Assembly (NCBI GenBank): GCA_030040155.1
Contig: JASHUG010000460.1
Span: 1 to 53,004, forward strand
DNA length: 53,004 bases
From: Streptosporangiaceae bacterium
Lineage (GTDB): Bacteria > Actinomycetota > Actinomycetes > Streptosporangiales > Streptosporangiaceae
Direction of reading: 5' to 3'
Shown here: positions 1-53,004 of the stretch, piece by piece
Numbering within the stretch: the first letter of the stretch is position 1
Layout of the letters: each line of letters starts with the position of its first letter
Program-made: the position numbers and the translations under genes
Notes under the pieces: model-generated
What the model was told of the DNA's origin: nothing
What the model saw: only the letters and a program-made list of their open reading frames with translations
The model's database searches: none

Positions 1-308
1 ACGAACTTCTTGCGCTTGATCAGTTCGGTTACGATCACGTCAATCTGCGGGTGCATGAGCGGCTCGCCGCCGGCGATTGACACCATCGGGGCGCCGCATT
101 CCTCGACCGCGGCGATCGCCTGCTCGACTGGCATCCGCTGCTTCAGCAAGCTCGCGGGCTGCTGGATCTTCCCGCATCCGGCGCACTTGAGATTGCAGGC
201 GAACAGCGGCTCAAGCTCGACAAGCAGGGGGAACTTGTCCTTGCGTGTCAGCTTCTGGCGCATCAGGTAGCTCGCTACCCGCATGCTCTGCCGCAGTGGC
301 ATCGCCAC
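1..308 (-). CDS. hpnH: Hopanoid biosynthesis radical SAM protein HpnH, N-terminal part (runs off window)
   Basis: Reverse-strand translation VAMPLRQSMRVASYLMRQKLTRKDKFPLLVELEPLFACNLKCAGCGKIQQPA...GGEPLMHPQID; CNLKCAGCGK radical SAM motif; GGAGG RBS upstream of the GTG/ATG. Confidence 0.9.
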   Translation of the reverse strand, partial: MAMPLRQSMRVASYLMRQKLTRKDKFPLLVELEPLFACNLKCAGCGKIQQPASLLKQRMPVEQAIAAVEECGAPMVSIAGGEPLMHPQIDVIVTELIKRKKF

Positions 309-310
309 GA

Positions 311-1843
311 TTACCGCACCTCCTTCGGAAGGCCGAACTGCAACGTTTCGGCCGTCACTGCTACCTCGCTGATCTCGGTCGGGCCGAGCCCGGACAGGGC
401 TCGGGTGATCTGCCCGACCACGGCCGCGGGCGCTGACGCCCCGGCCGTTATGCCGACGGTGCTGGCTCCGGAGAGCCAGCCAAGCTCGATGTCTTCTGGC
501 CCGTCTACCAGGTACGCGGCGCGGGCGCCGGAGCGCAGCGCCGTCTCCACCAGGCGCTGAGAGTTGGATGAGTTGACCGAGCCCGCGACGAGGACGAGGT
601 CGCACTCCGCCGCGATGGCCCGTACCGCCTGCTGCCGGTTGGTGGTCGCGTAGCAGATGTCGTCGCTGCCAGGGCCGGTCGCCGCCGGGAACCGCTCTTT
701 CAGCGCGTCGACCATGCCGGCGGCCTCGTCGACCGACAGCGTTGTCTGCATCAGGTAGGCGACCTTCGCTGGATCGGCCGGGCGCAGTTTCGGCACATCG
801 CCCGGCGTCTGCACCAGCACGGTCGACGACGGAGCCTCGCCGAGCGTGCCCTCGACTTCCTCGTGCCCCTCGTGCCCGATCAGCGCGACCAGATAGCCCT
901 CCCCGGCAAACCGGCGCGCTTCCGCGTGCACCTTGGCTACCAGCGGGCAGGTCGCGTCGATGGCCAGGAGCCGGCGCTTGGTTGCCTCCTGCCGCACCTC
1001 GGGCGAGACGCCGTGCGCGGAGAACACCACCGTGGCCCCGTCGGGCACCTCGCTGAGCTCGTCGACGAAGATCGCGCCGCGCGCGGCCAGGTCCGCCACG
1101 ACCTTGGCGTTATGCACGATCTGCTTGCGCACGTAGACCGGGGCGCCGCGGGTGTCGAGTGCCCGCTCGACGATCTCGATGGCCCGCTCAACCCCGGCGC
1201 AGAACGAGCGCGGGCTGGCCAGTACGATCTTCCGCGGCCCGCACGCGGCGGCCCACCTGGTCAGGGCCGGGGCGGCAAGCCGCAGCGACCGGAGGGCTCG
1301 GATGCCGCCGGAGATGATGTGCGGTCCGACCACCGAGTGCTCGGGCGTGTCGGATATCGCCCGGACCACGACCGCCGGCCTCCCGCCGGCGCCAGCAAGC
1401 AGCGGCGCGGACTCCATGTCGACCGCGATCGCCCCGCCTGCCGCTGCGGCCGCATGCTGGCCCGGCTTCAGCAGGTGGTCGACCGTGCTGATCGGCCCGA
1501 CGCGGGCCGGCAGCCCGGACCTGCGTAGCTCGCCGGCCAGCAGCGACGCCGACGGACAGGCGATGGTCGTGACACCGTCGCTCACCTGCGAGGCGACCAC
1601 GATCTCGCCCGTTCGCAGGTCGCTGGTCAGGGCGCCGCCGACGCCGGCGACAGCCAGCATGTCGGGCGCGGATGCCGCGACCCTGGCCGCCGTGGCGGCC
1701 GCGCGGGCCGGGCCGTAGCCTGCCCGCACCACGCGGACTCCGCCGGGCACGGGTGCACCGCCGGTGCCGTCGAGCCCGCGCCGCACCGCGCTGGCCTCGA
1801 TCGCCAGCGGCGCGCACACGGTCAGGCCTGTCGGTTCGCTCAT
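311..1843 (-). CDS. Fusion: HpnG-like phosphorylase/nucleosidase domain + IspH (4-hydroxy-3-methylbut-2-enyl diphosphate reductase)
   Basis: 510 aa; N-terminal PNP/UDP-phosphorylase-like region ([22 protein letters not shown]...VDMESAPLL), C-terminal IspH with its cysteine motifs ([34 protein letters not shown]) and NSSNS. Confidence 0.9.
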
Positions 1844-3825
1844 AGTGCCTGCGCCTTCACGTACCGGCCGAGCGCGCTGACCGGGAAGACCACGCGGTAC
1901 AGGTGGTAGTTGATGTAGAAATCGCCGGGGAAACCGGTGCCGGTGAATTGCGGTTCATCCCAGCCGCCGTCCGCTCGCTGGGTCGCTGTCAGCCAGGCGA
2001 CGCCGCGGTCGGCTGCCCGCATCGCGTCCTCGCCGCCTGCCGCGATCAGCGCCAGCAGTGCCCACGCGGTCTGCGAGGCGGTCGACTCCCCCCGGCCCGA
2101 CCAGGCCGGATCGGTGTAGGACCGCAGGTCCTCGCCCCAGCCGCCATCGGGGTTCTGGTGGCTGATCAGCCAGCTGACCGCGCGCCTGATCGGCGGCTTG
2201 CCCGGCAGCACTCCCGCGGCGATCAGGGCCGGCACGACCGCGCCGGTCCCGTACACGTAGTTGGCGCCCCAGCGGCCGAACCACGACCCGTCGGCCTCCT
2301 GTGCGCGCAGTAGCCAGGTCACGCCGCGCCGGACCGCGGCGGAGCCGCCCAGCCCCTCGGCGCACAGCGCCTCGACCGTGTGCGCCGTGACGTCGGCTGA
2401 CGGCGGGTCTATGACCTCGCCGAAGTCGCAGAACGGCAGCCTGGTCACCAGCGTGGACGTGTTGTCCGCGTCGAACGCGGCCCAGCCGCCATCGCGCGAC
2501 TGCATGCCCTTGAGCCAGCCGAGGCCCCTGGCGACGGCGGCGGCCGTGTCGCGGGCGGGTTCTGGCGGCAGGGCGACGCGCCGCAACGCCAGCAGCACCT
2601 CGGCCGTGTCATCGACGTCCGGGTAACCGTCGTTGTCGAATTCGAACGCCCAGCCAGAGGGCTCAATCCCTGGCCTGCGCACCTGCCAGTCGCCCGGGCC
2701 GCGGATCTCCTCGGCGAGCAGCCACCGCGCCGCCGACACCAGCGCCGGGTCGTCGGCCGCAACCCCCGCGTCGGCGAGCGCGACCATAGCCAGCGCGGTA
2801 TCCCAAACCGGCGACTGGCACGCTTCCAGCCGGCGCACCTGGCCATCCGCCCCGTCCTCGATGATCGTGAACCGGTCCAGCCCGGCCAGGCCGAGCTTGA
2901 TGACCGGATGCTCGAGCCCGTATCCGAGCAGGTGCAGCGCGATCAGCGAGTAAACCCACGGCGGCTGGATGCCGCCCCAGCAGCCGTCTTGCTCTTGCCT
3001 GGCGATGATCCAGTCAGCGCAGCGGCGCATGGCCGCGGCTCGTGCCTTCCCGGCCAGGGCCAGGGGCCGGATGTAACGCTCGTAGCCGTGCAGGGCCTTG
3101 TCGAGGCCGCGGAAGGCGGCGCGCCAGGGGTCATGCGGCGCCGGGCGCCGGCCGCCAGCGTCCGGCTCGGCCTGCCCATGCAGCTCGGGCAGGCTGAACG
3201 GCAGCCGGCGGACCGGCCGCAGCGAGCAGACGACGGTCAGGGGCACTATCGTCTGCCGGGCCCAGCAGGCCCAGTCGTAGACGTTCAGCGGGAACCAGGA
3301 CGGAAAGTAGATCAACTCCGGCGGCATGACCGGGAGCTGCGCCCACGGCCACTCGCCGAACAGGGCCAGCCAGATGCGGGTGAAGACGCGGGTCGCCTCG
3401 ATGCCACCCTGCGCCCTGATCCAGCCCGCGGCCTGGCTCATGTGGGGCGCCGCTGGCTGATGGCCGGCCAGCCGGAGCGCGACGTAGGCCTCGACGGTCG
3501 TGGACAGGTTGGCCGGGCCACCGCGGAAGTTCGCCCAGGTCCCGTCGGCCCGCTGCTGAGAGGCGATCCAGCGCGCTGCGGCTGCGGTCTCCTGGTCCGT
3601 GCGGATACCGAGGAACTCGCGCAGCAGCAGGTCCTCGGCGTCCATTGTGACGTTCGTCTCGAGCTCGCCCTGCCACCAGCCGCGGGCGTCCTGCAGCCCG
3701 GTGAGGTACCGGGCAGCAAGGTCGAGCGACCGCCGCGCCGCCGAGGCCGCAGACGACTCGAGGTCGTCGGCCAGGATCGGTCCGGCCTGCGCCTGTCCCG
3801 GCATCACGTCAGGCGTGGTCACCAT
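1840..3825 (-). CDS. shc: Squalene-hopene cyclase
   Basis: DVDDTAEV (DXDD) motif and repeated QW motifs ([39 protein letters not shown]); start taken at [10 protein letters not shown], trimmed from ORF 1840..4263. Confidence 0.95.
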
Positions 3826-4832
3826 GTACGCGCCGTGATGAACTCGGCTATCGCGGCGAACTCGGCCCGCACGTCGTCTGGCATCTCCGCCTGCTCCAGC
3901 GACTCGAACGCGGACGCGAGCGCGGAGTCGGCGATGGCCTCGGTCCGCTCCTTGCCGCCGGCTGCCTCGACCAGGCTGGCCGCGCGCGCGACCTCGTCCT
4001 CGGTCAGCTCCCCCGGCCTGGCCAGCAGCGCCGCCAGCGCGGATCCGGCTTCGGTGCCGCTGGCCAGCGCGGTCACGATCGGCATCGACTTCTTCCTGGC
4101 GCGCACGTCCGAGCCGACCGGCTTGCCCGTGACCTCGGGCGCCCCCCAGATGCCGAGCAGGTCGTCGGTCATCTGGAAGGCCAGGCCGGCGTTGGCGCCG
4201 AAGGCGGCCAAGCCCATGGCCAGGGTGGCGGGCGCGCCCACGTGCACGGCGCCGATGCTGCACGCGCAGGCCATCAGCGCGGCCGTCTTGTCCCCGGCCA
4301 TATCGAGGCAGTCGGCGACCTGGACGTCATCTCGCCGCTCGAACGCCAGGTCAGCGCCCTGTCCGGCGATCAGCCGCTGCACCGCCGCGGACAGGCAGCG
4401 CGCCGCCCAGATGCCGTAGGGCGGCCGCTCAAGCAGCAGGTCCTCGGCCAGCACCAGCAGCGCGTCTCCGGCCAGTATCGCCCCGCCGATCCCGAATACG
4501 GTCCAGGCCGTCGGCCGGTGCCGGCGCTCGGTGTCGCCGTCCATGATGTCGTCGTGCAGCAGCGAGAAGTTGTGGACCAACTCGACCGCAGCCGCGGCGG
4601 GTACTGCAGCCTCCGGCTTGGAACCGGCCGCCCGCGCAGACAGCAGCGCAAGAGCCGGGCGCAGCGCCTTGCCAGACCCGCTGCGCGTCGGCCGGCCGTC
4701 GGCGTCGGCCAGCCCAAGGTGATAGGCGGCGACGATCCGGACGTCGGCGCTCAGCCGGTTCACGGCCTCCTCGATCGCGGGCCCGACAAGGTCACGGGCA
4801 ACCTGGACCCCGGCTGGCATCGTCACCGTCAT
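3819..4832 (-). CDS. Polyprenyl (isoprenyl) diphosphate synthase of the hopanoid cluster
   Basis: Aspartate-rich motifs DDIMDGDTERRHR and QMTDDLLGIWG; position between shc and hpnE. Confidence 0.92.
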   Translation of the reverse strand: MTVTMPAGVQVARDLVGPAIEEAVNRLSADVRIVAAYHLGLADADGRPTRSGSGKALRPALALLSARAAGSKPEAAVPAAAAVELVHNFSLLHDDIMDGDTERRHRPTAWTVFGIGGAILAGDALLVLAEDLLLERPPYGIWAARCLSAAVQRLIAGQGADLAFERRDDVQVADCLDMAGDKTAALMACACSIGAVHVGAPATLAMGLAAFGANAGLAFQMTDDLLGIWGAPEVTGKPVGSDVRARKKSMPIVTALASGTEAGSALAALLARPGELTEDEVARAASLVEAAGGKERTEAIADSALASAFESLEQAEMPDDVRAEFAAIAEFITARTW

Positions 4833-6343
4833 GACGCACCTGTCCCGGCCGGGTCCAGGTCCGCCGGCCGGGCCGTCGGCGGCAGCCAGGCCAGCTCGCG
4901 AATCAGCTCCTGTGCGGCGTTATGACCGCTTCGCACGGCACCCTCCATAGTGTCCGGCCAGCCGGTGTCGGTCCACGAACCGGCCAGCACAAGTCCCGGC
5001 ACCGAGGTCGCGGCGCCGGGTCGCAGCGCGCCACTGCCGGGCGCCTGGCGGAACGTCGCCCGACGCTCCCTGGTGACGAAGAAATCGGTGACGTCCGCTC
5101 CGGCCGCGGCCGGGAACAGCCGCTCCAAGGCGGGCAGGAATTCGTCCCGCAACTTGGCCGCCGGCACGTCCACGTAGTCGTCAGCAGCCGACAGGGATAC
5201 CGCCAGGTACTGGCCGGCCTCCAGGCCAGCGTTCCTGGTCTTGTCGAATACCCACTGGACGGGCGAGTCCACGGCAGCCGCGAACGGCAGGTCCGTGACC
5301 CGCCTGTCGTACACCACGTGCACATTCACGATCGGCGAGTAGCCGAGGCGGTCCCAGCCGGAGGCCTGGGCAACCTTGGCAGCGGCGCCGAGCCTGGCGG
5401 CCTGGCCGGGCGGCACCGCGAGCACCACGACATCCGCCACCACGCAGTCGCCGACGCCCTCCCGGCCGGCGTCGTCCTGCCGGGGCTCATCCAGGCCGGG
5501 CTCATCCAGGCCGGGCTCATCCTGGGCCGCACCATCCTGGGCCGCACCATCCTGGGCGGCACCGCCCTGAGCGCTGGCACGGCCCGAGGTCAGGTCGACC
5601 CGGAACCCGCCGTCGGCCATCGGCTGGACGCTGGCGACCCTGGCCGAAAGCCGGATCCGCACGCCGAGCCTGGTTAGCAGGGCGGCCGCCGCCGTTCCGT
5701 GCAGGTGGCTGAGCGGCACGGACGCTATCCCGATGTCCGCGGCATCGTTACGGCCAAGCAAAGCCGTCTTGATCACCGTGGCCGCGAGCGGCACGCTGGC
5801 CTCGTCGCCGGCGATGTTCAGCGCGGAGACGATGAACAAGTCCCAGAGCCGGCGCCGGGCGCTCTCACCCTGGCCGCGCGCGGCCAGCCAATCGCCCAGC
5901 CGCTCGCCGTCAAGGCCGGCATCACCGGGATCTGCGCGCCTGAACGCGAGGGCCGCGCGGGCGACGCGCGCTCGCTCGGGCAGCGACAACAGCGGATAGC
6001 GAGCCAGCGCGCCGGCCAGGTGCAGCGGGCTCGGCAGCGCGGTCCGGCGGAGCCTGGCCCGGCGGACGGGAGACAGCACGGTGACGTCGAAGCGGTCCTG
6101 GATCGTCACCGACCCGGCGGCGCCGAGCCTGGCCAGCAGGCTCTGGTACGAGTCACAGCAGCGCAGGAACACGTGCTGACCGGTGTCGACCATCAGCGTG
6201 CCGCGCGAGAACGAGGACGCGGAGCCGCCCAGCCACGGGCGAGATTCGAGCAGGGTGACGTCAAGGCCAGCGTCACGCAGCGCGACCGCCGCCGTGACTC
6301 CGGCCAGTCCGCCGCCGACGACCACGACCTGCCGGGCGGTCAC
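4829..6343 (-). CDS. hpnE: Hydroxysqualene dehydroxylase HpnE (FAD-dependent)
   Basis: N-terminal VVVGGGLAGVTAAVALRDAGLDVTLLESRPWLGG FAD motif; hpnCDE synteny; 4-nt ATGA overlap with the next gene. Confidence 0.9.
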   Translation of the reverse strand: MTARQVVVVGGGLAGVTAAVALRDAGLDVTLLESRPWLGGSASSFSRGTLMVDTGQHVFLRCCDSYQSLLARLGAAGSVTIQDRFDVTVLSPVRRARLRRTALPSPLHLAGALARYPLLSLPERARVARAALAFRRADPGDAGLDGERLGDWLAARGQGESARRRLWDLFIVSALNIAGDEASVPLAATVIKTALLGRNDAADIGIASVPLSHLHGTAAAALLTRLGVRIRLSARVASVQPMADGGFRVDLTSGRASAQGGAAQDGAAQDGAAQDEPGLDEPGLDEPRQDDAGREGVGDCVVADVVVLAVPPGQAARLGAAAKVAQASGWDRLGYSPIVNVHVVYDRRVTDLPFAAAVDSPVQWVFDKTRNAGLEAGQYLAVSLSAADDYVDVPAAKLRDEFLPALERLFPAAAGADVTDFFVTRERRATFRQAPGSGALRPGAATSVPGLVLAGSWTDTGWPDTMEGAVRSGHNAAQELIRELAWLPPTARPADLDPAGTGAS

Positions 6344-7362
6344 GGGGCATCCCCTGGCGCTGATTGCTGGGTAGCCCCGGCTTGCCGGTCTTGGCCCTGG
6401 CCCGGCCGGCCCGCGCGGGTCAGGGCGCCTCGGCCATCAAGCGCGGGCCTGGACCTGCCGGACAGGCGGCCCAAGCCGGCCAGTGCCCGGACCGCGATCA
6501 TCGCCTTCTCCCCCGCCGGCAGTGACATCCGCTTGTGCAGGGCTACCTGCGGCCGCGCGGAGATGTGCTCGAGCAGGCGCCGGTAGATGCCCGCCATCGC
6601 CCCCGTGCAAGCCGCGCTGCGCCGGTCAAGCATCGGCAGCAGCCGCAGCCCGTTGGCATACCATTCCCTCGCCCGATCGGCCTCGAACCGCATCAGCTCT
6701 GCCATCGGGCCGTCGATTACGCCCTGATCGCCCGTATGGGCCTGGTCCGCGGGCGTCAGGGTGCAGCCGAACCTGGCCAGATCCTCGGCGGGCAGGTAGA
6801 CCCGGCCGTTGCCCAGGTCCTCGCGGATGTCGCGCAGGATGTTCGTCAACTGCAGGGCCACGCCGAGTGCGTCGGCTAGTGCGGAGGCGCTCTCCAGGTC
6901 CGCGCTGCCGAACACCCCGAGTGACAGCCGACCGATCGATCCGGCCACGCACCGGCAGTAATGCTCGAGGCCTGCGAAGTCTGCATAGCTGACCCCGCGG
7001 ACATCGGCCTCGCAGCCGTCGATGAGCTCGCAGAACGCCGCAACCGGGACGGGGAACCGGCGCGCCGCATCCGCCAGCGCGACCAGCACCAGGTCGTCAT
7101 CGGGTGCGGTGCCGTCGGCCAGTGACGTGATGGCCGCCCGGGCCGTGCTCAGCGCGGCGATCCTCTCCGCGACAGGGAGGGTCCCGTCGCCGATGTCATC
7201 GATCCGGCGGGCCAGCGCGTAGACAGCCGAGAGCGCGCGTCGCTTGTCCGGCGGCAGCAGCGCTATCCCGTAGGCGAAGTTCTTCGCCTGCTGCCGGGTG
7301 ATCAGCTCGCAGTGCTGATAGGCGGCCCGGATGCGGGTCGCCTCGAGGGCGGCAGTGGTCAC
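6340..7362 (-). CDS. hpnD: Presqualene diphosphate synthase HpnD
   Basis: Squalene/phytoene synthase family: KNFAYGIALLPPDKRRALSAVYALARRIDDIGD, QLTNILRDIREDLGNGRVYLPAEDL. Confidence 0.9.
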   Translation of the reverse strand: MTTAALEATRIRAAYQHCELITRQQAKNFAYGIALLPPDKRRALSAVYALARRIDDIGDGTLPVAERIAALSTARAAITSLADGTAPDDDLVLVALADAARRFPVPVAAFCELIDGCEADVRGVSYADFAGLEHYCRCVAGSIGRLSLGVFGSADLESASALADALGVALQLTNILRDIREDLGNGRVYLPAEDLARFGCTLTPADQAHTGDQGVIDGPMAELMRFEADRAREWYANGLRLLPMLDRRSAACTGAMAGIYRRLLEHISARPQVALHKRMSLPAGEKAMIAVRALAGLGRLSGRSRPALDGRGALTRAGRPGQGQDRQAGATQQSAPGDAP

Positions 7363-7366
7363 CCGC

Positions 7367-8341
7367 TCACCTGGCCCGTACGTAGGTTGAGATCAGCTCC
7401 ACGGCCGTCCGGCCCTTACCAGGGCGCGGCGTCGCCGACAGGACGTCATACCCGGCGGTCGCGATCGCGGCGAGGGCGGCCCGGCCGCCAGCCACGTAGC
7501 CGGCCACTGCCAACCGGGCGGTGCCACCCAGCGCGCGCACCAGCGGAGCGCCGGCGTTCATCAGCGCACGCGTCCGGCCGACCTCGAACGCGATCAGCCG
7601 CCGAAGCTTGGGTCCGGCCGCGCTGACCAGCAGGTCCTCTTCGGTGCAGCCGTAGGCGCGCATGTCCTCGGCAGGCAGGTAGATCCGGCCGCCCCGCATG
7701 TCCTCGCCAACGTCCTGCAGGTGCTCGGCGAGTTGCAATGCCGTGCAGATGGAGTCGGACAGTTCGGCCCGCTGCGGCGAGTAAGCGCCGAAGACGTGCA
7801 GCACGATCCGCCCGACCGGGTTGGCCGAGAGCCGGCAGTAACCGACCAGATCGTCAAAGGTCTCGTAGCGGGTGATGGTCTGGTCCTGCACGTTGGCCTG
7901 GATCAGGTCGAGGAACAGCTGCATCGGAACCGCGCAGTCGGCTACGACCCCGGTGAGCCCGCGCACGGCGGCCTGCATCGGCCGGCCGCAGTCGCTGGTT
8001 CCCGTGCCGGCCTGGCTGTCAGTCGCGGATCGAGCCAACTCCCGGCCGGCGTACAGCCGGCTGACGTCCTGCGCCAGATCGGCGAGCAGGTCCAAGCGCT
8101 GGCCAGGCGGCGCCAGGTCGCCAGCATCGTCGGTCGTCCGCGCGAACGCGTAGACGGCCATGAGATGCCGCCGATACCTGGCAGGTAGCAGTCGCAGGGC
8201 GACAGGAAAGTTCTCGGCTCCCGCCTTCGCCGGTGCCTGTCGTCCGGCGTCGGTAAGCCAGGACTCCTGCGCGGCAAACTCGCCTGCCGCCCGGCGCGCT
8301 GCGGGCATAGCGGCAGCAGGGGCCGACCGGTCAGAAGTCAT
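7367..8341 (-). CDS. hpnC: Hydroxysqualene synthase HpnC
   Basis: ENFPVALRLLPARYRRHLMAVYAFARTTDDAGD, LAEHLQDVGEDMRGGRIYLPAEDM; start MTSDRSAP preceded by AGGGA (alternative start 8377). Confidence 0.88.
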   Translation of the reverse strand: MTSDRSAPAAAMPAARRAAGEFAAQESWLTDAGRQAPAKAGAENFPVALRLLPARYRRHLMAVYAFARTTDDAGDLAPPGQRLDLLADLAQDVSRLYAGRELARSATDSQAGTGTSDCGRPMQAAVRGLTGVVADCAVPMQLFLDLIQANVQDQTITRYETFDDLVGYCRLSANPVGRIVLHVFGAYSPQRAELSDSICTALQLAEHLQDVGEDMRGGRIYLPAEDMRAYGCTEEDLLVSAAGPKLRRLIAFEVGRTRALMNAGAPLVRALGGTARLAVAGYVAGGRAALAAIATAGYDVLSATPRPGKGRTAVELISTYVRAR

Positions 8342-8381
8342 GATCCCTATTTCGGCACGTTTCTTAATTGGATGCAAACAA

Positions 8382-8395
8382 TGACATGTGTGTCA
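8382..8395. promoter_or_regulatory. Candidate operator TGACA-TGTG-TGTCA between hpnC and the divergent TetR gene
   Basis: Perfect 5-bp arms with 4-nt spacer, 40 bp upstream of hpnC. Confidence 0.45.
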
Positions 8396-8594
8396 CCTGA
8401 TATGCGCGTCAGCTTTCCCCTTGAGCCGACAGCGTTCTACCCGGGGCAGATGCTGGCGAACCGCCCGGTTGGCACCGGAGAGTAACCGCAATTGACGCGC
8501 ACGGGGTCGAGATGCGGATGTTGTTCGCGCTTCCGGCGCGCGGAAATCGGGGTGCGCGTTGGCCGCCGAGCACACACAGGACTAGCCTGCGAAC

Positions 8595-9458
8595 ATGAGC
8601 CGGGATCCCAGGCTGGGCTCGCCAGGGCGAACTACCGCCGCCCCAGCCGCCAGCCAGCATGGCAGCCGCCAGCCAGCAGTCCGGCGTGACGCGCCGGCAG
8701 CGGTCGGCGCGCAGGGGCAGCCATCCATTGTTAAGCCCAGGTCGGAGGGGGTTCAAGCGACCGACGACCGCGCGGCGCCGGCTGACGAGAGCCGCGGCAA
8801 GGCAGTCGAAACAAGCCGTCCGCAGCGTCCGTCTCATGGCGGCGGCATCCCCGCGCAGCAGCGCGACCTGGGCTCGCAGGGCCGCGAGACGATCCGCCGG
8901 CTGCTCGATGCGGGGCTGGCCGAGTTCGAGGAAACTGGCTTGCAGGCCACCCGCGTCGAGGATATTGTCCGGCGCGCCAAGACGTCGCACGGTACCTTCT
9001 ATCTGTATTTCGCTAACAAGGACGACCTATTCCGGACCCTGCTGCGCGACGCCCTGCACGACATGGCGATCATCACCGACGAATTCCCGGTGGTCACTAG
9101 CAATGAAGCAGGACGCGCGGCGCTCCGCCGATGGGTTCAGCGATTTAGCGAGATTTATGCGGCGCACGCTACGGTGATTCGCATTCTTAGCCAAGCGGAA
9201 ATCGTCGGCGAAGAAGTTTTCGCTGACGGACTGCAGCTGCTTTTCCGGCTGTCGGAGTCGATAACGCAGGGGATGACGGCGGCCGAGAAGGCGCAGGGCA
9301 CGGCGGAGCCGACTCCGCACGCCGAGCTCACCGCGCTCGCCTGCCTGATGATGCTGGAGCGGGTCAACTACCTGCTCAGCGCCGTCGAGGTTCAGCTGCC
9401 CAGGGAAGAGATGAACGACCGGGTGGCCGCGATCATCTACGCCGCGTTCCGCTCCTAG
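8595..9458 (+). CDS. TetR/AcrR family regulator with long disordered N-terminal extension
   Basis: HTH RETIRRLLDAGLAEFEETGLQATRVEDIVRRAKTSHGTFYLYFANKDDLFRTLL; divergent from hpnC. Confidence 0.85.
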   Translation: MSRDPRLGSPGRTTAAPAASQHGSRQPAVRRDAPAAVGAQGQPSIVKPRSEGVQATDDRAAPADESRGKAVETSRPQRPSHGGGIPAQQRDLGSQGRETIRRLLDAGLAEFEETGLQATRVEDIVRRAKTSHGTFYLYFANKDDLFRTLLRDALHDMAIITDEFPVVTSNEAGRAALRRWVQRFSEIYAAHATVIRILSQAEIVGEEVFADGLQLLFRLSESITQGMTAAEKAQGTAEPTPHAELTALACLMMLERVNYLLSAVEVQLPREEMNDRVAAIIYAAFRS

Positions 9459-9711
9459 TGACGTCGGCTTGCCTACCGCCCGCACAATAGTCAGGCCCCG
9501 CAGCACGTCGCCGGGCTGTGCGCGGGCGCTACGCCTGCTCGGCTGCGCGCTGCAGCGACCAGGCCGGTGATTCCGCACCGTCATTGCTGAGCGCGATTCA
9601 CGGCCCGGATGCCGGCTGCCTTTCTCGTGCGCCCAGGCCATTTTCCATGTCGGGCGATCGGGATATCTGTCTCATCTAGCCCTGTTAGGTCACGCAGATA
9701 GCCGCGACGCG

Positions 9712-9726
9712 CACCCCCGCGGGGTG
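9712..9726. terminator. Possible hairpin terminator CACCCC-CGC-GGGGTG
   Basis: 6-bp GC stem with 3-nt loop between convergent genes. Confidence 0.35.
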
Positions 9727-9833
9727 AGCCCGCGATCGCCAGGGAGGCAACGCCTTCTTTGCCAGGGCTTTACAAATTCGCGGCCCGCGCTACCCAAGCC
9801 GGCGGGAGATTGCCACCGGCGGCGCTGCGGATC

Positions 9834-10754
9834 TCACCCAGGCGGCGCCGGAGCCCCGCAGTACTGCAGCACCGCGACGAGGATCTCGGCGAGCGGCCTG
9901 GTGGTATCGACGGTCAGCACGTCTCCCGCCCAGGACGGGAACGCGGCCAGCCGTCGCTGCACGTTGGCCCAGTTGCCTGGGTCATGCCAGCCGGGGATGC
10001 CGCGCTGACGTCCGGCGAGCCGCTTCTTGTGCTCTGCCTCGTCCGGGCAGACGCACACGATGACCCTGAAGTCCGATCCGGCCCTGGCCGCCAGGGACCG
10101 CCACCGGTCGCGGACGTCAGGTTCCTCGGCCGGGCAGTCAAGGATGGCCGACTGACCAAGCTGCAGCTGGCGCAGCGCGAGCGTGGTGAGCAGTTCGGCC
10201 CCCATGCCCCAGGATTCGTGCAGGTGATAACCGCCGAAAGGCGTCAGGGAGCCAAGCAGCCAGTCAGCCGCAAACACCGGGATGGCCAGAGCCGCCCCGG
10301 TCGCATCGGCCAGCGTGCTCTTGCCGGAGCCGGGAACGCCAGAAAAGACGATCAGGCTGCAGCCACGCGCCCTGGCCGGCAGCGGGTAGTCGGCGAAGTC
10401 CATGGGCAGCCTGGGAGTCAGGACGTCAGGTACCAGACCCGACAGCCATGCTGACGTGAGCCGGTGCGGCGGCTCGGGCTCGACTGCGCACGTGATCACG
10501 TAGATGTCGCCGTCACGGGCGCGGACGCGCGCCTGCGCGCGTGTCTCCCGCAGGTCGAGGCCGACTACCGACACCGGAGCGAGCGCGGCCGCGTGCCGCC
10601 GGAAGACCTCGGCCAACCGCGCGGGAGGCATGGCCGCCGCGAAATCGGGAGCCATGTTCGCCGCCGCGTCCGCGCCCCAGCCCGGAGCATCGCTGAGGCC
10701 ATCGAGGATCCAGCCGAGGCGCTCGGCCGCAGCACCGCGAGCAAGATATTTCAC
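9834..10754 (-). CDS. P-loop (AAA/kinase-type) NTPase with extra N-terminal domain
   Basis: Walker A GVPGSGKSTLADATG; N-terminal about 130 aa (APDFAAAMPPARLAEVFRRHAAALAPVSVVGLDLRET...) resembles the small domain that precedes some beta-lactamase-like proteins (ORF12_N-like). Confidence 0.75.
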   Translation of the reverse strand: MKYLARGAAAERLGWILDGLSDAPGWGADAAANMAPDFAAAMPPARLAEVFRRHAAALAPVSVVGLDLRETRAQARVRARDGDIYVITCAVEPEPPHRLTSAWLSGLVPDVLTPRLPMDFADYPLPARARGCSLIVFSGVPGSGKSTLADATGAALAIPVFAADWLLGSLTPFGGYHLHESWGMGAELLTTLALRQLQLGQSAILDCPAEEPDVRDRWRSLAARAGSDFRVIVCVCPDEAEHKKRLAGRQRGIPGWHDPGNWANVQRRLAAFPSWAGDVLTVDTTRPLAEILVAVLQYCGAPAPPG

Positions 10755-10959
10755 GCACCGCTCCCGCGTTCTCTCATCTGCCAGTTACGCCGTCAGCCAT
10801 CCCCCCTGAGTATGTCGAGATGGCCGCTCAGCCGTTAGTAGCAGGCCGTTACTCTAGGTCTACGTTCAACGACACAGCGGCCATTGCCGGCAGGCCACGC
10901 GCGGGACCGGCAGGCGGCCCGCGCCGGCGAGCTTTTTCGCCAGTTGAGAGACACCGAGG

Positions 10960-12246
10960 TTGACAGGACCAGGTAGCCCGGACTCGGCTCCGGACAGACT
11001 CAGGGACATCCAGTCCCTGACCGATTCTGAGCTATCCAGGCTCGACGACCAGGAGCTTCTGGCCGAGCTGCTCGCCCGGACCAAGGACATCCTGCAGGCC
11101 GACACCGCCGCCGTGCTGCTGCTGGACTTCTCGTCCGGCCAGCTCATCGCCACTGCGGCGGCGGGCCTGGAAGAGGAGGTACACCAGGGCGTGCGCATCC
11201 CGGTCGGTCGAGGTTTCGCCGGGCGGATCGCCGCCGAGCACAAGCCGGTCATCCTGGACCGGGTCGACGACTCGACGGTGCACAGTCAGATCCTCCTCGA
11301 CAAGGGGATCCGGTCGATGATCGGCGTGCCGATGGTGGCCGGCGGCCGGGTGATCGGGGTCATGCACGTCGGCTCGCTCACCGGTCGTCAGTTCAACGCC
11401 GAGGATGCGGAGCTACTGCAGCTGGCGGCTGATCGCGCCGCAATGGCCGTCCAGTCGATGACCGTCAGGATCGAGCGGGTCGCCGCCGCGGCGCTGCAGC
11501 GGAGCCTGCTGCCGTCCGCCTTGCCTGCCGTACCGGGAGCCGAGATCGCGGCCCGGCTCATTCCGGGTAACGGCGGCGTCGGCGGTGACTGGTACGACGT
11601 GTTTACCCTGCCCTCGGGTGAGTTGTGCATGGTCATCGGAGATGTGGCCGGCTCTGGCCTGCACGCGGCCGTGATCATGGGCCGGATGCGGAGCGCGCTG
11701 CGGGCTTACGCCCTGGAGACCAGCGACCCGGCCGAGGTCCTGACCCGGCTCGACCGGGACATGCAGCATTTCGAGCCCGACGCGCTCGCGACCGTGCTGT
11801 ATGCGGTCATCGAGCCGACGCTCGACCGGGTCCACTTCTCCTCGGCTGGCCACCTGCCGCCGGTGCTGGCACATCCGGGCAGGCCGGCCGAGCTGGCCGA
11901 GCTACCGGCCGACCTGATGATCGGTGTCGCGGCTCGCGCGTCGCGGCACGTGACAACGGAGAAACTGCCGCCCGGCACGCTGTTGTGCATGTACACGGAC
12001 GGCCTGGTGGAGCGCCGCGATTACCCGCTGGACGAAGGGCTTGACCGGCTCCGCGAGGCCGTCGTCCCGACCGCGCCCGAGGTCGCATGCTCGGCCGTGA
12101 TGGGCGCGCTTATCGGCAACGAGCAGGCCCAGGATGATGTCGCGCTGCTCATCCTGCGGCGTCAGCCGTCCAGATCGGTCGGTGCTGCAAGCGTCCGCAG
12201 CGGGGCGTCGGCGGCCACCGCGCGAGCACGCCGCCGCGCCTCGTAG
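10960..12246 (+). CDS. GAF domain + PP2C/SpoIIE-type serine phosphatase
   Basis: GAF region (LLDFSSGQLIATAAAGLEEEVHQGVRIPVGRGFAGRIA), phosphatase region (GGDWYDVFTLPSGELCMVIGDVAGSGLHAA, FSSAGHLPPVL, MYTDGLVERRD, DDVALLILR). Confidence 0.92.
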   Translation: MTGPGSPDSAPDRLRDIQSLTDSELSRLDDQELLAELLARTKDILQADTAAVLLLDFSSGQLIATAAAGLEEEVHQGVRIPVGRGFAGRIAAEHKPVILDRVDDSTVHSQILLDKGIRSMIGVPMVAGGRVIGVMHVGSLTGRQFNAEDAELLQLAADRAAMAVQSMTVRIERVAAAALQRSLLPSALPAVPGAEIAARLIPGNGGVGGDWYDVFTLPSGELCMVIGDVAGSGLHAAVIMGRMRSALRAYALETSDPAEVLTRLDRDMQHFEPDALATVLYAVIEPTLDRVHFSSAGHLPPVLAHPGRPAELAELPADLMIGVAARASRHVTTEKLPPGTLLCMYTDGLVERRDYPLDEGLDRLREAVVPTAPEVACSAVMGALIGNEQAQDDVALLILRRQPSRSVGAASVRSGASAATARARRRAS

Positions 12247-13244
12247 GCGATGATCGCGACGCTGATCCAGCCGACCGCTATCGCCAGCCAGAAGCTGACG
12301 AGGCGGAAAGCAATCGCCGCGGACAGCGCGATGACCCGGCTGGCACCGTAGGCGATGAGGATGACCGCGAGGCTGCCCTCGACGATGCCCAGCCCTCCCG
12401 GCACTATGGGGAGCGAGCCGACGACCTGAGCCGCCCCGTAGGCCACCAGCACGCCGTCCCAGGGGATCGCGCCGTGCACGGCACGGAAGCTGCACAGCAG
12501 GCAGAGGAAGTCACCGACCCAGACGGCAAGCGCGATCGCGACAATCCCGGCGGTGGACGTGGCGGACAGCGGAATCTCCCGCATCCGGGCCAGCGTGGCC
12601 TCGATCCGCGCGCCGATGCTCCCGCGCGGATGCCCGGTCACTCGCCGGCACCCGCGCACGAGGGCTCCGGCTAGCCGCAGGACCAGGTCCCGGCGGACCA
12701 GCACCGCGGCCGCCGCGGCGACGATCACCAGACCGAGGATCGCGACCCCAGCGCCGACCAGGCTGCTGCTGGCGACCAGGGCGACCAGCACGCCGACGAG
12801 GAGCAGCAGGGACATCCCGATCGCCTGGGCGACGAGGATCGTGAAGATCGTCCAGCCGGCGCTCGCTCCGCTGGCGCCGCGCCGGCGGTAGTACCGGTAG
12901 CGATACGCGCTGGAGACCGCCGGCTCGCCCGGCACCGTGTTGGCGATGGCGTCGTTGGCCAGGGCCAGCAGGAAGAGCGCGGGCAACGCAATCCGCGTCC
13001 CGCTCAGCCCGAGCACCCGGCGCTGGAGGAAGGCGAACGCCCACAGTGAGGTGGTCTCAGCCGCGACCGCCGCCCCGACCCAGCCCGGACTCACCTGGCC
13101 GAGCTGGTGCCAGGACGCGACCAGCTCTGACCGCTTGCCGAACAGCAGGAACAGGATCAGGACGCCGAAGGCCGCGCCGAGTACGTAGCGGCCGACCTCC
13201 TTGAGACGGTGTCCCGCCTCGGGAGCGGAGTACTCGACGGCCAC
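12162..13244 (-). CDS. Flippase-like/lysylphosphatidylglycerol synthase TM-type integral membrane protein
   Basis: Multiple TM segments with characteristic AYGAAQVVGSLPIVPGGLGIVEGSLAVILIAYG motif. Confidence 0.82.
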   Translation of the reverse strand: MAVEYSAPEAGHRLKEVGRYVLGAAFGVLILFLLFGKRSELVASWHQLGQVSPGWVGAAVAAETTSLWAFAFLQRRVLGLSGTRIALPALFLLALANDAIANTVPGEPAVSSAYRYRYYRRRGASGASAGWTIFTILVAQAIGMSLLLLVGVLVALVASSSLVGAGVAILGLVIVAAAAAVLVRRDLVLRLAGALVRGCRRVTGHPRGSIGARIEATLARMREIPLSATSTAGIVAIALAVWVGDFLCLLCSFRAVHGAIPWDGVLVAYGAAQVVGSLPIVPGGLGIVEGSLAVILIAYGASRVIALSAAIAFRLVSFWLAIAVGWISVAIIAYEARRRARAVAADAPLRTLAAPTDLDG

Positions 13245-13317
13245 GCCAACAAACTACAGACTGGCCAGCTATGTTCACCGCATACGAAGGCTTCGCAGGC
13301 CGAGAGGACGTGCTGCA

Positions 13318-15612
13318 GTGGCACATGAGTTCGGCGGAATCATCGGCCGCGACTGGCGTGAGTCCGAGCCGTGGTGGCCATCAGAGCCGGCGCCGCCGCC
13401 CGGAGCGCCGAACATCGTGCTCGTCGTGCTCGACGACGTCGGATACGCGCAGCTGGGCTGCTACGGCTCGGACATCCGTACGCCGGTACTTGACGGGCTG
13501 GCGAGCCGCGGCGTCAGGCTGGCCAACTTCCACACGACGTCGCTCTGCTCACCGACCCGTGCCTGCCTGCTCACCGGCCGCAACCATCACCGGAGCGGGA
13601 TGGGCCGGATCGCGGACCTGGCCATCGGCTACCCCGGCTACTGGGGCAAGCCGCCCCGCGAGAACGGCTACCTGTCGGAGATCCTGCGCGCCGCCGGTTA
13701 CGCCACCTACGCCGTCGGCAAGTGGCACCTGTCCCCCGAGGACGAGACGAACATGGCCGCATCCCGCGCGACGTGGCCGCTGGCGCGCGGCTTCGACCGC
13801 TGGTACGGCTTCCACGGCGGCGAGACCCACCAGTTCGTGCCCGCGCTGTGCCACGACAACCACAGCGTCCGCCCGCCGAAGTCGATCGAGGACGGCTACC
13901 ACCTGACCGAGGACCTCGCCGACCATGCGATCGAGTTCGTCGGTGACCTGCGCAGCGTCGACGCCGATCGCCCGTTTTTCCTGTACTTCGCGACTGGCGC
14001 TTGCCACTCGCCGCACCAGCCGCCGGCCCGCTGGCTCGAGCCTTACCTGGGCCGGTTCGACCTGGGCTGGGACGCCTGGCGGGAGCGGGTCTTCGAGCAT
14101 CAGCTGGCCACCGGCCTGCTGCCGTCCTCGACTGCGCTCTCGCAGCGGCCGGACTGGGTGCCCGCCTGGCGCAGCCTGGACCGGCGCCAACGCGCGGTCG
14201 CGGCCCGCTTCATGGAATGCTTCGCCGGATTCCTGTCGCACGCAGACGAGCAGATCGGCCGGATACTCGGCTTCATATCGGAACTAGGTGAGTCCGACGC
14301 CACCATCGTCCTGATCGTCTCCGACAACGGGGCCAGTGCCGAGGGTGGCGCGCAGGGGTCGATCAACGACATTCGCATGCTGAACATCGACCCGGCGTCG
14401 GAGGAGGAGATGTTCGCGCGGCTCGACGAGATCGGCGGGCCGCTCACCCACAACAACTACCCGTGGGGCTGGACGATGGCCGGGAACACGCCGTTCCGCC
14501 GGTGGAAGCGCGAGGTCCACGAGGGCGGGGTGGCCGACCCGTGCATCATCTCGTGGCCGGGCGGCGCCCTCGAGCCCGGCGCCATCCGCCACCAGTTCAC
14601 CCACGCGATCGACGTGCTGCCAACCGTGACCGAGCTGGCCGGGATCGAGCTCCCGGCTCAGATCGAGGGCATCGAGCAGGCACCGGTCGACGGAGTGAGT
14701 TTCGCCTATCTGCTAGCCGCCGAGGGCAGGGCGGCCGCGGAGCGACACGACACCCAGTACTTCGAGATGTTCGGCTCGCGTGCGATCTACCACCGCGGCT
14801 GGAAGGCGGTGACGTTCCACCCGATCGGGCCGCTGTATGACGACCAGAACCCCAATGCGCCGTTCGACGATGATGTCTGGGAGCTCTACCACGTGGCGCA
14901 GGACCTGTCGGAAACGCGCGACCTGGCCGGCGAGCACCCGCGACTGCTGGCCGAGCTGATCGAGCTGTGGTGGCAGGAAGCCCGCCGCAACCAGGTCCTG
15001 CCGCTGGACAACCGGGTCCTCTGGTCGATCGTCCACCCCAAGCCTGACCGCCGAAGGCCGCGCGAGCGGTACCGCTATTTCCCTGGCGGCGCGCAGGTAC
15101 CCGAGACCGTTGCGGTGAACGTGCGGAACCGCTCGCACAGCCTGATCGTCGACCTGACGACGGGCGAGCCCCCCGCGGCCGACGGAGTGCTGCTGGCGCT
15201 CGGCTCCGTGCTGGGCGGCTGGTCGCTGCACATCCTCGGCGGCCGGCTCCGCTACGTGCACAACCTGTACGGCAAGGAGCGGCACGTCGTCGAGTCGGCC
15301 GAGGTCATCCCGGCCGGCGAGCACCGGGTCGAATACGAGTTCACCAAGGACGAGGGCCTCGGCGGCTCCGGTGTGCTGCGCTGCGACGGACGCGAGGTCG
15401 GCCGGGGCGTGATCCCCCGGTTCACGCCATCTGGCTTCAACGGCGTCGGCGCCGGGCTTACGTGCGGCTACGAGTGGGGGCCCGCCGTCGGCACCGGGTA
15501 CGCGGCCCCGTTCCCGTTCGCCGGGACCATCCACGGAGCCTGGGTGCTGGCCGTCGGCCCGGTACTGCGCGATCCGCTGGCCGAGCTTGAGGCGATCTTG
15601 TCCGAGCAGTGA
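13318..15612 (+). CDS. Sulfatase (arylsulfatase type)
   Basis: NIVLVVLDDVGYAQLGCYG and formylglycine motif CSPTRACLLTGR; GTG start with GAGAGGA RBS. Confidence 0.93.
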   Translation: MAHEFGGIIGRDWRESEPWWPSEPAPPPGAPNIVLVVLDDVGYAQLGCYGSDIRTPVLDGLASRGVRLANFHTTSLCSPTRACLLTGRNHHRSGMGRIADLAIGYPGYWGKPPRENGYLSEILRAAGYATYAVGKWHLSPEDETNMAASRATWPLARGFDRWYGFHGGETHQFVPALCHDNHSVRPPKSIEDGYHLTEDLADHAIEFVGDLRSVDADRPFFLYFATGACHSPHQPPARWLEPYLGRFDLGWDAWRERVFEHQLATGLLPSSTALSQRPDWVPAWRSLDRRQRAVAARFMECFAGFLSHADEQIGRILGFISELGESDATIVLIVSDNGASAEGGAQGSINDIRMLNIDPASEEEMFARLDEIGGPLTHNNYPWGWTMAGNTPFRRWKREVHEGGVADPCIISWPGGALEPGAIRHQFTHAIDVLPTVTELAGIELPAQIEGIEQAPVDGVSFAYLLAAEGRAAAERHDTQYFEMFGSRAIYHRGWKAVTFHPIGPLYDDQNPNAPFDDDVWELYHVAQDLSETRDLAGEHPRLLAELIELWWQEARRNQVLPLDNRVLWSIVHPKPDRRRPRERYRYFPGGAQVPETVAVNVRNRSHSLIVDLTTGEPPAADGVLLALGSVLGGWSLHILGGRLRYVHNLYGKERHVVESAEVIPAGEHRVEYEFTKDEGLGGSGVLRCDGREVGRGVIPRFTPSGFNGVGAGLTCGYEWGPAVGTGYAAPFPFAGTIHGAWVLAVGPVLRDPLAELEAILSEQ

Positions 15613-15696
15613 GCGAGCAGCCGGGCTACGCTGGACTAGGGACGATCTCGCGGGCAGGGGTGACTCCAGCGCGATCAGATGACACCGGGAGCCAAG

Positions 15697-16158
15697 ATGA
15701 CAACTGAGCCGGAACTGATCGTGGTCGGCGTCGACGGCTCGCCGGAATCGGTCGCCGCGCTGACCTGGGCGGCGCGCTATGGCAAGGCGTGTGGTGGTGC
15801 GATCCGCGCCCTCCTGGTCTGGCACTACCCGTCGGCAGTCGGGCCAGCCCCGCCTGGCGTCGCGCCCGAGTCCATTAGCGACGAGGTCCGCGCGACCATG
15901 ACCCGGCACCTGACGGCTGCGATTGCCAAGGGTGCGCCGGACGCACAGGTAGAGCCGCTGATCGGCTACGGGCATCCCGCCGAGGTACTCGTCGACGCCT
16001 CGCGCGAGGCTGACCTGCTCGTGGTCGGCTCGCGCGGCCACGGCGCGTTCACCGGGATGCTGGTCGGCTCGGTCAGCCTGCACTGCGTGCACCACGCGTT
16101 CTGCCCGGTCGTCGTCGTCCGGCGCGGCATGTCACCGCGCGCGTCGGCAGCCCTCTAG
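15697..16158 (+). CDS. Universal stress protein (UspA family)
   Basis: ELIVVGVDGSPESVAALTWAARYG ... LLVVGSRGHGAFTGMLVGSVSLHCVHHAFCPVVVVR; second ATG preferred (GGGAG RBS). Confidence 0.92.
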   Translation: MTTEPELIVVGVDGSPESVAALTWAARYGKACGGAIRALLVWHYPSAVGPAPPGVAPESISDEVRATMTRHLTAAIAKGAPDAQVEPLIGYGHPAEVLVDASREADLLVVGSRGHGAFTGMLVGSVSLHCVHHAFCPVVVVRRGMSPRASAAL

Positions 16159-16177
16159 TGAGCCGCCGCGACGCCCG

Positions 16178-16759
16178 CTAGCCGCCTTGCCGGGACCAGG
16201 TCGGCCCGACGGCGTCCCAGTCTCGCTGCCAGCCGACCATGCGACGCCGGTCAAACAGCAGCCGTGTGCACCCGTAGGCGACCGCAAACAAAACGCCGAA
16301 CCCCATAGTTACCGAAAACACCGTGAAAGCCACCTGGTCGTGCACGTCGGCGGAGTCGAGCGGCGGCCGGACCTCCTGGCCCTTCGCGTTGATGAAGATC
16401 TCCGTCTGCTGCCCGGCCGTGGAGTTGAGCGCGACGGGAATCTCACCGTGTCCTTCCTGCCCGTCAGGCAGCTTCCACTCGCCAGGCACGAAGGCCACGG
16501 TCAGCTCCGACGACGAAGCCGCCTGGGCACCGCTTTCCAGCTGCCTGGCCCAGACGGCATGCACGCCCCGCTGGGCGTGCTCGGCGGCCAGCATCTCGTG
16601 GTCCGCCCACCTCCCGGCGAGAACCGTCCCCACCACCCAGATCACAACAAAGACGGCGATCAGCACGGTCATCACGACGGCCTCGGCCCTGTCCACGCCG
16701 CGGAACAGCGGATTTGTATCGCGCCGGAACAACTGCAGAACGATCAACCGCAGCTTCAC
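16178..16759 (-). CDS. Rv1733c-like two-TM membrane protein
   Basis: RRDTNPLFRGVDRAEAVVMTVLIAVFVVIWVVGTVLAG ... QTEIFINAKGQEVRPP; GTG start with GGAGGTG RBS (ORF extends to 16801). Confidence 0.7.
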   Translation of the reverse strand: MKLRLIVLQLFRRDTNPLFRGVDRAEAVVMTVLIAVFVVIWVVGTVLAGRWADHEMLAAEHAQRGVHAVWARQLESGAQAASSSELTVAFVPGEWKLPDGQEGHGEIPVALNSTAGQQTEIFINAKGQEVRPPLDSADVHDQVAFTVFSVTMGFGVLFAVAYGCTRLLFDRRRMVGWQRDWDAVGPTWSRQGG

Positions 16760-16909
16760 CGAGGATCCACCTCCGATCCACGCCGTCGTTGCCATTGTCA
16801 TCCGAATCGGGGCACGACATAAGGGGGTAGCGAAAGCTCGGCCGCCAAAAGTTTCCGTACTCGTCGGAAGAAGAGGGTTATATTCCAGCCGCTTCCGCCT
16901 ACTGCCGTC

Positions 16910-19432
16910 TCAGCGGAGCCTCCGCAGGAACGGGTCCCGCGGCGTCGCGGGCGCCAGTCGGGCCCGCGCCGCCACGACCTGCACGCCGTCGGGCCGCGCG
17001 ACGACCGGATTGAGATCAAGCTCGGCGACCTCGGGCAAGTCGTCTGCCAGCCGCGAAACCCGCAGCAGCACGTCGGCGAGCCCGGCGGCATCCGCCGGCC
17101 GGGATCCGCCATGACCGGCCAGCAACAGCCCGGCCCGCACGCCCCTAATCATTTCCTCCGCGTCGGTGTCGGTCAGCGGCGACAGCCTGGCAACGTTGCC
17201 GCCGAGCACGTCGGTGGCCATGCCGCCGAGGCCAAAGACGATGAGCGCGCCGAATACCGGCTCCTGCACGACTCCGATCAGCGTCTCGACCCCGCCGCCC
17301 TGTGCGGCCTCGTCGGTCCCGGTGACGACGCGGCTAGCGACCAGCGGGATCCGGTAGGCCGACAGCAGCCGGGCGCACTCGTCTTCCGCCAGCCAGCCGC
17401 CGCCAGGGTTTGCGGCCAGAAAGTCCGAGACAACGGAACGGGCGCCGACCGGGTCAGTCCCCTCCAGCTCCGGCACTCGCCCGCGCTGGCCGACCCGCCA
17501 CGCCTGGTAGTCGGCGGCGTGGCCGATGGCCCGGACCGCACTCTCCGGATAGGCATAGGCGGGCACGGCGCCGAGTCTGCCCGGCGCGGTGTCGCCGGGC
17601 TGCGGCCAGAGCATGCGCACCGAGTCCGGCTGGTCAAGTAGGACGGCCGCCATCGGCTTGGACACGCGCACCGAGGTGATCGCGGTGCGCAAATCGGCCA
17701 GCGCCGTCGGCACGCCGACCGCCACCAGTGCGTCCACTGACTCGTCGGCGGCAACCTGCTCAAGGCATGCGCTGAACGCGGCCGCTCCCACGCCCGCCGT
17801 GGTGTCGACCGGCCCGGATACTGCGGCAGCGGCCGGGAGCAGGTCGGCCAGCAGCCGCTGGGTGCCCTCGCCCAGGACCGCTACGCTCAGCCCGACGTCA
17901 GCACATGCGTCGGCGGCCAGCACGCCGACGCCGCCGGCATTCGACACGATCGCGACCCGGCGGCCGCGGGGCAGCGGCTGGCACGACAAGAGCGCCGCCG
18001 TCTCCACCAGCTCACCGAGACTATGCGTGGCGATGATGCCCGCCTGGCCGAACACCGCCTCCTGCGTCAGCAGCGGAGTCGCGGCCCCGGCCGTGTGGGA
18101 AGCGGCGGCGCGCTGCCCGGCGGCAGACCGGCCGCCGATTACTGTCAGCACCGGGATCCGCAGCCCGACTCGCCTGGCCGTGCGGGCGAACGCTCGCGGG
18201 TTGCCGAATGACTCCACATACAGGACCGCCAGCCTGGTCTGCCCGTCCTGATCCCACCACGTCAGCAGGTCGTTGCTGGAAACGTCGTACTTGTCCCCTA
18301 CCGACGCGAACGAGGAGACACCGACGCCGAGCCGCCCGAAGTGCTCGAGCAGCGCGATGCCGATGCCGCCGGACTGCATGACGAGGCCGGCTGCGCCCGG
18401 CTCCGGCTGCGTGGCCGCGAACGTCGCGTTCAGCCGCGCGCTCGGGACCGCGATGCCAAAGCAGTTCGGTCCCACCAGGCGCATCCCGTACCGGCGGCAG
18501 ATCTCCATCAGCTGACGACCGCCAGGTCCCATGCCCGCCGTTACGACGACCAGGCCGTGCACTCCCCGCCGGCCGCACTGCTCGGCGGCATCGGGGACCT
18601 GGGCCGGCGGCAGCGCTATCACTGCGACATCGACGTCCTCAGGCAGGTCGGCGGCCGACCGCAGGCACGGAACATCCGGCCTAGCCTGGCCGTGCGGATT
18701 GACCGCGTACACGGATCCGGCGAAGCCGCCGGCGACGATGTTGTTCAGGATCTCCCGGCCGACCGAGCCGCGCTGGCGGCCCGCCCCGATGACGGCGATG
18801 GAGGATGGCTGGAACAGGTGCCGGAGGCTGGCGACCTCGGCCCGGCTTGCTCGCTCGGCGATCGCGTCCAGGTAGCTGTCCAGCTCTTCGCCCTCAGCGT
18901 CCGGCAGCGGGAAGGTGAGCTCAACGATCCCGTCGCCGAACTTTCGGTGCACAGGCAGCCCGGCGGCGGCGAAGACCCGCTGCATCGCGTAGTTGTCAGG
19001 CAGCGTCTCCGCTTCGAACGCGGTGAGCCCGCGCTGGCGGGCAACCGACACCAGATGCTCAAGCAGGAGCGTGGCAACGCCACGGCCGTGCATGTCATCC
19101 GACACAGCAAACGCGATCTCGGCCCGGCCCGGCTTTCCGGTCGCCTCGTAGGTGGCGACGCCGACAAGCTGGCCGGCCAGCAGCGCCAGCAGCGCCACGT
19201 GATCGGCGTCCTCGGGCCGGGTGACTCGCCTGGCCTCCCGCTCCGGCGCGAGCGGGCTCAGGTTGAAGAACCGGAAATAGGCGTTGCTCGGCGAGAGGTT
19301 CGCGTGCATCTGCTTGACGGCGCTTGCGTCCTCCGGCCGCGCGGGCCGGATGTGCACGGTGCTGCCGTCCGCCAGCAGCGCGTATGCACTGGGAACGGAT
19401 GAATCGTTCATCGGATCATCGCCCCGGCCCAA
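16910..19432 (-). CDS. Bifunctional GNAT acetyltransferase / NDP-forming acyl-CoA synthetase (Pat-like), ATP-grasp region apparently shortened
   Basis: N-terminal GNAT (HIRPARPEDASAVKQMHANLSPSNAYFRFF), CoA-binding (LFQPSSIAVIGAGRQRGSVGREILNNIVAGGFAG), ligase domain and C-terminal end of ATP-grasp (FGALIVFGLGGMATDVLGG...ELDLNPVV). Confidence 0.9.
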   Translation of the reverse strand: MGRGDDPMNDSSVPSAYALLADGSTVHIRPARPEDASAVKQMHANLSPSNAYFRFFNLSPLAPEREARRVTRPEDADHVALLALLAGQLVGVATYEATGKPGRAEIAFAVSDDMHGRGVATLLLEHLVSVARQRGLTAFEAETLPDNYAMQRVFAAAGLPVHRKFGDGIVELTFPLPDAEGEELDSYLDAIAERASRAEVASLRHLFQPSSIAVIGAGRQRGSVGREILNNIVAGGFAGSVYAVNPHGQARPDVPCLRSAADLPEDVDVAVIALPPAQVPDAAEQCGRRGVHGLVVVTAGMGPGGRQLMEICRRYGMRLVGPNCFGIAVPSARLNATFAATQPEPGAAGLVMQSGGIGIALLEHFGRLGVGVSSFASVGDKYDVSSNDLLTWWDQDGQTRLAVLYVESFGNPRAFARTARRVGLRIPVLTVIGGRSAAGQRAAASHTAGAATPLLTQEAVFGQAGIIATHSLGELVETAALLSCQPLPRGRRVAIVSNAGGVGVLAADACADVGLSVAVLGEGTQRLLADLLPAAAAVSGPVDTTAGVGAAAFSACLEQVAADESVDALVAVGVPTALADLRTAITSVRVSKPMAAVLLDQPDSVRMLWPQPGDTAPGRLGAVPAYAYPESAVRAIGHAADYQAWRVGQRGRVPELEGTDPVGARSVVSDFLAANPGGGWLAEDECARLLSAYRIPLVASRVVTGTDEAAQGGGVETLIGVVQEPVFGALIVFGLGGMATDVLGGNVARLSPLTDTDAEEMIRGVRAGLLLAGHGGSRPADAAGLADVLLRVSRLADDLPEVAELDLNPVVARPDGVQVVAARARLAPATPRDPFLRRLR

Positions 19433-19485
19433 TCAAGCCAGCACCGTCAGCCGAGCACTACACCTGCCAAGTCCAGCATGCCGCC

Positions 19486-19872
19486 TCAGCTCTGCGGTGG
19501 CTGCGGCCTGGTCATGCTCTGGTAGACCGCCAGCAGCGCGGCCTTCTGGCTCTCGTCGAGCTGTGCGTCGGTGCGGATCGCACGCTCCACGCTGTCAGCT
19601 GCCGTCCGGCCGGGTTCGGTTCGCGCGCTCTCCTCCCGGTCCAGCAGGCCGGCCTGGGAGAGCAGCATCTCAGCCGACACGTTGAGCGCGTCGGACAGCT
19701 GCTTGAGCACCCGCACCGTCGGCTGGTGCATGCCGCGCTCCAGCTCGCTGAGGTAAGGATTCGACAGGCTCGCCAGCTCGGCGAGCTCGCGAAGAGTGAG
19801 GTTAGCGAGCTTCCGCTGGCTGCGGATGAAGGCGCCGAATGCCTCCATCTGCGCATCCCATTGGCTGGCCAC
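19486..19872 (-). CDS. XRE-family HTH regulator (phasin-linked, copy 1)
   Basis: AQMEAFGAFIRSQRKLANLTLRELAELASLSNPYLSELERGMHQPTVRVLKQLSDALNVSAEMLLSQAGLL. Confidence 0.9.
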   Translation of the reverse strand: MASQWDAQMEAFGAFIRSQRKLANLTLRELAELASLSNPYLSELERGMHQPTVRVLKQLSDALNVSAEMLLSQAGLLDREESARTEPGRTAADSVERAIRTDAQLDESQKAALLAVYQSMTRPQPPQS

Positions 19873-19893
19873 GATTCTCCCGGTCGATGCTGG

Positions 19894-20217
19894 TCAGGCG
19901 TTGCTCGTCTTGTTGCCCTTGTCGCTGCCGCTTGGGTTGTGGAGCAGCGGGGACGCTGCCTTCAGCACGTCCTCGGCGAACTTCCGCTGGTTCGCCAGCA
20001 GTTGCTCGGCGAAGTCGTAGGCGTTCTTCACCAGTCCCTCTGGCTTGGGCAGCTTGTCCGCAATGTTCAGGCTGTCGGCAAACGGCAGGTTGAGCTCGGG
20101 CAGCTCTGGCTTCATGGACTGGACGGTGGCGGCCCACTTCTCGATGGCCTCCACCACCGCGGCCTGACTCTTGCTGATGGCGTTCATGATCTCGTTCTGG
20201 AACTCCTCGGCTGCCAT
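19894..20217 (-). CDS. Phasin-like protein (copy 1)
   Basis: 107 aa, MAAEEFQNEIMNAISKSQAAVVEAIEKWAATVQ...AYDFAEQLLANQRKFAEDVLKAASPLL; AGGAGGA RBS; paired with XRE gene. Confidence 0.7.
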   Translation of the reverse strand: MAAEEFQNEIMNAISKSQAAVVEAIEKWAATVQSMKPELPELNLPFADSLNIADKLPKPEGLVKNAYDFAEQLLANQRKFAEDVLKAASPLLHNPSGSDKGNKTSNA

Positions 20218-20255
20218 TTCTCCTCCTCGTAAGGTTCGCGCCAAGTTATTCGCTC

Positions 20256-20285
20256 AGTATAACTAGCACCGGATCGGTACGTCAA
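20256..20285 (-). promoter_or_regulatory. Promoter of phasin-like copy 1: TTGACG-N18-TATACT
   Basis: Near-consensus -35 and -10 on the minus strand upstream of 20217. Confidence 0.6.
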
Positions 20286-20348
20286 GCTAACGAGTCCGGC
20301 CTCGCCGCCGGCCCGCCGGTACCGCCGCGGGCGTGGAAGGATCTGCAG

Positions 20349-21554
20349 ATGGCCTGCACACTGCACGTCTCCTGGGACGAGAAGCTGACCGGCTATGACT
20401 TCGGGCCGCAGCACCCGCTCGCCCCGATCCGGGTGAAGCTGACGATCGAGCTTGCGACCGCGTTCGGCGTACTGGCGAGCGAGCAGGTGAGCACGCAGGC
20501 CGCGCCGCCGGCCTCGGACGCGGAGCTGGAACTCGTGCACGACCCCGTTTACCTGGCCGCGGTCCGGTACGCCAGCGGACTGCGCGACGACGGCGCAACG
20601 GCCGTGGATATGAGAACCTTGCTGAGGCACGGCCTAGGCACTCCGGACGATCCGATCTTCGGCGGCATGCACGAAGCCTCGGCGCTCGTAGTCGGCGCCA
20701 CGCTCGGCGCGGTCAGGGCAGTGTGGTCCGGCGCCGTCGAGCACGGGGCCAACATCGCGGGCGGGCTGCACCATGCCATGCGGGCGAGCGCCAGCGGCTT
20801 CTGCATTTACAACGACCCGGCGATCGCGATCGCGTGGCTGCTGGCCCAGGGGGTCGAACGGATTGCCTATGTCGACATCGACGTGCATCACGGGGATGGG
20901 GTCCAGGCAGCGTTCTGGAATGACCCGCGCGTGCTCACGATCAGCCTGCATCAGGATCCGCTCACGCTATTCCCTGGCACGGGCCTGGCGGCCGAAACCG
21001 GCGGCCCCGACGCGGACGGATTCGCGGTCAACGTACCCCTCCCGCCCGGCACCCAGGACGCGGGCTGGCTGCGCGCCTTTCATGCCGTCGTGCCGCCGCT
21101 GGTACGCGGATTCAATCCGCAGATCCTGGTGAGCCAGCATGGTTGCGACACGCACAGGACCGATCCGCTGGCCAACCTGCAGCTCACCATCGACGCTCAG
21201 CGCACGGCGCACGCTGCCCTGCATAGGCTGGCGCACGAGGCAGCGAACGGCCGCTGGCTGCTTACCGGCGGCGGCGGGTACCAGCTCGTCCAGGTGGTCC
21301 CGAGGACGTGGACGCATCTGCTGGCCGAGGCGGCGGGCGAGCCGATCGACCCGTCCACTCCGACGCCAGCGAGCTGGCGCGAGTACGTGAGCCGCGTCTC
21401 CTCGCAGGCCGCACCCGAGCTCATGACCGAAGGTGGCAGCGGCCGGTTCTCCGCGTTTGAGACCGGCTACGACCCAGGCGATCCGGTCGACCAGGCCATC
21501 ATGGCGACCAGGAATGCCGTGTTCCCGTCGCACGGCCTGATGCCCGCACCCTAA
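20349..21554 (+). CDS. Histone deacetylase superfamily / acetoin utilization protein AcuC-like
   Basis: GGLHHAMRASASGFCIYNDPAIAIAWL, YVDIDVHHGDGVQAAFWNDPRVLTISLHQ, LVSQHGCDTHRTDPLANL, GGGGY. Confidence 0.93.
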   Translation: MACTLHVSWDEKLTGYDFGPQHPLAPIRVKLTIELATAFGVLASEQVSTQAAPPASDAELELVHDPVYLAAVRYASGLRDDGATAVDMRTLLRHGLGTPDDPIFGGMHEASALVVGATLGAVRAVWSGAVEHGANIAGGLHHAMRASASGFCIYNDPAIAIAWLLAQGVERIAYVDIDVHHGDGVQAAFWNDPRVLTISLHQDPLTLFPGTGLAAETGGPDADGFAVNVPLPPGTQDAGWLRAFHAVVPPLVRGFNPQILVSQHGCDTHRTDPLANLQLTIDAQRTAHAALHRLAHEAANGRWLLTGGGGYQLVQVVPRTWTHLLAEAAGEPIDPSTPTPASWREYVSRVSSQAAPELMTEGGSGRFSAFETGYDPGDPVDQAIMATRNAVFPSHGLMPAP

Positions 21555-21602
21555 CCGGCCCCCGCAGCCGGCCGCGTTCGGCGGCCCGCCAGCCGGAGGG
21601 CC

Positions 21603-22844
21603 TCAGTCGGTGAGCGTCGCGGAGCCCGCGGCGGGCGCGGCAGCTGACCCGGCCACCTCGGGCTCGACGACATCCGTAGCTTCCTGCAGCGCCCCGGCGG
21701 GCGCCTGAGCTGTCCCGTTGGCCGCGCGCTCCGCGGGCGACGCCGTGGCCTGCCAGACCTCGCGGACGATCACCTGCATGGCCCCTGCGACCGGAATGGC
21801 CAGCAGCGCGGCCACGAAGCCGCCGAAGAGCCCGCCGATCCAGCTGCCGATCGACGCGCCGACCAGGATCGCGACGAGCACGAGCAGCGGGCTGATCTTG
21901 ACAGTCCTGCTCATGATCACCGGGTTCAGGACGTGGTTCTCGACCTGGGTGTAGACGAGAAAGACGACAAGCGTCACGATGCCGGCCGGCCAGACGGAGT
22001 GGGCGGCCGCGAACAGGACTACCGGGATCCCGGCCAGGGCCCCGCCAATCATTGGCAGGAAGTCGACCAGCGCGACCCACAGCGCCCACAGGAACGGGAA
22101 CTGGACGCCGAGCGCGAGCAGCGTCACCAGCACGACAAGGCCAGCTATCACCGAGGTCGCGAAGTCGCCGAGCATGAATCCCGTGACCGAGCGATTCACC
22201 TCGCTCGCCACGAGCATGAACCTTGCCGCCCTGCTCGGCCGCATCAGGCCAAGCAGGCCGCGCCGCAGCCTCGGCCCCTCCAGCAGCAGCAGGACGACCA
22301 GCACGAAAATCGTGAACAGCTCGAAGGCGATCGACGCCGCGCCCTCGCCCAGGCTCAGGGCAGGCGCGGCCAGGTCCTTCCCGTACACGACGAGTTTCGG
22401 CGCGTTCTTCGTGACCCACTGCTGCAGGTGGTATTTCGTGACCAGCTTGCCGAACCAGCCCTTGCCGTGCTCGGCCGTCGTCACAGCGTTCGGCAGGTAG
22501 TCGGCAAGGTGAGACAAGCCGTTGATCAAGGGATAGCCGAACGCGACGGCCAGCCCGGCAAACGCCGCCACACTCAGCAAGGCGACCAGCGTTACCGCGA
22601 GTCCGCGCCGCCGCAGGCCTCGCTGGAGCGTCACCACGACCGGGTTCAGCAGCAGCGCGATGAACCCGGCGACCACGAACAGCAGCAGGACACCGCGGAG
22701 CCGGTCCACTAGCTTGCCCGCGAGGTAGGCGAGCACCACCACGCCGACGAAGGCGAGGATCGCGCGCAGCGGGACGTGCCGCGACTCCGCGAAGCGCCAG
22801 AGCCTCGCCCGCCGCGTGTCGGACTCGCGGATCTCGTCAGTCAC
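21603..22844 (-). CDS. AI-2E transporter family permease
   Basis: Multi-TM; FLWALWVALVDFLPMIGGALAGIPVVLFA, VYTQVENHVLNPVIMSRTVKISPLLVLVAILVG. Confidence 0.88.
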   Translation of the reverse strand: MTDEIRESDTRRARLWRFAESRHVPLRAILAFVGVVVLAYLAGKLVDRLRGVLLLFVVAGFIALLLNPVVVTLQRGLRRRGLAVTLVALLSVAAFAGLAVAFGYPLINGLSHLADYLPNAVTTAEHGKGWFGKLVTKYHLQQWVTKNAPKLVVYGKDLAAPALSLGEGAASIAFELFTIFVLVVLLLLEGPRLRRGLLGLMRPSRAARFMLVASEVNRSVTGFMLGDFATSVIAGLVVLVTLLALGVQFPFLWALWVALVDFLPMIGGALAGIPVVLFAAAHSVWPAGIVTLVVFLVYTQVENHVLNPVIMSRTVKISPLLVLVAILVGASIGSWIGGLFGGFVAALLAIPVAGAMQVIVREVWQATASPAERAANGTAQAPAGALQEATDVVEPEVAGSAAAPAAGSATLTD

Positions 22845-23054
22845 GTCGCAAGCATGACAGGTTGAGTCGGCCGCCTGCACCGGTGACCCAGCCTGTAGGC
22901 GGTATATCCGCTGGTCTTTGGGCCAGGCTGAGTCATCAGGACCGTCCCTAGGGTCCGTCTCAGGGTTGTGATCCGCCAGACAGGGCGGGCATTCCGGGTC
23001 GGGTCGGGGCTCTTCCCGATACCCCGCGGCCGGCCGCCGGAGCAGGCTGAAGTC

Positions 23055-23354
23055 ATGAACACAGCAAGTGAGCACGCCGCAGGCAGCACCCCGAACTCAT
23101 CCGCTCCGCAGTCCGGTCCGCCGCCGCTGCGCCGGCCCGCAGACGACCGGATGATCGCGGGTGTCGCGGCGGGCGCGGCCAGGGCCGTCGGGGTCGACCC
23201 GGTGATCGCGCGGATCGGCTTCGTCGTGCTGACCCTTTGCGGCGCGGTTGGCGTGGTGTTGTACGTAGCCGGCTGGCTGCTGATCCCAGATGAGCGATCC
23301 GGACGCTCGCTAGCGGCCGGCCTGTTCGGGTCTGCCGCCGCCCATCACAGTTGA
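23055..23354 (+). CDS. PspC domain protein
   Basis: LRRPADDRMIAGVAAGAARAVGVDPVIARIGFVVLTLCGAVGVVLYVAGWLLIPDE. Confidence 0.88.
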   Translation: MNTASEHAAGSTPNSSAPQSGPPPLRRPADDRMIAGVAAGAARAVGVDPVIARIGFVVLTLCGAVGVVLYVAGWLLIPDERSGRSLAAGLFGSAAAHHS

Positions 23355-23369
23355 CAGGGAGATCCTTAC

Positions 23370-23537
23370 ATGTCCTCCAGCCGACTCCTCGGCCGCCTGA
23401 TTCTGCTGGCGATCATCGCCCTCCTCTTCATTTCCGTCCTGCACGTGATCGCCTGGGTGCTAGTGCCTGTCCTGTGGATGGTCCTGCTCTGCGCGATCGT
23501 CGTCCTCGTGCTGCGCCCATGGAGACGGCTCTGGTAG
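23370..23537 (+). CDS. 55-aa small membrane protein (missed by the ORF track)
   Basis: MSSSRLLGRLILLAIIALLFISVLHVIAWVLVPVLWMVLLCAIVVLVLRPWRRLW*, CAGGGAG upstream, 15 bp after PspC stop. Confidence 0.65.
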   Translation: MSSSRLLGRLILLAIIALLFISVLHVIAWVLVPVLWMVLLCAIVVLVLRPWRRLW

Positions 23538-23552
23538 CTGCCCGTGTGCCGA

Positions 23553-23582
23553 TTGACATGTGACTAAATGGTCACCTATTCT
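23553..23582 (+). promoter_or_regulatory. Promoter TTGACA-N18-TATTCT with GTGAC-N6-GTCAC operator inside the spacer
   Basis: TTGACA 23553-23558; GTGACTAAATGGTCAC 23560-23575; TATTCT 23577-23582. Confidence 0.65.
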
Positions 23583-23588
23583 CAAGGC

Positions 23589-24350
23589 GTGGACGAGGTG
23601 TTCAAGGCGCTCGCCGACCCGACCAGGCGCGAACTGCTCGACGAGCTGTTCCGGGAGGACGGCCAGACGCTGAACGCGCTCGAACAGCGCTTCCCGATGA
23701 CGCGCTTCGGGGTCATGAAGCACCTGAAGCAGCTCGAGGAGGCGGGCCTCATCGTTACCAAGCGGCGCGGCCGGGAGAAGCTCCACTTCCTGAACCCCGT
23801 CCCAATCCGCCTCATCCACGACCGGTGGGTGAGCAAGTACGCCGCGCCGTGGGCCGCCGGCCTGTCCGACCTCAAGCGAGACCTGGAGAAGTCGATGGAG
23901 AAGGTTTTCGAGATCTACATCCGCACGACTCCGGAGCGCCTCTGGGAGGCGATCACGAACCCGGAGATCCGCGCGAGGTATCACTTCGGTGCCGGCGTCA
24001 CCTCGGACTGGACGCCCGGCTCGCATTTCGAGTTCGGTCACGCCAGCGGCCAGTTGCTCGGCGAGGGCGTGAACCTTGAGGTAGACCCGCCCCGGCGGCT
24101 GGTGCAGTCGATGGTCGCACTGTGGAGCGAAGAGGCGAAGAACGACGGCGCCACCAGGATCACCTGGGAGATCCTGCCCCTGGGCGACTCGTGCCGGCTG
24201 CGGGTCACCCATGACCAGCTGCACGAGGGCGCCAGCAGCCAGCTCTACGGCGGCTGGCCAATGATCCTCTCCGGCCTCAAGACCTGGCTGGAGACCGGTC
24301 AGCCGCTGACCACGCCCGGCTCGCTGATGTACGGCGAAGGTGGCGCCTGA
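23589..24350 (+). CDS. ArsR-type HTH fused to SRPBCC (AHSA1-like) domain
   Basis: VDEVFKALADPTRRELLDELFREDGQTLNALEQRFPMTRFGVMKHLKQLEEAGLI then KVFEIYIRTTPERLWEAITNPE; ORF extends to ATG 23568 but the GTG at 23589 fits the promoter. Confidence 0.9.
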   Translation: MDEVFKALADPTRRELLDELFREDGQTLNALEQRFPMTRFGVMKHLKQLEEAGLIVTKRRGREKLHFLNPVPIRLIHDRWVSKYAAPWAAGLSDLKRDLEKSMEKVFEIYIRTTPERLWEAITNPEIRARYHFGAGVTSDWTPGSHFEFGHASGQLLGEGVNLEVDPPRRLVQSMVALWSEEAKNDGATRITWEILPLGDSCRLRVTHDQLHEGASSQLYGGWPMILSGLKTWLETGQPLTTPGSLMYGEGGA

Positions 24351-24509
24351 AGGCTCGCCAACCTCGATCGCCCTGGTCCGGGCGAAGGGAGGCGTCTGCG
24401 CCGGAGTCGAGACCGGGGTCAGGTTCACGACCGATTGCCGCACGAATACGCCCGGAGTAGCGTCCAAAAGGCGGCCCAGATACCCCGCGTGACCGCAGCT
24501 GGAGGTGCC

Positions 24510-26135
24510 ATGCCCGGTCGGCAGAGCGTGGACGCGGTCATCGTCGGAGCCGGGTTTTCCGGCCTTTACCAGCTGTACCGGCTGCGGGAGCTCGGGCTGA
24601 GCACGCGCGTGTTCGAAGCCGGCGACGGCGTGGGCGGCACCTGGTACTGGAATCGCTACCCTGGCGCCCGCTGCGACATCACGAGCCTGGCTTACTCGTA
24701 CTCGTTCTCCCCTGAGCTTGAGCAGGAGTGGGAGTGGACGGAGAAGTACCCGACCCAGACCGAAGTCCTGCGCTATCTCAATCACGTCGCGCAGCGGTTC
24801 GACCTGCTGCGGGACATCTCCCTCGGCGCAAGAGTGGTCAGCGCCCTGTGGGACGACACGACGGCCAGGTGGACAGTCACGACCGACGCCGGTGAGCAGG
24901 TCGATGCGCAGTTCGTCATCATGGCCACCGGCGTCCTGTCCGCGTTCAAGCTGCCCGAGGTGCCAGGCCTAGACCGTTATCGGGGACGCACGCACCACAC
25001 CGCGCGCTGGGGCACGGATGAAGTGCGTTTCGACGGCCTGCGCGTGGCGGTCATCGGAACCGGCTCGTCCGGCATCCAGTGCATACCGCTGATCGCCGAG
25101 CAGGCCGCTGACCTGACCGTCTTCCAGCGAACCGCGAACTTCTCGACCCCAGCAGGCAACCGGCCGCTTGATCCGGCCCAGGTTGCCGAGATGAAGGGGA
25201 GCTATCGCGCATACCGGGAGGCGCAGCGGACGTCGTGGTACGGAGTCCCGGCCGAGCCACCGACCGAGCTTGCGCTCTCGGTGCCGGGACGCGAACGCCT
25301 GGCCACCTACGAGGCCGGCTGGGCGAAGGGCGAGATCGTCGGGCTGATCAGCTGTTATGCCGATATCCTCATCGACCCCGCGGCGAACGAGAGCGCGGCC
25401 GAGTTTGCCCGGTCGAAGATTCGCGCGGTGGTCACCGACCCGGAACTGGCGGAAGCGCTGTCGCCGCGCACGTTCCCGATCGGGACCAAGCGGCTGTGCC
25501 TGGATACCGGCTATTACGAGACGTTCAACCAGCCGCACGTGCACCTGGTCGACCTGCGCGAGACGCCGCTGGTCGAGTTCACGCCGGTTGGCCTGCGCAC
25601 GACGGACCGCGAATTCGAATTCGACGCGATCGTCTTTGCCACCGGGTTCGACGCGATGACCGGCGCCCTGAACGCCATCAACGTCCGCGGACGTGACGGC
25701 GTGTCCCTGGCTGAGGAATGGGCTGCCGGCCCGCGCACCTATCTCGGCATCGCCATCGCAGGCTTCCCGAACCTCTTCACGGTCACCGGGCCGCTGAGTC
25801 CGTCCGTGCTCAGCAACATGATCGTCTCGATCGAGCAGCACGTGGAGTGGATCAGCGACTGCGTCGCGCACGTCCGCTCGGCCGGCTCGGCCGCGATCGA
25901 GGCAACGCCGGAGGCCGAGGCAGGCTGGGTGCAGCACGTCGCCGAGGTCGGGTCGGTCACCCTGTTCCCGCGGGCCGACTCCTGGTACATGGGCGCGAAC
26001 GTACCGGGCAAGGCACGGGTGTTCCTGCCGTACATCGGCGGCGTGGGCACCTACCGGCAGATCTGTGACGAGATCGCGGCGGATAACTACCGCGGCTTCA
26101 CCCTCAGGGCGGCCGGCGAGCCGGCGCACACCTGA
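24510..26135 (+). CDS. Flavin-containing monooxygenase, Baeyer-Villiger (BVMO) type
   Basis: AVIVGAGFSGLYQLYRLRELG, BVMO-like signature YRGRTHHTARW, second Rossmann VAVIGTGSSGIQ; GGAGGT RBS. Confidence 0.9.
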   Translation: MPGRQSVDAVIVGAGFSGLYQLYRLRELGLSTRVFEAGDGVGGTWYWNRYPGARCDITSLAYSYSFSPELEQEWEWTEKYPTQTEVLRYLNHVAQRFDLLRDISLGARVVSALWDDTTARWTVTTDAGEQVDAQFVIMATGVLSAFKLPEVPGLDRYRGRTHHTARWGTDEVRFDGLRVAVIGTGSSGIQCIPLIAEQAADLTVFQRTANFSTPAGNRPLDPAQVAEMKGSYRAYREAQRTSWYGVPAEPPTELALSVPGRERLATYEAGWAKGEIVGLISCYADILIDPAANESAAEFARSKIRAVVTDPELAEALSPRTFPIGTKRLCLDTGYYETFNQPHVHLVDLRETPLVEFTPVGLRTTDREFEFDAIVFATGFDAMTGALNAINVRGRDGVSLAEEWAAGPRTYLGIAIAGFPNLFTVTGPLSPSVLSNMIVSIEQHVEWISDCVAHVRSAGSAAIEATPEAEAGWVQHVAEVGSVTLFPRADSWYMGANVPGKARVFLPYIGGVGTYRQICDEIAADNYRGFTLRAAGEPAHT

Positions 26136-26201
26136 CCCCACCGACCAGGACGCCGCGAGCCGACAGAGCCGGGCGTGTCGTGGGATGCCTAAGCGGTCCG
26201 C

Positions 26202-26232
26202 TTGACAAATTACGCGGGACGCTTGATATAGT
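26202..26232 (+). promoter_or_regulatory. Promoter of phasin/HBHA-like copy 2 (TTGACA ... GATATAGT), with CGCTTGAYA direct repeat
   Basis: TTGACA 26202-26207; TATAGT 26227-26232; CGCTTGACA and CGCTTGATA about 20 bp apart. Confidence 0.55.
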
Positions 26233-26264
26233 TTGCATTGTAGAGCCTAGAGGAGGACTCAGTG

Positions 26265-27074
26265 ATGGACACTCGTGCCGTCGCGAAGGAAGTTCAGGAG
26301 CAGGTCGCTGCGGCCGTGCAGAGGAGCCACGAGCGGTTGCGCAAGGGCCAGGACCAGGTACGCAAGGGTCGCGAGACCGTTGGCGTTGCCGTCCGCGCTG
26401 GTAACCAGCTCGCAAGGGCGGTCATGCCGAGCCTGCCGCGCAGGCCGGACGTGCACCTTCCGTCGGTCAGCGACCTGACCAACCCGGACAAGCTTCGCAC
26501 CCATGCCCACGACCTGGCCGGACAGGCCCGCGCCACCCAGCGGAAGTTTGCCGACAGTGCGGGCCAGGTGCTCGCCACGCAGCGAAAGCTGGCCGGCAAG
26601 GCCGTCGAGCTTGCGACCCCGCTCGTGACCGAGGGCGTCAGCCGACTCGCGCACAGGGCGGGTTCGCTGTCGTCGAGCCTCCGGACCGAGCGCGCCGAGC
26701 CGGCCAGGTCGGCAGAAGTGACCGCGTCGCCCGCCGAGACCAGCCGGGTCGCCCCGGCCGCTGCCGAAGCCGCTGAGCCGGAGTCAGGTCAGGCCCAGCC
26801 GAGCAAGGCAGAGGCAGGCGCCGCCGCGCCGAGCACCGCAGAGGCCGATGCCGGCGAGGCAGGCGCCGTCGGCACAGGCGCCTCCAGCGCAGACACGGCC
26901 AACGCAGACACGGCCAACGCGAGGACCACCAAGCCGAAGGCCACCCGCCCCGCTAAGACGAGCACAGCTAAGACGAGCACAGCCAAGACGCCCACGGCGA
27001 AGACGCCCACGGCGAAGGCCAAGGCCAGCGCCGGCGAGCGAACCACCCCTAAGCCGCGTCAGGCCAAGGAGTAG
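26265..27074 (+). CDS. Phasin/HBHA-like protein with Ala/Lys-rich low-complexity tail (copy 2)
   Basis: Amphipathic N-terminal half with HAHDLAGQARATQRKFADSAGQVLATQRKLAG; C-terminal KPKATRPAKTSTAKTSTAKTPTAKTPTAKAKA; AGGAGGA RBS. Confidence 0.7.
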   Translation: MDTRAVAKEVQEQVAAAVQRSHERLRKGQDQVRKGRETVGVAVRAGNQLARAVMPSLPRRPDVHLPSVSDLTNPDKLRTHAHDLAGQARATQRKFADSAGQVLATQRKLAGKAVELATPLVTEGVSRLAHRAGSLSSSLRTERAEPARSAEVTASPAETSRVAPAAAEAAEPESGQAQPSKAEAGAAAPSTAEADAGEAGAVGTGASSADTANADTANARTTKPKATRPAKTSTAKTSTAKTPTAKTPTAKAKASAGERTTPKPRQAKE

Positions 27075-27151
27075 GCAGCCGCTTCGAGGTGACGCCCGGC
27101 GGCGGCCGCATGGCCAGCCGCCGGGCACGTCTTTCGCAGGGAGGAAGTCAG

Positions 27152-27520
27152 ATGACCGAGCCGCGGGATTCGCAAATGGAGGCCCTGGGCGCGTTCATCA
27201 GGAACAAGCGCAAGCTGGCCAACCTGTCGCTGCGCCAGCTAGCCGAGCGAACCAAGCTCTCCAATCCGTACCTCAGCCAGATTGAGAGGGGCTTGCACCA
27301 GCCCTCGGTCAGGGTGATCCGGCTCATATCCGATGCGCTGAACGTCCCGGCCCAGACGCTGCTGACCCAGGCCGGCCTGCTCCACCACCGGGATAAGCAC
27401 GACCCTTCCGCGCCCACGGAGATCAGCGTGGAGGCGGCCATCCAGGCAGAAAGCCGCCTCACCGACGCGCAGAAGAGCGCATTGATTTCGGTGTTCCGTA
27501 GCATGCTGCCGGCCGAGTAG
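27152..27520 (+). CDS. XRE-family HTH regulator (phasin-linked, copy 2)
   Basis: SQMEALGAFIRNKRKLANLSLRQLAERTKLSNPYLSQIERGLHQPSVRVIRLISDALNVPAQTLLTQAGLL. Confidence 0.9.
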   Translation: MTEPRDSQMEALGAFIRNKRKLANLSLRQLAERTKLSNPYLSQIERGLHQPSVRVIRLISDALNVPAQTLLTQAGLLHHRDKHDPSAPTEISVEAAIQAESRLTDAQKSALISVFRSMLPAE

Positions 27521-27541
27521 TACGAAACGGTGACAGAAGCA

Positions 27542-27566
27542 CTTTCTGCGTGAACATCGCAGAAGG
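27542..27566. terminator. Hairpin CTTTCTGCG-TGAACAT-CGCAGAAGG
   Basis: 7-bp perfect core stem extended by one wobble and one GC pair, between XRE copy 2 and the next gene; no clear T-tract. Confidence 0.4.
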
Positions 27567-27605
27567 TCGTCCAAGCACTCAGCGGGCCGATTACGATACG
27601 ACAGC

Positions 27606-28802
27606 GTGACTGACCTGAGCCCGCAACCGGAACCCCTGCCGGTGCGCCAGCCGCTGCCGCAGCGCGGCGAGCCACTTGCGCAGCGTAGTGGGGAGCTCCC
27701 GCAGCGCGGCGGTCCATCATCCCCCGCCGGCGAGGCCCTTCCCCAGCGCGGCGCCCCCATGAGCCCGGCCGGCGAGGCCCTGCCGCAGCGCGGCGGTCCG
27801 GCATCCCCCACGGGCGAGGCCCTCCCGCAGCGCGGAGCGCCGCTCCCCCAACGCGGAACTCCGCTCCCGCAGCGCGGAACGCCGCTCCCCCAACGCGGAA
27901 CGCCGCTCCCGCAACGCGGCGAGCCACTGCCGCAGCGCGGCGGCGGCGCCGCAGACGGGGCATCCGAGCGCCAGGACAGCGCACCCCTGCCCCGGCGTAC
28001 CGGGCGGACCAGGCCAGCGGGCCGGCACCGCAGCCCGCACCGGCTGTCGGTCGCCTCCGATGCCCCGGCCTTGGTCATCGCCGTCCCAGGCGCGGCCGAG
28101 GCCGACACGGCCGGGGTCGGCGCCGAAGTCGCCGCGACCGCCTCGGCGTCCTGCCCGGGCGTCGACGTTCGGGTCGGCTACCTGGAGGGAACGACCGACC
28201 CCCTGTCGGACTGCCTGGACGGACCGGACGACTCAGAGCAGCCAGGCTGCGTGGTCGTTCCGCTGCTGCTGAGCCCGAATGTCCGCGTGGACCAGGCCAT
28301 CAGCAGTCTCACGGCGGACGCCGGGGAGCATGTCATCGTGGCCGCCCACCTCGCCCCTCACCCGCTGGTGGCCGAGGGCCTGCACGCCAGGCTGGCCGAG
28401 GCCGGGCTGGTCCGCCACGCCCGCTCGAGCGGCCTCAGCATCTCCACCGGCGGCCGCGGCATCGTCGTGCTGTCGGATGTCGGGGAAGAGGCGGCCAGCG
28501 CCGCGGCCGTGGCGGCCGTGCTGCTGGCCTCACGACTGTCGGTTCCGGTCATGCCGGCATCGCTCGGCGAGCCGGTGAGCATCGCCGACGCGGTAACCCG
28601 CCTGGACATGTCCGGCGCGGCCAGCCCGGCCCTCGCCCCGTGCCTGATCGGTCCCGAGGTCCCGGCGGACGTGCTGAAGAGCCTCAGCACGGCGCTCGGG
28701 GCGCCGATCGCTGCGCCGCTCGGCTCGCATCAGGCGGTCGGCCAACTCGTCGCGATCCGGTACGGCGCTGCCCTGGCCCGCATGAGCCTGGCGGCCGGCT
28801 GA
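27606..28802 (+). CDS. CbiX/sirohydrochlorin-chelatase-like protein with repetitive LPQRG N-terminus
   Basis: C-terminal region APALVIAVPGAAEADT...CVVVPLLLSPNVRVD...VAAHLAPHPLVAEGLHARLAEAGL; N-terminal tandem LPQRGxP units. Confidence 0.7.
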   Translation: MTDLSPQPEPLPVRQPLPQRGEPLAQRSGELPQRGGPSSPAGEALPQRGAPMSPAGEALPQRGGPASPTGEALPQRGAPLPQRGTPLPQRGTPLPQRGTPLPQRGEPLPQRGGGAADGASERQDSAPLPRRTGRTRPAGRHRSPHRLSVASDAPALVIAVPGAAEADTAGVGAEVAATASASCPGVDVRVGYLEGTTDPLSDCLDGPDDSEQPGCVVVPLLLSPNVRVDQAISSLTADAGEHVIVAAHLAPHPLVAEGLHARLAEAGLVRHARSSGLSISTGGRGIVVLSDVGEEAASAAAVAAVLLASRLSVPVMPASLGEPVSIADAVTRLDMSGAASPALAPCLIGPEVPADVLKSLSTALGAPIAAPLGSHQAVGQLVAIRYGAALARMSLAAG

Positions 28803-29047
28803 CCCAGCCGTTCCGGCCGCGGGCGAACCCGGACGAGACTGGCGGCTGAAGGGCTGTCGCGGGGACACCCCTCGTTCCCGGCCTGAAAAGATTGTCACCT
28901 CTTGGCTTTCCGTTGACACCCACGGGTCTGGTGCGCTGGGCTTCATCATGTGAACCGCGCACGCTGGTTCGCAATACGAACTTCAGTGCATCGCCGGACT
29001 CGTGCCCCAAACGAGCCGGCGACGCCTGCCCGAGAGAGGTGAACGGC

Positions 29048-29860
29048 TTGAGCGAGTGGAATGCCATGACCTACGCGGGTAAGGACACGATCCTGCGCGT
29101 GGTTCGCAACGATGCAGGCCAGATGTTCGAGCTCGCGGAACGGCCCACTGCGTGGGATGCGCCGACCGCCTGCGAGAACTGGCAGGTCAAGGACGTGATC
29201 GGCCACATCGTCGACACCACCGAGGGCTACTTCAAGGCCTTCGACATCGCCCGCAGTGGCGCCGAGGCGCCGGCCGCGTACGGCCTCGTGGGCATGCACG
29301 AGCGGGCGGGCCAGAGCGCCAAGTCGTTTGAGCTGTCGCAGGCGGAGATGATGGCACGGGCCCGCGCCGACCTCGACCAGATGATGGGACTCCTCGAGTC
29401 GCTCACCGAGGAGGAGTGGGGCGGGCTCATGGTCCCGCACTTCTACATGGGCCCGGTGCCCGCGTTCATCTACGCGGCCGGCCAGCTGATGGACTACGGC
29501 GTGCACACGTGGGACATCCGCCAGGGCAGCGGCCAGGCGCACGTGCTGTCAGCGGACACGGCGGACCTGCTCGTTCCGTTCATGTTCATCATCTGGCAGT
29601 CCACGATCAGGCCAGACGCGGACCTGTCGCCGTTCTCCATCGGCGTGCGGGTCAGCGGCCGTAACGGCGGCGACACCCGCGTCTCGATCGGCGAGCAGGG
29701 CATGACTTACGAGCCCGGCGACGTCTCCGACCTGCCCGCGGTGCTGGAGTTCGACCCCGGCAGCATGGTGCTGACCGCCTTCGGCCGGGTCAACGGCGGC
29801 ACGGCGAGCGGCGATCAGGCTCTGGCCAACCGCTTCCTCAACCTCTTCTACCGCATCTGA
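29048..29860 (+). CDS. DinB/mycothiol-dependent maleylpyruvate isomerase-like protein
   Basis: MTYAGKDTILRVVRNDAGQMFELAERPTAWDAPTACENWQVKDVIGHIVDTTEGYFKAFD; TTG 29048 has the better RBS, ATG at 29066 is the alternative. Confidence 0.75.
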   Translation: MSEWNAMTYAGKDTILRVVRNDAGQMFELAERPTAWDAPTACENWQVKDVIGHIVDTTEGYFKAFDIARSGAEAPAAYGLVGMHERAGQSAKSFELSQAEMMARARADLDQMMGLLESLTEEEWGGLMVPHFYMGPVPAFIYAAGQLMDYGVHTWDIRQGSGQAHVLSADTADLLVPFMFIIWQSTIRPDADLSPFSIGVRVSGRNGGDTRVSIGEQGMTYEPGDVSDLPAVLEFDPGSMVLTAFGRVNGGTASGDQALANRFLNLFYRI

Positions 29861-29990
29861 CTCGCCTGGGATCCTTGCGGTTTGGCGGGAACGAGGGGGC
29901 TCCCACCGGCAAGTGGAGCGCCGCCAAGCCGTGAGGAGGCCGGCGCAAACCCCCGGCGGCTTAGCGGCCCCGCGGCTAGCGCTCCCGCGG

Positions 29991-30776
29991 CTAGCCCTCC
30001 GGCGGGACATAGCGGACGGACTCGTCGGTCTGCCGGTAGATACTCTCGCCGACCGGGCTGCGCATCTCCTCGGCCAGGTGGCCCAGCAGTCCTGCCGTCC
30101 TGGCCAGCAACGCAAAGCCGCGCAGGAGGTCGGGCGGGAAGCCCAGGTCGGCAAGGGCCGCCCCGCACACCCCGGCGCCGTTGAGCGGGAGGGTGCGGCC
30201 AAGGATCGGCGGGTGCACCCGGCCGATGGCGGCGAACAGCTGCAGGTGCGGCCCGAGCAGCCCGGCGTCGGTCGCGATCCGGAACATCACCGGCGTCCGC
30301 GGATCGCCGTGCTTGTGGATCGGGTGGCCCAGTCCCGGTACCAGCCGGCCCGCGGCCTTCTGGGCAGTGATCGCGCGGGCCGCCAGCTCGTCCCAGTCCG
30401 CCTCGTCAGTCGGCAGCGGTCCCTCGTGGGCGGCGAGCGCGGCGGCGAGGAACTTGCCGCAGTCCTCGGTGACCCCCAGGTAGCGCGAACCGCCGCCCAG
30501 CAGGCCGGCGGCGAGCGCTCCCTGCAGAGATTCTGGCGCTCCGGTCAGCGTGAGCCTGGCTGCGATGGCGGACGGGGTGAAGCCGTGGTCCGCCAGCGCC
30601 ACGAGCACCGCCTCGAACACCGACAGCTCTGCCGCCGACGGACGCCGCAGCGCCGCCAGCCAGAAGGCGAGCTCGCCGAAGCTGACCTTGCCCATCATCT
30701 CGCTGGCCAGGTCGTGCCCGAGCAGGGTGATCGACTCGGCGTCGGAGGTCCCGATGGACGTGGGGTACTCGGTCAC
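29991..30776 (-). CDS. Citrate-synthase-fold protein, citryl-CoA lyase-like
   Basis: GLGHPIHKHGDPRTPVM and LPLNGAGVCGAALADLGFPPDLLRGFALLARTAGLLGHLAEE. Confidence 0.82.
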   Translation of the reverse strand: MTEYPTSIGTSDAESITLLGHDLASEMMGKVSFGELAFWLAALRRPSAAELSVFEAVLVALADHGFTPSAIAARLTLTGAPESLQGALAAGLLGGGSRYLGVTEDCGKFLAAALAAHEGPLPTDEADWDELAARAITAQKAAGRLVPGLGHPIHKHGDPRTPVMFRIATDAGLLGPHLQLFAAIGRVHPPILGRTLPLNGAGVCGAALADLGFPPDLLRGFALLARTAGLLGHLAEEMRSPVGESIYRQTDESVRYVPPEG

Positions 30777-32362
30777 TTCTCTCCTCCTGGTGTGCGCGCA
30801 AGTCCGTCCGCATCCGCGTCATACTCGCCCGCCGGGTGGCCGGTCGGCAGCCGGTGCTTGGCCACCCTGGCCGTGGGTGTTCTCGGCAGCTCGGTGACCT
30901 GTTCCCAGTACCGGGGAACCTTGAAGGCGGCAAGGCGCCCCGCCGCGTAGGCCCGTAGCTCGGGGAAGCTGAGCTCGTGCCCAGGCGATGCGACCAGGAA
31001 GGCTTTCACCTCTTCCTCTGACAACTCGGACGGCACCCCGACGACGGCGCACTCGAGCACCGCCGGATGGGCCTCCAGGACCTCCTCCACCTCCAGTGGA
31101 GAGAGATTTTCGCCCCGTCGCCTGATGACCTCCTTGACCCTGGCGACAAAGGTGTAGGTGCCGTCGGGGTTGGCGGTGACAAGGTCGCCGGTTCGCAGCC
31201 AGCCATCCGACATGACCTGGGCGGTCTCCTCGGGCATGCCCCAGTAGCCGGGCGTCAGGACGGGGTTGCGCAACTGCAGCTCGCCGCTGGCTCCTGCGCC
31301 AAGAACCGTCCCATTCTCACTTGCGATCCTCGCCTCGTTGATCTCGCCCAGGTACGGGTGCTGGCGGACCGAGCCCAGGGTGCCGTACGGCCGCGTGCCG
31401 CGGGCCCAGATCAGCCCGTACGGCGACTCAGAAAGCGCATACCCGACGACGATTCGCAGCCCGAACCGCTGCTCTATCTCCAGCTGCCGGTCGCGCTCGG
31501 GCGCCGGCCCGGTATAACACAGCCGCAGCGGGGTCTGGGCATCATCGGGCCGCTCGGGCTGGCGCATGAGGATCTCGAGCATCGCCCCGATCGCGTTGAA
31601 TTCGGTCGCACCGTGGCGCCGCGCGGCGTCGAGGAAGCCGCTGGCCGAGAATCGCTCCACGAGCACCAGCCCGGCGCCGCTGGCCAGCGAGCCCATGACC
31701 GAGTAGGCGGGTGCGTTGACGTGGAACAAGGGCAGGGTGGTCATGAGCCGGTCGTGAGCCGTTAGCTCCATCCAGAACGGAAAGCCCTCTCCCGCCATCG
31801 CGTAGGCCAGGTGCGTCTGCATGACCAGCTTGGACCGGCCGGTCGTGCCCGAGGTCGGGATCAGCACGGCCAGGTCGTCGGGAGACGGCTGGTCGGGAAG
31901 CCTGGCCGGCCCGGCCGCCGCCGCCATCGCGGCCTGGTCGGCCCAGTCGCGCGGCACGAGCGTGGCGATGTCGAGTGCCTTGTCCGGCCCTTGCGGCGCA
32001 GCGCCGTCCCTTGAAGCCGCCAGCCCCGGGCCGGTGATGATCACCCGCGGCTGGATCTGGCCGATCAGGCCAGCCAGTTCGGCGGGCGAGCTGCGCGGGT
32101 TCACCGCGACCGTGATCGCGCCCAGCGCGGCCGACGCCAGCCAGCACAGCAGGTAGGGCACGGTCGTGCTCGCGGTCATCATGACCAGGTCGCCGACTCC
32201 TACCCCCGCGTCATCCAGGGCCTGCGCGGTCAGGGCCGCCGCCGCGACGGCGCCCTCGAACGTCAGCGAGCCGTCGTCGCTGCGCACCCAGATCCCGGCC
32301 GGGTTCCGGTCGGCCGCGTTCACCAGCAGCCGCGGGATCGTCCTGGAGTAGCCATCGAGCAT
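30773..32362 (-). CDS. AMP-forming acyl-CoA synthetase/ligase
   Basis: LIPTSGTTGRSKLVMQTH, GWLRTGDLVTANPDGTYTFVARVKEVIRRRGENLSPLEVEE, PRTPTARVAKHRL; start at MLDGYSRTIPR. Confidence 0.92.
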   Translation of the reverse strand: MLDGYSRTIPRLLVNAADRNPAGIWVRSDDGSLTFEGAVAAAALTAQALDDAGVGVGDLVMMTASTTVPYLLCWLASAALGAITVAVNPRSSPAELAGLIGQIQPRVIITGPGLAASRDGAAPQGPDKALDIATLVPRDWADQAAMAAAAGPARLPDQPSPDDLAVLIPTSGTTGRSKLVMQTHLAYAMAGEGFPFWMELTAHDRLMTTLPLFHVNAPAYSVMGSLASGAGLVLVERFSASGFLDAARRHGATEFNAIGAMLEILMRQPERPDDAQTPLRLCYTGPAPERDRQLEIEQRFGLRIVVGYALSESPYGLIWARGTRPYGTLGSVRQHPYLGEINEARIASENGTVLGAGASGELQLRNPVLTPGYWGMPEETAQVMSDGWLRTGDLVTANPDGTYTFVARVKEVIRRRGENLSPLEVEEVLEAHPAVLECAVVGVPSELSEEEVKAFLVASPGHELSFPELRAYAAGRLAAFKVPRYWEQVTELPRTPTARVAKHRLPTGHPAGEYDADADGLARTPGGEK

Positions 32363-32859
32363 CACGCGACGCCTCCGATCCTGGTCAGGGTCGTCGTCAT
32401 CGAGTAGTCCTTCTCGGGCCCGCGAGCGCGCCAGTGCTCGGTCAGGCTGTCCGCACCGAGCACGCGGACCGTCACCAGGTAGTGATCGGCACCACACGGG
32501 TGCTCCGCCTCCCAGCACCCGGACCTCAGGTCCAGCAGGTAGAACGGCCTGCCGTCGGCGAATAGCACCTCCGCCGTCCCGTCGGGTCTCGGCCGGTACA
32601 GCAAGCTGCGGCTGGCCGGGCCCCGATGCCTGCCGAAGCACAGCTCACCCCGCTCGTGGTAGGCAAGCATGGCGTTGGCGGCGAGGCCAGTGTGAGGATG
32701 GGCGCCCTCGGAGGTGAAGGTGGCCAGACCAAGGAACGAGCCAGGCTGGCCTGACCGGTGGTCCGTTAGCTCGCGCGCGGCCCACCAGCTGCCGCGCAGG
32801 TAGTCCTGCGTAGTGCCGGTGAACCGCCAGCCTGGCCGGGTCGTCGTCACCCAACGCAC
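32362..32859 (-). CDS. DUF6314-like protein
   Basis: VRWVTTTRPGWRFTGTTQDYLRGSWWAARELTDHRSGQPGSFLGLATFTSEG...GPASRSLLYRPRPDGTAEVLFADGRPFYLLDLRSGCWEAEHPCGADHY; trimmed from ORF 32362..33615; start uncertain (32850 or 32859). Confidence 0.65.
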   Translation of the reverse strand: MRWVTTTRPGWRFTGTTQDYLRGSWWAARELTDHRSGQPGSFLGLATFTSEGAHPHTGLAANAMLAYHERGELCFGRHRGPASRSLLYRPRPDGTAEVLFADGRPFYLLDLRSGCWEAEHPCGADHYLVTVRVLGADSLTEHWRARGPEKDYSMTTTLTRIGGVA

Positions 32860-32967
32860 GTTACCTTGCGGTACCTGGAGCAGGGCAGGACGGCTCTCGC
32901 GCTCGTGATAACGTCCGTGATCTCCGGCCGCAGCCCTCCGCGGCCCGCCCCGAGGAGCCAGTCCTGC

Positions 32968-33600
32968 ATGTCCGCGTCCATCCTGCTCCAGCGTCCCCGC
33001 GCGCTCGTTCTTGCCGACCTCGTCGCCGGCGGCCGCAGCCGCCTCGAGCGGGTTGCCTGGGACGTCGCGCTCGTGGTCGGGGCCGCTGCCTTCGTGGGCG
33101 CGCTGGCCCAGATCTCGATCAAGCTGTCGTTCACGCCGGTGCCGATCACCGGGCAGACGCTGGGCGTGCTGCTGGCCGGAACCGCGCTGGGCTGGCGCCG
33201 GGCCGCGGCCTCGATGGCCCTCTACGCGCTGGCTGGAATCGCAGGGCTGCCGTGGTTCGCCGGGGCCACGCATGGCTATGTGGGCGCGTCGTTCGGGTAC
33301 ATCGTCGGCTTCTTCTTCGCCGCCGCCCTCTGCGGCTACCTGGCTGAGCGCGGCAACGACCGGTCCGTGCTCCGCTCGGTACCCGCCATGATCGCAGGCG
33401 AGATCGTGATCTACCTGTTCGGCGTGACCTGGCTGGCGGTTGACCTGCGTCTGGGCGCCAGCGCTGCGCTGCACGACGGCTTCACGCCGTTCATCATCGG
33501 CGACTCGATCAAGGCCGCGACCGCGGCCGGGCTGCTGCCGATCGCGTGGAAGCTGGCCGGTCGCCGTCCAGGTCGTCCCGACGCGCCGGCGGCTCGCTAG
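32968..33600 (+). CDS. bioY: Biotin transporter BioY
   Basis: ISIKLSFTPVPITGQTLGVLLAGTALGWRRAAASMALYALAGIAGLPWFAG ... GASFGYIVGFFFAAALCGYLAE. Confidence 0.92.
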   Translation: MSASILLQRPRALVLADLVAGGRSRLERVAWDVALVVGAAAFVGALAQISIKLSFTPVPITGQTLGVLLAGTALGWRRAAASMALYALAGIAGLPWFAGATHGYVGASFGYIVGFFFAAALCGYLAERGNDRSVLRSVPAMIAGEIVIYLFGVTWLAVDLRLGASAALHDGFTPFIIGDSIKAATAAGLLPIAWKLAGRRPGRPDAPAAR

Positions 33601-34258
33601 CCAAACTGCCGGCACCGAGGCCGACGCCGACGCCGGCCGGGTCGGTCGCGCTTACGGGCGGCAGCCCTTTGGCGAGGACGTACATGAGGTCCTCGAAGAC
33701 GTCGTCGGGCACGCGACCGCCGGCCGTCCACTCGGCCCACCGCATGCCGACGAAGTGCCCGAGTCCCGTGTAGATGTAAGCGATCACCTCAGGGTCGTAT
33801 CTGGGGTCGACCTCGCCCGCCAGCTGGGCCACGCGCACGCCGCGCGCGTATCCGCGGGCCAGCCGCTCGTAGTAGGCACGGAATTCGCCGGGCGCAAGGA
33901 ACTCGGCCTCACGGATGATCCGGAAGATCCACGGGCGCTGGGACATCATGTCGAAGTACGCACGGAAGGCCGCGCGCTCCCTGGCCCGCTGGTGGTCGGC
34001 CGCGGTCTGCAACGCGGCCGCCATGGCTGCCCTGGTATCGGAGCCGATACGCCGGATCACGGCGGTGAAGATCTCAGCCTTCGACGCGAAGTGCGCGTAG
34101 AAACTCCCCGTGGCAATACCTGCCGCGGCGCAGATGTCGGCCACCGAGGTGCGGCGGTAGCTGCGCTCGCCGAACAAGTGCTCGGCCGCTGCCAGCAGCC
34201 GCTCCGCAGGCGGCTCCGTCGATGCCGCCGCCGGCCTCCGGCCGAGGGTGCTTGCCAC
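33509..34258 (-). CDS. TetR family regulator
   Basis: PPAERLLAAAEHLFGERSYRRTSVADICAAAGIATGSFYAHFASKAEIFTAVIRRI. Confidence 0.9.
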   Translation of the reverse strand: MASTLGRRPAAASTEPPAERLLAAAEHLFGERSYRRTSVADICAAAGIATGSFYAHFASKAEIFTAVIRRIGSDTRAAMAAALQTAADHQRARERAAFRAYFDMMSQRPWIFRIIREAEFLAPGEFRAYYERLARGYARGVRVAQLAGEVDPRYDPEVIAYIYTGLGHFVGMRWAEWTAGGRVPDDVFEDLMYVLAKGLPPVSATDPAGVGVGLGAGSLASEPPARRDDLDGDRPASTRSAAARPRSRP

Positions 34259-34294
34259 GCTTGACCTCTGCTCACGACGCTCGTCACGCCCGGC

Positions 34295-34326
34295 TCGGCC
34301 GCCCGCGGGACCCCGCGGGCGGCCGA
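34295..34326 (-). terminator. Terminator hairpin TCGGCCGCCCGCGGG-AC-CCCGCGGGCGGCCGA downstream of the Liv operon
   Basis: 15-bp perfect inverted repeat starting 18 bp after the substrate-binding gene stop. Confidence 0.8.
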
Positions 34327-34344
34327 CCCGCTGACGCCGTCAGG

Positions 34345-35670
34345 CTACGGTATGCCGCTGGTGGGAGCGGCCGGCTGCGCCGTCGTATACGTCGTGACCG
34401 CGCCGGTTGGTGTGTTGTCGGTGACCTGCGTCGGACCGAGCGGGACGAGCACGCCCTTCTCGATCTCGGCGATGTAGGCGCCGGTGATGCCGTCATGGTC
34501 GGTAGCCGAATACGCGTACGGCGCGACGGAGACACCCTGCGGCAAGCCCGAGTTCACCGCGTTGACCAGGTCCTGCCTGGTCGGATTGCGGCCTGCCTTG
34601 AACATCGCCTGCACGAACGTGTAGGCGGCAGCCATCCCGTACAGCACGTTGCCATCCATGGGCAGCTTCGGGATGTACTCGTTGTGAATCTTCGTGAACA
34701 GCGAGATCCAGCTGTTCGTCGTGTCGCCAAGCGAGGGCAGGTAGCTGTCGGTGATCATGCCCTGGATCAGGGAGTCCCCGAAACTGCCGCTCTTCTTCGC
34801 GTACGCGTTGAGCAAACCAGAAATGGTGATCGGATCGGAGCCGACGCTGCTGCTGACCAGCTGCGGGCTGTAGCTGAGGCTGAGCTCGGACAGCCGCAGG
34901 AGCGCCATGAAAGCCGGCACTGCGAACGCGATGACGACCTGGGCCCTTGATGCCTTGAGCGCCGCCGTCAGGGTGCCGACCTCGGCGGCCGGGTTGGCGG
35001 CGTTTACGTTGTAGGGCTCCTTCGCCACGACCTGCGAGGCGGGAATCTCGTAGCCGAGGCCCTTGATGCCGTCAAGCCCGAACTCGTCGTCCTGGTAGAA
35101 GTAGGCAATCCTCTCGCCCTTGAAATGCGCGGCGACGTAGCTGCCGAGTATTTTGCCTTCCCTGATGTAGTTGATCTGCCAGCCGAACGTCTCCGGCCAT
35201 GTAGACGGCGCGTTCCAGCATGCGCAACCGGAAGCGACGAACAGGTCGGGGACCTTCTCGGCATTGATGAACGGGGCCACGGCCAGATGGGTGGGGGTGC
35301 CGAGCCCGTTGAAGATGGCGAAGACGTGGTCCTGGAGGATCAGCTGCCTGACGACCGTCGTGGTGATCGAGGAGTTGTACTGGTCGTTGAGGTACTTGTA
35401 GATGATCTTCCGGCCATACACCCCGCCGTGCGCGTTCACGTACTGGAAGTAGGCGTTGGATGCTGGCGCGATCTCGTCGTAGCCCGGTGCCGCGATACCC
35501 GTGAGCGGCTGATGGCTGCCGATGAGGATCGTCGTGGCGGTGATGCCGGGCGCGGAAGCCTGCAGCTTGCCTGACGATGATGGTGTGCTGCTGCCGCAGG
35601 CGGCCAGCATCATGCTGAGCGTCGCCAGGGCGGCTACGGGCGCGAGGCCTAGTTTGCGGTATCTGGCCAT
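34345..35670 (-). CDS. Branched-chain amino acid type ABC substrate-binding lipoprotein
   Basis: Lipobox MMLAACGSS; ITATTILIGSHQPLTGIAAPGYDEIAPASNAYFQYVNAHGGVYGRKIIYKY. Confidence 0.92.
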   Translation of the reverse strand: MARYRKLGLAPVAALATLSMMLAACGSSTPSSSGKLQASAPGITATTILIGSHQPLTGIAAPGYDEIAPASNAYFQYVNAHGGVYGRKIIYKYLNDQYNSSITTTVVRQLILQDHVFAIFNGLGTPTHLAVAPFINAEKVPDLFVASGCACWNAPSTWPETFGWQINYIREGKILGSYVAAHFKGERIAYFYQDDEFGLDGIKGLGYEIPASQVVAKEPYNVNAANPAAEVGTLTAALKASRAQVVIAFAVPAFMALLRLSELSLSYSPQLVSSSVGSDPITISGLLNAYAKKSGSFGDSLIQGMITDSYLPSLGDTTNSWISLFTKIHNEYIPKLPMDGNVLYGMAAAYTFVQAMFKAGRNPTRQDLVNAVNSGLPQGVSVAPYAYSATDHDGITGAYIAEIEKGVLVPLGPTQVTDNTPTGAVTTYTTAQPAAPTSGIP

Positions 35671-36746
35671 CTAGTTCCTTCCTTATCCACTCCTTCTTGG
35701 CGGGCGTCTGTGGTGGAGCCTTCTTCCAGCCGGCGGGCCAGGCGTCTGCCGATCGCGCTGACCGGTCCGGTCGCCGCCGGCGCCACCGGACCCAGCAGTC
35801 GGCGAACGCCGCCCTGGATGCCGGCCGGGAAGACGAGCATCACGATGATGAGCACCAGGCCGTAACCCGCGATGGGCACGCTTGCGCTGGCTGAGGAGAA
35901 CCCGTGGCTGGCGGCAAAGTCGGTCAGGAACGGCGGGACGAGAACCAGGATGATCCCGCCCCAGACCGCCCCGGCCAGGCTGCCGAGGCCGCCGAGGACC
36001 ACCGCGGTGAGCAGCTGGATGGACAGCGCCAGGGTGAACGCCCCTGGTGTGACGTTCAGCATGGTCATGGCCAGCAGGGAACCCGCCACGCCGGCGCACG
36101 CCGCGCTCAGCATGAAGGCCAGCACGCGCAGCCTGGCGACGTTCAGGCCCGCGAGCGCCGCCGCGGTCTCGTTGTCCCGTAGCGCGCGCCAGCTCCGGCC
36201 GATCCTGCTGCGGAGCAGGTTGGCCAGCAGCACCATGACGATCACCAGGCAGATGCAGCACACCCATCCCTGCCACTCGGTCAGCTGGAACGAGGCACCA
36301 AGGAAGCCGGGCGTGTTGACGGTGAAGTCCAGGCCCTGATCCCCGCCGAAGACGCCCTGCCATTGGTAGGCCACGGCAGGCAGCGCCACCGCGAGCATCA
36401 GCGTTGCGCCAGCCAGGTACGGCCCGCGCAGTCGCGCGGCGGCGACGCCCATGACCCCGCCGGCGAGCCCTGCCACCACGGCGCTGGCCACGATCGCCAG
36501 CGCCAGCGGCCAGTTCAGGTGCAGGACCAGCAAGGCCGTGGCGTAGCCGCCGACGAACATGAAGGCGCCATGGCCGATGGAAAGCTGGCCGCTGACCCCG
36601 ATCAGCACCGTCAGCCCGGCGACCGCGACCACCGTGGCCGCTACCTGGGCCATCTGGTACTGGCGGTAGGCATCCAGCTTGCTGCAGAGCACGAGCAGTA
36701 CGACGCATGCGATGATGCCGAGCCCGGCGTTCCTGGCTAGTGTCAT
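35649..36746 (-). CDS. LivM-type ABC permease
   Basis: VLIGVSGQLSIGHGAFMFVGGYATALLVLHLNWP ... QLLTAVVLGGLGSLAGAVWGGIILV. Confidence 0.92.
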   Translation of the reverse strand: MTLARNAGLGIIACVVLLVLCSKLDAYRQYQMAQVAATVVAVAGLTVLIGVSGQLSIGHGAFMFVGGYATALLVLHLNWPLALAIVASAVVAGLAGGVMGVAAARLRGPYLAGATLMLAVALPAVAYQWQGVFGGDQGLDFTVNTPGFLGASFQLTEWQGWVCCICLVIVMVLLANLLRSRIGRSWRALRDNETAAALAGLNVARLRVLAFMLSAACAGVAGSLLAMTMLNVTPGAFTLALSIQLLTAVVLGGLGSLAGAVWGGIILVLVPPFLTDFAASHGFSSASASVPIAGYGLVLIIVMLVFPAGIQGGVRRLLGPVAPAATGPVSAIGRRLARRLEEGSTTDARQEGVDKEGTRWPDTAN

Positions 36747-36750
36747 CGGG

Positions 36751-37635
36751 CTACACCTGCCTGGTCGCGGTCGAGGCGAACAGTCCAGACGGCCGGAACA
36801 TCAGCACCAGGATCAGCAGCGCCAGGCCCGCGAGCTCAGGCAGGTTGCTGCCGACGTAGCCGGTCACGTAGTTGAGCAGCACGCCCAGGATCAGGCCACC
36901 GACGATCGCGCCGCCCGGACTGTCCAGCCCGCCGATCACGGCCGCGGTGAAACCGAGCACGAAGATGGAGTCCATGCTGTTCGGGTACAGGAATGTCTGC
37001 GGAGTGACGAGCATCCCGGCCAGAGCGCCGATGAGTCCCGCCAGTGCCCAGCCCAGGGTCGTGATGCGGCCGACCCGGACGCCCATGAGCTGGGCGACGG
37101 TCCCGCTGAACGCCGAGGCCCGCATGCGCAGCCCGACCGGTGTGTACCGGAACAGCACGGCCAGCAGGCCGGCCGCGGCCAGCACCGCCACGGCGGTGAA
37201 GATGGCGCTCGGCGACGCGCCCTCGCCAAGGTCAAAGCTCCCGATCTTCGCTCCGACGATGGAGTACGGCGTCGGGAAGGAGCGGTTCTTGCTGCCGTAG
37301 ATGATCCCGGCCAGGCCCTCGACGAGGATGAGCAGGCCGATCGTCACGATCACGGTGTTCAGGTGCGGCTTCCCGGCGGCCGGCCGGATGACGACCCGTT
37401 CCACCACGCCGCCGATGACCAGCCCGGCGGCCAGCGCGACTACGAACCCCAGCCAGTAATTGCCAGTGGCGTTGATCACCATCAGCGCTATGTAGCTGGT
37501 GAACATCGCCAAGCCGCCCTGGGCGTAGTTGAGCACTCGGGTCGCGCGCCAGATCAGAACGAGCGACAGCCCGATGGCGGCGTAGATCACGCCGTCACTC
37601 ACGCCTCCGAGCGTGAACTCGACGAACTCTTGCAT
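36751..37635 (-). CDS. LivH-type ABC permease
   Basis: GVSDGVIYAAIGLSLVLIWRATRVLNYAQGGLAMFTSYIAL ... AAVIGGLDSPGGAIVGGLILGVL. Confidence 0.92.
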   Translation of the reverse strand: MQEFVEFTLGGVSDGVIYAAIGLSLVLIWRATRVLNYAQGGLAMFTSYIALMVINATGNYWLGFVVALAAGLVIGGVVERVVIRPAAGKPHLNTVIVTIGLLILVEGLAGIIYGSKNRSFPTPYSIVGAKIGSFDLGEGASPSAIFTAVAVLAAAGLLAVLFRYTPVGLRMRASAFSGTVAQLMGVRVGRITTLGWALAGLIGALAGMLVTPQTFLYPNSMDSIFVLGFTAAVIGGLDSPGGAIVGGLILGVLLNYVTGYVGSNLPELAGLALLILVLMFRPSGLFASTATRQV

Positions 37636-37647
37636 CGGCGGCCTCCG

Positions 37648-38367
37648 CTAGAAACCCAGGTAGTGCCGGCGCAACGCAACGTCGGCGGCCAGCTCGCCGG
37701 CAGCCGCAGTCGCGACCACCTTGCCGAGATTCAGCACGACCCCCTGGTCGGCGATCGACAACGCACTGCGCGCGTTCTGCTCGACCAGCAGCACGGTCAG
37801 CCCGCTCTCGTCGCGCAGTTGCCTGACGAGGTCCATGACCTGTGCCACGACCTTCGGGGCCAAGCCGAGGGAGGGCTCGTCGAGCAGCAGTACCCGAGGC
37901 GCGGACAGCAGCGCCCTGGCGATCACGAGCATCTGCCGCTCCCCGCCCGACAGAGTCGCCGCGTGCCTGCGCCGGCGATCGGCGAGGATGCTGAACTTCC
38001 GGTAGGCGTCTTCCAGGGCCGCGGCACGGTCGGCGCGGCGCCGTAGCAGCAACCCGAGCTTGAGGTTCTCCTCGACCGTCAGCTCCGTGATGACACCCTG
38101 ACCTTCAGGCACGTGCGCGACGCCGGCCCTGGCGATGTGGTCGGGCGCAAGCCTGGTCAGGCTGACGTCATCCAGCCGCACCTGGCCGCCGCGCGTCCGG
38201 ACGAAACCGGAGATCGTCCGCAGCAGGGTCGTCTTCCCGGCTCCGTTGGCGCCCAGGACGGCGGTGATGGTGGCCGGCCGGGCCGTGATCGAGACTCCGT
38301 TCAGCACCGGCGTGCTGTTATAACCGGCGACAACGTCGGTCACGGCGAGCGATGACGCCGGCATCAC
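37648..38367 (-). CDS. LivF-type ABC ATPase
   Basis: GANGAGKTTLLRTISG, TLSGGERQMLVIARALLSAPRVLLLDEPSLGLAP. Confidence 0.95.
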   Translation of the reverse strand: MMPASSLAVTDVVAGYNSTPVLNGVSITARPATITAVLGANGAGKTTLLRTISGFVRTRGGQVRLDDVSLTRLAPDHIARAGVAHVPEGQGVITELTVEENLKLGLLLRRRADRAAALEDAYRKFSILADRRRRHAATLSGGERQMLVIARALLSAPRVLLLDEPSLGLAPKVVAQVMDLVRQLRDESGLTVLLVEQNARSALSIADQGVVLNLGKVVATAAAGELAADVALRRHYLGF

Positions 38368-39263
38368 TGGCTCGCCTCCTCATGCTGGCCAGCCGCCCTG
38401 GCCGCATTCCCGCTTGCCCCGTCCGCTGCCGCCGCGTCCTGTTCGGTGCCATCCGACGTCACGACGTCTGAGCCGAGATAGGCGGCGGTAACCGCGGGGT
38501 CAGCCTGGATCTGCTCAGGCGTGCCTGCGGCAATGACCTTGCCGAAGTCGAGCACGAAGATCTGCTGGCAGACCGACATCATTAGGTCCATCCGGTGCTC
38601 GATGACCACGACCGTGCACTGCTCAGCCAGCGAGGTCATCAGGTCACCGAGATCGGCCAGCTCCGAATCGGACAGCCCGCTGGCAGGCTCGTCGAGAAGG
38701 AGCAGCCGTGGCCTGGCCACCAGCGCCCTGGCGAGCGCCACTCGCTTGCGCAGGCCGTGTGCGAGCGTGTCCGGCATGGCCTCCGCATGCTCGCCGACGC
38801 CCACTAGCTCCAGCGCGCGCATCGCGTCGTCGCGCAGCCGGCGTTCGTCGTGGTCGGAGCGCGGCAGCCCGAGTAAACCGGACCAGAACCCGGCCCTGGA
38901 CCTGCTAGTCGCGCCGACCATGACGTTCTCGACGACGGTAAGCCCGCTGAACAAGCCGATGCCCTGGAGCGTCCTGGCGATGCCCAGGCGTGCCAGCCGA
39001 TGCGGGCGCATCCGGCTGAGCTGCCTGCCGCCGAAGGCAATGGTTCCTGCCTGCGGCCGGACGAATCCGCACAGGACGTTCAGCAGCGTGGTCTTGCCCG
39101 CCCCGTTGGGCCCGATGATGCCGGTCACCTGCCGTGCCGCTGCGCTCAGCGAGACATCGTCCAGCGCCACCAGGCCGCCGAAGTGAACGGTTATCCCCCG
39201 CACGTCCAGGCTGTCGTCTACCGCCCCGGTGTGCTCGCCTGCGCCAGGTGAACCGCTATTCAT
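38364..39263 (-). CDS. LivG-type ABC ATPase
   Basis: GPNGAGKTTLLNVLCGF, AHGLRKRVALARALVARPRLLLLDEPASGLSDSE; start at MNSGSPGAG. Confidence 0.93.
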   Translation of the reverse strand: MNSGSPGAGEHTGAVDDSLDVRGITVHFGGLVALDDVSLSAAARQVTGIIGPNGAGKTTLLNVLCGFVRPQAGTIAFGGRQLSRMRPHRLARLGIARTLQGIGLFSGLTVVENVMVGATSRSRAGFWSGLLGLPRSDHDERRLRDDAMRALELVGVGEHAEAMPDTLAHGLRKRVALARALVARPRLLLLDEPASGLSDSELADLGDLMTSLAEQCTVVVIEHRMDLMMSVCQQIFVLDFGKVIAAGTPEQIQADPAVTAAYLGSDVVTSDGTEQDAAAADGASGNAARAAGQHEEASQ

Positions 39264-39427
39264 CGTGCATGGTCCTCGCTCAGACCCGCGACGCCGCAAA
39301 GGAATGAACCAAGATTCACGACCGGCGCTACCCGGCGCAAGGTCGGCTCTCATTTGTTGCCAAAACGAGACCTATCGGCGAGCCATTCGCTGCGAAAGGC
39401 TCCGTTTGGCCGACCTGACGTGACCGC

Positions 39428-40186
39428 TCACACGAACTTGACCCGTACCCCGGCATCGGTCAGCGCCGCCGCTGCCTCGGGGTCGGCGTCCCGGTCGGTG
39501 ATCAGCTCACTGACCGCGGCGACCTCGCAGATCCGCGCGAACGCGATCTTCCCGATCTTGGAACTGTCGGCGACGACGACCACCCGCCGCGAGCAGCTGA
39601 TCATGACGCCGTTCGTGTGGGCCTCTACCTCTTGGTGCGTGGTGCAGCCGGCCCTCGCGTCGATCCCGTCGACGCCGATGAAGGCCACGTCGAGGTTCAG
39701 ACCGGTCAGGCTCGCCTCAGCGATTGGCCCCGACAGCTCGTATGACTCACTTCTGACCACGCCGCCGGTGACGATCAGCTTGAGCTTCGGCCGGACCGCG
39801 AGCTCGGAGGCGATGTTCAGCGCGTTCGTCACGATGGTCAGCTTTTGCTGGTCTGCCAGCGCGCGCGCCAACTCGGTCGCCGTCGTGCCCCCGGTGAGCC
39901 CGATCGCCATGCCTTCTGTGACGTAGGTAGCCGCCTCGCTGGCGATGCGCCGCTTGGACTCGGCGTGCCTGACCCCCTTATACCGAAGCGGCAGCTCATA
40001 GGACACGGCGTGGGCGATGGCACCGCCATGGGTTCGAGCCAGCAGCCGCTGCCGCTCCAGATGCACCAGGTCCCGGCGGATCGTGGCGGGCGAGGCGGAT
40101 AGATCGACGGCGAGGTCGGCGACCGCCACGGAACCACCATCCGCGAGGCGTTCCAGGATCGCGCTCAAACGCGCCGCTCTGTGCAC
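39428..40186 (-). CDS. DeoR family regulator (AgaR-like) A
   Basis: SVAVADLAVDLSASPATIRRDLVHLERQRLLARTHGGAI ... GGTTATELARALADQQKLTIVTNALNIASEL ... DVAFIGVDGIDARAGCTT. Confidence 0.92.
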   Translation of the reverse strand: MHRAARLSAILERLADGGSVAVADLAVDLSASPATIRRDLVHLERQRLLARTHGGAIAHAVSYELPLRYKGVRHAESKRRIASEAATYVTEGMAIGLTGGTTATELARALADQQKLTIVTNALNIASELAVRPKLKLIVTGGVVRSESYELSGPIAEASLTGLNLDVAFIGVDGIDARAGCTTHQEVEAHTNGVMISCSRRVVVVADSSKIGKIAFARICEVAAVSELITDRDADPEAAAALTDAGVRVKFV

Positions 40187-40676
40187 AGCGAGAAATCATA
40201 TCGTGGCTGGTTGGAAGCTTCGGCACGATTTGGGCGCACACAGCCCTGCCGCCGGTCAGTGGTCACTTATGCACGATTGGTTCGTCCGAGCGCAAAGGAA
40301 ACCTTGCCTCTATGACGGAATCTCTTCTAGATTGGCGAGTTATGAGCGTAATCGATCAGGTCGGCCCAAGTCGTGCGCTCTTCGCCGCCTGGATCCAGCT
40401 GCGCTCAGCCCAACCCGAGCGCGCGGGCTCCCGCGGTCGCGGCCGCGCCTGCAATGCCGGTCGGCGACCCTGCTCAGAACGGTATGCACCCGGTTCCCGC
40501 GCGGCCAGACCCCGCGGACACAGTACGGGCGGCAGGTCTAGATCCAGCGGCAGGTACACGGCCAGCCGCGCGGGCGGCCCGCTCCCGCGTCATTCCCGCC
40601 GGGCTCTGCCCGACAGCCGTTGCTGACGGCGTCGGTGAGCCCGCCGAACCCAGCGTTTGGCTGAAGGAAGATGCAG

Positions 40677-42005
40677 ATGAAGGATCTACGCACTGTTGGC
40701 AGACGCACCGGAGCGCTCGCCGCCGCGATAGCCCTGGTCACGGCCGGCGCGGCCTGCGGCTCGAGCAGCCCTTCCTCAACTTCAAGCTCGAGCCCGAGTT
40801 CCATTACCGTCGCGGTCGCTTACCCGGCACCGCCCAAGGCACTGCTCGACCAGTTCACTAAGCAGACGGGCATCACTGTGAACTGGGTCAACATCGGCTG
40901 GGACGACCTGCAGACGAAGATTGCTGCAGCCATGTCCGCGAACACCTACTTCGCCGACGCCGCCGACGTCGACTGGTCGAAGGTCGGCGAGTACGAGAAG
41001 ACCGGCTGGTTCATCCCGCTCAATCAGTACTTCAACGTCAGCAGCCTGAGCTCTGACATGCCGCAGCTGGGCACGTTCATCGTGGACGGCAAGCTGATTG
41101 GCATGCCCTTTGACTCCTCGTTCATCGTCACCACCGCGAACGCGAACGACTTCAAGAAGGCCGGCATCACCAGCATGCCGACCACGCTGGCCGGCTGGTC
41201 GTCGGCGCTCGGGAAGGTCGGCAAGGCCAACGGCATGGCCAACCCGCTTGACATCCAGTTCGCGACCGCTGAGGGCCTGTCGACGTGCTGGTATCAGATG
41301 ACCGCGGCATTTGGCGGCTCGGTCCTCAGCTCCAGCTACAGCCCGGAGTTCACCTCACCGAGCTCACCCGGTTACAAGGCGATGACCTGGATGGTCAACG
41401 CCTACAAGAGCGGCCTCGTGCCGAAAGCCAACATCAACGTCACCGACTACGACGGGTTCACCACCGAGATGGCCAAGAACCGCGTCGCCGCCGTCATGTG
41501 CGACTACTCCGGCAGCGTCGCGTCCATCTACAACGTCCCGTCGTCATCGTCGGTCGTGAACCAGACGGAGTACGTGCAGACGCCAGGCGCCACCGGTCCC
41601 GGCATGAACGTTGCCAACCCGGACGGGATCGGGATCCCGAGGAACGCCCACAACGTGGCCGGCGCGGTGAAGTTCATCAAGTGGTTCACCTCCACCGAGA
41701 ACCAGGCCATCTGGGCCGGCCTGGACGGCCCGAAGGACGTGGTGAGCACGTTCCCGCTCCCGGCCAGGCTGTCCAGCTTCAAGCTCCTGGAGAAGGCGGG
41801 CAACATCGGTCAGGCTTCGCAGCTGGCCGCCATCCTCGCGGCCCACGCGAAGGCACCGTTCCCGAATGGCGCGCCGCCGTGGTACGTCCAGTTCAGCGCG
41901 GCCGTCCAGACCAACATCCACGAGGCCGCCGCCGGGCAGGAAACCATAGCCCAGGCGGTGAGCGCGATCGCCAACACAGTGAACCAGCTCAAGGCGTCCG
42001 GCTAG
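40677..42005 (+). CDS. Sugar ABC transporter substrate-binding lipoprotein
   Basis: Signal/lipobox LVTAGAACGSSSPSST; extracellular solute-binding family 1 features; first ATG at 40671 is the alternative start. Confidence 0.9.
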   Translation: MKDLRTVGRRTGALAAAIALVTAGAACGSSSPSSTSSSSPSSITVAVAYPAPPKALLDQFTKQTGITVNWVNIGWDDLQTKIAAAMSANTYFADAADVDWSKVGEYEKTGWFIPLNQYFNVSSLSSDMPQLGTFIVDGKLIGMPFDSSFIVTTANANDFKKAGITSMPTTLAGWSSALGKVGKANGMANPLDIQFATAEGLSTCWYQMTAAFGGSVLSSSYSPEFTSPSSPGYKAMTWMVNAYKSGLVPKANINVTDYDGFTTEMAKNRVAAVMCDYSGSVASIYNVPSSSSVVNQTEYVQTPGATGPGMNVANPDGIGIPRNAHNVAGAVKFIKWFTSTENQAIWAGLDGPKDVVSTFPLPARLSSFKLLEKAGNIGQASQLAAILAAHAKAPFPNGAPPWYVQFSAAVQTNIHEAAAGQETIAQAVSAIANTVNQLKASG

Positions 42006-42023
42006 GCTGTCCCGCCTAGCTCG

Positions 42024-42060
42024 CTCCCGGCACCAGGCCGCTGCGTACTGGTGCCGGGAG
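42024..42060 (+). promoter_or_regulatory. Intercistronic stem-loop CTCCCGGCACCAG-N11-CTGGTGCCGGGAG
   Basis: 13-bp perfect stem, 11-nt loop, just after the substrate-binding gene stop and before the permease genes. Confidence 0.75.
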
Positions 42061-42098
42061 GCGTGGACCCGCGACGGCCAGTCAGGAGGCCCCGAAGC

Positions 42099-42986
42099 TT
42101 GAGAACGCGACTGCGCCGCCAGCTGTTGCCCTACATCCTGGTCTCGCCGTTGCTGGTGTTCATCGTGGCCCTGTCCTTCGTCCCGACCGTCGACACGACG
42201 GTCGAGGCCTTCTTCCGGGTCATGCCGCTGGATCCGCCCACCGCGTTTACCGGCGTCGGCAACTTCCGTGCCCTGTTCGACAATCCCGCGATCGTGACCT
42301 CGTGGGTCAACACCGCCGTCTACGTGGCCATCGGCGTGGTGGCCTCGGTCGTGCTCGGCACCGCGATCGCCGTGGCGCTGCGACGGCGGTTCCGGTTCCG
42401 CGGGATCATGCTCGCCCTCGTCATCTTGCCGTGGGCGCTGCCTTCGGTGGTCGAGGCGGTGATCTGGAGCTGGATCTACAACCCGACGTTCGGCGTGCTC
42501 AACAGCGCGCTGAAGTCCCTGCATGCAATCGGCGGATACCACGTGTGGCTCGGACTCGACCGGTGGCTGACCATCGCGCTGATCGAGATCGTCCAGGTCT
42601 GGCAGATCACGCCCCTGTCCGCGCTGATCATCATGGCCGCACTGCAGTCGATCCCGCCTGACCTCTACGAGGCGGCGCGAGTGGACGGCGCGGGAGCGCT
42701 GTCGTCCTTCCGGCGGATCTCGCTGCCGCTGATCAGGCCCGCGGTTGCCGTTGCCGCGGTCGAGGCCCTGGTCCTGTCGCTGAACATCTTCGACCAGGTC
42801 TACATACTCAACGGGATCGCGCCCCTGGGCTCCTCGGTCATGCTGCAGACCTACGTGACGACGTTCGAGGACCTCAACTTCGGCGGCGGGTACGCCCTGT
42901 CGCTGCTGGTCACAGCGGCCACCGCGCTGGCGTCGATGGCCATGCTGGCGCTGCTGTACCGCCGGACGGAGGCGGCGGTCACGTGA
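42099..42986 (+). CDS. Sugar ABC permease 1 (MalF-like)
   Basis: LLPYILVSPLLVFIVALSFVPTVDTTVEAFFRV ... EAARVDGAGALSSFRRISLPLIRPAVAVA; TTG start with AGGAGG RBS preferred to GTG 42051, which lies in the hairpin. Confidence 0.9.
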   Translation: MRTRLRRQLLPYILVSPLLVFIVALSFVPTVDTTVEAFFRVMPLDPPTAFTGVGNFRALFDNPAIVTSWVNTAVYVAIGVVASVVLGTAIAVALRRRFRFRGIMLALVILPWALPSVVEAVIWSWIYNPTFGVLNSALKSLHAIGGYHVWLGLDRWLTIALIEIVQVWQITPLSALIIMAALQSIPPDLYEAARVDGAGALSSFRRISLPLIRPAVAVAAVEALVLSLNIFDQVYILNGIAPLGSSVMLQTYVTTFEDLNFGGGYALSLLVTAATALASMAMLALLYRRTEAAVT

Positions 42987-43915
42987 CGGCTGACTCTCAG
43001 GCGGAGACCAGGCTGACGCGCGCCGCCGACAGCGCCGCGGCCCGCCGCTTCGCACGCGCGCTGTCGCGCCGCCCGGCGCGCGCGCTCGGCCGCGTCATCA
43101 CGCTCGCGGTGATCTTGCTGTGGTCGCTGTTCCCGATCTACTGGGCGCTCAACACCAGCCTCACCACGCTGTCGGCCGCCGACAGCACGCCGGCCCGTTA
43201 CGTTCCCTCCCCGCTGGTCGGGACCAGCTACAAGTCGGTATTCGGCATCGGCGGTGCGAGTCAGGACGGCATCTCCAGCCAGCTCGGCCGGTCCCTGCTG
43301 AACTCCGCGGTCGAGTCCGGCGGCGCGATGATCCTGACGGTCGTGATCGCCGTCTTTGCGGCGTACGCCTTCGCCCGGCTGCAGTTCCGGTTCAAGCGGA
43401 CGATCTTCGTGAGCGTCCTGGCCACGCTCTTGCTGCCGGCCTACGCCACGCTGATACCGCTGTACCGGATCATGGCCAGCCTCGGGCTGGTGAACACCTA
43501 CATCGCGGTGATCCTGGTGTACACCTCAGGCTTCCTGCCGCTGGCAATCTGGATTCTCTACAACTACTTCAACAGCATCCCGCGAGAACTCGAAGAGGCC
43601 GCGTTCGTGGACGGCGCCTCGCCCATGCGGGCCCTGCTTCGCGTGGTGGTCCCGGTCGCGATGCCGGGAATCGCGGCGGCCGCCATCATCGCGTTCCTGC
43701 TCGGCTGGGCGCAGTTCCTGTTCCCGCTGGTGCTCACGACCGACCTGAGCACGCAGCCGGTCACGGTCATTGTCGCGGCGCTGAACCAGCAACGCATCGT
43801 CCCGTTCACGCTCATGATGGCCTGCGGCGTGCTGGCCGCAGCGGTCCCTGGCGTGCTCGCGCTGATACTCAACCGCTATATCGTCGAGGGCGTCACCGCG
43901 GGCTCGGTCAAGTAA
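42983..43915 (+). CDS. Sugar ABC permease 2 (MalG-like)
   Basis: ELEEAAFVDGASPMRALLRVVVPVAMPGIAAAAIIAFLLGWAQFLFPLVLT. Confidence 0.92.
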   Translation: MTADSQAETRLTRAADSAAARRFARALSRRPARALGRVITLAVILLWSLFPIYWALNTSLTTLSAADSTPARYVPSPLVGTSYKSVFGIGGASQDGISSQLGRSLLNSAVESGGAMILTVVIAVFAAYAFARLQFRFKRTIFVSVLATLLLPAYATLIPLYRIMASLGLVNTYIAVILVYTSGFLPLAIWILYNYFNSIPRELEEAAFVDGASPMRALLRVVVPVAMPGIAAAAIIAFLLGWAQFLFPLVLTTDLSTQPVTVIVAALNQQRIVPFTLMMACGVLAAAVPGVLALILNRYIVEGVTAGSVK

Positions 43916-43929
43916 CCCCGCCCGGCACG

Positions 43930-44835
43930 CTACCGCCCCGCCTGCACGACGGACCGGTCAAGGAACCTGGGCCGGTCAGGATCGAGACCGCGGATCTCCG
44001 CCGTGGTGACGGCGACGCGCTGGGCTACGACGAGCTCGGCCTGCGGGTCGGCGTCCCCGCTGATGACGGTGGCGCCCGTGCGCCGGATGTCGCTGGCAAG
44101 TGCGCTATCGACGGCGTTGCCAAGCAGCCACACCACCGAGTTCTCCGTCGCGACGGCTATGGGGCCGTGCCGGTACTCCATCGGGGGATATGCCTCGCTC
44201 CAGGCCCCCGCGGCCTCCTGCACCTTGAGCGCCGCCTCGCGCGCTATGCCGATCGCCCAGCCGTGGCCGAGGAACACGTAGTGCGCGCGGTTCAGCACGT
44301 GCTCGTCCAGGTCGGCCGCGAGCGCCGCCCGAGCCTGCTCGATCACCGGCTGGAGATCGTGCCCGATGTGAGCGCGCGCCAGGGTCAGGACCGTCGTGGC
44401 GAATCGCGTCTGGACGACCGACTGCTCATCGGCGTAGTCGAGCACCAGCAGTTGGTCTGCCACCTCGGCGATCGGAGTCGCAGCATCGGCGGTGATGCCG
44501 ACCTTGCGCACCGGGCGAGGCAGGCCCTGCAGCGCGTCGAGGACCTCCGTCGTGGTACCCGAGCGCGTCACGGCGACGACCGTGTCGTAGGGCCGGGCAC
44601 CGGAGGTGAGGAACTCCGAGGCCGGGTACGCGTCGGTCTCGCCTAGCCCGGCTACCTGCCGCGCAACTGCAATCGCGGTCGCCACGTGCCATGACGTGCC
44701 ACAGCCGATGATCGCGGCACGCTCACCGCTATCCGGAAGGATCTTGGCGGCATCGGCCACGGAGTCCAGCGCCCGAGACCAGCAGTCAGGCTGGCTGGCG
44801 ATCTCCGCGAGCACGTACGGCTGACGTCCCTGCAC
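43930..44835 (-). CDS. SIS domain protein (AgaS/GlmS-isomerase-like)
   Basis: AAIIGCGTSWHVATAIAVARQV, VVAVTRSGTTTEVLDALQGL, FLGHGWAIGIAREAALKVQEAAGAWSEAYPPMEYRHGPIAV. Confidence 0.9.
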   Translation of the reverse strand: MQGRQPYVLAEIASQPDCWSRALDSVADAAKILPDSGERAAIIGCGTSWHVATAIAVARQVAGLGETDAYPASEFLTSGARPYDTVVAVTRSGTTTEVLDALQGLPRPVRKVGITADAATPIAEVADQLLVLDYADEQSVVQTRFATTVLTLARAHIGHDLQPVIEQARAALAADLDEHVLNRAHYVFLGHGWAIGIAREAALKVQEAAGAWSEAYPPMEYRHGPIAVATENSVVWLLGNAVDSALASDIRRTGATVISGDADPQAELVVAQRVAVTTAEIRGLDPDRPRFLDRSVVQAGR

Positions 44836-45209
44836 TGGCAGTCCCTTCGCCGACCCCTGCCGGGGCGCTCGCCGGGGGCCAGCTCGCTCGCGCCCGCTCC
44901 GGCTGCCGCCAGCGCGGCGCGGGCGGAAACCCGAAAGAAAAGTGCGCTCCCCAACCCCGAAGTGCGCACATCTTGCTCAGCTATATTGCACGATCTAGTC
45001 TACTTTAAACGACTATACGACACGTGTGATCACATCTCAAGCGTCACGTTAGCAGCGCCATTGTGAGCGTGCGCGCGTAAAGGTCGGCCAGCGGCGCCGC
45101 CGTCCGATTCGCGTCCCGGCCGTCCACCGACATCAGCAGGCATCTGACCCCATGAAATGAGGACGGGACGCGCGGGCCAGGCCATGGCGCCGCATCCCTT
45201 TGTCAACCA

Positions 45210-45971
45210 GTGCATCGTCGTGACCGGCTGAACCACATCGTGTCCGCGGTAGTCAAGCGCGGCGAGATCGACGTGCCTTCGCTCGCGGCCGAGTTCAGCG
45301 TGTCGCACGCAACCATCAGGCGCGATCTGGAGGCGCTGCAGCGCCAGCGGCTGGTCTGCCGGACCCACGGCGGCGCCACGATCCATGCTGCCTTTAACGA
45401 CCTGCCGCTCAGCTACAAGACAACGCAGGACCTGCCGGAGAAACAGCAGATCTCGCGGCGGGCCCTTGAGTTCCTCGCCGACGCGCGGGTCATCGGCACG
45501 ACGGGCGGGACCACGGTGGCGCAGTTCACCCGCCTGCTGCGGGACCGGGAGGACCTCACGGTCGTCACGAACGCGCTCAACGTGGCGGTCGAGCTGATCA
45601 GCAACCCGCGGCTGCGAGTCTTCGTGGCCGGCGGCGAGGTGCGCGGCAGCAGCCAGGAGTCCGTCGGCCGCAGCGCGGAGGCGTTCCTGGCCGAGTACAA
45701 CATCGACGTCGCGTTCCTCGGCGTCGACGGGGTAGACGCCGAGGCAGGGTGCACCAACTACGACCCGGCCGGCGCACGCGTGAACGCGATGCTGCTGCGG
45801 CGTGCGCGGACGAGGATCGTGCTCGCCGACGCCACCAAGGTCGGCCGGGTCACGATGGCGCAGGTCTGCCGGATGTCGGAGGTGCACGTGCTGATCACCG
45901 ACGCCCGGGCGCCGGAGGACAAGCTCGGGCTGATCCGGCGCCAGGGCTGCCGCGTGATCTGCGCCCGCTAA
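45210..45971 (+). CDS. DeoR family regulator (AgaR-like) B
   Basis: EIDVPSLAAEFSVSHATIRRDLEALQRQRLVCRTHGGATIH ... GGTTVAQFTRLLRDREDLTVVTNALNVAVEL ... DVAFLGVDGVDAEAGCTN. Confidence 0.92.
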   Translation: MHRRDRLNHIVSAVVKRGEIDVPSLAAEFSVSHATIRRDLEALQRQRLVCRTHGGATIHAAFNDLPLSYKTTQDLPEKQQISRRALEFLADARVIGTTGGTTVAQFTRLLRDREDLTVVTNALNVAVELISNPRLRVFVAGGEVRGSSQESVGRSAEAFLAEYNIDVAFLGVDGVDAEAGCTNYDPAGARVNAMLLRRARTRIVLADATKVGRVTMAQVCRMSEVHVLITDARAPEDKLGLIRRQGCRVICAR

Positions 45972-46202
45972 CCGCAGCCCGCTAACCGCAGCCCGGGCGC
46001 CGCGCACTGGCGCCGCGCACTGCCGCCGCGATTTTCTGCGCGTTGTGAGCACTATGCGACGGATTTTGTGCGCACTTCCTGCTCGGCCTTGGCGCGTTAG
46101 GCGTCTGCGATCAAGATGGCATTCGTACGGACTTGCGTCACCCGAGAGATGGTGCTGGCCGCCGAGACGCGGCACATTGTGCACCGCGATGTGGGAGGAC
46201 TC

Positions 46203-47711
46203 ATGAGAAAGTGGACGCCCGCGTTAGCGGCTGCGGCGCTCATGGTGCCGATGGCGATTGCCTCGGTAACACCAGCCGCGCCGGCCGCCCAGGCCGCCAC
46301 GGCGTATCCGCCTGGCGGGCCCGACCAGACGCCCGTGATGGGCTGGAGCAGCTGGAGCTTCCTCAGGCTGGGTGCCGACGCAGCGCGAGTCAGGGGTGAG
46401 GCACGCGCCCTGATCAGCGACGGCCTGGCCGCCGTCGGCTACCGCTACGTCAACATCGACGACGGCTGGTATCAGTGTCCGGGGCCGCAGGGTCCTAATG
46501 TGGACCGCTACGGCCGGTGGTTGATCAACACCGCCAACTACCCGAACTCCGGCGGCAAGAACGGCATCAAGGCGCTCGCCGCCTACGTGCACAAGCTCGG
46601 GCTGAAGTTCGGCATCTACGAGACGGCGGGCATCTCCAGTCAGGCCGTCGCCCGAAACACTCCCATCCTGGGCACGCACTACACCGCAGACGAGATCGCG
46701 ACCACCAAACCGCAGAACAACTACAACTGCGGCGGCATGGTGAAGATCGACTACAGCAAGCCCGGCGCCCAGGCGTACGTGGATTCCGTCGTCGACGAAC
46801 TAGCCTCGTGGGGTGTCGACTACATCAAGCTCGACGGCATTACCAACAGCAACGGTCCCGACATCAAGGCCTGGCAGAAGGCGATCCATCACTCAGGCCG
46901 GCCGATCGTACTCAACATCACCCAGGGCAGCTACACGATCAAGCTCGCCCCGGTGCTGAAGGAGTACGCCAACCAGTGGGAGTTCGCGCCCGACATCGAG
47001 ATCAACGGCCCCGACGAAGGCTCGGCGAATAGCTGCAACGCACCGCCGTACACCGGCTGCCTGAGCGTGTTCCCGCTGACCAGCTTCGCCCACTGGAAGG
47101 ACCGGTTCGCGGACGTCGCCCAGTGGCAGCCCTACGGCGGTCCCGGCGGGTTCAATGACTACGACTCGATCGAGGTTGGCGACGGCAACAAGGCCTCCGG
47201 CATGTCGCTGGCCGCATCGGAGAGCCAGCTGAGCCTCTGGTCGCTGGGCTCGGCGCCGCTGATTCTCGGCGTTGACCTGACGCGCGGGGTCACCAATGCC
47301 TATGGCACGAGCGCGGGCCTGACCGCGACCGGCCGGCGGTTGCTGACGAACAGGCAGGTCATCGCCGTCGACCAGGACGCCATCGACGCATCGAGGATCG
47401 CGATCGCCGGCAAGCCGGGCAGCGGCGCTGGATACCAGGTCTTCGCCAAGGTCGAGCGGCGGGGCGACGGCATCGTCGGGCTGTTCAACACGACCACCAA
47501 ACTGAGCTCGGGCCCGGTCACGATCTCGACCACGGCGGCTGCGATCGGCCTGCCACCCGACCCGCACGGTTATCTGGTGGAGGACCTGTGGGGTGGCCTG
47601 TCGGTCGTCGCCGGCGGACACGCGAGGTTTGTCATCTCATCCGCCGGGGACATCACCGCGACCGTCCCGCCTGAAGGAGTGGCGTTGTACAGGGTCATTC
47701 CGCTGCGGTGA
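46203..47711 (+). CDS. Secreted GH27-family glycoside hydrolase (alpha-galactosidase type)
   Basis: Signal peptide; PVMGWSSWSFLRLG, GYRYVNIDDGWYQ, KFGIYETAG, GVDYIKLDGI, GGFNDYDSIEVGDG, LGSAPLILGVDL. Confidence 0.9.
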   Translation: MRKWTPALAAAALMVPMAIASVTPAAPAAQAATAYPPGGPDQTPVMGWSSWSFLRLGADAARVRGEARALISDGLAAVGYRYVNIDDGWYQCPGPQGPNVDRYGRWLINTANYPNSGGKNGIKALAAYVHKLGLKFGIYETAGISSQAVARNTPILGTHYTADEIATTKPQNNYNCGGMVKIDYSKPGAQAYVDSVVDELASWGVDYIKLDGITNSNGPDIKAWQKAIHHSGRPIVLNITQGSYTIKLAPVLKEYANQWEFAPDIEINGPDEGSANSCNAPPYTGCLSVFPLTSFAHWKDRFADVAQWQPYGGPGGFNDYDSIEVGDGNKASGMSLAASESQLSLWSLGSAPLILGVDLTRGVTNAYGTSAGLTATGRRLLTNRQVIAVDQDAIDASRIAIAGKPGSGAGYQVFAKVERRGDGIVGLFNTTTKLSSGPVTISTTAAAIGLPPDPHGYLVEDLWGGLSVVAGGHARFVISSAGDITATVPPEGVALYRVIPLR

Positions 47712-47718
47712 CGGTCAC

Positions 47719-47756
47719 GCCGACGGGGCTCAGGTCGGAGCCTGGGCCCCGTCGGC
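47719..47756. terminator. Bidirectional terminator hairpin GCCGACGGGGCTCAGG-TCGGAG-CCTGGGCCCCGTCGGC
   Basis: 16-bp stem with one wobble, 6-nt loop, between convergent GH27 and SDR genes. Confidence 0.85.
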
Positions 47757-47772
47757 ATAACGGCGGGGCTCG

Positions 47773-48540
47773 CTACATGACCGCGAGCTGGCCGCCGTCG
47801 ATGACCAGCGCGGCGCCGTGCACGAAGGACGCCTCGTCCGAGGCCAGGAACGCGTAGGCCGCCGCCACCTCCTCCGGCTGCCCGACTCGGCCCAGCGGGA
47901 TCTTCTCGCGCGCGTAGGCGGCCTCGAAACCCTCGCCCTGCCCGGCGGCGATCGCCGCGTTCAGCGGGGTCTGGATGTAGCCGGGACACAGCGCGTTCAC
48001 CCTGATCCCGTACCGGCCGAGTTCCACCGCCATCGTGCGAGTGAGCTGGAGTACGCCTCCCTTGGAGGCGTTGTAATGGGCGTAGTCCGCCTCGCCGGCC
48101 AGGCTGTTGGTTGACGACATGTTGATGATCACGCCGCCGGTCCCGCGGCCGACCATAAGCCGGCTGACGTCCCTGGCGACCAGGAACATGCCGCGCAGGT
48201 TCACCGCGAGGGTCCGGTCCCAGTCGCTCGCGCTGATCGTCAGGAACGGGTCGCGCCGCGCTGTCCCGGCGTTATTAGCCAGGATCTCAATGCCGCCGAG
48301 GGCCGCATCGGCCGCGCTGACCATCCCGGCGACCTCAGCCTCGGAGCTGACGTCGCAGGCCAGACCGGAGACGTCCGCGCCAGTTTCGCGCAGCCTCGTG
48401 ACCGCGGCGTCGACTTCAGCCGCGTCGAGCCCGCAGAGGAAAACTCGGCAGTCTTCCTCGCCGAACCGGCGGGCCGTGGCCAGCCCGATCCCGCTGCTGC
48501 CGCCGCAAACCAGCACTCGCCGGCCGGCCAGACCACGCAT
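47773..48540 (-). CDS. Short-chain dehydrogenase/reductase
   Basis: RVLVCGGSSGIGLATARRFGEE, ILANNAGTA, INMSSTNSLAGEADYAHYNASKGGVLQLTR (YxxxK). Confidence 0.93.
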   Translation of the reverse strand: MRGLAGRRVLVCGGSSGIGLATARRFGEEDCRVFLCGLDAAEVDAAVTRLRETGADVSGLACDVSSEAEVAGMVSAADAALGGIEILANNAGTARRDPFLTISASDWDRTLAVNLRGMFLVARDVSRLMVGRGTGGVIINMSSTNSLAGEADYAHYNASKGGVLQLTRTMAVELGRYGIRVNALCPGYIQTPLNAAIAAGQGEGFEAAYAREKIPLGRVGQPEEVAAAYAFLASDEASFVHGAALVIDGGQLAVM

Positions 48541-48632
48541 GCGCCTCCTCCACGATCACCGCGGGCCCGCTGGCCATGCCGACAGAACGGGCCTTCGGCC
48601 AAATTAGCCCGCCGCCGAGCCTCAGTTATTGC

Positions 48633-48759
48633 ACTCCCTGTACGTTGTGCGGTGCAAACCAGGTCAAAGCGGTGCCCAAAGCGCCGAGAACATTCAGGGA
48701 GTGTGAGAACGTACAGGCAGTGTGAGAACTTTCAGGCAGTGTGAGAACGTACAGGGAGT
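48633..48759. repeat. 19-bp direct repeats (4 tandem copies) plus one inverted partial copy
   Basis: CCGAGAACATTCAGGGAGT / GTGAGAACGTACAGGCAGT / GTGAGAACTTTCAGGCAGT / GTGAGAACGTACAGGGAGT at 48684-48759; inverted ACTCCCTGTACGTT at 48633. Confidence 0.9.
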
Positions 48760-48872
48760 CGGCGGCCGGCCGAGAACCGTGACCAAGGCCAGCATCGTTT
48801 GCGCGGGCACGCCAGGGGGCGGGCCGCGAGCTTGATTTGCCGGCTGGATGGTCGTCAGCCGAGGATGAAGCG

Positions 48873-49661
48873 GTGGTGACCAACTACGACGCCATAGTCG
48901 GCGTCGACCGCGGCGCGGTCAGGGCCGTGACGATCCTCACCGGGGCGGGCGTGTCTACCGACTCGGGCATTCCGGACTTCCGTGGGCCACAGGGCATCTG
49001 GACGAGGAACCCCGCCGCGGAGAAGCTGTCGACCTATCAGAACTACGTCTCCGATCCCGAGTTGCGCCGGCGGTCATGGCAGAACCGGCTGGCGCACCCG
49101 GCCTGGACGGCGCAGCCCAACGCCGCGCACTTGGCGCTGGCCAGGCTGGCGACACTGGGGGCCGATACGTGGGTGATCACGCAGAACATCGACGGCCTCC
49201 ACCAGCGCGCAGGCACGCCGCCAGAACGGGTGCTTGAGCTGCACGGCACGATGCACCGCGTGGTGTGCGTCAGCTGCGGCGACACGACCGCGATGGCCGA
49301 CGCCCTGGACAGGGTCAGGGCGGGCGAGTACGACCCGGCCTGTGCCGGGTGCGGCGGCATCCTCAAGTCCGCCACGGTCATGTTCGGCCAGGCGCTCGAC
49401 CCGAACGTGTTCCGCCGCGCGGTGGCGGCGGCGCAGGCGTGTGACCTGTTCCTCGCGGTCGGCAGCACGCTAACGGTCGAGCCCGCCGCCTCCCTGTGCG
49501 GGCTCGCGGTCGACCGCGGCGCCCGGCTCGTGATCGTGAACCGGGACCCGACGCCCTACGACGCACTGGCAGACGCGACGATCAGGGAGCCCATCGGCGA
49601 GGCGATCCCGGTCCTGGTCAACGAGCTGCTGGCCCGCTCCCCGGCCGCCGATCCCACCTAG
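48873..49661 (+). CDS. Sir2-family NAD-dependent protein deacylase (sirtuin)
   Basis: VTILTGAGVSTDSGIPDFRGPQGIW, TQNIDGLHQRAGTPPERVLELHGT, CVSC...CAGC zinc motif. Confidence 0.93.
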   Translation: MVTNYDAIVGVDRGAVRAVTILTGAGVSTDSGIPDFRGPQGIWTRNPAAEKLSTYQNYVSDPELRRRSWQNRLAHPAWTAQPNAAHLALARLATLGADTWVITQNIDGLHQRAGTPPERVLELHGTMHRVVCVSCGDTTAMADALDRVRAGEYDPACAGCGGILKSATVMFGQALDPNVFRRAVAAAQACDLFLAVGSTLTVEPAASLCGLAVDRGARLVIVNRDPTPYDALADATIREPIGEAIPVLVNELLARSPAADPT

Positions 49662-49687
49662 GACGACGAACCCACCTGGGACGACGA

Positions 49688-50155
49688 TCACGGCACGACG
49701 GTGACCGGCCACCGGCCGGCGCGGACGAGCCGTACCGCCAGTGATCCGATGAACCGGTGCCCGGCCTTCGCAGACGCGCCCACCACGATCGCATCCGCCC
49801 TGACCTCGTCCGCTGCCTTGCAGATTTCGGCGAACGGCTCCCCCCGCCTGGCCAGGAACGTCAGCGAGATGCCGAACTCCTCGGCCGCGGCCGAGGCCCG
49901 CTGCCTCATATCCCTGACCATCTCGGCGAACGCCTCGTCCTTGGCCACGGCAAGTGCCGCGCCTCCCGGCCCGGACGTGCCGAGGCTGGTCATCGGCGAT
50001 ACGAAGATGACCACGAGCCTGGCCCGTTGCCTGCGTGCGAGCCCCATCGCATACCAGCCGGCCCGGATCGCGGTCGTCGAGCCATCGGAGCCGACCATGA
50101 TCACGGACGGGCCGTCGGTGCCGAGTTCGAAGCCAGCATTCTCGCCGGATTCCAC
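49688..50155 (-). CDS. Universal stress protein (UspA family), second copy
   Basis: VIMVGSDGSTTAIRAGWYAMGLARRQRARLVVIFV ... AIVVGASAKAGHRFIGSLAVRLVRAGRWPVTVVP. Confidence 0.88.
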   Translation of the reverse strand: MESGENAGFELGTDGPSVIMVGSDGSTTAIRAGWYAMGLARRQRARLVVIFVSPMTSLGTSGPGGAALAVAKDEAFAEMVRDMRQRASAAAEEFGISLTFLARRGEPFAEICKAADEVRADAIVVGASAKAGHRFIGSLAVRLVRAGRWPVTVVP

Positions 50156-50205
50156 AGACGAAGTCTAAGATGCGTGCGGCTATCACACACTGGCATGATC
50201 GGGCC

Positions 50206-51153
50206 GTGACCCAACCACGTCCGGCCACTGCGCAGCAGCTCAGCGAACTGCTGCGCGCGGCCAGGCCGACGTGGCGGCTGGTCCGGGCCTGGCCGCTGCC
50301 TGGCGCCACGTCCAGCCAGGTCAGCGCCATCGAAGCCGAGTCGACGGACGGGCAGCGCACCACCCTGGTGCTGCGCCAGTACGGACCGGCGAACGTCAAG
50401 AGCGATCCGCACGCGGCGGAGACCGAGTACCGGCTGCTGCAGCTGCTGTCCGCAGCCGGGCAGCCGGTGCCGCGGCCCTACCTCGCCGACGAATCGGGCG
50501 CCATCTTGCCCGGACCCTTCCTGCTGCAGGAACTGATCGAGGGCGCGCCCGTCGAAGACCCGGCCGACCTGACGGATTTCACCGGCCAGCTCGCCACCGC
50601 GCTGGCCGGCGTGCACGACTGCGGCTTGGCGCGGGCCGAGGTTGGATTTCTTGCTGACGTCCGCGATCACTTCGCTCGCAAGCTGGGAACGAGGCCGGCC
50701 AACCCGGACTCCTACCTCAGCGAAACCAAGGTCCGCGCGGCTCTGGAAGCGGCCTGGCCGCCGGCGCCGGTCAACCAGCCGGTCGTGCTGCACGGCGACT
50801 TCTGGCCGGGCAACGTGCTGTGGCGCGACGGCAGGCTGGCCGGGATCATCGACTGGGAAGACGCCTTGTTCGGTGATCCGCTGGCCGACCTGGCGATCAC
50901 CCGGCTCGAGATCAGCTGGTTCTTCGGCACCGCCGCGAGCCAGTCGCTCACCGACCGCTACCTGATGCTGCGTCCCGAGGTCGACACGGCAACGCTGCCG
51001 CTCTGGGATCTGCGCGCGGCGCTGCGCGCGTGCGGATTCAACATGCAGACCTGGGGGCTGCCCCCGGCCCGGCTGGCATCGATGCGCTCCGCGCACCGCG
51101 TGTTCATCGAAAGCGCGCTCGGCCGGCTGGCCGGCAATGCAGGCGCGGCATGA
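50206..51153 (+). CDS. Phosphotransferase (APH/aminoglycoside kinase-like)
   Basis: VVLHGDFWPGNVLWRDGRLAGIIDWEDALFGDPLADL; GTG start. Confidence 0.9.
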   Translation: MTQPRPATAQQLSELLRAARPTWRLVRAWPLPGATSSQVSAIEAESTDGQRTTLVLRQYGPANVKSDPHAAETEYRLLQLLSAAGQPVPRPYLADESGAILPGPFLLQELIEGAPVEDPADLTDFTGQLATALAGVHDCGLARAEVGFLADVRDHFARKLGTRPANPDSYLSETKVRAALEAAWPPAPVNQPVVLHGDFWPGNVLWRDGRLAGIIDWEDALFGDPLADLAITRLEISWFFGTAASQSLTDRYLMLRPEVDTATLPLWDLRAALRACGFNMQTWGLPPARLASMRSAHRVFIESALGRLAGNAGAA

Positions 51154-52307
51154 CTTTGGGTCCGCCGGCCGGGACTGCGCAGCCGCTTCCCGCCTGGCGA
51201 GTGCTGGACATGTCCCAGGCGATCTCGGGTCCTTATGCGGGCAGGATCCTGGCCGACCTGGGTGCCGATGTCGTGCGGGTTGAGGGTCCCAGGACCGACG
51301 TGACCGAGTACTTCGGTGCTGTCAGGGATGGCCGGGCCGGCATGTACGCCCAGATGAACGCGGGCAAGCGCAGCGTCGGCGTGGACCTGGCGGCGGCCGG
51401 CGCCACCGGGCTGATCACCAGCTTGGCCCGGCGCGCGGACGTGCTCATCGAGAACTTCAGGCCCGGCGTCATGGACCGCCTGGGGCTGGGCTATGCCAAG
51501 CTCTCCGCGGCAAACCCGGCCCTCATCATGTTGTCGGTCTCCGGGTTCGGGCCTGCCGGGCCTGACGCGCAGCGGCGGGCGCTAGCGCCGGTCATCCATG
51601 CCGAGTCGGGCCTGCTCGCGCGGCAGGCTGAACTCGACGAACGGCCGCCCACGGACCTGCCGCTCGCGCTGGCTGACACCATGACTGCGCTGCATGCCAC
51701 CATCGCGCTGCTGGCGGCACTGCACCAGCGCACGGCCACCGGGCTCGGCCAGCACATCGACCTGAGCATGCTGGATGCCGTCACCGCCAGCGACGACCAC
51801 GCCCACGCAGTGCTTGACGGCACCGGCGAGGCCTATTCATCGCGCGGCACCATCTGGCAGGCGCCGGGCGGTCCGTTGCTGATCGCGGCGCCGCCCAAGC
51901 ACGCCTGGAGCATGCTCTCCCGCGCAGGCCTCGTCACTGATCCCGCACCACCCGGCACGGACCTGCCGGCCAAGTTCCGGTTGCGCCAGCAAGCGATCCA
52001 GGACTGGATCAGCGGGTTCGGCGACCGGGCGAGCCTGCTGGCAGCCCTCGAATCAGCGGGCGTCGCATGGGGCGACGTCCGCGATTCGGCCGAGGTGTTC
52101 GCCGGCGGTGCGCACTCAGTGAGCGTGCCTGACAGCGAACGCCGGGTTGCGGGCTTGCCCTACCGCTTCTCCGCTGCCCAGCCCGCGATCAGGCGACGTG
52201 CTCCCCGGCGCGGCGAGCACAACGCCGAAGTGCTGGCCGACTGGCTCGGCCTGGACCGGGCCGCCGTCGATGGTCTCGCCGCTCGGGGCGTCCTCATAGC
52301 CAGCTGA
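51150..52307 (+). CDS. Family III CoA-transferase (CaiB/BaiF type)
   Basis: WRVLDMSQAISGPYAGRILADLGADVVRVEGPRTDVTEYF, MNAGKRSVGVDL, VLIENFRPGVMDRLGLGY; ATGA overlap with the upstream gene. Confidence 0.93.
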   Translation: MTLGPPAGTAQPLPAWRVLDMSQAISGPYAGRILADLGADVVRVEGPRTDVTEYFGAVRDGRAGMYAQMNAGKRSVGVDLAAAGATGLITSLARRADVLIENFRPGVMDRLGLGYAKLSAANPALIMLSVSGFGPAGPDAQRRALAPVIHAESGLLARQAELDERPPTDLPLALADTMTALHATIALLAALHQRTATGLGQHIDLSMLDAVTASDDHAHAVLDGTGEAYSSRGTIWQAPGGPLLIAAPPKHAWSMLSRAGLVTDPAPPGTDLPAKFRLRQQAIQDWISGFGDRASLLAALESAGVAWGDVRDSAEVFAGGAHSVSVPDSERRVAGLPYRFSAAQPAIRRRAPRRGEHNAEVLADWLGLDRAAVDGLAARGVLIAS

Positions 52308-52353
52308 TGCCCGGTACCGGCCGTTGCGGCTCGGCCCGCGTCGGCGGCGGCCA

Positions 52354-52800
52354 TCAGGCGCCTGACTCGGCCGCCTGCTTCAGTCGCGCCAGCGCCCTGG
52401 CGGGATCGCTGACGAGCTCGCGCCGCAACACCCGGCGGATGAATCGCCCCCTCCAACCTGGAGGGAAACTGAAGCTTCAAGTGAACGTGACGCGACAGCT
52501 CTCGCTGCCGACGGGCGACACGACGACGATCTCGTGATTCCTGATGCCCAAGGGCACCTTGACGTCGAGCTCGAGCGTCCGCAGCGGCTCGAGCGAGAGC
52601 ACATCCCACGACATGCGCACGCCGGGCGCGGGCCCGAAGAGCAGCCGATCGCCGGCGCCGAGCGTACGCGGCGGCGCCTCGATGACCTTCACGCCGAGCC
52701 AGCCGAACCGGTCCGGATTGGTCAGCAGGTCCCAGACCCGCTCCGGCGATGCATGGACGATGTCGGTGGGACACGTCTCGAAACTGTCGCTGTCGGCCAT
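52354..52800 (-). pseudogene. SRPBCC family gene interrupted by a single in-frame TGA (52477-52479); frame otherwise open to 52354
   Basis: MADSDSFETCPTDIVHASPERVWDLLTNPDRFGWLGVKVIEAPPRTLG...SCRVTFT*SFSFPPGWRGRFIRRVLRRELVSDPARALARLKQAAESGA*; same frame across the TGA. Confidence 0.8.
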
Positions 52801-52890
52801 CGCGCCCTCCGTCTCGACTCTACGGGGACGCGCGTGCGAGTGCCGTCCTCGAGGCGGAACGCATTCGCGCTGCATTCGCGACGCGGCCGT

Positions 52891-53004
52891 TCACGCATGG
52901 GGCGGGATGCCGCGCAAAGTGTGATCGGTTTGCGCGATGACCTCATCCAGCAGGCGGTGCAGGTGGGCGCCGCGCAACCGGTACAGGCGGGCGCGGCCCA
53001 CGGC
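52891..53004 (-). CDS. ArsR-like HTH regulator, C-terminal fragment (runs off window)
   Basis: Reverse-strand translation AVGRARLYRLRGAHLHRLLDEVIAQTDHTLRGIPPHA*, upstream of the SRPBCC gene. Confidence 0.55.
   Translation of the reverse strand, partial: AVGRARLYRLRGAHLHRLLDEVIAQTDHTLRGIPPHA

What the first reader, a model, noticed from the sequence alone, without database searches (positions are those of the whole stretch)
19486..27520. Duplicated phasin/HBHA-like + XRE regulator module, two copies about 6 kb apart
Copy 1 (minus, 20217 to 19486) and copy 2 (plus, 26265 to 27520) both have an amphipathic phasin-like gene followed by an XRE gene. The XRE proteins are clearly paralogous (QMEAFGAFIRSQRKLANLTLRELAELASLSNPYLSELERGMHQP vs QMEALGAFIRNKRKLANLSLRQLAERTKLSNPYLSQIERGLHQP). 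The phasin-like proteins share a QRKFA core. This recalls the M. tuberculosis Rv0474-hbhA pair and the Rhodococcus lipid-droplet protein/regulator pair (MLDS/MLDSR). Two diverged copies, one short and one with a Lys-rich tail, suggest specialised granule or lipid-droplet coats each with its own regulator, possibly cross-regulating.
Basis: partly seen in the sequence, partly recalled or inferred. Interest (0 to 1): 0.75.

Follow-up and report, generated by a model that had tools for sequence, protein, structure and literature searches.

The report
Two self-regulated storage-granule coat operons
This uncultured soil actinobacterium carries two related two-gene operons, each pairing a predicted storage-granule coat protein with its own DNA-binding switch and a shared type of control site; relatives keep the same genes beside bioplastic (PHA) synthesis genes, which suggests an actinobacterial way of matching granule coat to granule surface.

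Summary
In detail: two coat+XRE gene pairs lie at the stated coordinates. The XRE proteins are 57% identical. The coat proteins are true homologues: a profile of the short type finds exactly two matches in the genome, copy 1 (E 3e-44) and copy 2 (E 1e-9). They are ancient paralogues, not a local duplication. Neither is the counterpart of Rv0474-hbhA / MLDSR-MLDS; that is a third, DUF2516-linked XRE elsewhere in the genome. Short-type relatives lie beside PHA synthase, thiolase, acetoacetyl-CoA reductase, PHA depolymerase or wax-ester/TAG synthase; PhaC occurs in all 13 genera with the family but in 2 of 55 without. Both window operons, and most relatives, carry a 16-bp palindromic operator over the -10 (GCTWNNTATANTTWGC type) and a half-site over the -35. 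In the own genome the slightly relaxed motif occurs only at these two promoters. Best reading: phasin operons, each autorepressed by its XRE, repression probably relieved when the XRE is drawn to the granule, as with PhaR/PhaP and MLDSR/MLDS. Copy 2 adds a Lys/Ala-rich disordered tail, suggesting a granule-nucleoid tether like PhaF. Binding, localisation and titration are inferred. New variant of a known kind.

The parts
19894..20217 (-). Copy 1 coat gene: short phasin-like protein, 107 aa, two predicted amphipathic helices (res. 2-34 and 59-92)
   Evidence: Translation; family profile A2 E 2.7e-44; AF2 helices, low confidence; hydrophobic moment above shuffles; relatives beside phaC
19486..19872 (-). 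Copy 1 XRE regulator, 128 aa, 21 bp downstream of the coat gene
   Evidence: HTH_3 E 5e-14; 57% identical to copy 2 XRE
20252..20267 (-). Copy 1 operator O2, GCTAGTTATACTGAGC, overlapping the -10 TATACT
   Evidence: identical 16-mer before a phasin downstream of phaC in sister genome G008
20278..20287 (-). Copy 1 upstream half-site O1, GCTTGACGTA, overlapping the -35 TTGACG, 20 bp before O2
26265..27074 (+). Copy 2 coat gene: phasin-like core (helices 3-56, 74-143) plus disordered Lys/Ala/Thr/Pro-rich tail (144-269), 269 aa
   Evidence: (E 9.7e-10)
27152..27520 (+). Copy 2 XRE regulator (start ATG 27152 by ribosome-binding site; an upstream GTG at 27089 is less likely)
   Evidence: HTH_3 E 2.5e-14; orthologues start at the same place
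26221..26236 (+). Copy 2 operator O2, GCTTGATATAGTTTGC, overlapping the -10 TATAGT
   Evidence: conserved in G003, G006, G008, G027
26200..26209 (+). Copy 2 upstream half-site O1, GCTTGACAAA, overlapping the -35 TTGACA, 21 bp before O2

Best explanation
Each pair is an autoregulated phasin (storage-granule coat) operon. The first gene makes a small amphipathic coat protein that binds the surface of a storage inclusion. The second makes an XRE repressor that binds a 16-bp palindrome on the -10 and a half-site on the -35, two helical turns apart, shutting off both genes. When granule surface appears, the XRE is probably drawn to the granule (or to exposed coat or polymer), repression falls and coat protein is made in proportion to surface, as with PhaR/PhaP and MLDSR/MLDS. 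Copy 1 (short) is most likely a PHA phasin. Copy 2 (long) is an ancient paralogue whose Lys/Ala-rich tail probably tethers its inclusion to DNA, the PhaI/PhaF arrangement. SHOWN by sequence: operon anatomy, homology of both genes, the operator and its specificity, and the link of the family to PHA genes. INFERRED: granule binding, repression, titration, DNA binding by the tail.
For: Homology of both gene types. Neighbours in relatives confirmed by NCBIfam: class I/II PhaC, BktB, PhaB-like reductase, PHA depolymerase, WS/DGAT (loci L059, L064, L065, L072, L073, L018; L107, L112, L114; L156). In another family the XREs lie inside a phaB-XRE-phaC-phaZ-XRE cluster (L176). PhaC within 6 kb of 7 of about 24 short coat genes, chance about 3e-12; PhaC in 16/28 genomes with the family vs 5/223 without, and 13/13 genera vs 2/55. 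Operator: in the own 5.6-Mb genome, exact matches to GCTWNNTATANTNWGC only at the two window promoters; in 12 genomes every strict match precedes a coat gene, including two orphan coat genes in G036, and the reversed control gives none. Two sites per promoter as in MLDSR, whose 16-bp box and sequestration by lipid droplets are published (PMC5504291); PhaR titration by granules (PMC3079617, abstract); PhaF tail (PMC5658603).
Against: No Pfam phasin family reaches its cut-off (best Phasin_2 E 0.02-0.04). AF2 confidence is low (pLDDT 63 and 60, pTM 0.32 and 0.21) and the fold search finds nothing. The window pairs themselves have no PHA gene beside them. Copy 2 occurs in G003 (93% complete) where neither PhaC nor WS/DGAT was found, and in G001/G002 without PhaC. 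The co-occurrence is confounded by shared ancestry and incomplete assemblies. The operator contains the -10 and -35, so part of its conservation is promoter conservation.
Confidence: 0.74

Rival explanations
1. Lipid-droplet coat and regulator proper: both pairs coat triacylglycerol/wax-ester droplets like MLDS/HBHA, and the PHA neighbourhood in relatives is incidental.
For: WS/DGAT genes in G000; the G004 pair lies 2-3 kb from a WS/DGAT gene (L018); XRE superfamily and two-site promoter shared with MLDSR.
Against: WS/DGAT is common in the whole family (178 of 251 genomes over the cut-off) and does not track the coat genes: not found in G003, G006, G010, G021, G025, G042, which have them; PhaC does track them. 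The MLDSR-type XRE is a separate clade with a different operator.
Confidence: 0.15
2. Copy 1 is a PHA phasin but copy 2 is a membrane- or nucleoid-associated protein (HBHA/NAP-like) with no granule role, its XRE simply autoregulating it.
For: Copy 2 type is present in genomes without detected PhaC (G001, G002, G003, G062, G100, G123, G142); Lys/Ala-rich tails in nearly all long-type members; conserved non-PHA neighbourhood; HBHA itself reported as a nucleoid-associated protein (PMC10665949, title and abstract).
Against: Homology to the short type, same operator class, two helical segments; most of those genomes do have WS/DGAT.
Confidence: 0.3
3. The XRE acts on a wider regulon (general stress or carbon regulator) and the coat gene is only one target.
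For: XRE-only relatives exist in L074 and L080; in another phylum an XRE protein binds the R. eutropha phaP1 and phaZ5 promoters (PMC11332829).
Against: The strict operator is found only before coat genes in 12 genomes; in G000 only at the two window promoters.
Confidence: 0.1

Closest known systems
PhaR-PhaP (e.g. Ralstonia eutropha): granule-titrated repressor of phasin
   Same: Small amphipathic coat protein plus autoregulating repressor; coat family linked to PHA synthase; predicted release of repression by granule surface
   Different: Regulator here is XRE (HTH_3), not the PhaR fold; coat protein does not reach any Pfam phasin model; titration not shown
MLDSR-MLDS (Rhodococcus jostii RHA1) and Rv0474-hbhA
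   Same: XRE regulator and amphipathic coat protein in one operon; two operator sites per promoter; 16-bp inverted repeat; Lys-rich tail on MLDS/HBHA and on copy 2
   Different: Gene order is coat then regulator here (the operon is given as mldsr and mlds in RHA1); operator centre TATA instead of the MLDSR-type box; XRE is a different clade; the true counterpart (XRE-[HbhA-like]-DUF2516) is a separate locus, G000:C375, which in this genus lacks the HbhA-like gene
PhaI / PhaF phasins of Pseudomonas putida
   Same: A short phasin and a paralogous phasin with a positively charged, Lys/Ala/Pro-rich DNA-binding tail
   Different: No XRE partner; PhaI and PhaF lie in one operon beside phaC; sequence kinship to this family not found by Pfam
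GA14 phasin of Rhodococcus ruber
   Same: Small actinobacterial PHA phasin
   Different: No XRE pairing is mentioned in the passages read; sequence comparison not made here

Membership tests
PHA phasin (functional class) | Small amphipathic helical protein | tested here: met
   AF2 helices (low confidence); hydrophobic moment above shuffles, p 0.002-0.025 for the four helices
PHA phasin (functional class) | Genetic link to PHA synthesis genes | tested here: met
   For the short-type family in relatives; not adjacent in the window itself
PHA phasin (functional class) | Match to a curated phasin family (Phasin, Phasin_2, NCBIfam) | tested here: not met
   Phasin_2 E 0.039, 14.6 bits vs cut-off 24.9; no NCBIfam phasin model
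PHA phasin (functional class) | Binding to PHA granules | not testable with these tools
   Needs localisation or granule proteomics
MLDSR-MLDS / Rv0474-hbhA orthologues | XRE in the DUF2516-linked clade | tested here: not met
   Separate clades, 100/100; DUF2516 beside the other XRE
MLDSR-MLDS / Rv0474-hbhA orthologues | Operator of the GNTWGC-N4-GCTANC type | tested here: not met
   Same length and outer GNTW, but inner TATA and different inner arms
XRE (Cro/CI-type HTH_3) regulators | HTH_3 domain over the curated cut-off | tested here: met
   52.5 and 53.5 bits vs 23
PhaR-like titrated repressor | Repressor leaves the phasin promoter by binding the granule | not testable with these tools
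   Inferred by analogy with PhaR and MLDSR
PhaF-like DNA-tethering phasin (copy 2) | Positively charged Lys/Ala/Pro-rich C-terminal tail after a phasin domain | tested here: inconclusive
   Last 60 residues: 14 K/R, 4 D/E, 82% A/K/P/T/S/G; tail disordered; but the whole 120-residue tail is only +3

The most novel reading that the evidence does not exclude
An actinobacterial phasin regulon controlled by XRE repressors through a conserved -10-centred palindrome takes the place of PhaR: one regulator controls several phasin genes in some genomes, and in this genus two largely insulated paralogous circuits serve two granule coats, one of them a DNA tether, that may belong to chemically different inclusions in the same cell.
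Probability: 0.45. Interest if true: 0.7.

Novelty: new variant of a known kind. Interest (0 to 1): 0.55.

Why it matters
Known granule-titrated phasin control is described for PhaR in PHA makers and for MLDSR in one Rhodococcus lipid-droplet system. A coat family without any curated model, paired with an XRE of its own clade and a short, highly specific operator, gives a sequence handle for finding PHA/lipid-inclusion coats and their regulons across uncultured soil Actinomycetota, makes the titration idea testable in a second XRE branch, and supplies candidate granule-binding tags and a sensor-like promoter.

Tried and rejected
Recent tandem duplication: rejected by the XRE tree, in which long-type XREs are one clade across genera g1, g20 and g55, and by copy 1 and copy 2 lying on different contigs with different neighbours in G005. 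Rv0474-hbhA orthology: rejected. Pfam, NCBIfam and Foldseek as a route to function of the coat protein: no usable match. The search for related loci with the coat alignment: not conserved enough for patterns; with the XRE it found three clade members, two of them sister genomes already held. phaC as a direct XRE target: the strict operator is found before coat genes only. Operator in the G000 phaC locus: the coat gene and most of its promoter are missing there; only a -35-like GCTTGACACGG remains. Toxin-antitoxin reading of a small protein plus XRE: considered and dropped, because the coat gene family sits in pha clusters and also occurs without the XRE beside it.
Full report
OBSERVATION. Both gene pairs exist as described. 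Copy 1 (minus strand) is a 107-aa coat-like protein (20217-19894) followed 21 bp later by a 128-aa XRE protein (19872-19486). Copy 2 (plus strand) is a 269-aa coat-like protein (26265-27074) followed by an XRE protein whose ribosome-binding site points to a start at 27152 (to 27520). The XREs are 57% identical (E 7e-46); the coat proteins align at 25% (BLASTP E 5e-7). A profile from 17 short-type relatives (A2), run against the whole 5.6-Mb genome, gives exactly two matches: copy 1 (E 2.7e-44) and copy 2 (E 9.7e-10).

HOST. The window is contig C62 of a 73.6% complete assembly. The own genome encodes PHA synthase (two hits) and WS/DGAT (two hits).

ORIGIN OF THE TWO COPIES. In the XRE tree the XREs partnered with long coat proteins (copy 2 type) form one clade, support 100/99, across genera g1, g20 and g55. 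Copy 1 XREs (G000, G008, G005; 100/99) stand among the short-type XREs. The split is older than these genera, so this is not a local duplication. The close spacing is seen only in G000 and its sister G008; in G005 the two lie on different contigs with different neighbours. Long-type loci keep a CbiX-like gene and a gene homologous to window 29039-29860 downstream in three genera.

LINK TO STORAGE GRANULES. Across 251 genomes of the family the coat profile hits 28 genomes in 13 genera and PhaC_N hits 21 genomes in 15 genera. PhaC is present in 16 of 28 coat-positive and 5 of 223 coat-negative genomes (Fisher p 7e-14), and in 13 of 13 coat-positive against 2 of 55 other genera. These genomes are related and many are incomplete, so the p-values overstate independence. 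Position is the stronger evidence. Short coat genes directly follow phaC in G008 (phaB-phaA-phaC-coat), G019 and G042. They lie with phaC and further PHA genes in L059, L064, L065 and L072, and with phaB-phaA in L073 (PhaC in L065). More distant pairs with XRE first lie beside phaC in L081 and L082. In L156 the coat-XRE pair diverges from a MaoC-like gene and phaC, and in another family two XREs flank a phaC-phaZ pair downstream of phaB (L176). NCBIfam matches identify class I/II PhaC, BktB, acetoacetyl-CoA reductase-like, PHA depolymerase and WS/DGAT; the PhaC proteins score just below the class-specific cut-offs. About 7 of 24 short coat genes have phaC within 6 kb, where chance gives about 0.4% each. 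WS/DGAT is widespread in the family and does not track the coat genes, although in G004 the pair lies close to one (L018).

OPERATOR. Upstream of the coat genes lies a conserved promoter in which a 16-bp palindrome covers the -10: GCTAACTATAGTTAGC in three g55 genomes (perfect palindrome), GCTTGATATAGTTTGC for copy 2 and GCTAGTTATACTGAGC for copy 1. A second element, GCTTGACATA-like, covers the -35 and begins 18-22 bp upstream in most promoters. Exact matches to GCTWNNTATANTNWGC in the own genome are these two promoters alone. In 12 genomes the stricter motif has 11 distinct sites, all before coat genes, and the reversed control has none. Two of the sites, in G036, precede coat genes that have no adjacent XRE. 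Motif variants also precede further orphan coat genes: in G008 (identical 16-mer to window copy 1, between phaC and the coat gene), G042, G019 (two) and G141. This is the signature of a phasin regulon. Part of the conservation is the promoter itself; the outer arms are the operator-specific part.

RELATION TO MLDSR / Rv0474. The genome holds a third related XRE (C375, 44% identical) next to a DUF2516 gene, the arrangement that I recall as Rv0474-Rv0475(hbhA)-Rv0476. In other genera a helical gene, with weak apolipoprotein-like Pfam matches in two of the cases, sits between them; it is missing in this genus. This clade is separate (100/100) and has its own palindrome, GYTTGCAATTGCAAGC type, close to the published MLDSR box GNT(T/A)GCTNNTGCTANC (PMC5504291).

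MECHANISM. Proposed: XRE represses its own operon by covering -10 and -35; growth of granule surface recruits the XRE (or removes it through coat/polymer contact), so coat synthesis follows surface area. This is documented for PhaR (PMC3079617, PMC3570403, abstracts) and, with both positive and negative effects, for MLDSR, which lipid droplets sequester. Here it is inferred. Copy 1 is predicted as two amphipathic helices (AF2 pLDDT 63). Copy 2 has two longer helices and a disordered tail of 126 residues whose last 60 residues carry 14 K/R and 4 D/E, a pattern like PhaF, whose histone-like AAKP-repeat tail binds DNA while PhaI is the short paralogue (PMC5658603). The tail as a whole is only weakly positive (+3 over 120 residues), so the tether role is a guess. 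Copy 2 type also occurs in G003, where neither PhaC nor WS/DGAT was found; its inclusion is therefore uncertain.

CROSS-REGULATION. The three copy 1 XREs have Glu at position 38 of the recognition-helix region (SNPYLSELERG), where every other clade member shown has Gln, and the copy 1 operators have G instead of T/A at position 13. The G008 phaC-linked coat gene carries the copy 1 version. This suggests partial insulation of the two circuits, but three related sequences are weak evidence, and G042 has the same operator variant without a known Glu-38 partner.

VERDICT. It works like PhaR/PhaP and MLDSR/MLDS; membership in curated phasin families and in the MLDSR clade was tested and not met.

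Noticed in passing
window 16910-19411 and L105 2424-5150: The gene after copy 1 is a GNAT + NDP-forming acyl-CoA synthetase-like protein; a 72% identical paralogue follows phaC in the same genome (and phaC-coat in G008), so copy 1 and the phaC locus share a neighbour.
   Followed up: partly
window 20349-21554: A histone-deacetylase-family protein lies divergent from copy 1 and is kept there in G005 and G008; with the GNAT-type neighbour it could form a protein acylation/deacylation pair near the coat operon.
   Followed up: partly
L105 2264-2423 (G000:C264): Between phaC and its downstream neighbour the coat gene present in G008 is missing; only a -35-like GCTTGACACGG remains, suggesting loss of a PHA-linked coat gene in this genome.
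   Followed up: partly
L020 5884-6927 (G000:C375): XRE-DUF2516 locus without the HbhA-like gene that other genera keep between them; its palindrome GYTTGCAATTGCAAGC is conserved.
   Followed up: yes
window 311-8308: Squalene-hopene cyclase with two squalene/phytoene synthase-like genes and further genes of a probable hopanoid cluster.
   Followed up: partly
window 27606-28070: The N-terminal part of the CbiX-like reading frame consists of repeats of about PLPQRGEP; repeat number differs between relatives.
   Followed up: no
L059, L099/L111, L101 (genome G036): Three coat genes and one detected adjacent XRE in one genome; the two orphan coat genes each carry a strict operator match.
   Followed up: partly
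L176 2080-5383 (G320:C185): Two clade-related XRE genes flank a phaC-phaZ pair in a genome of another family; no coat gene was recognised there.
   Followed up: no
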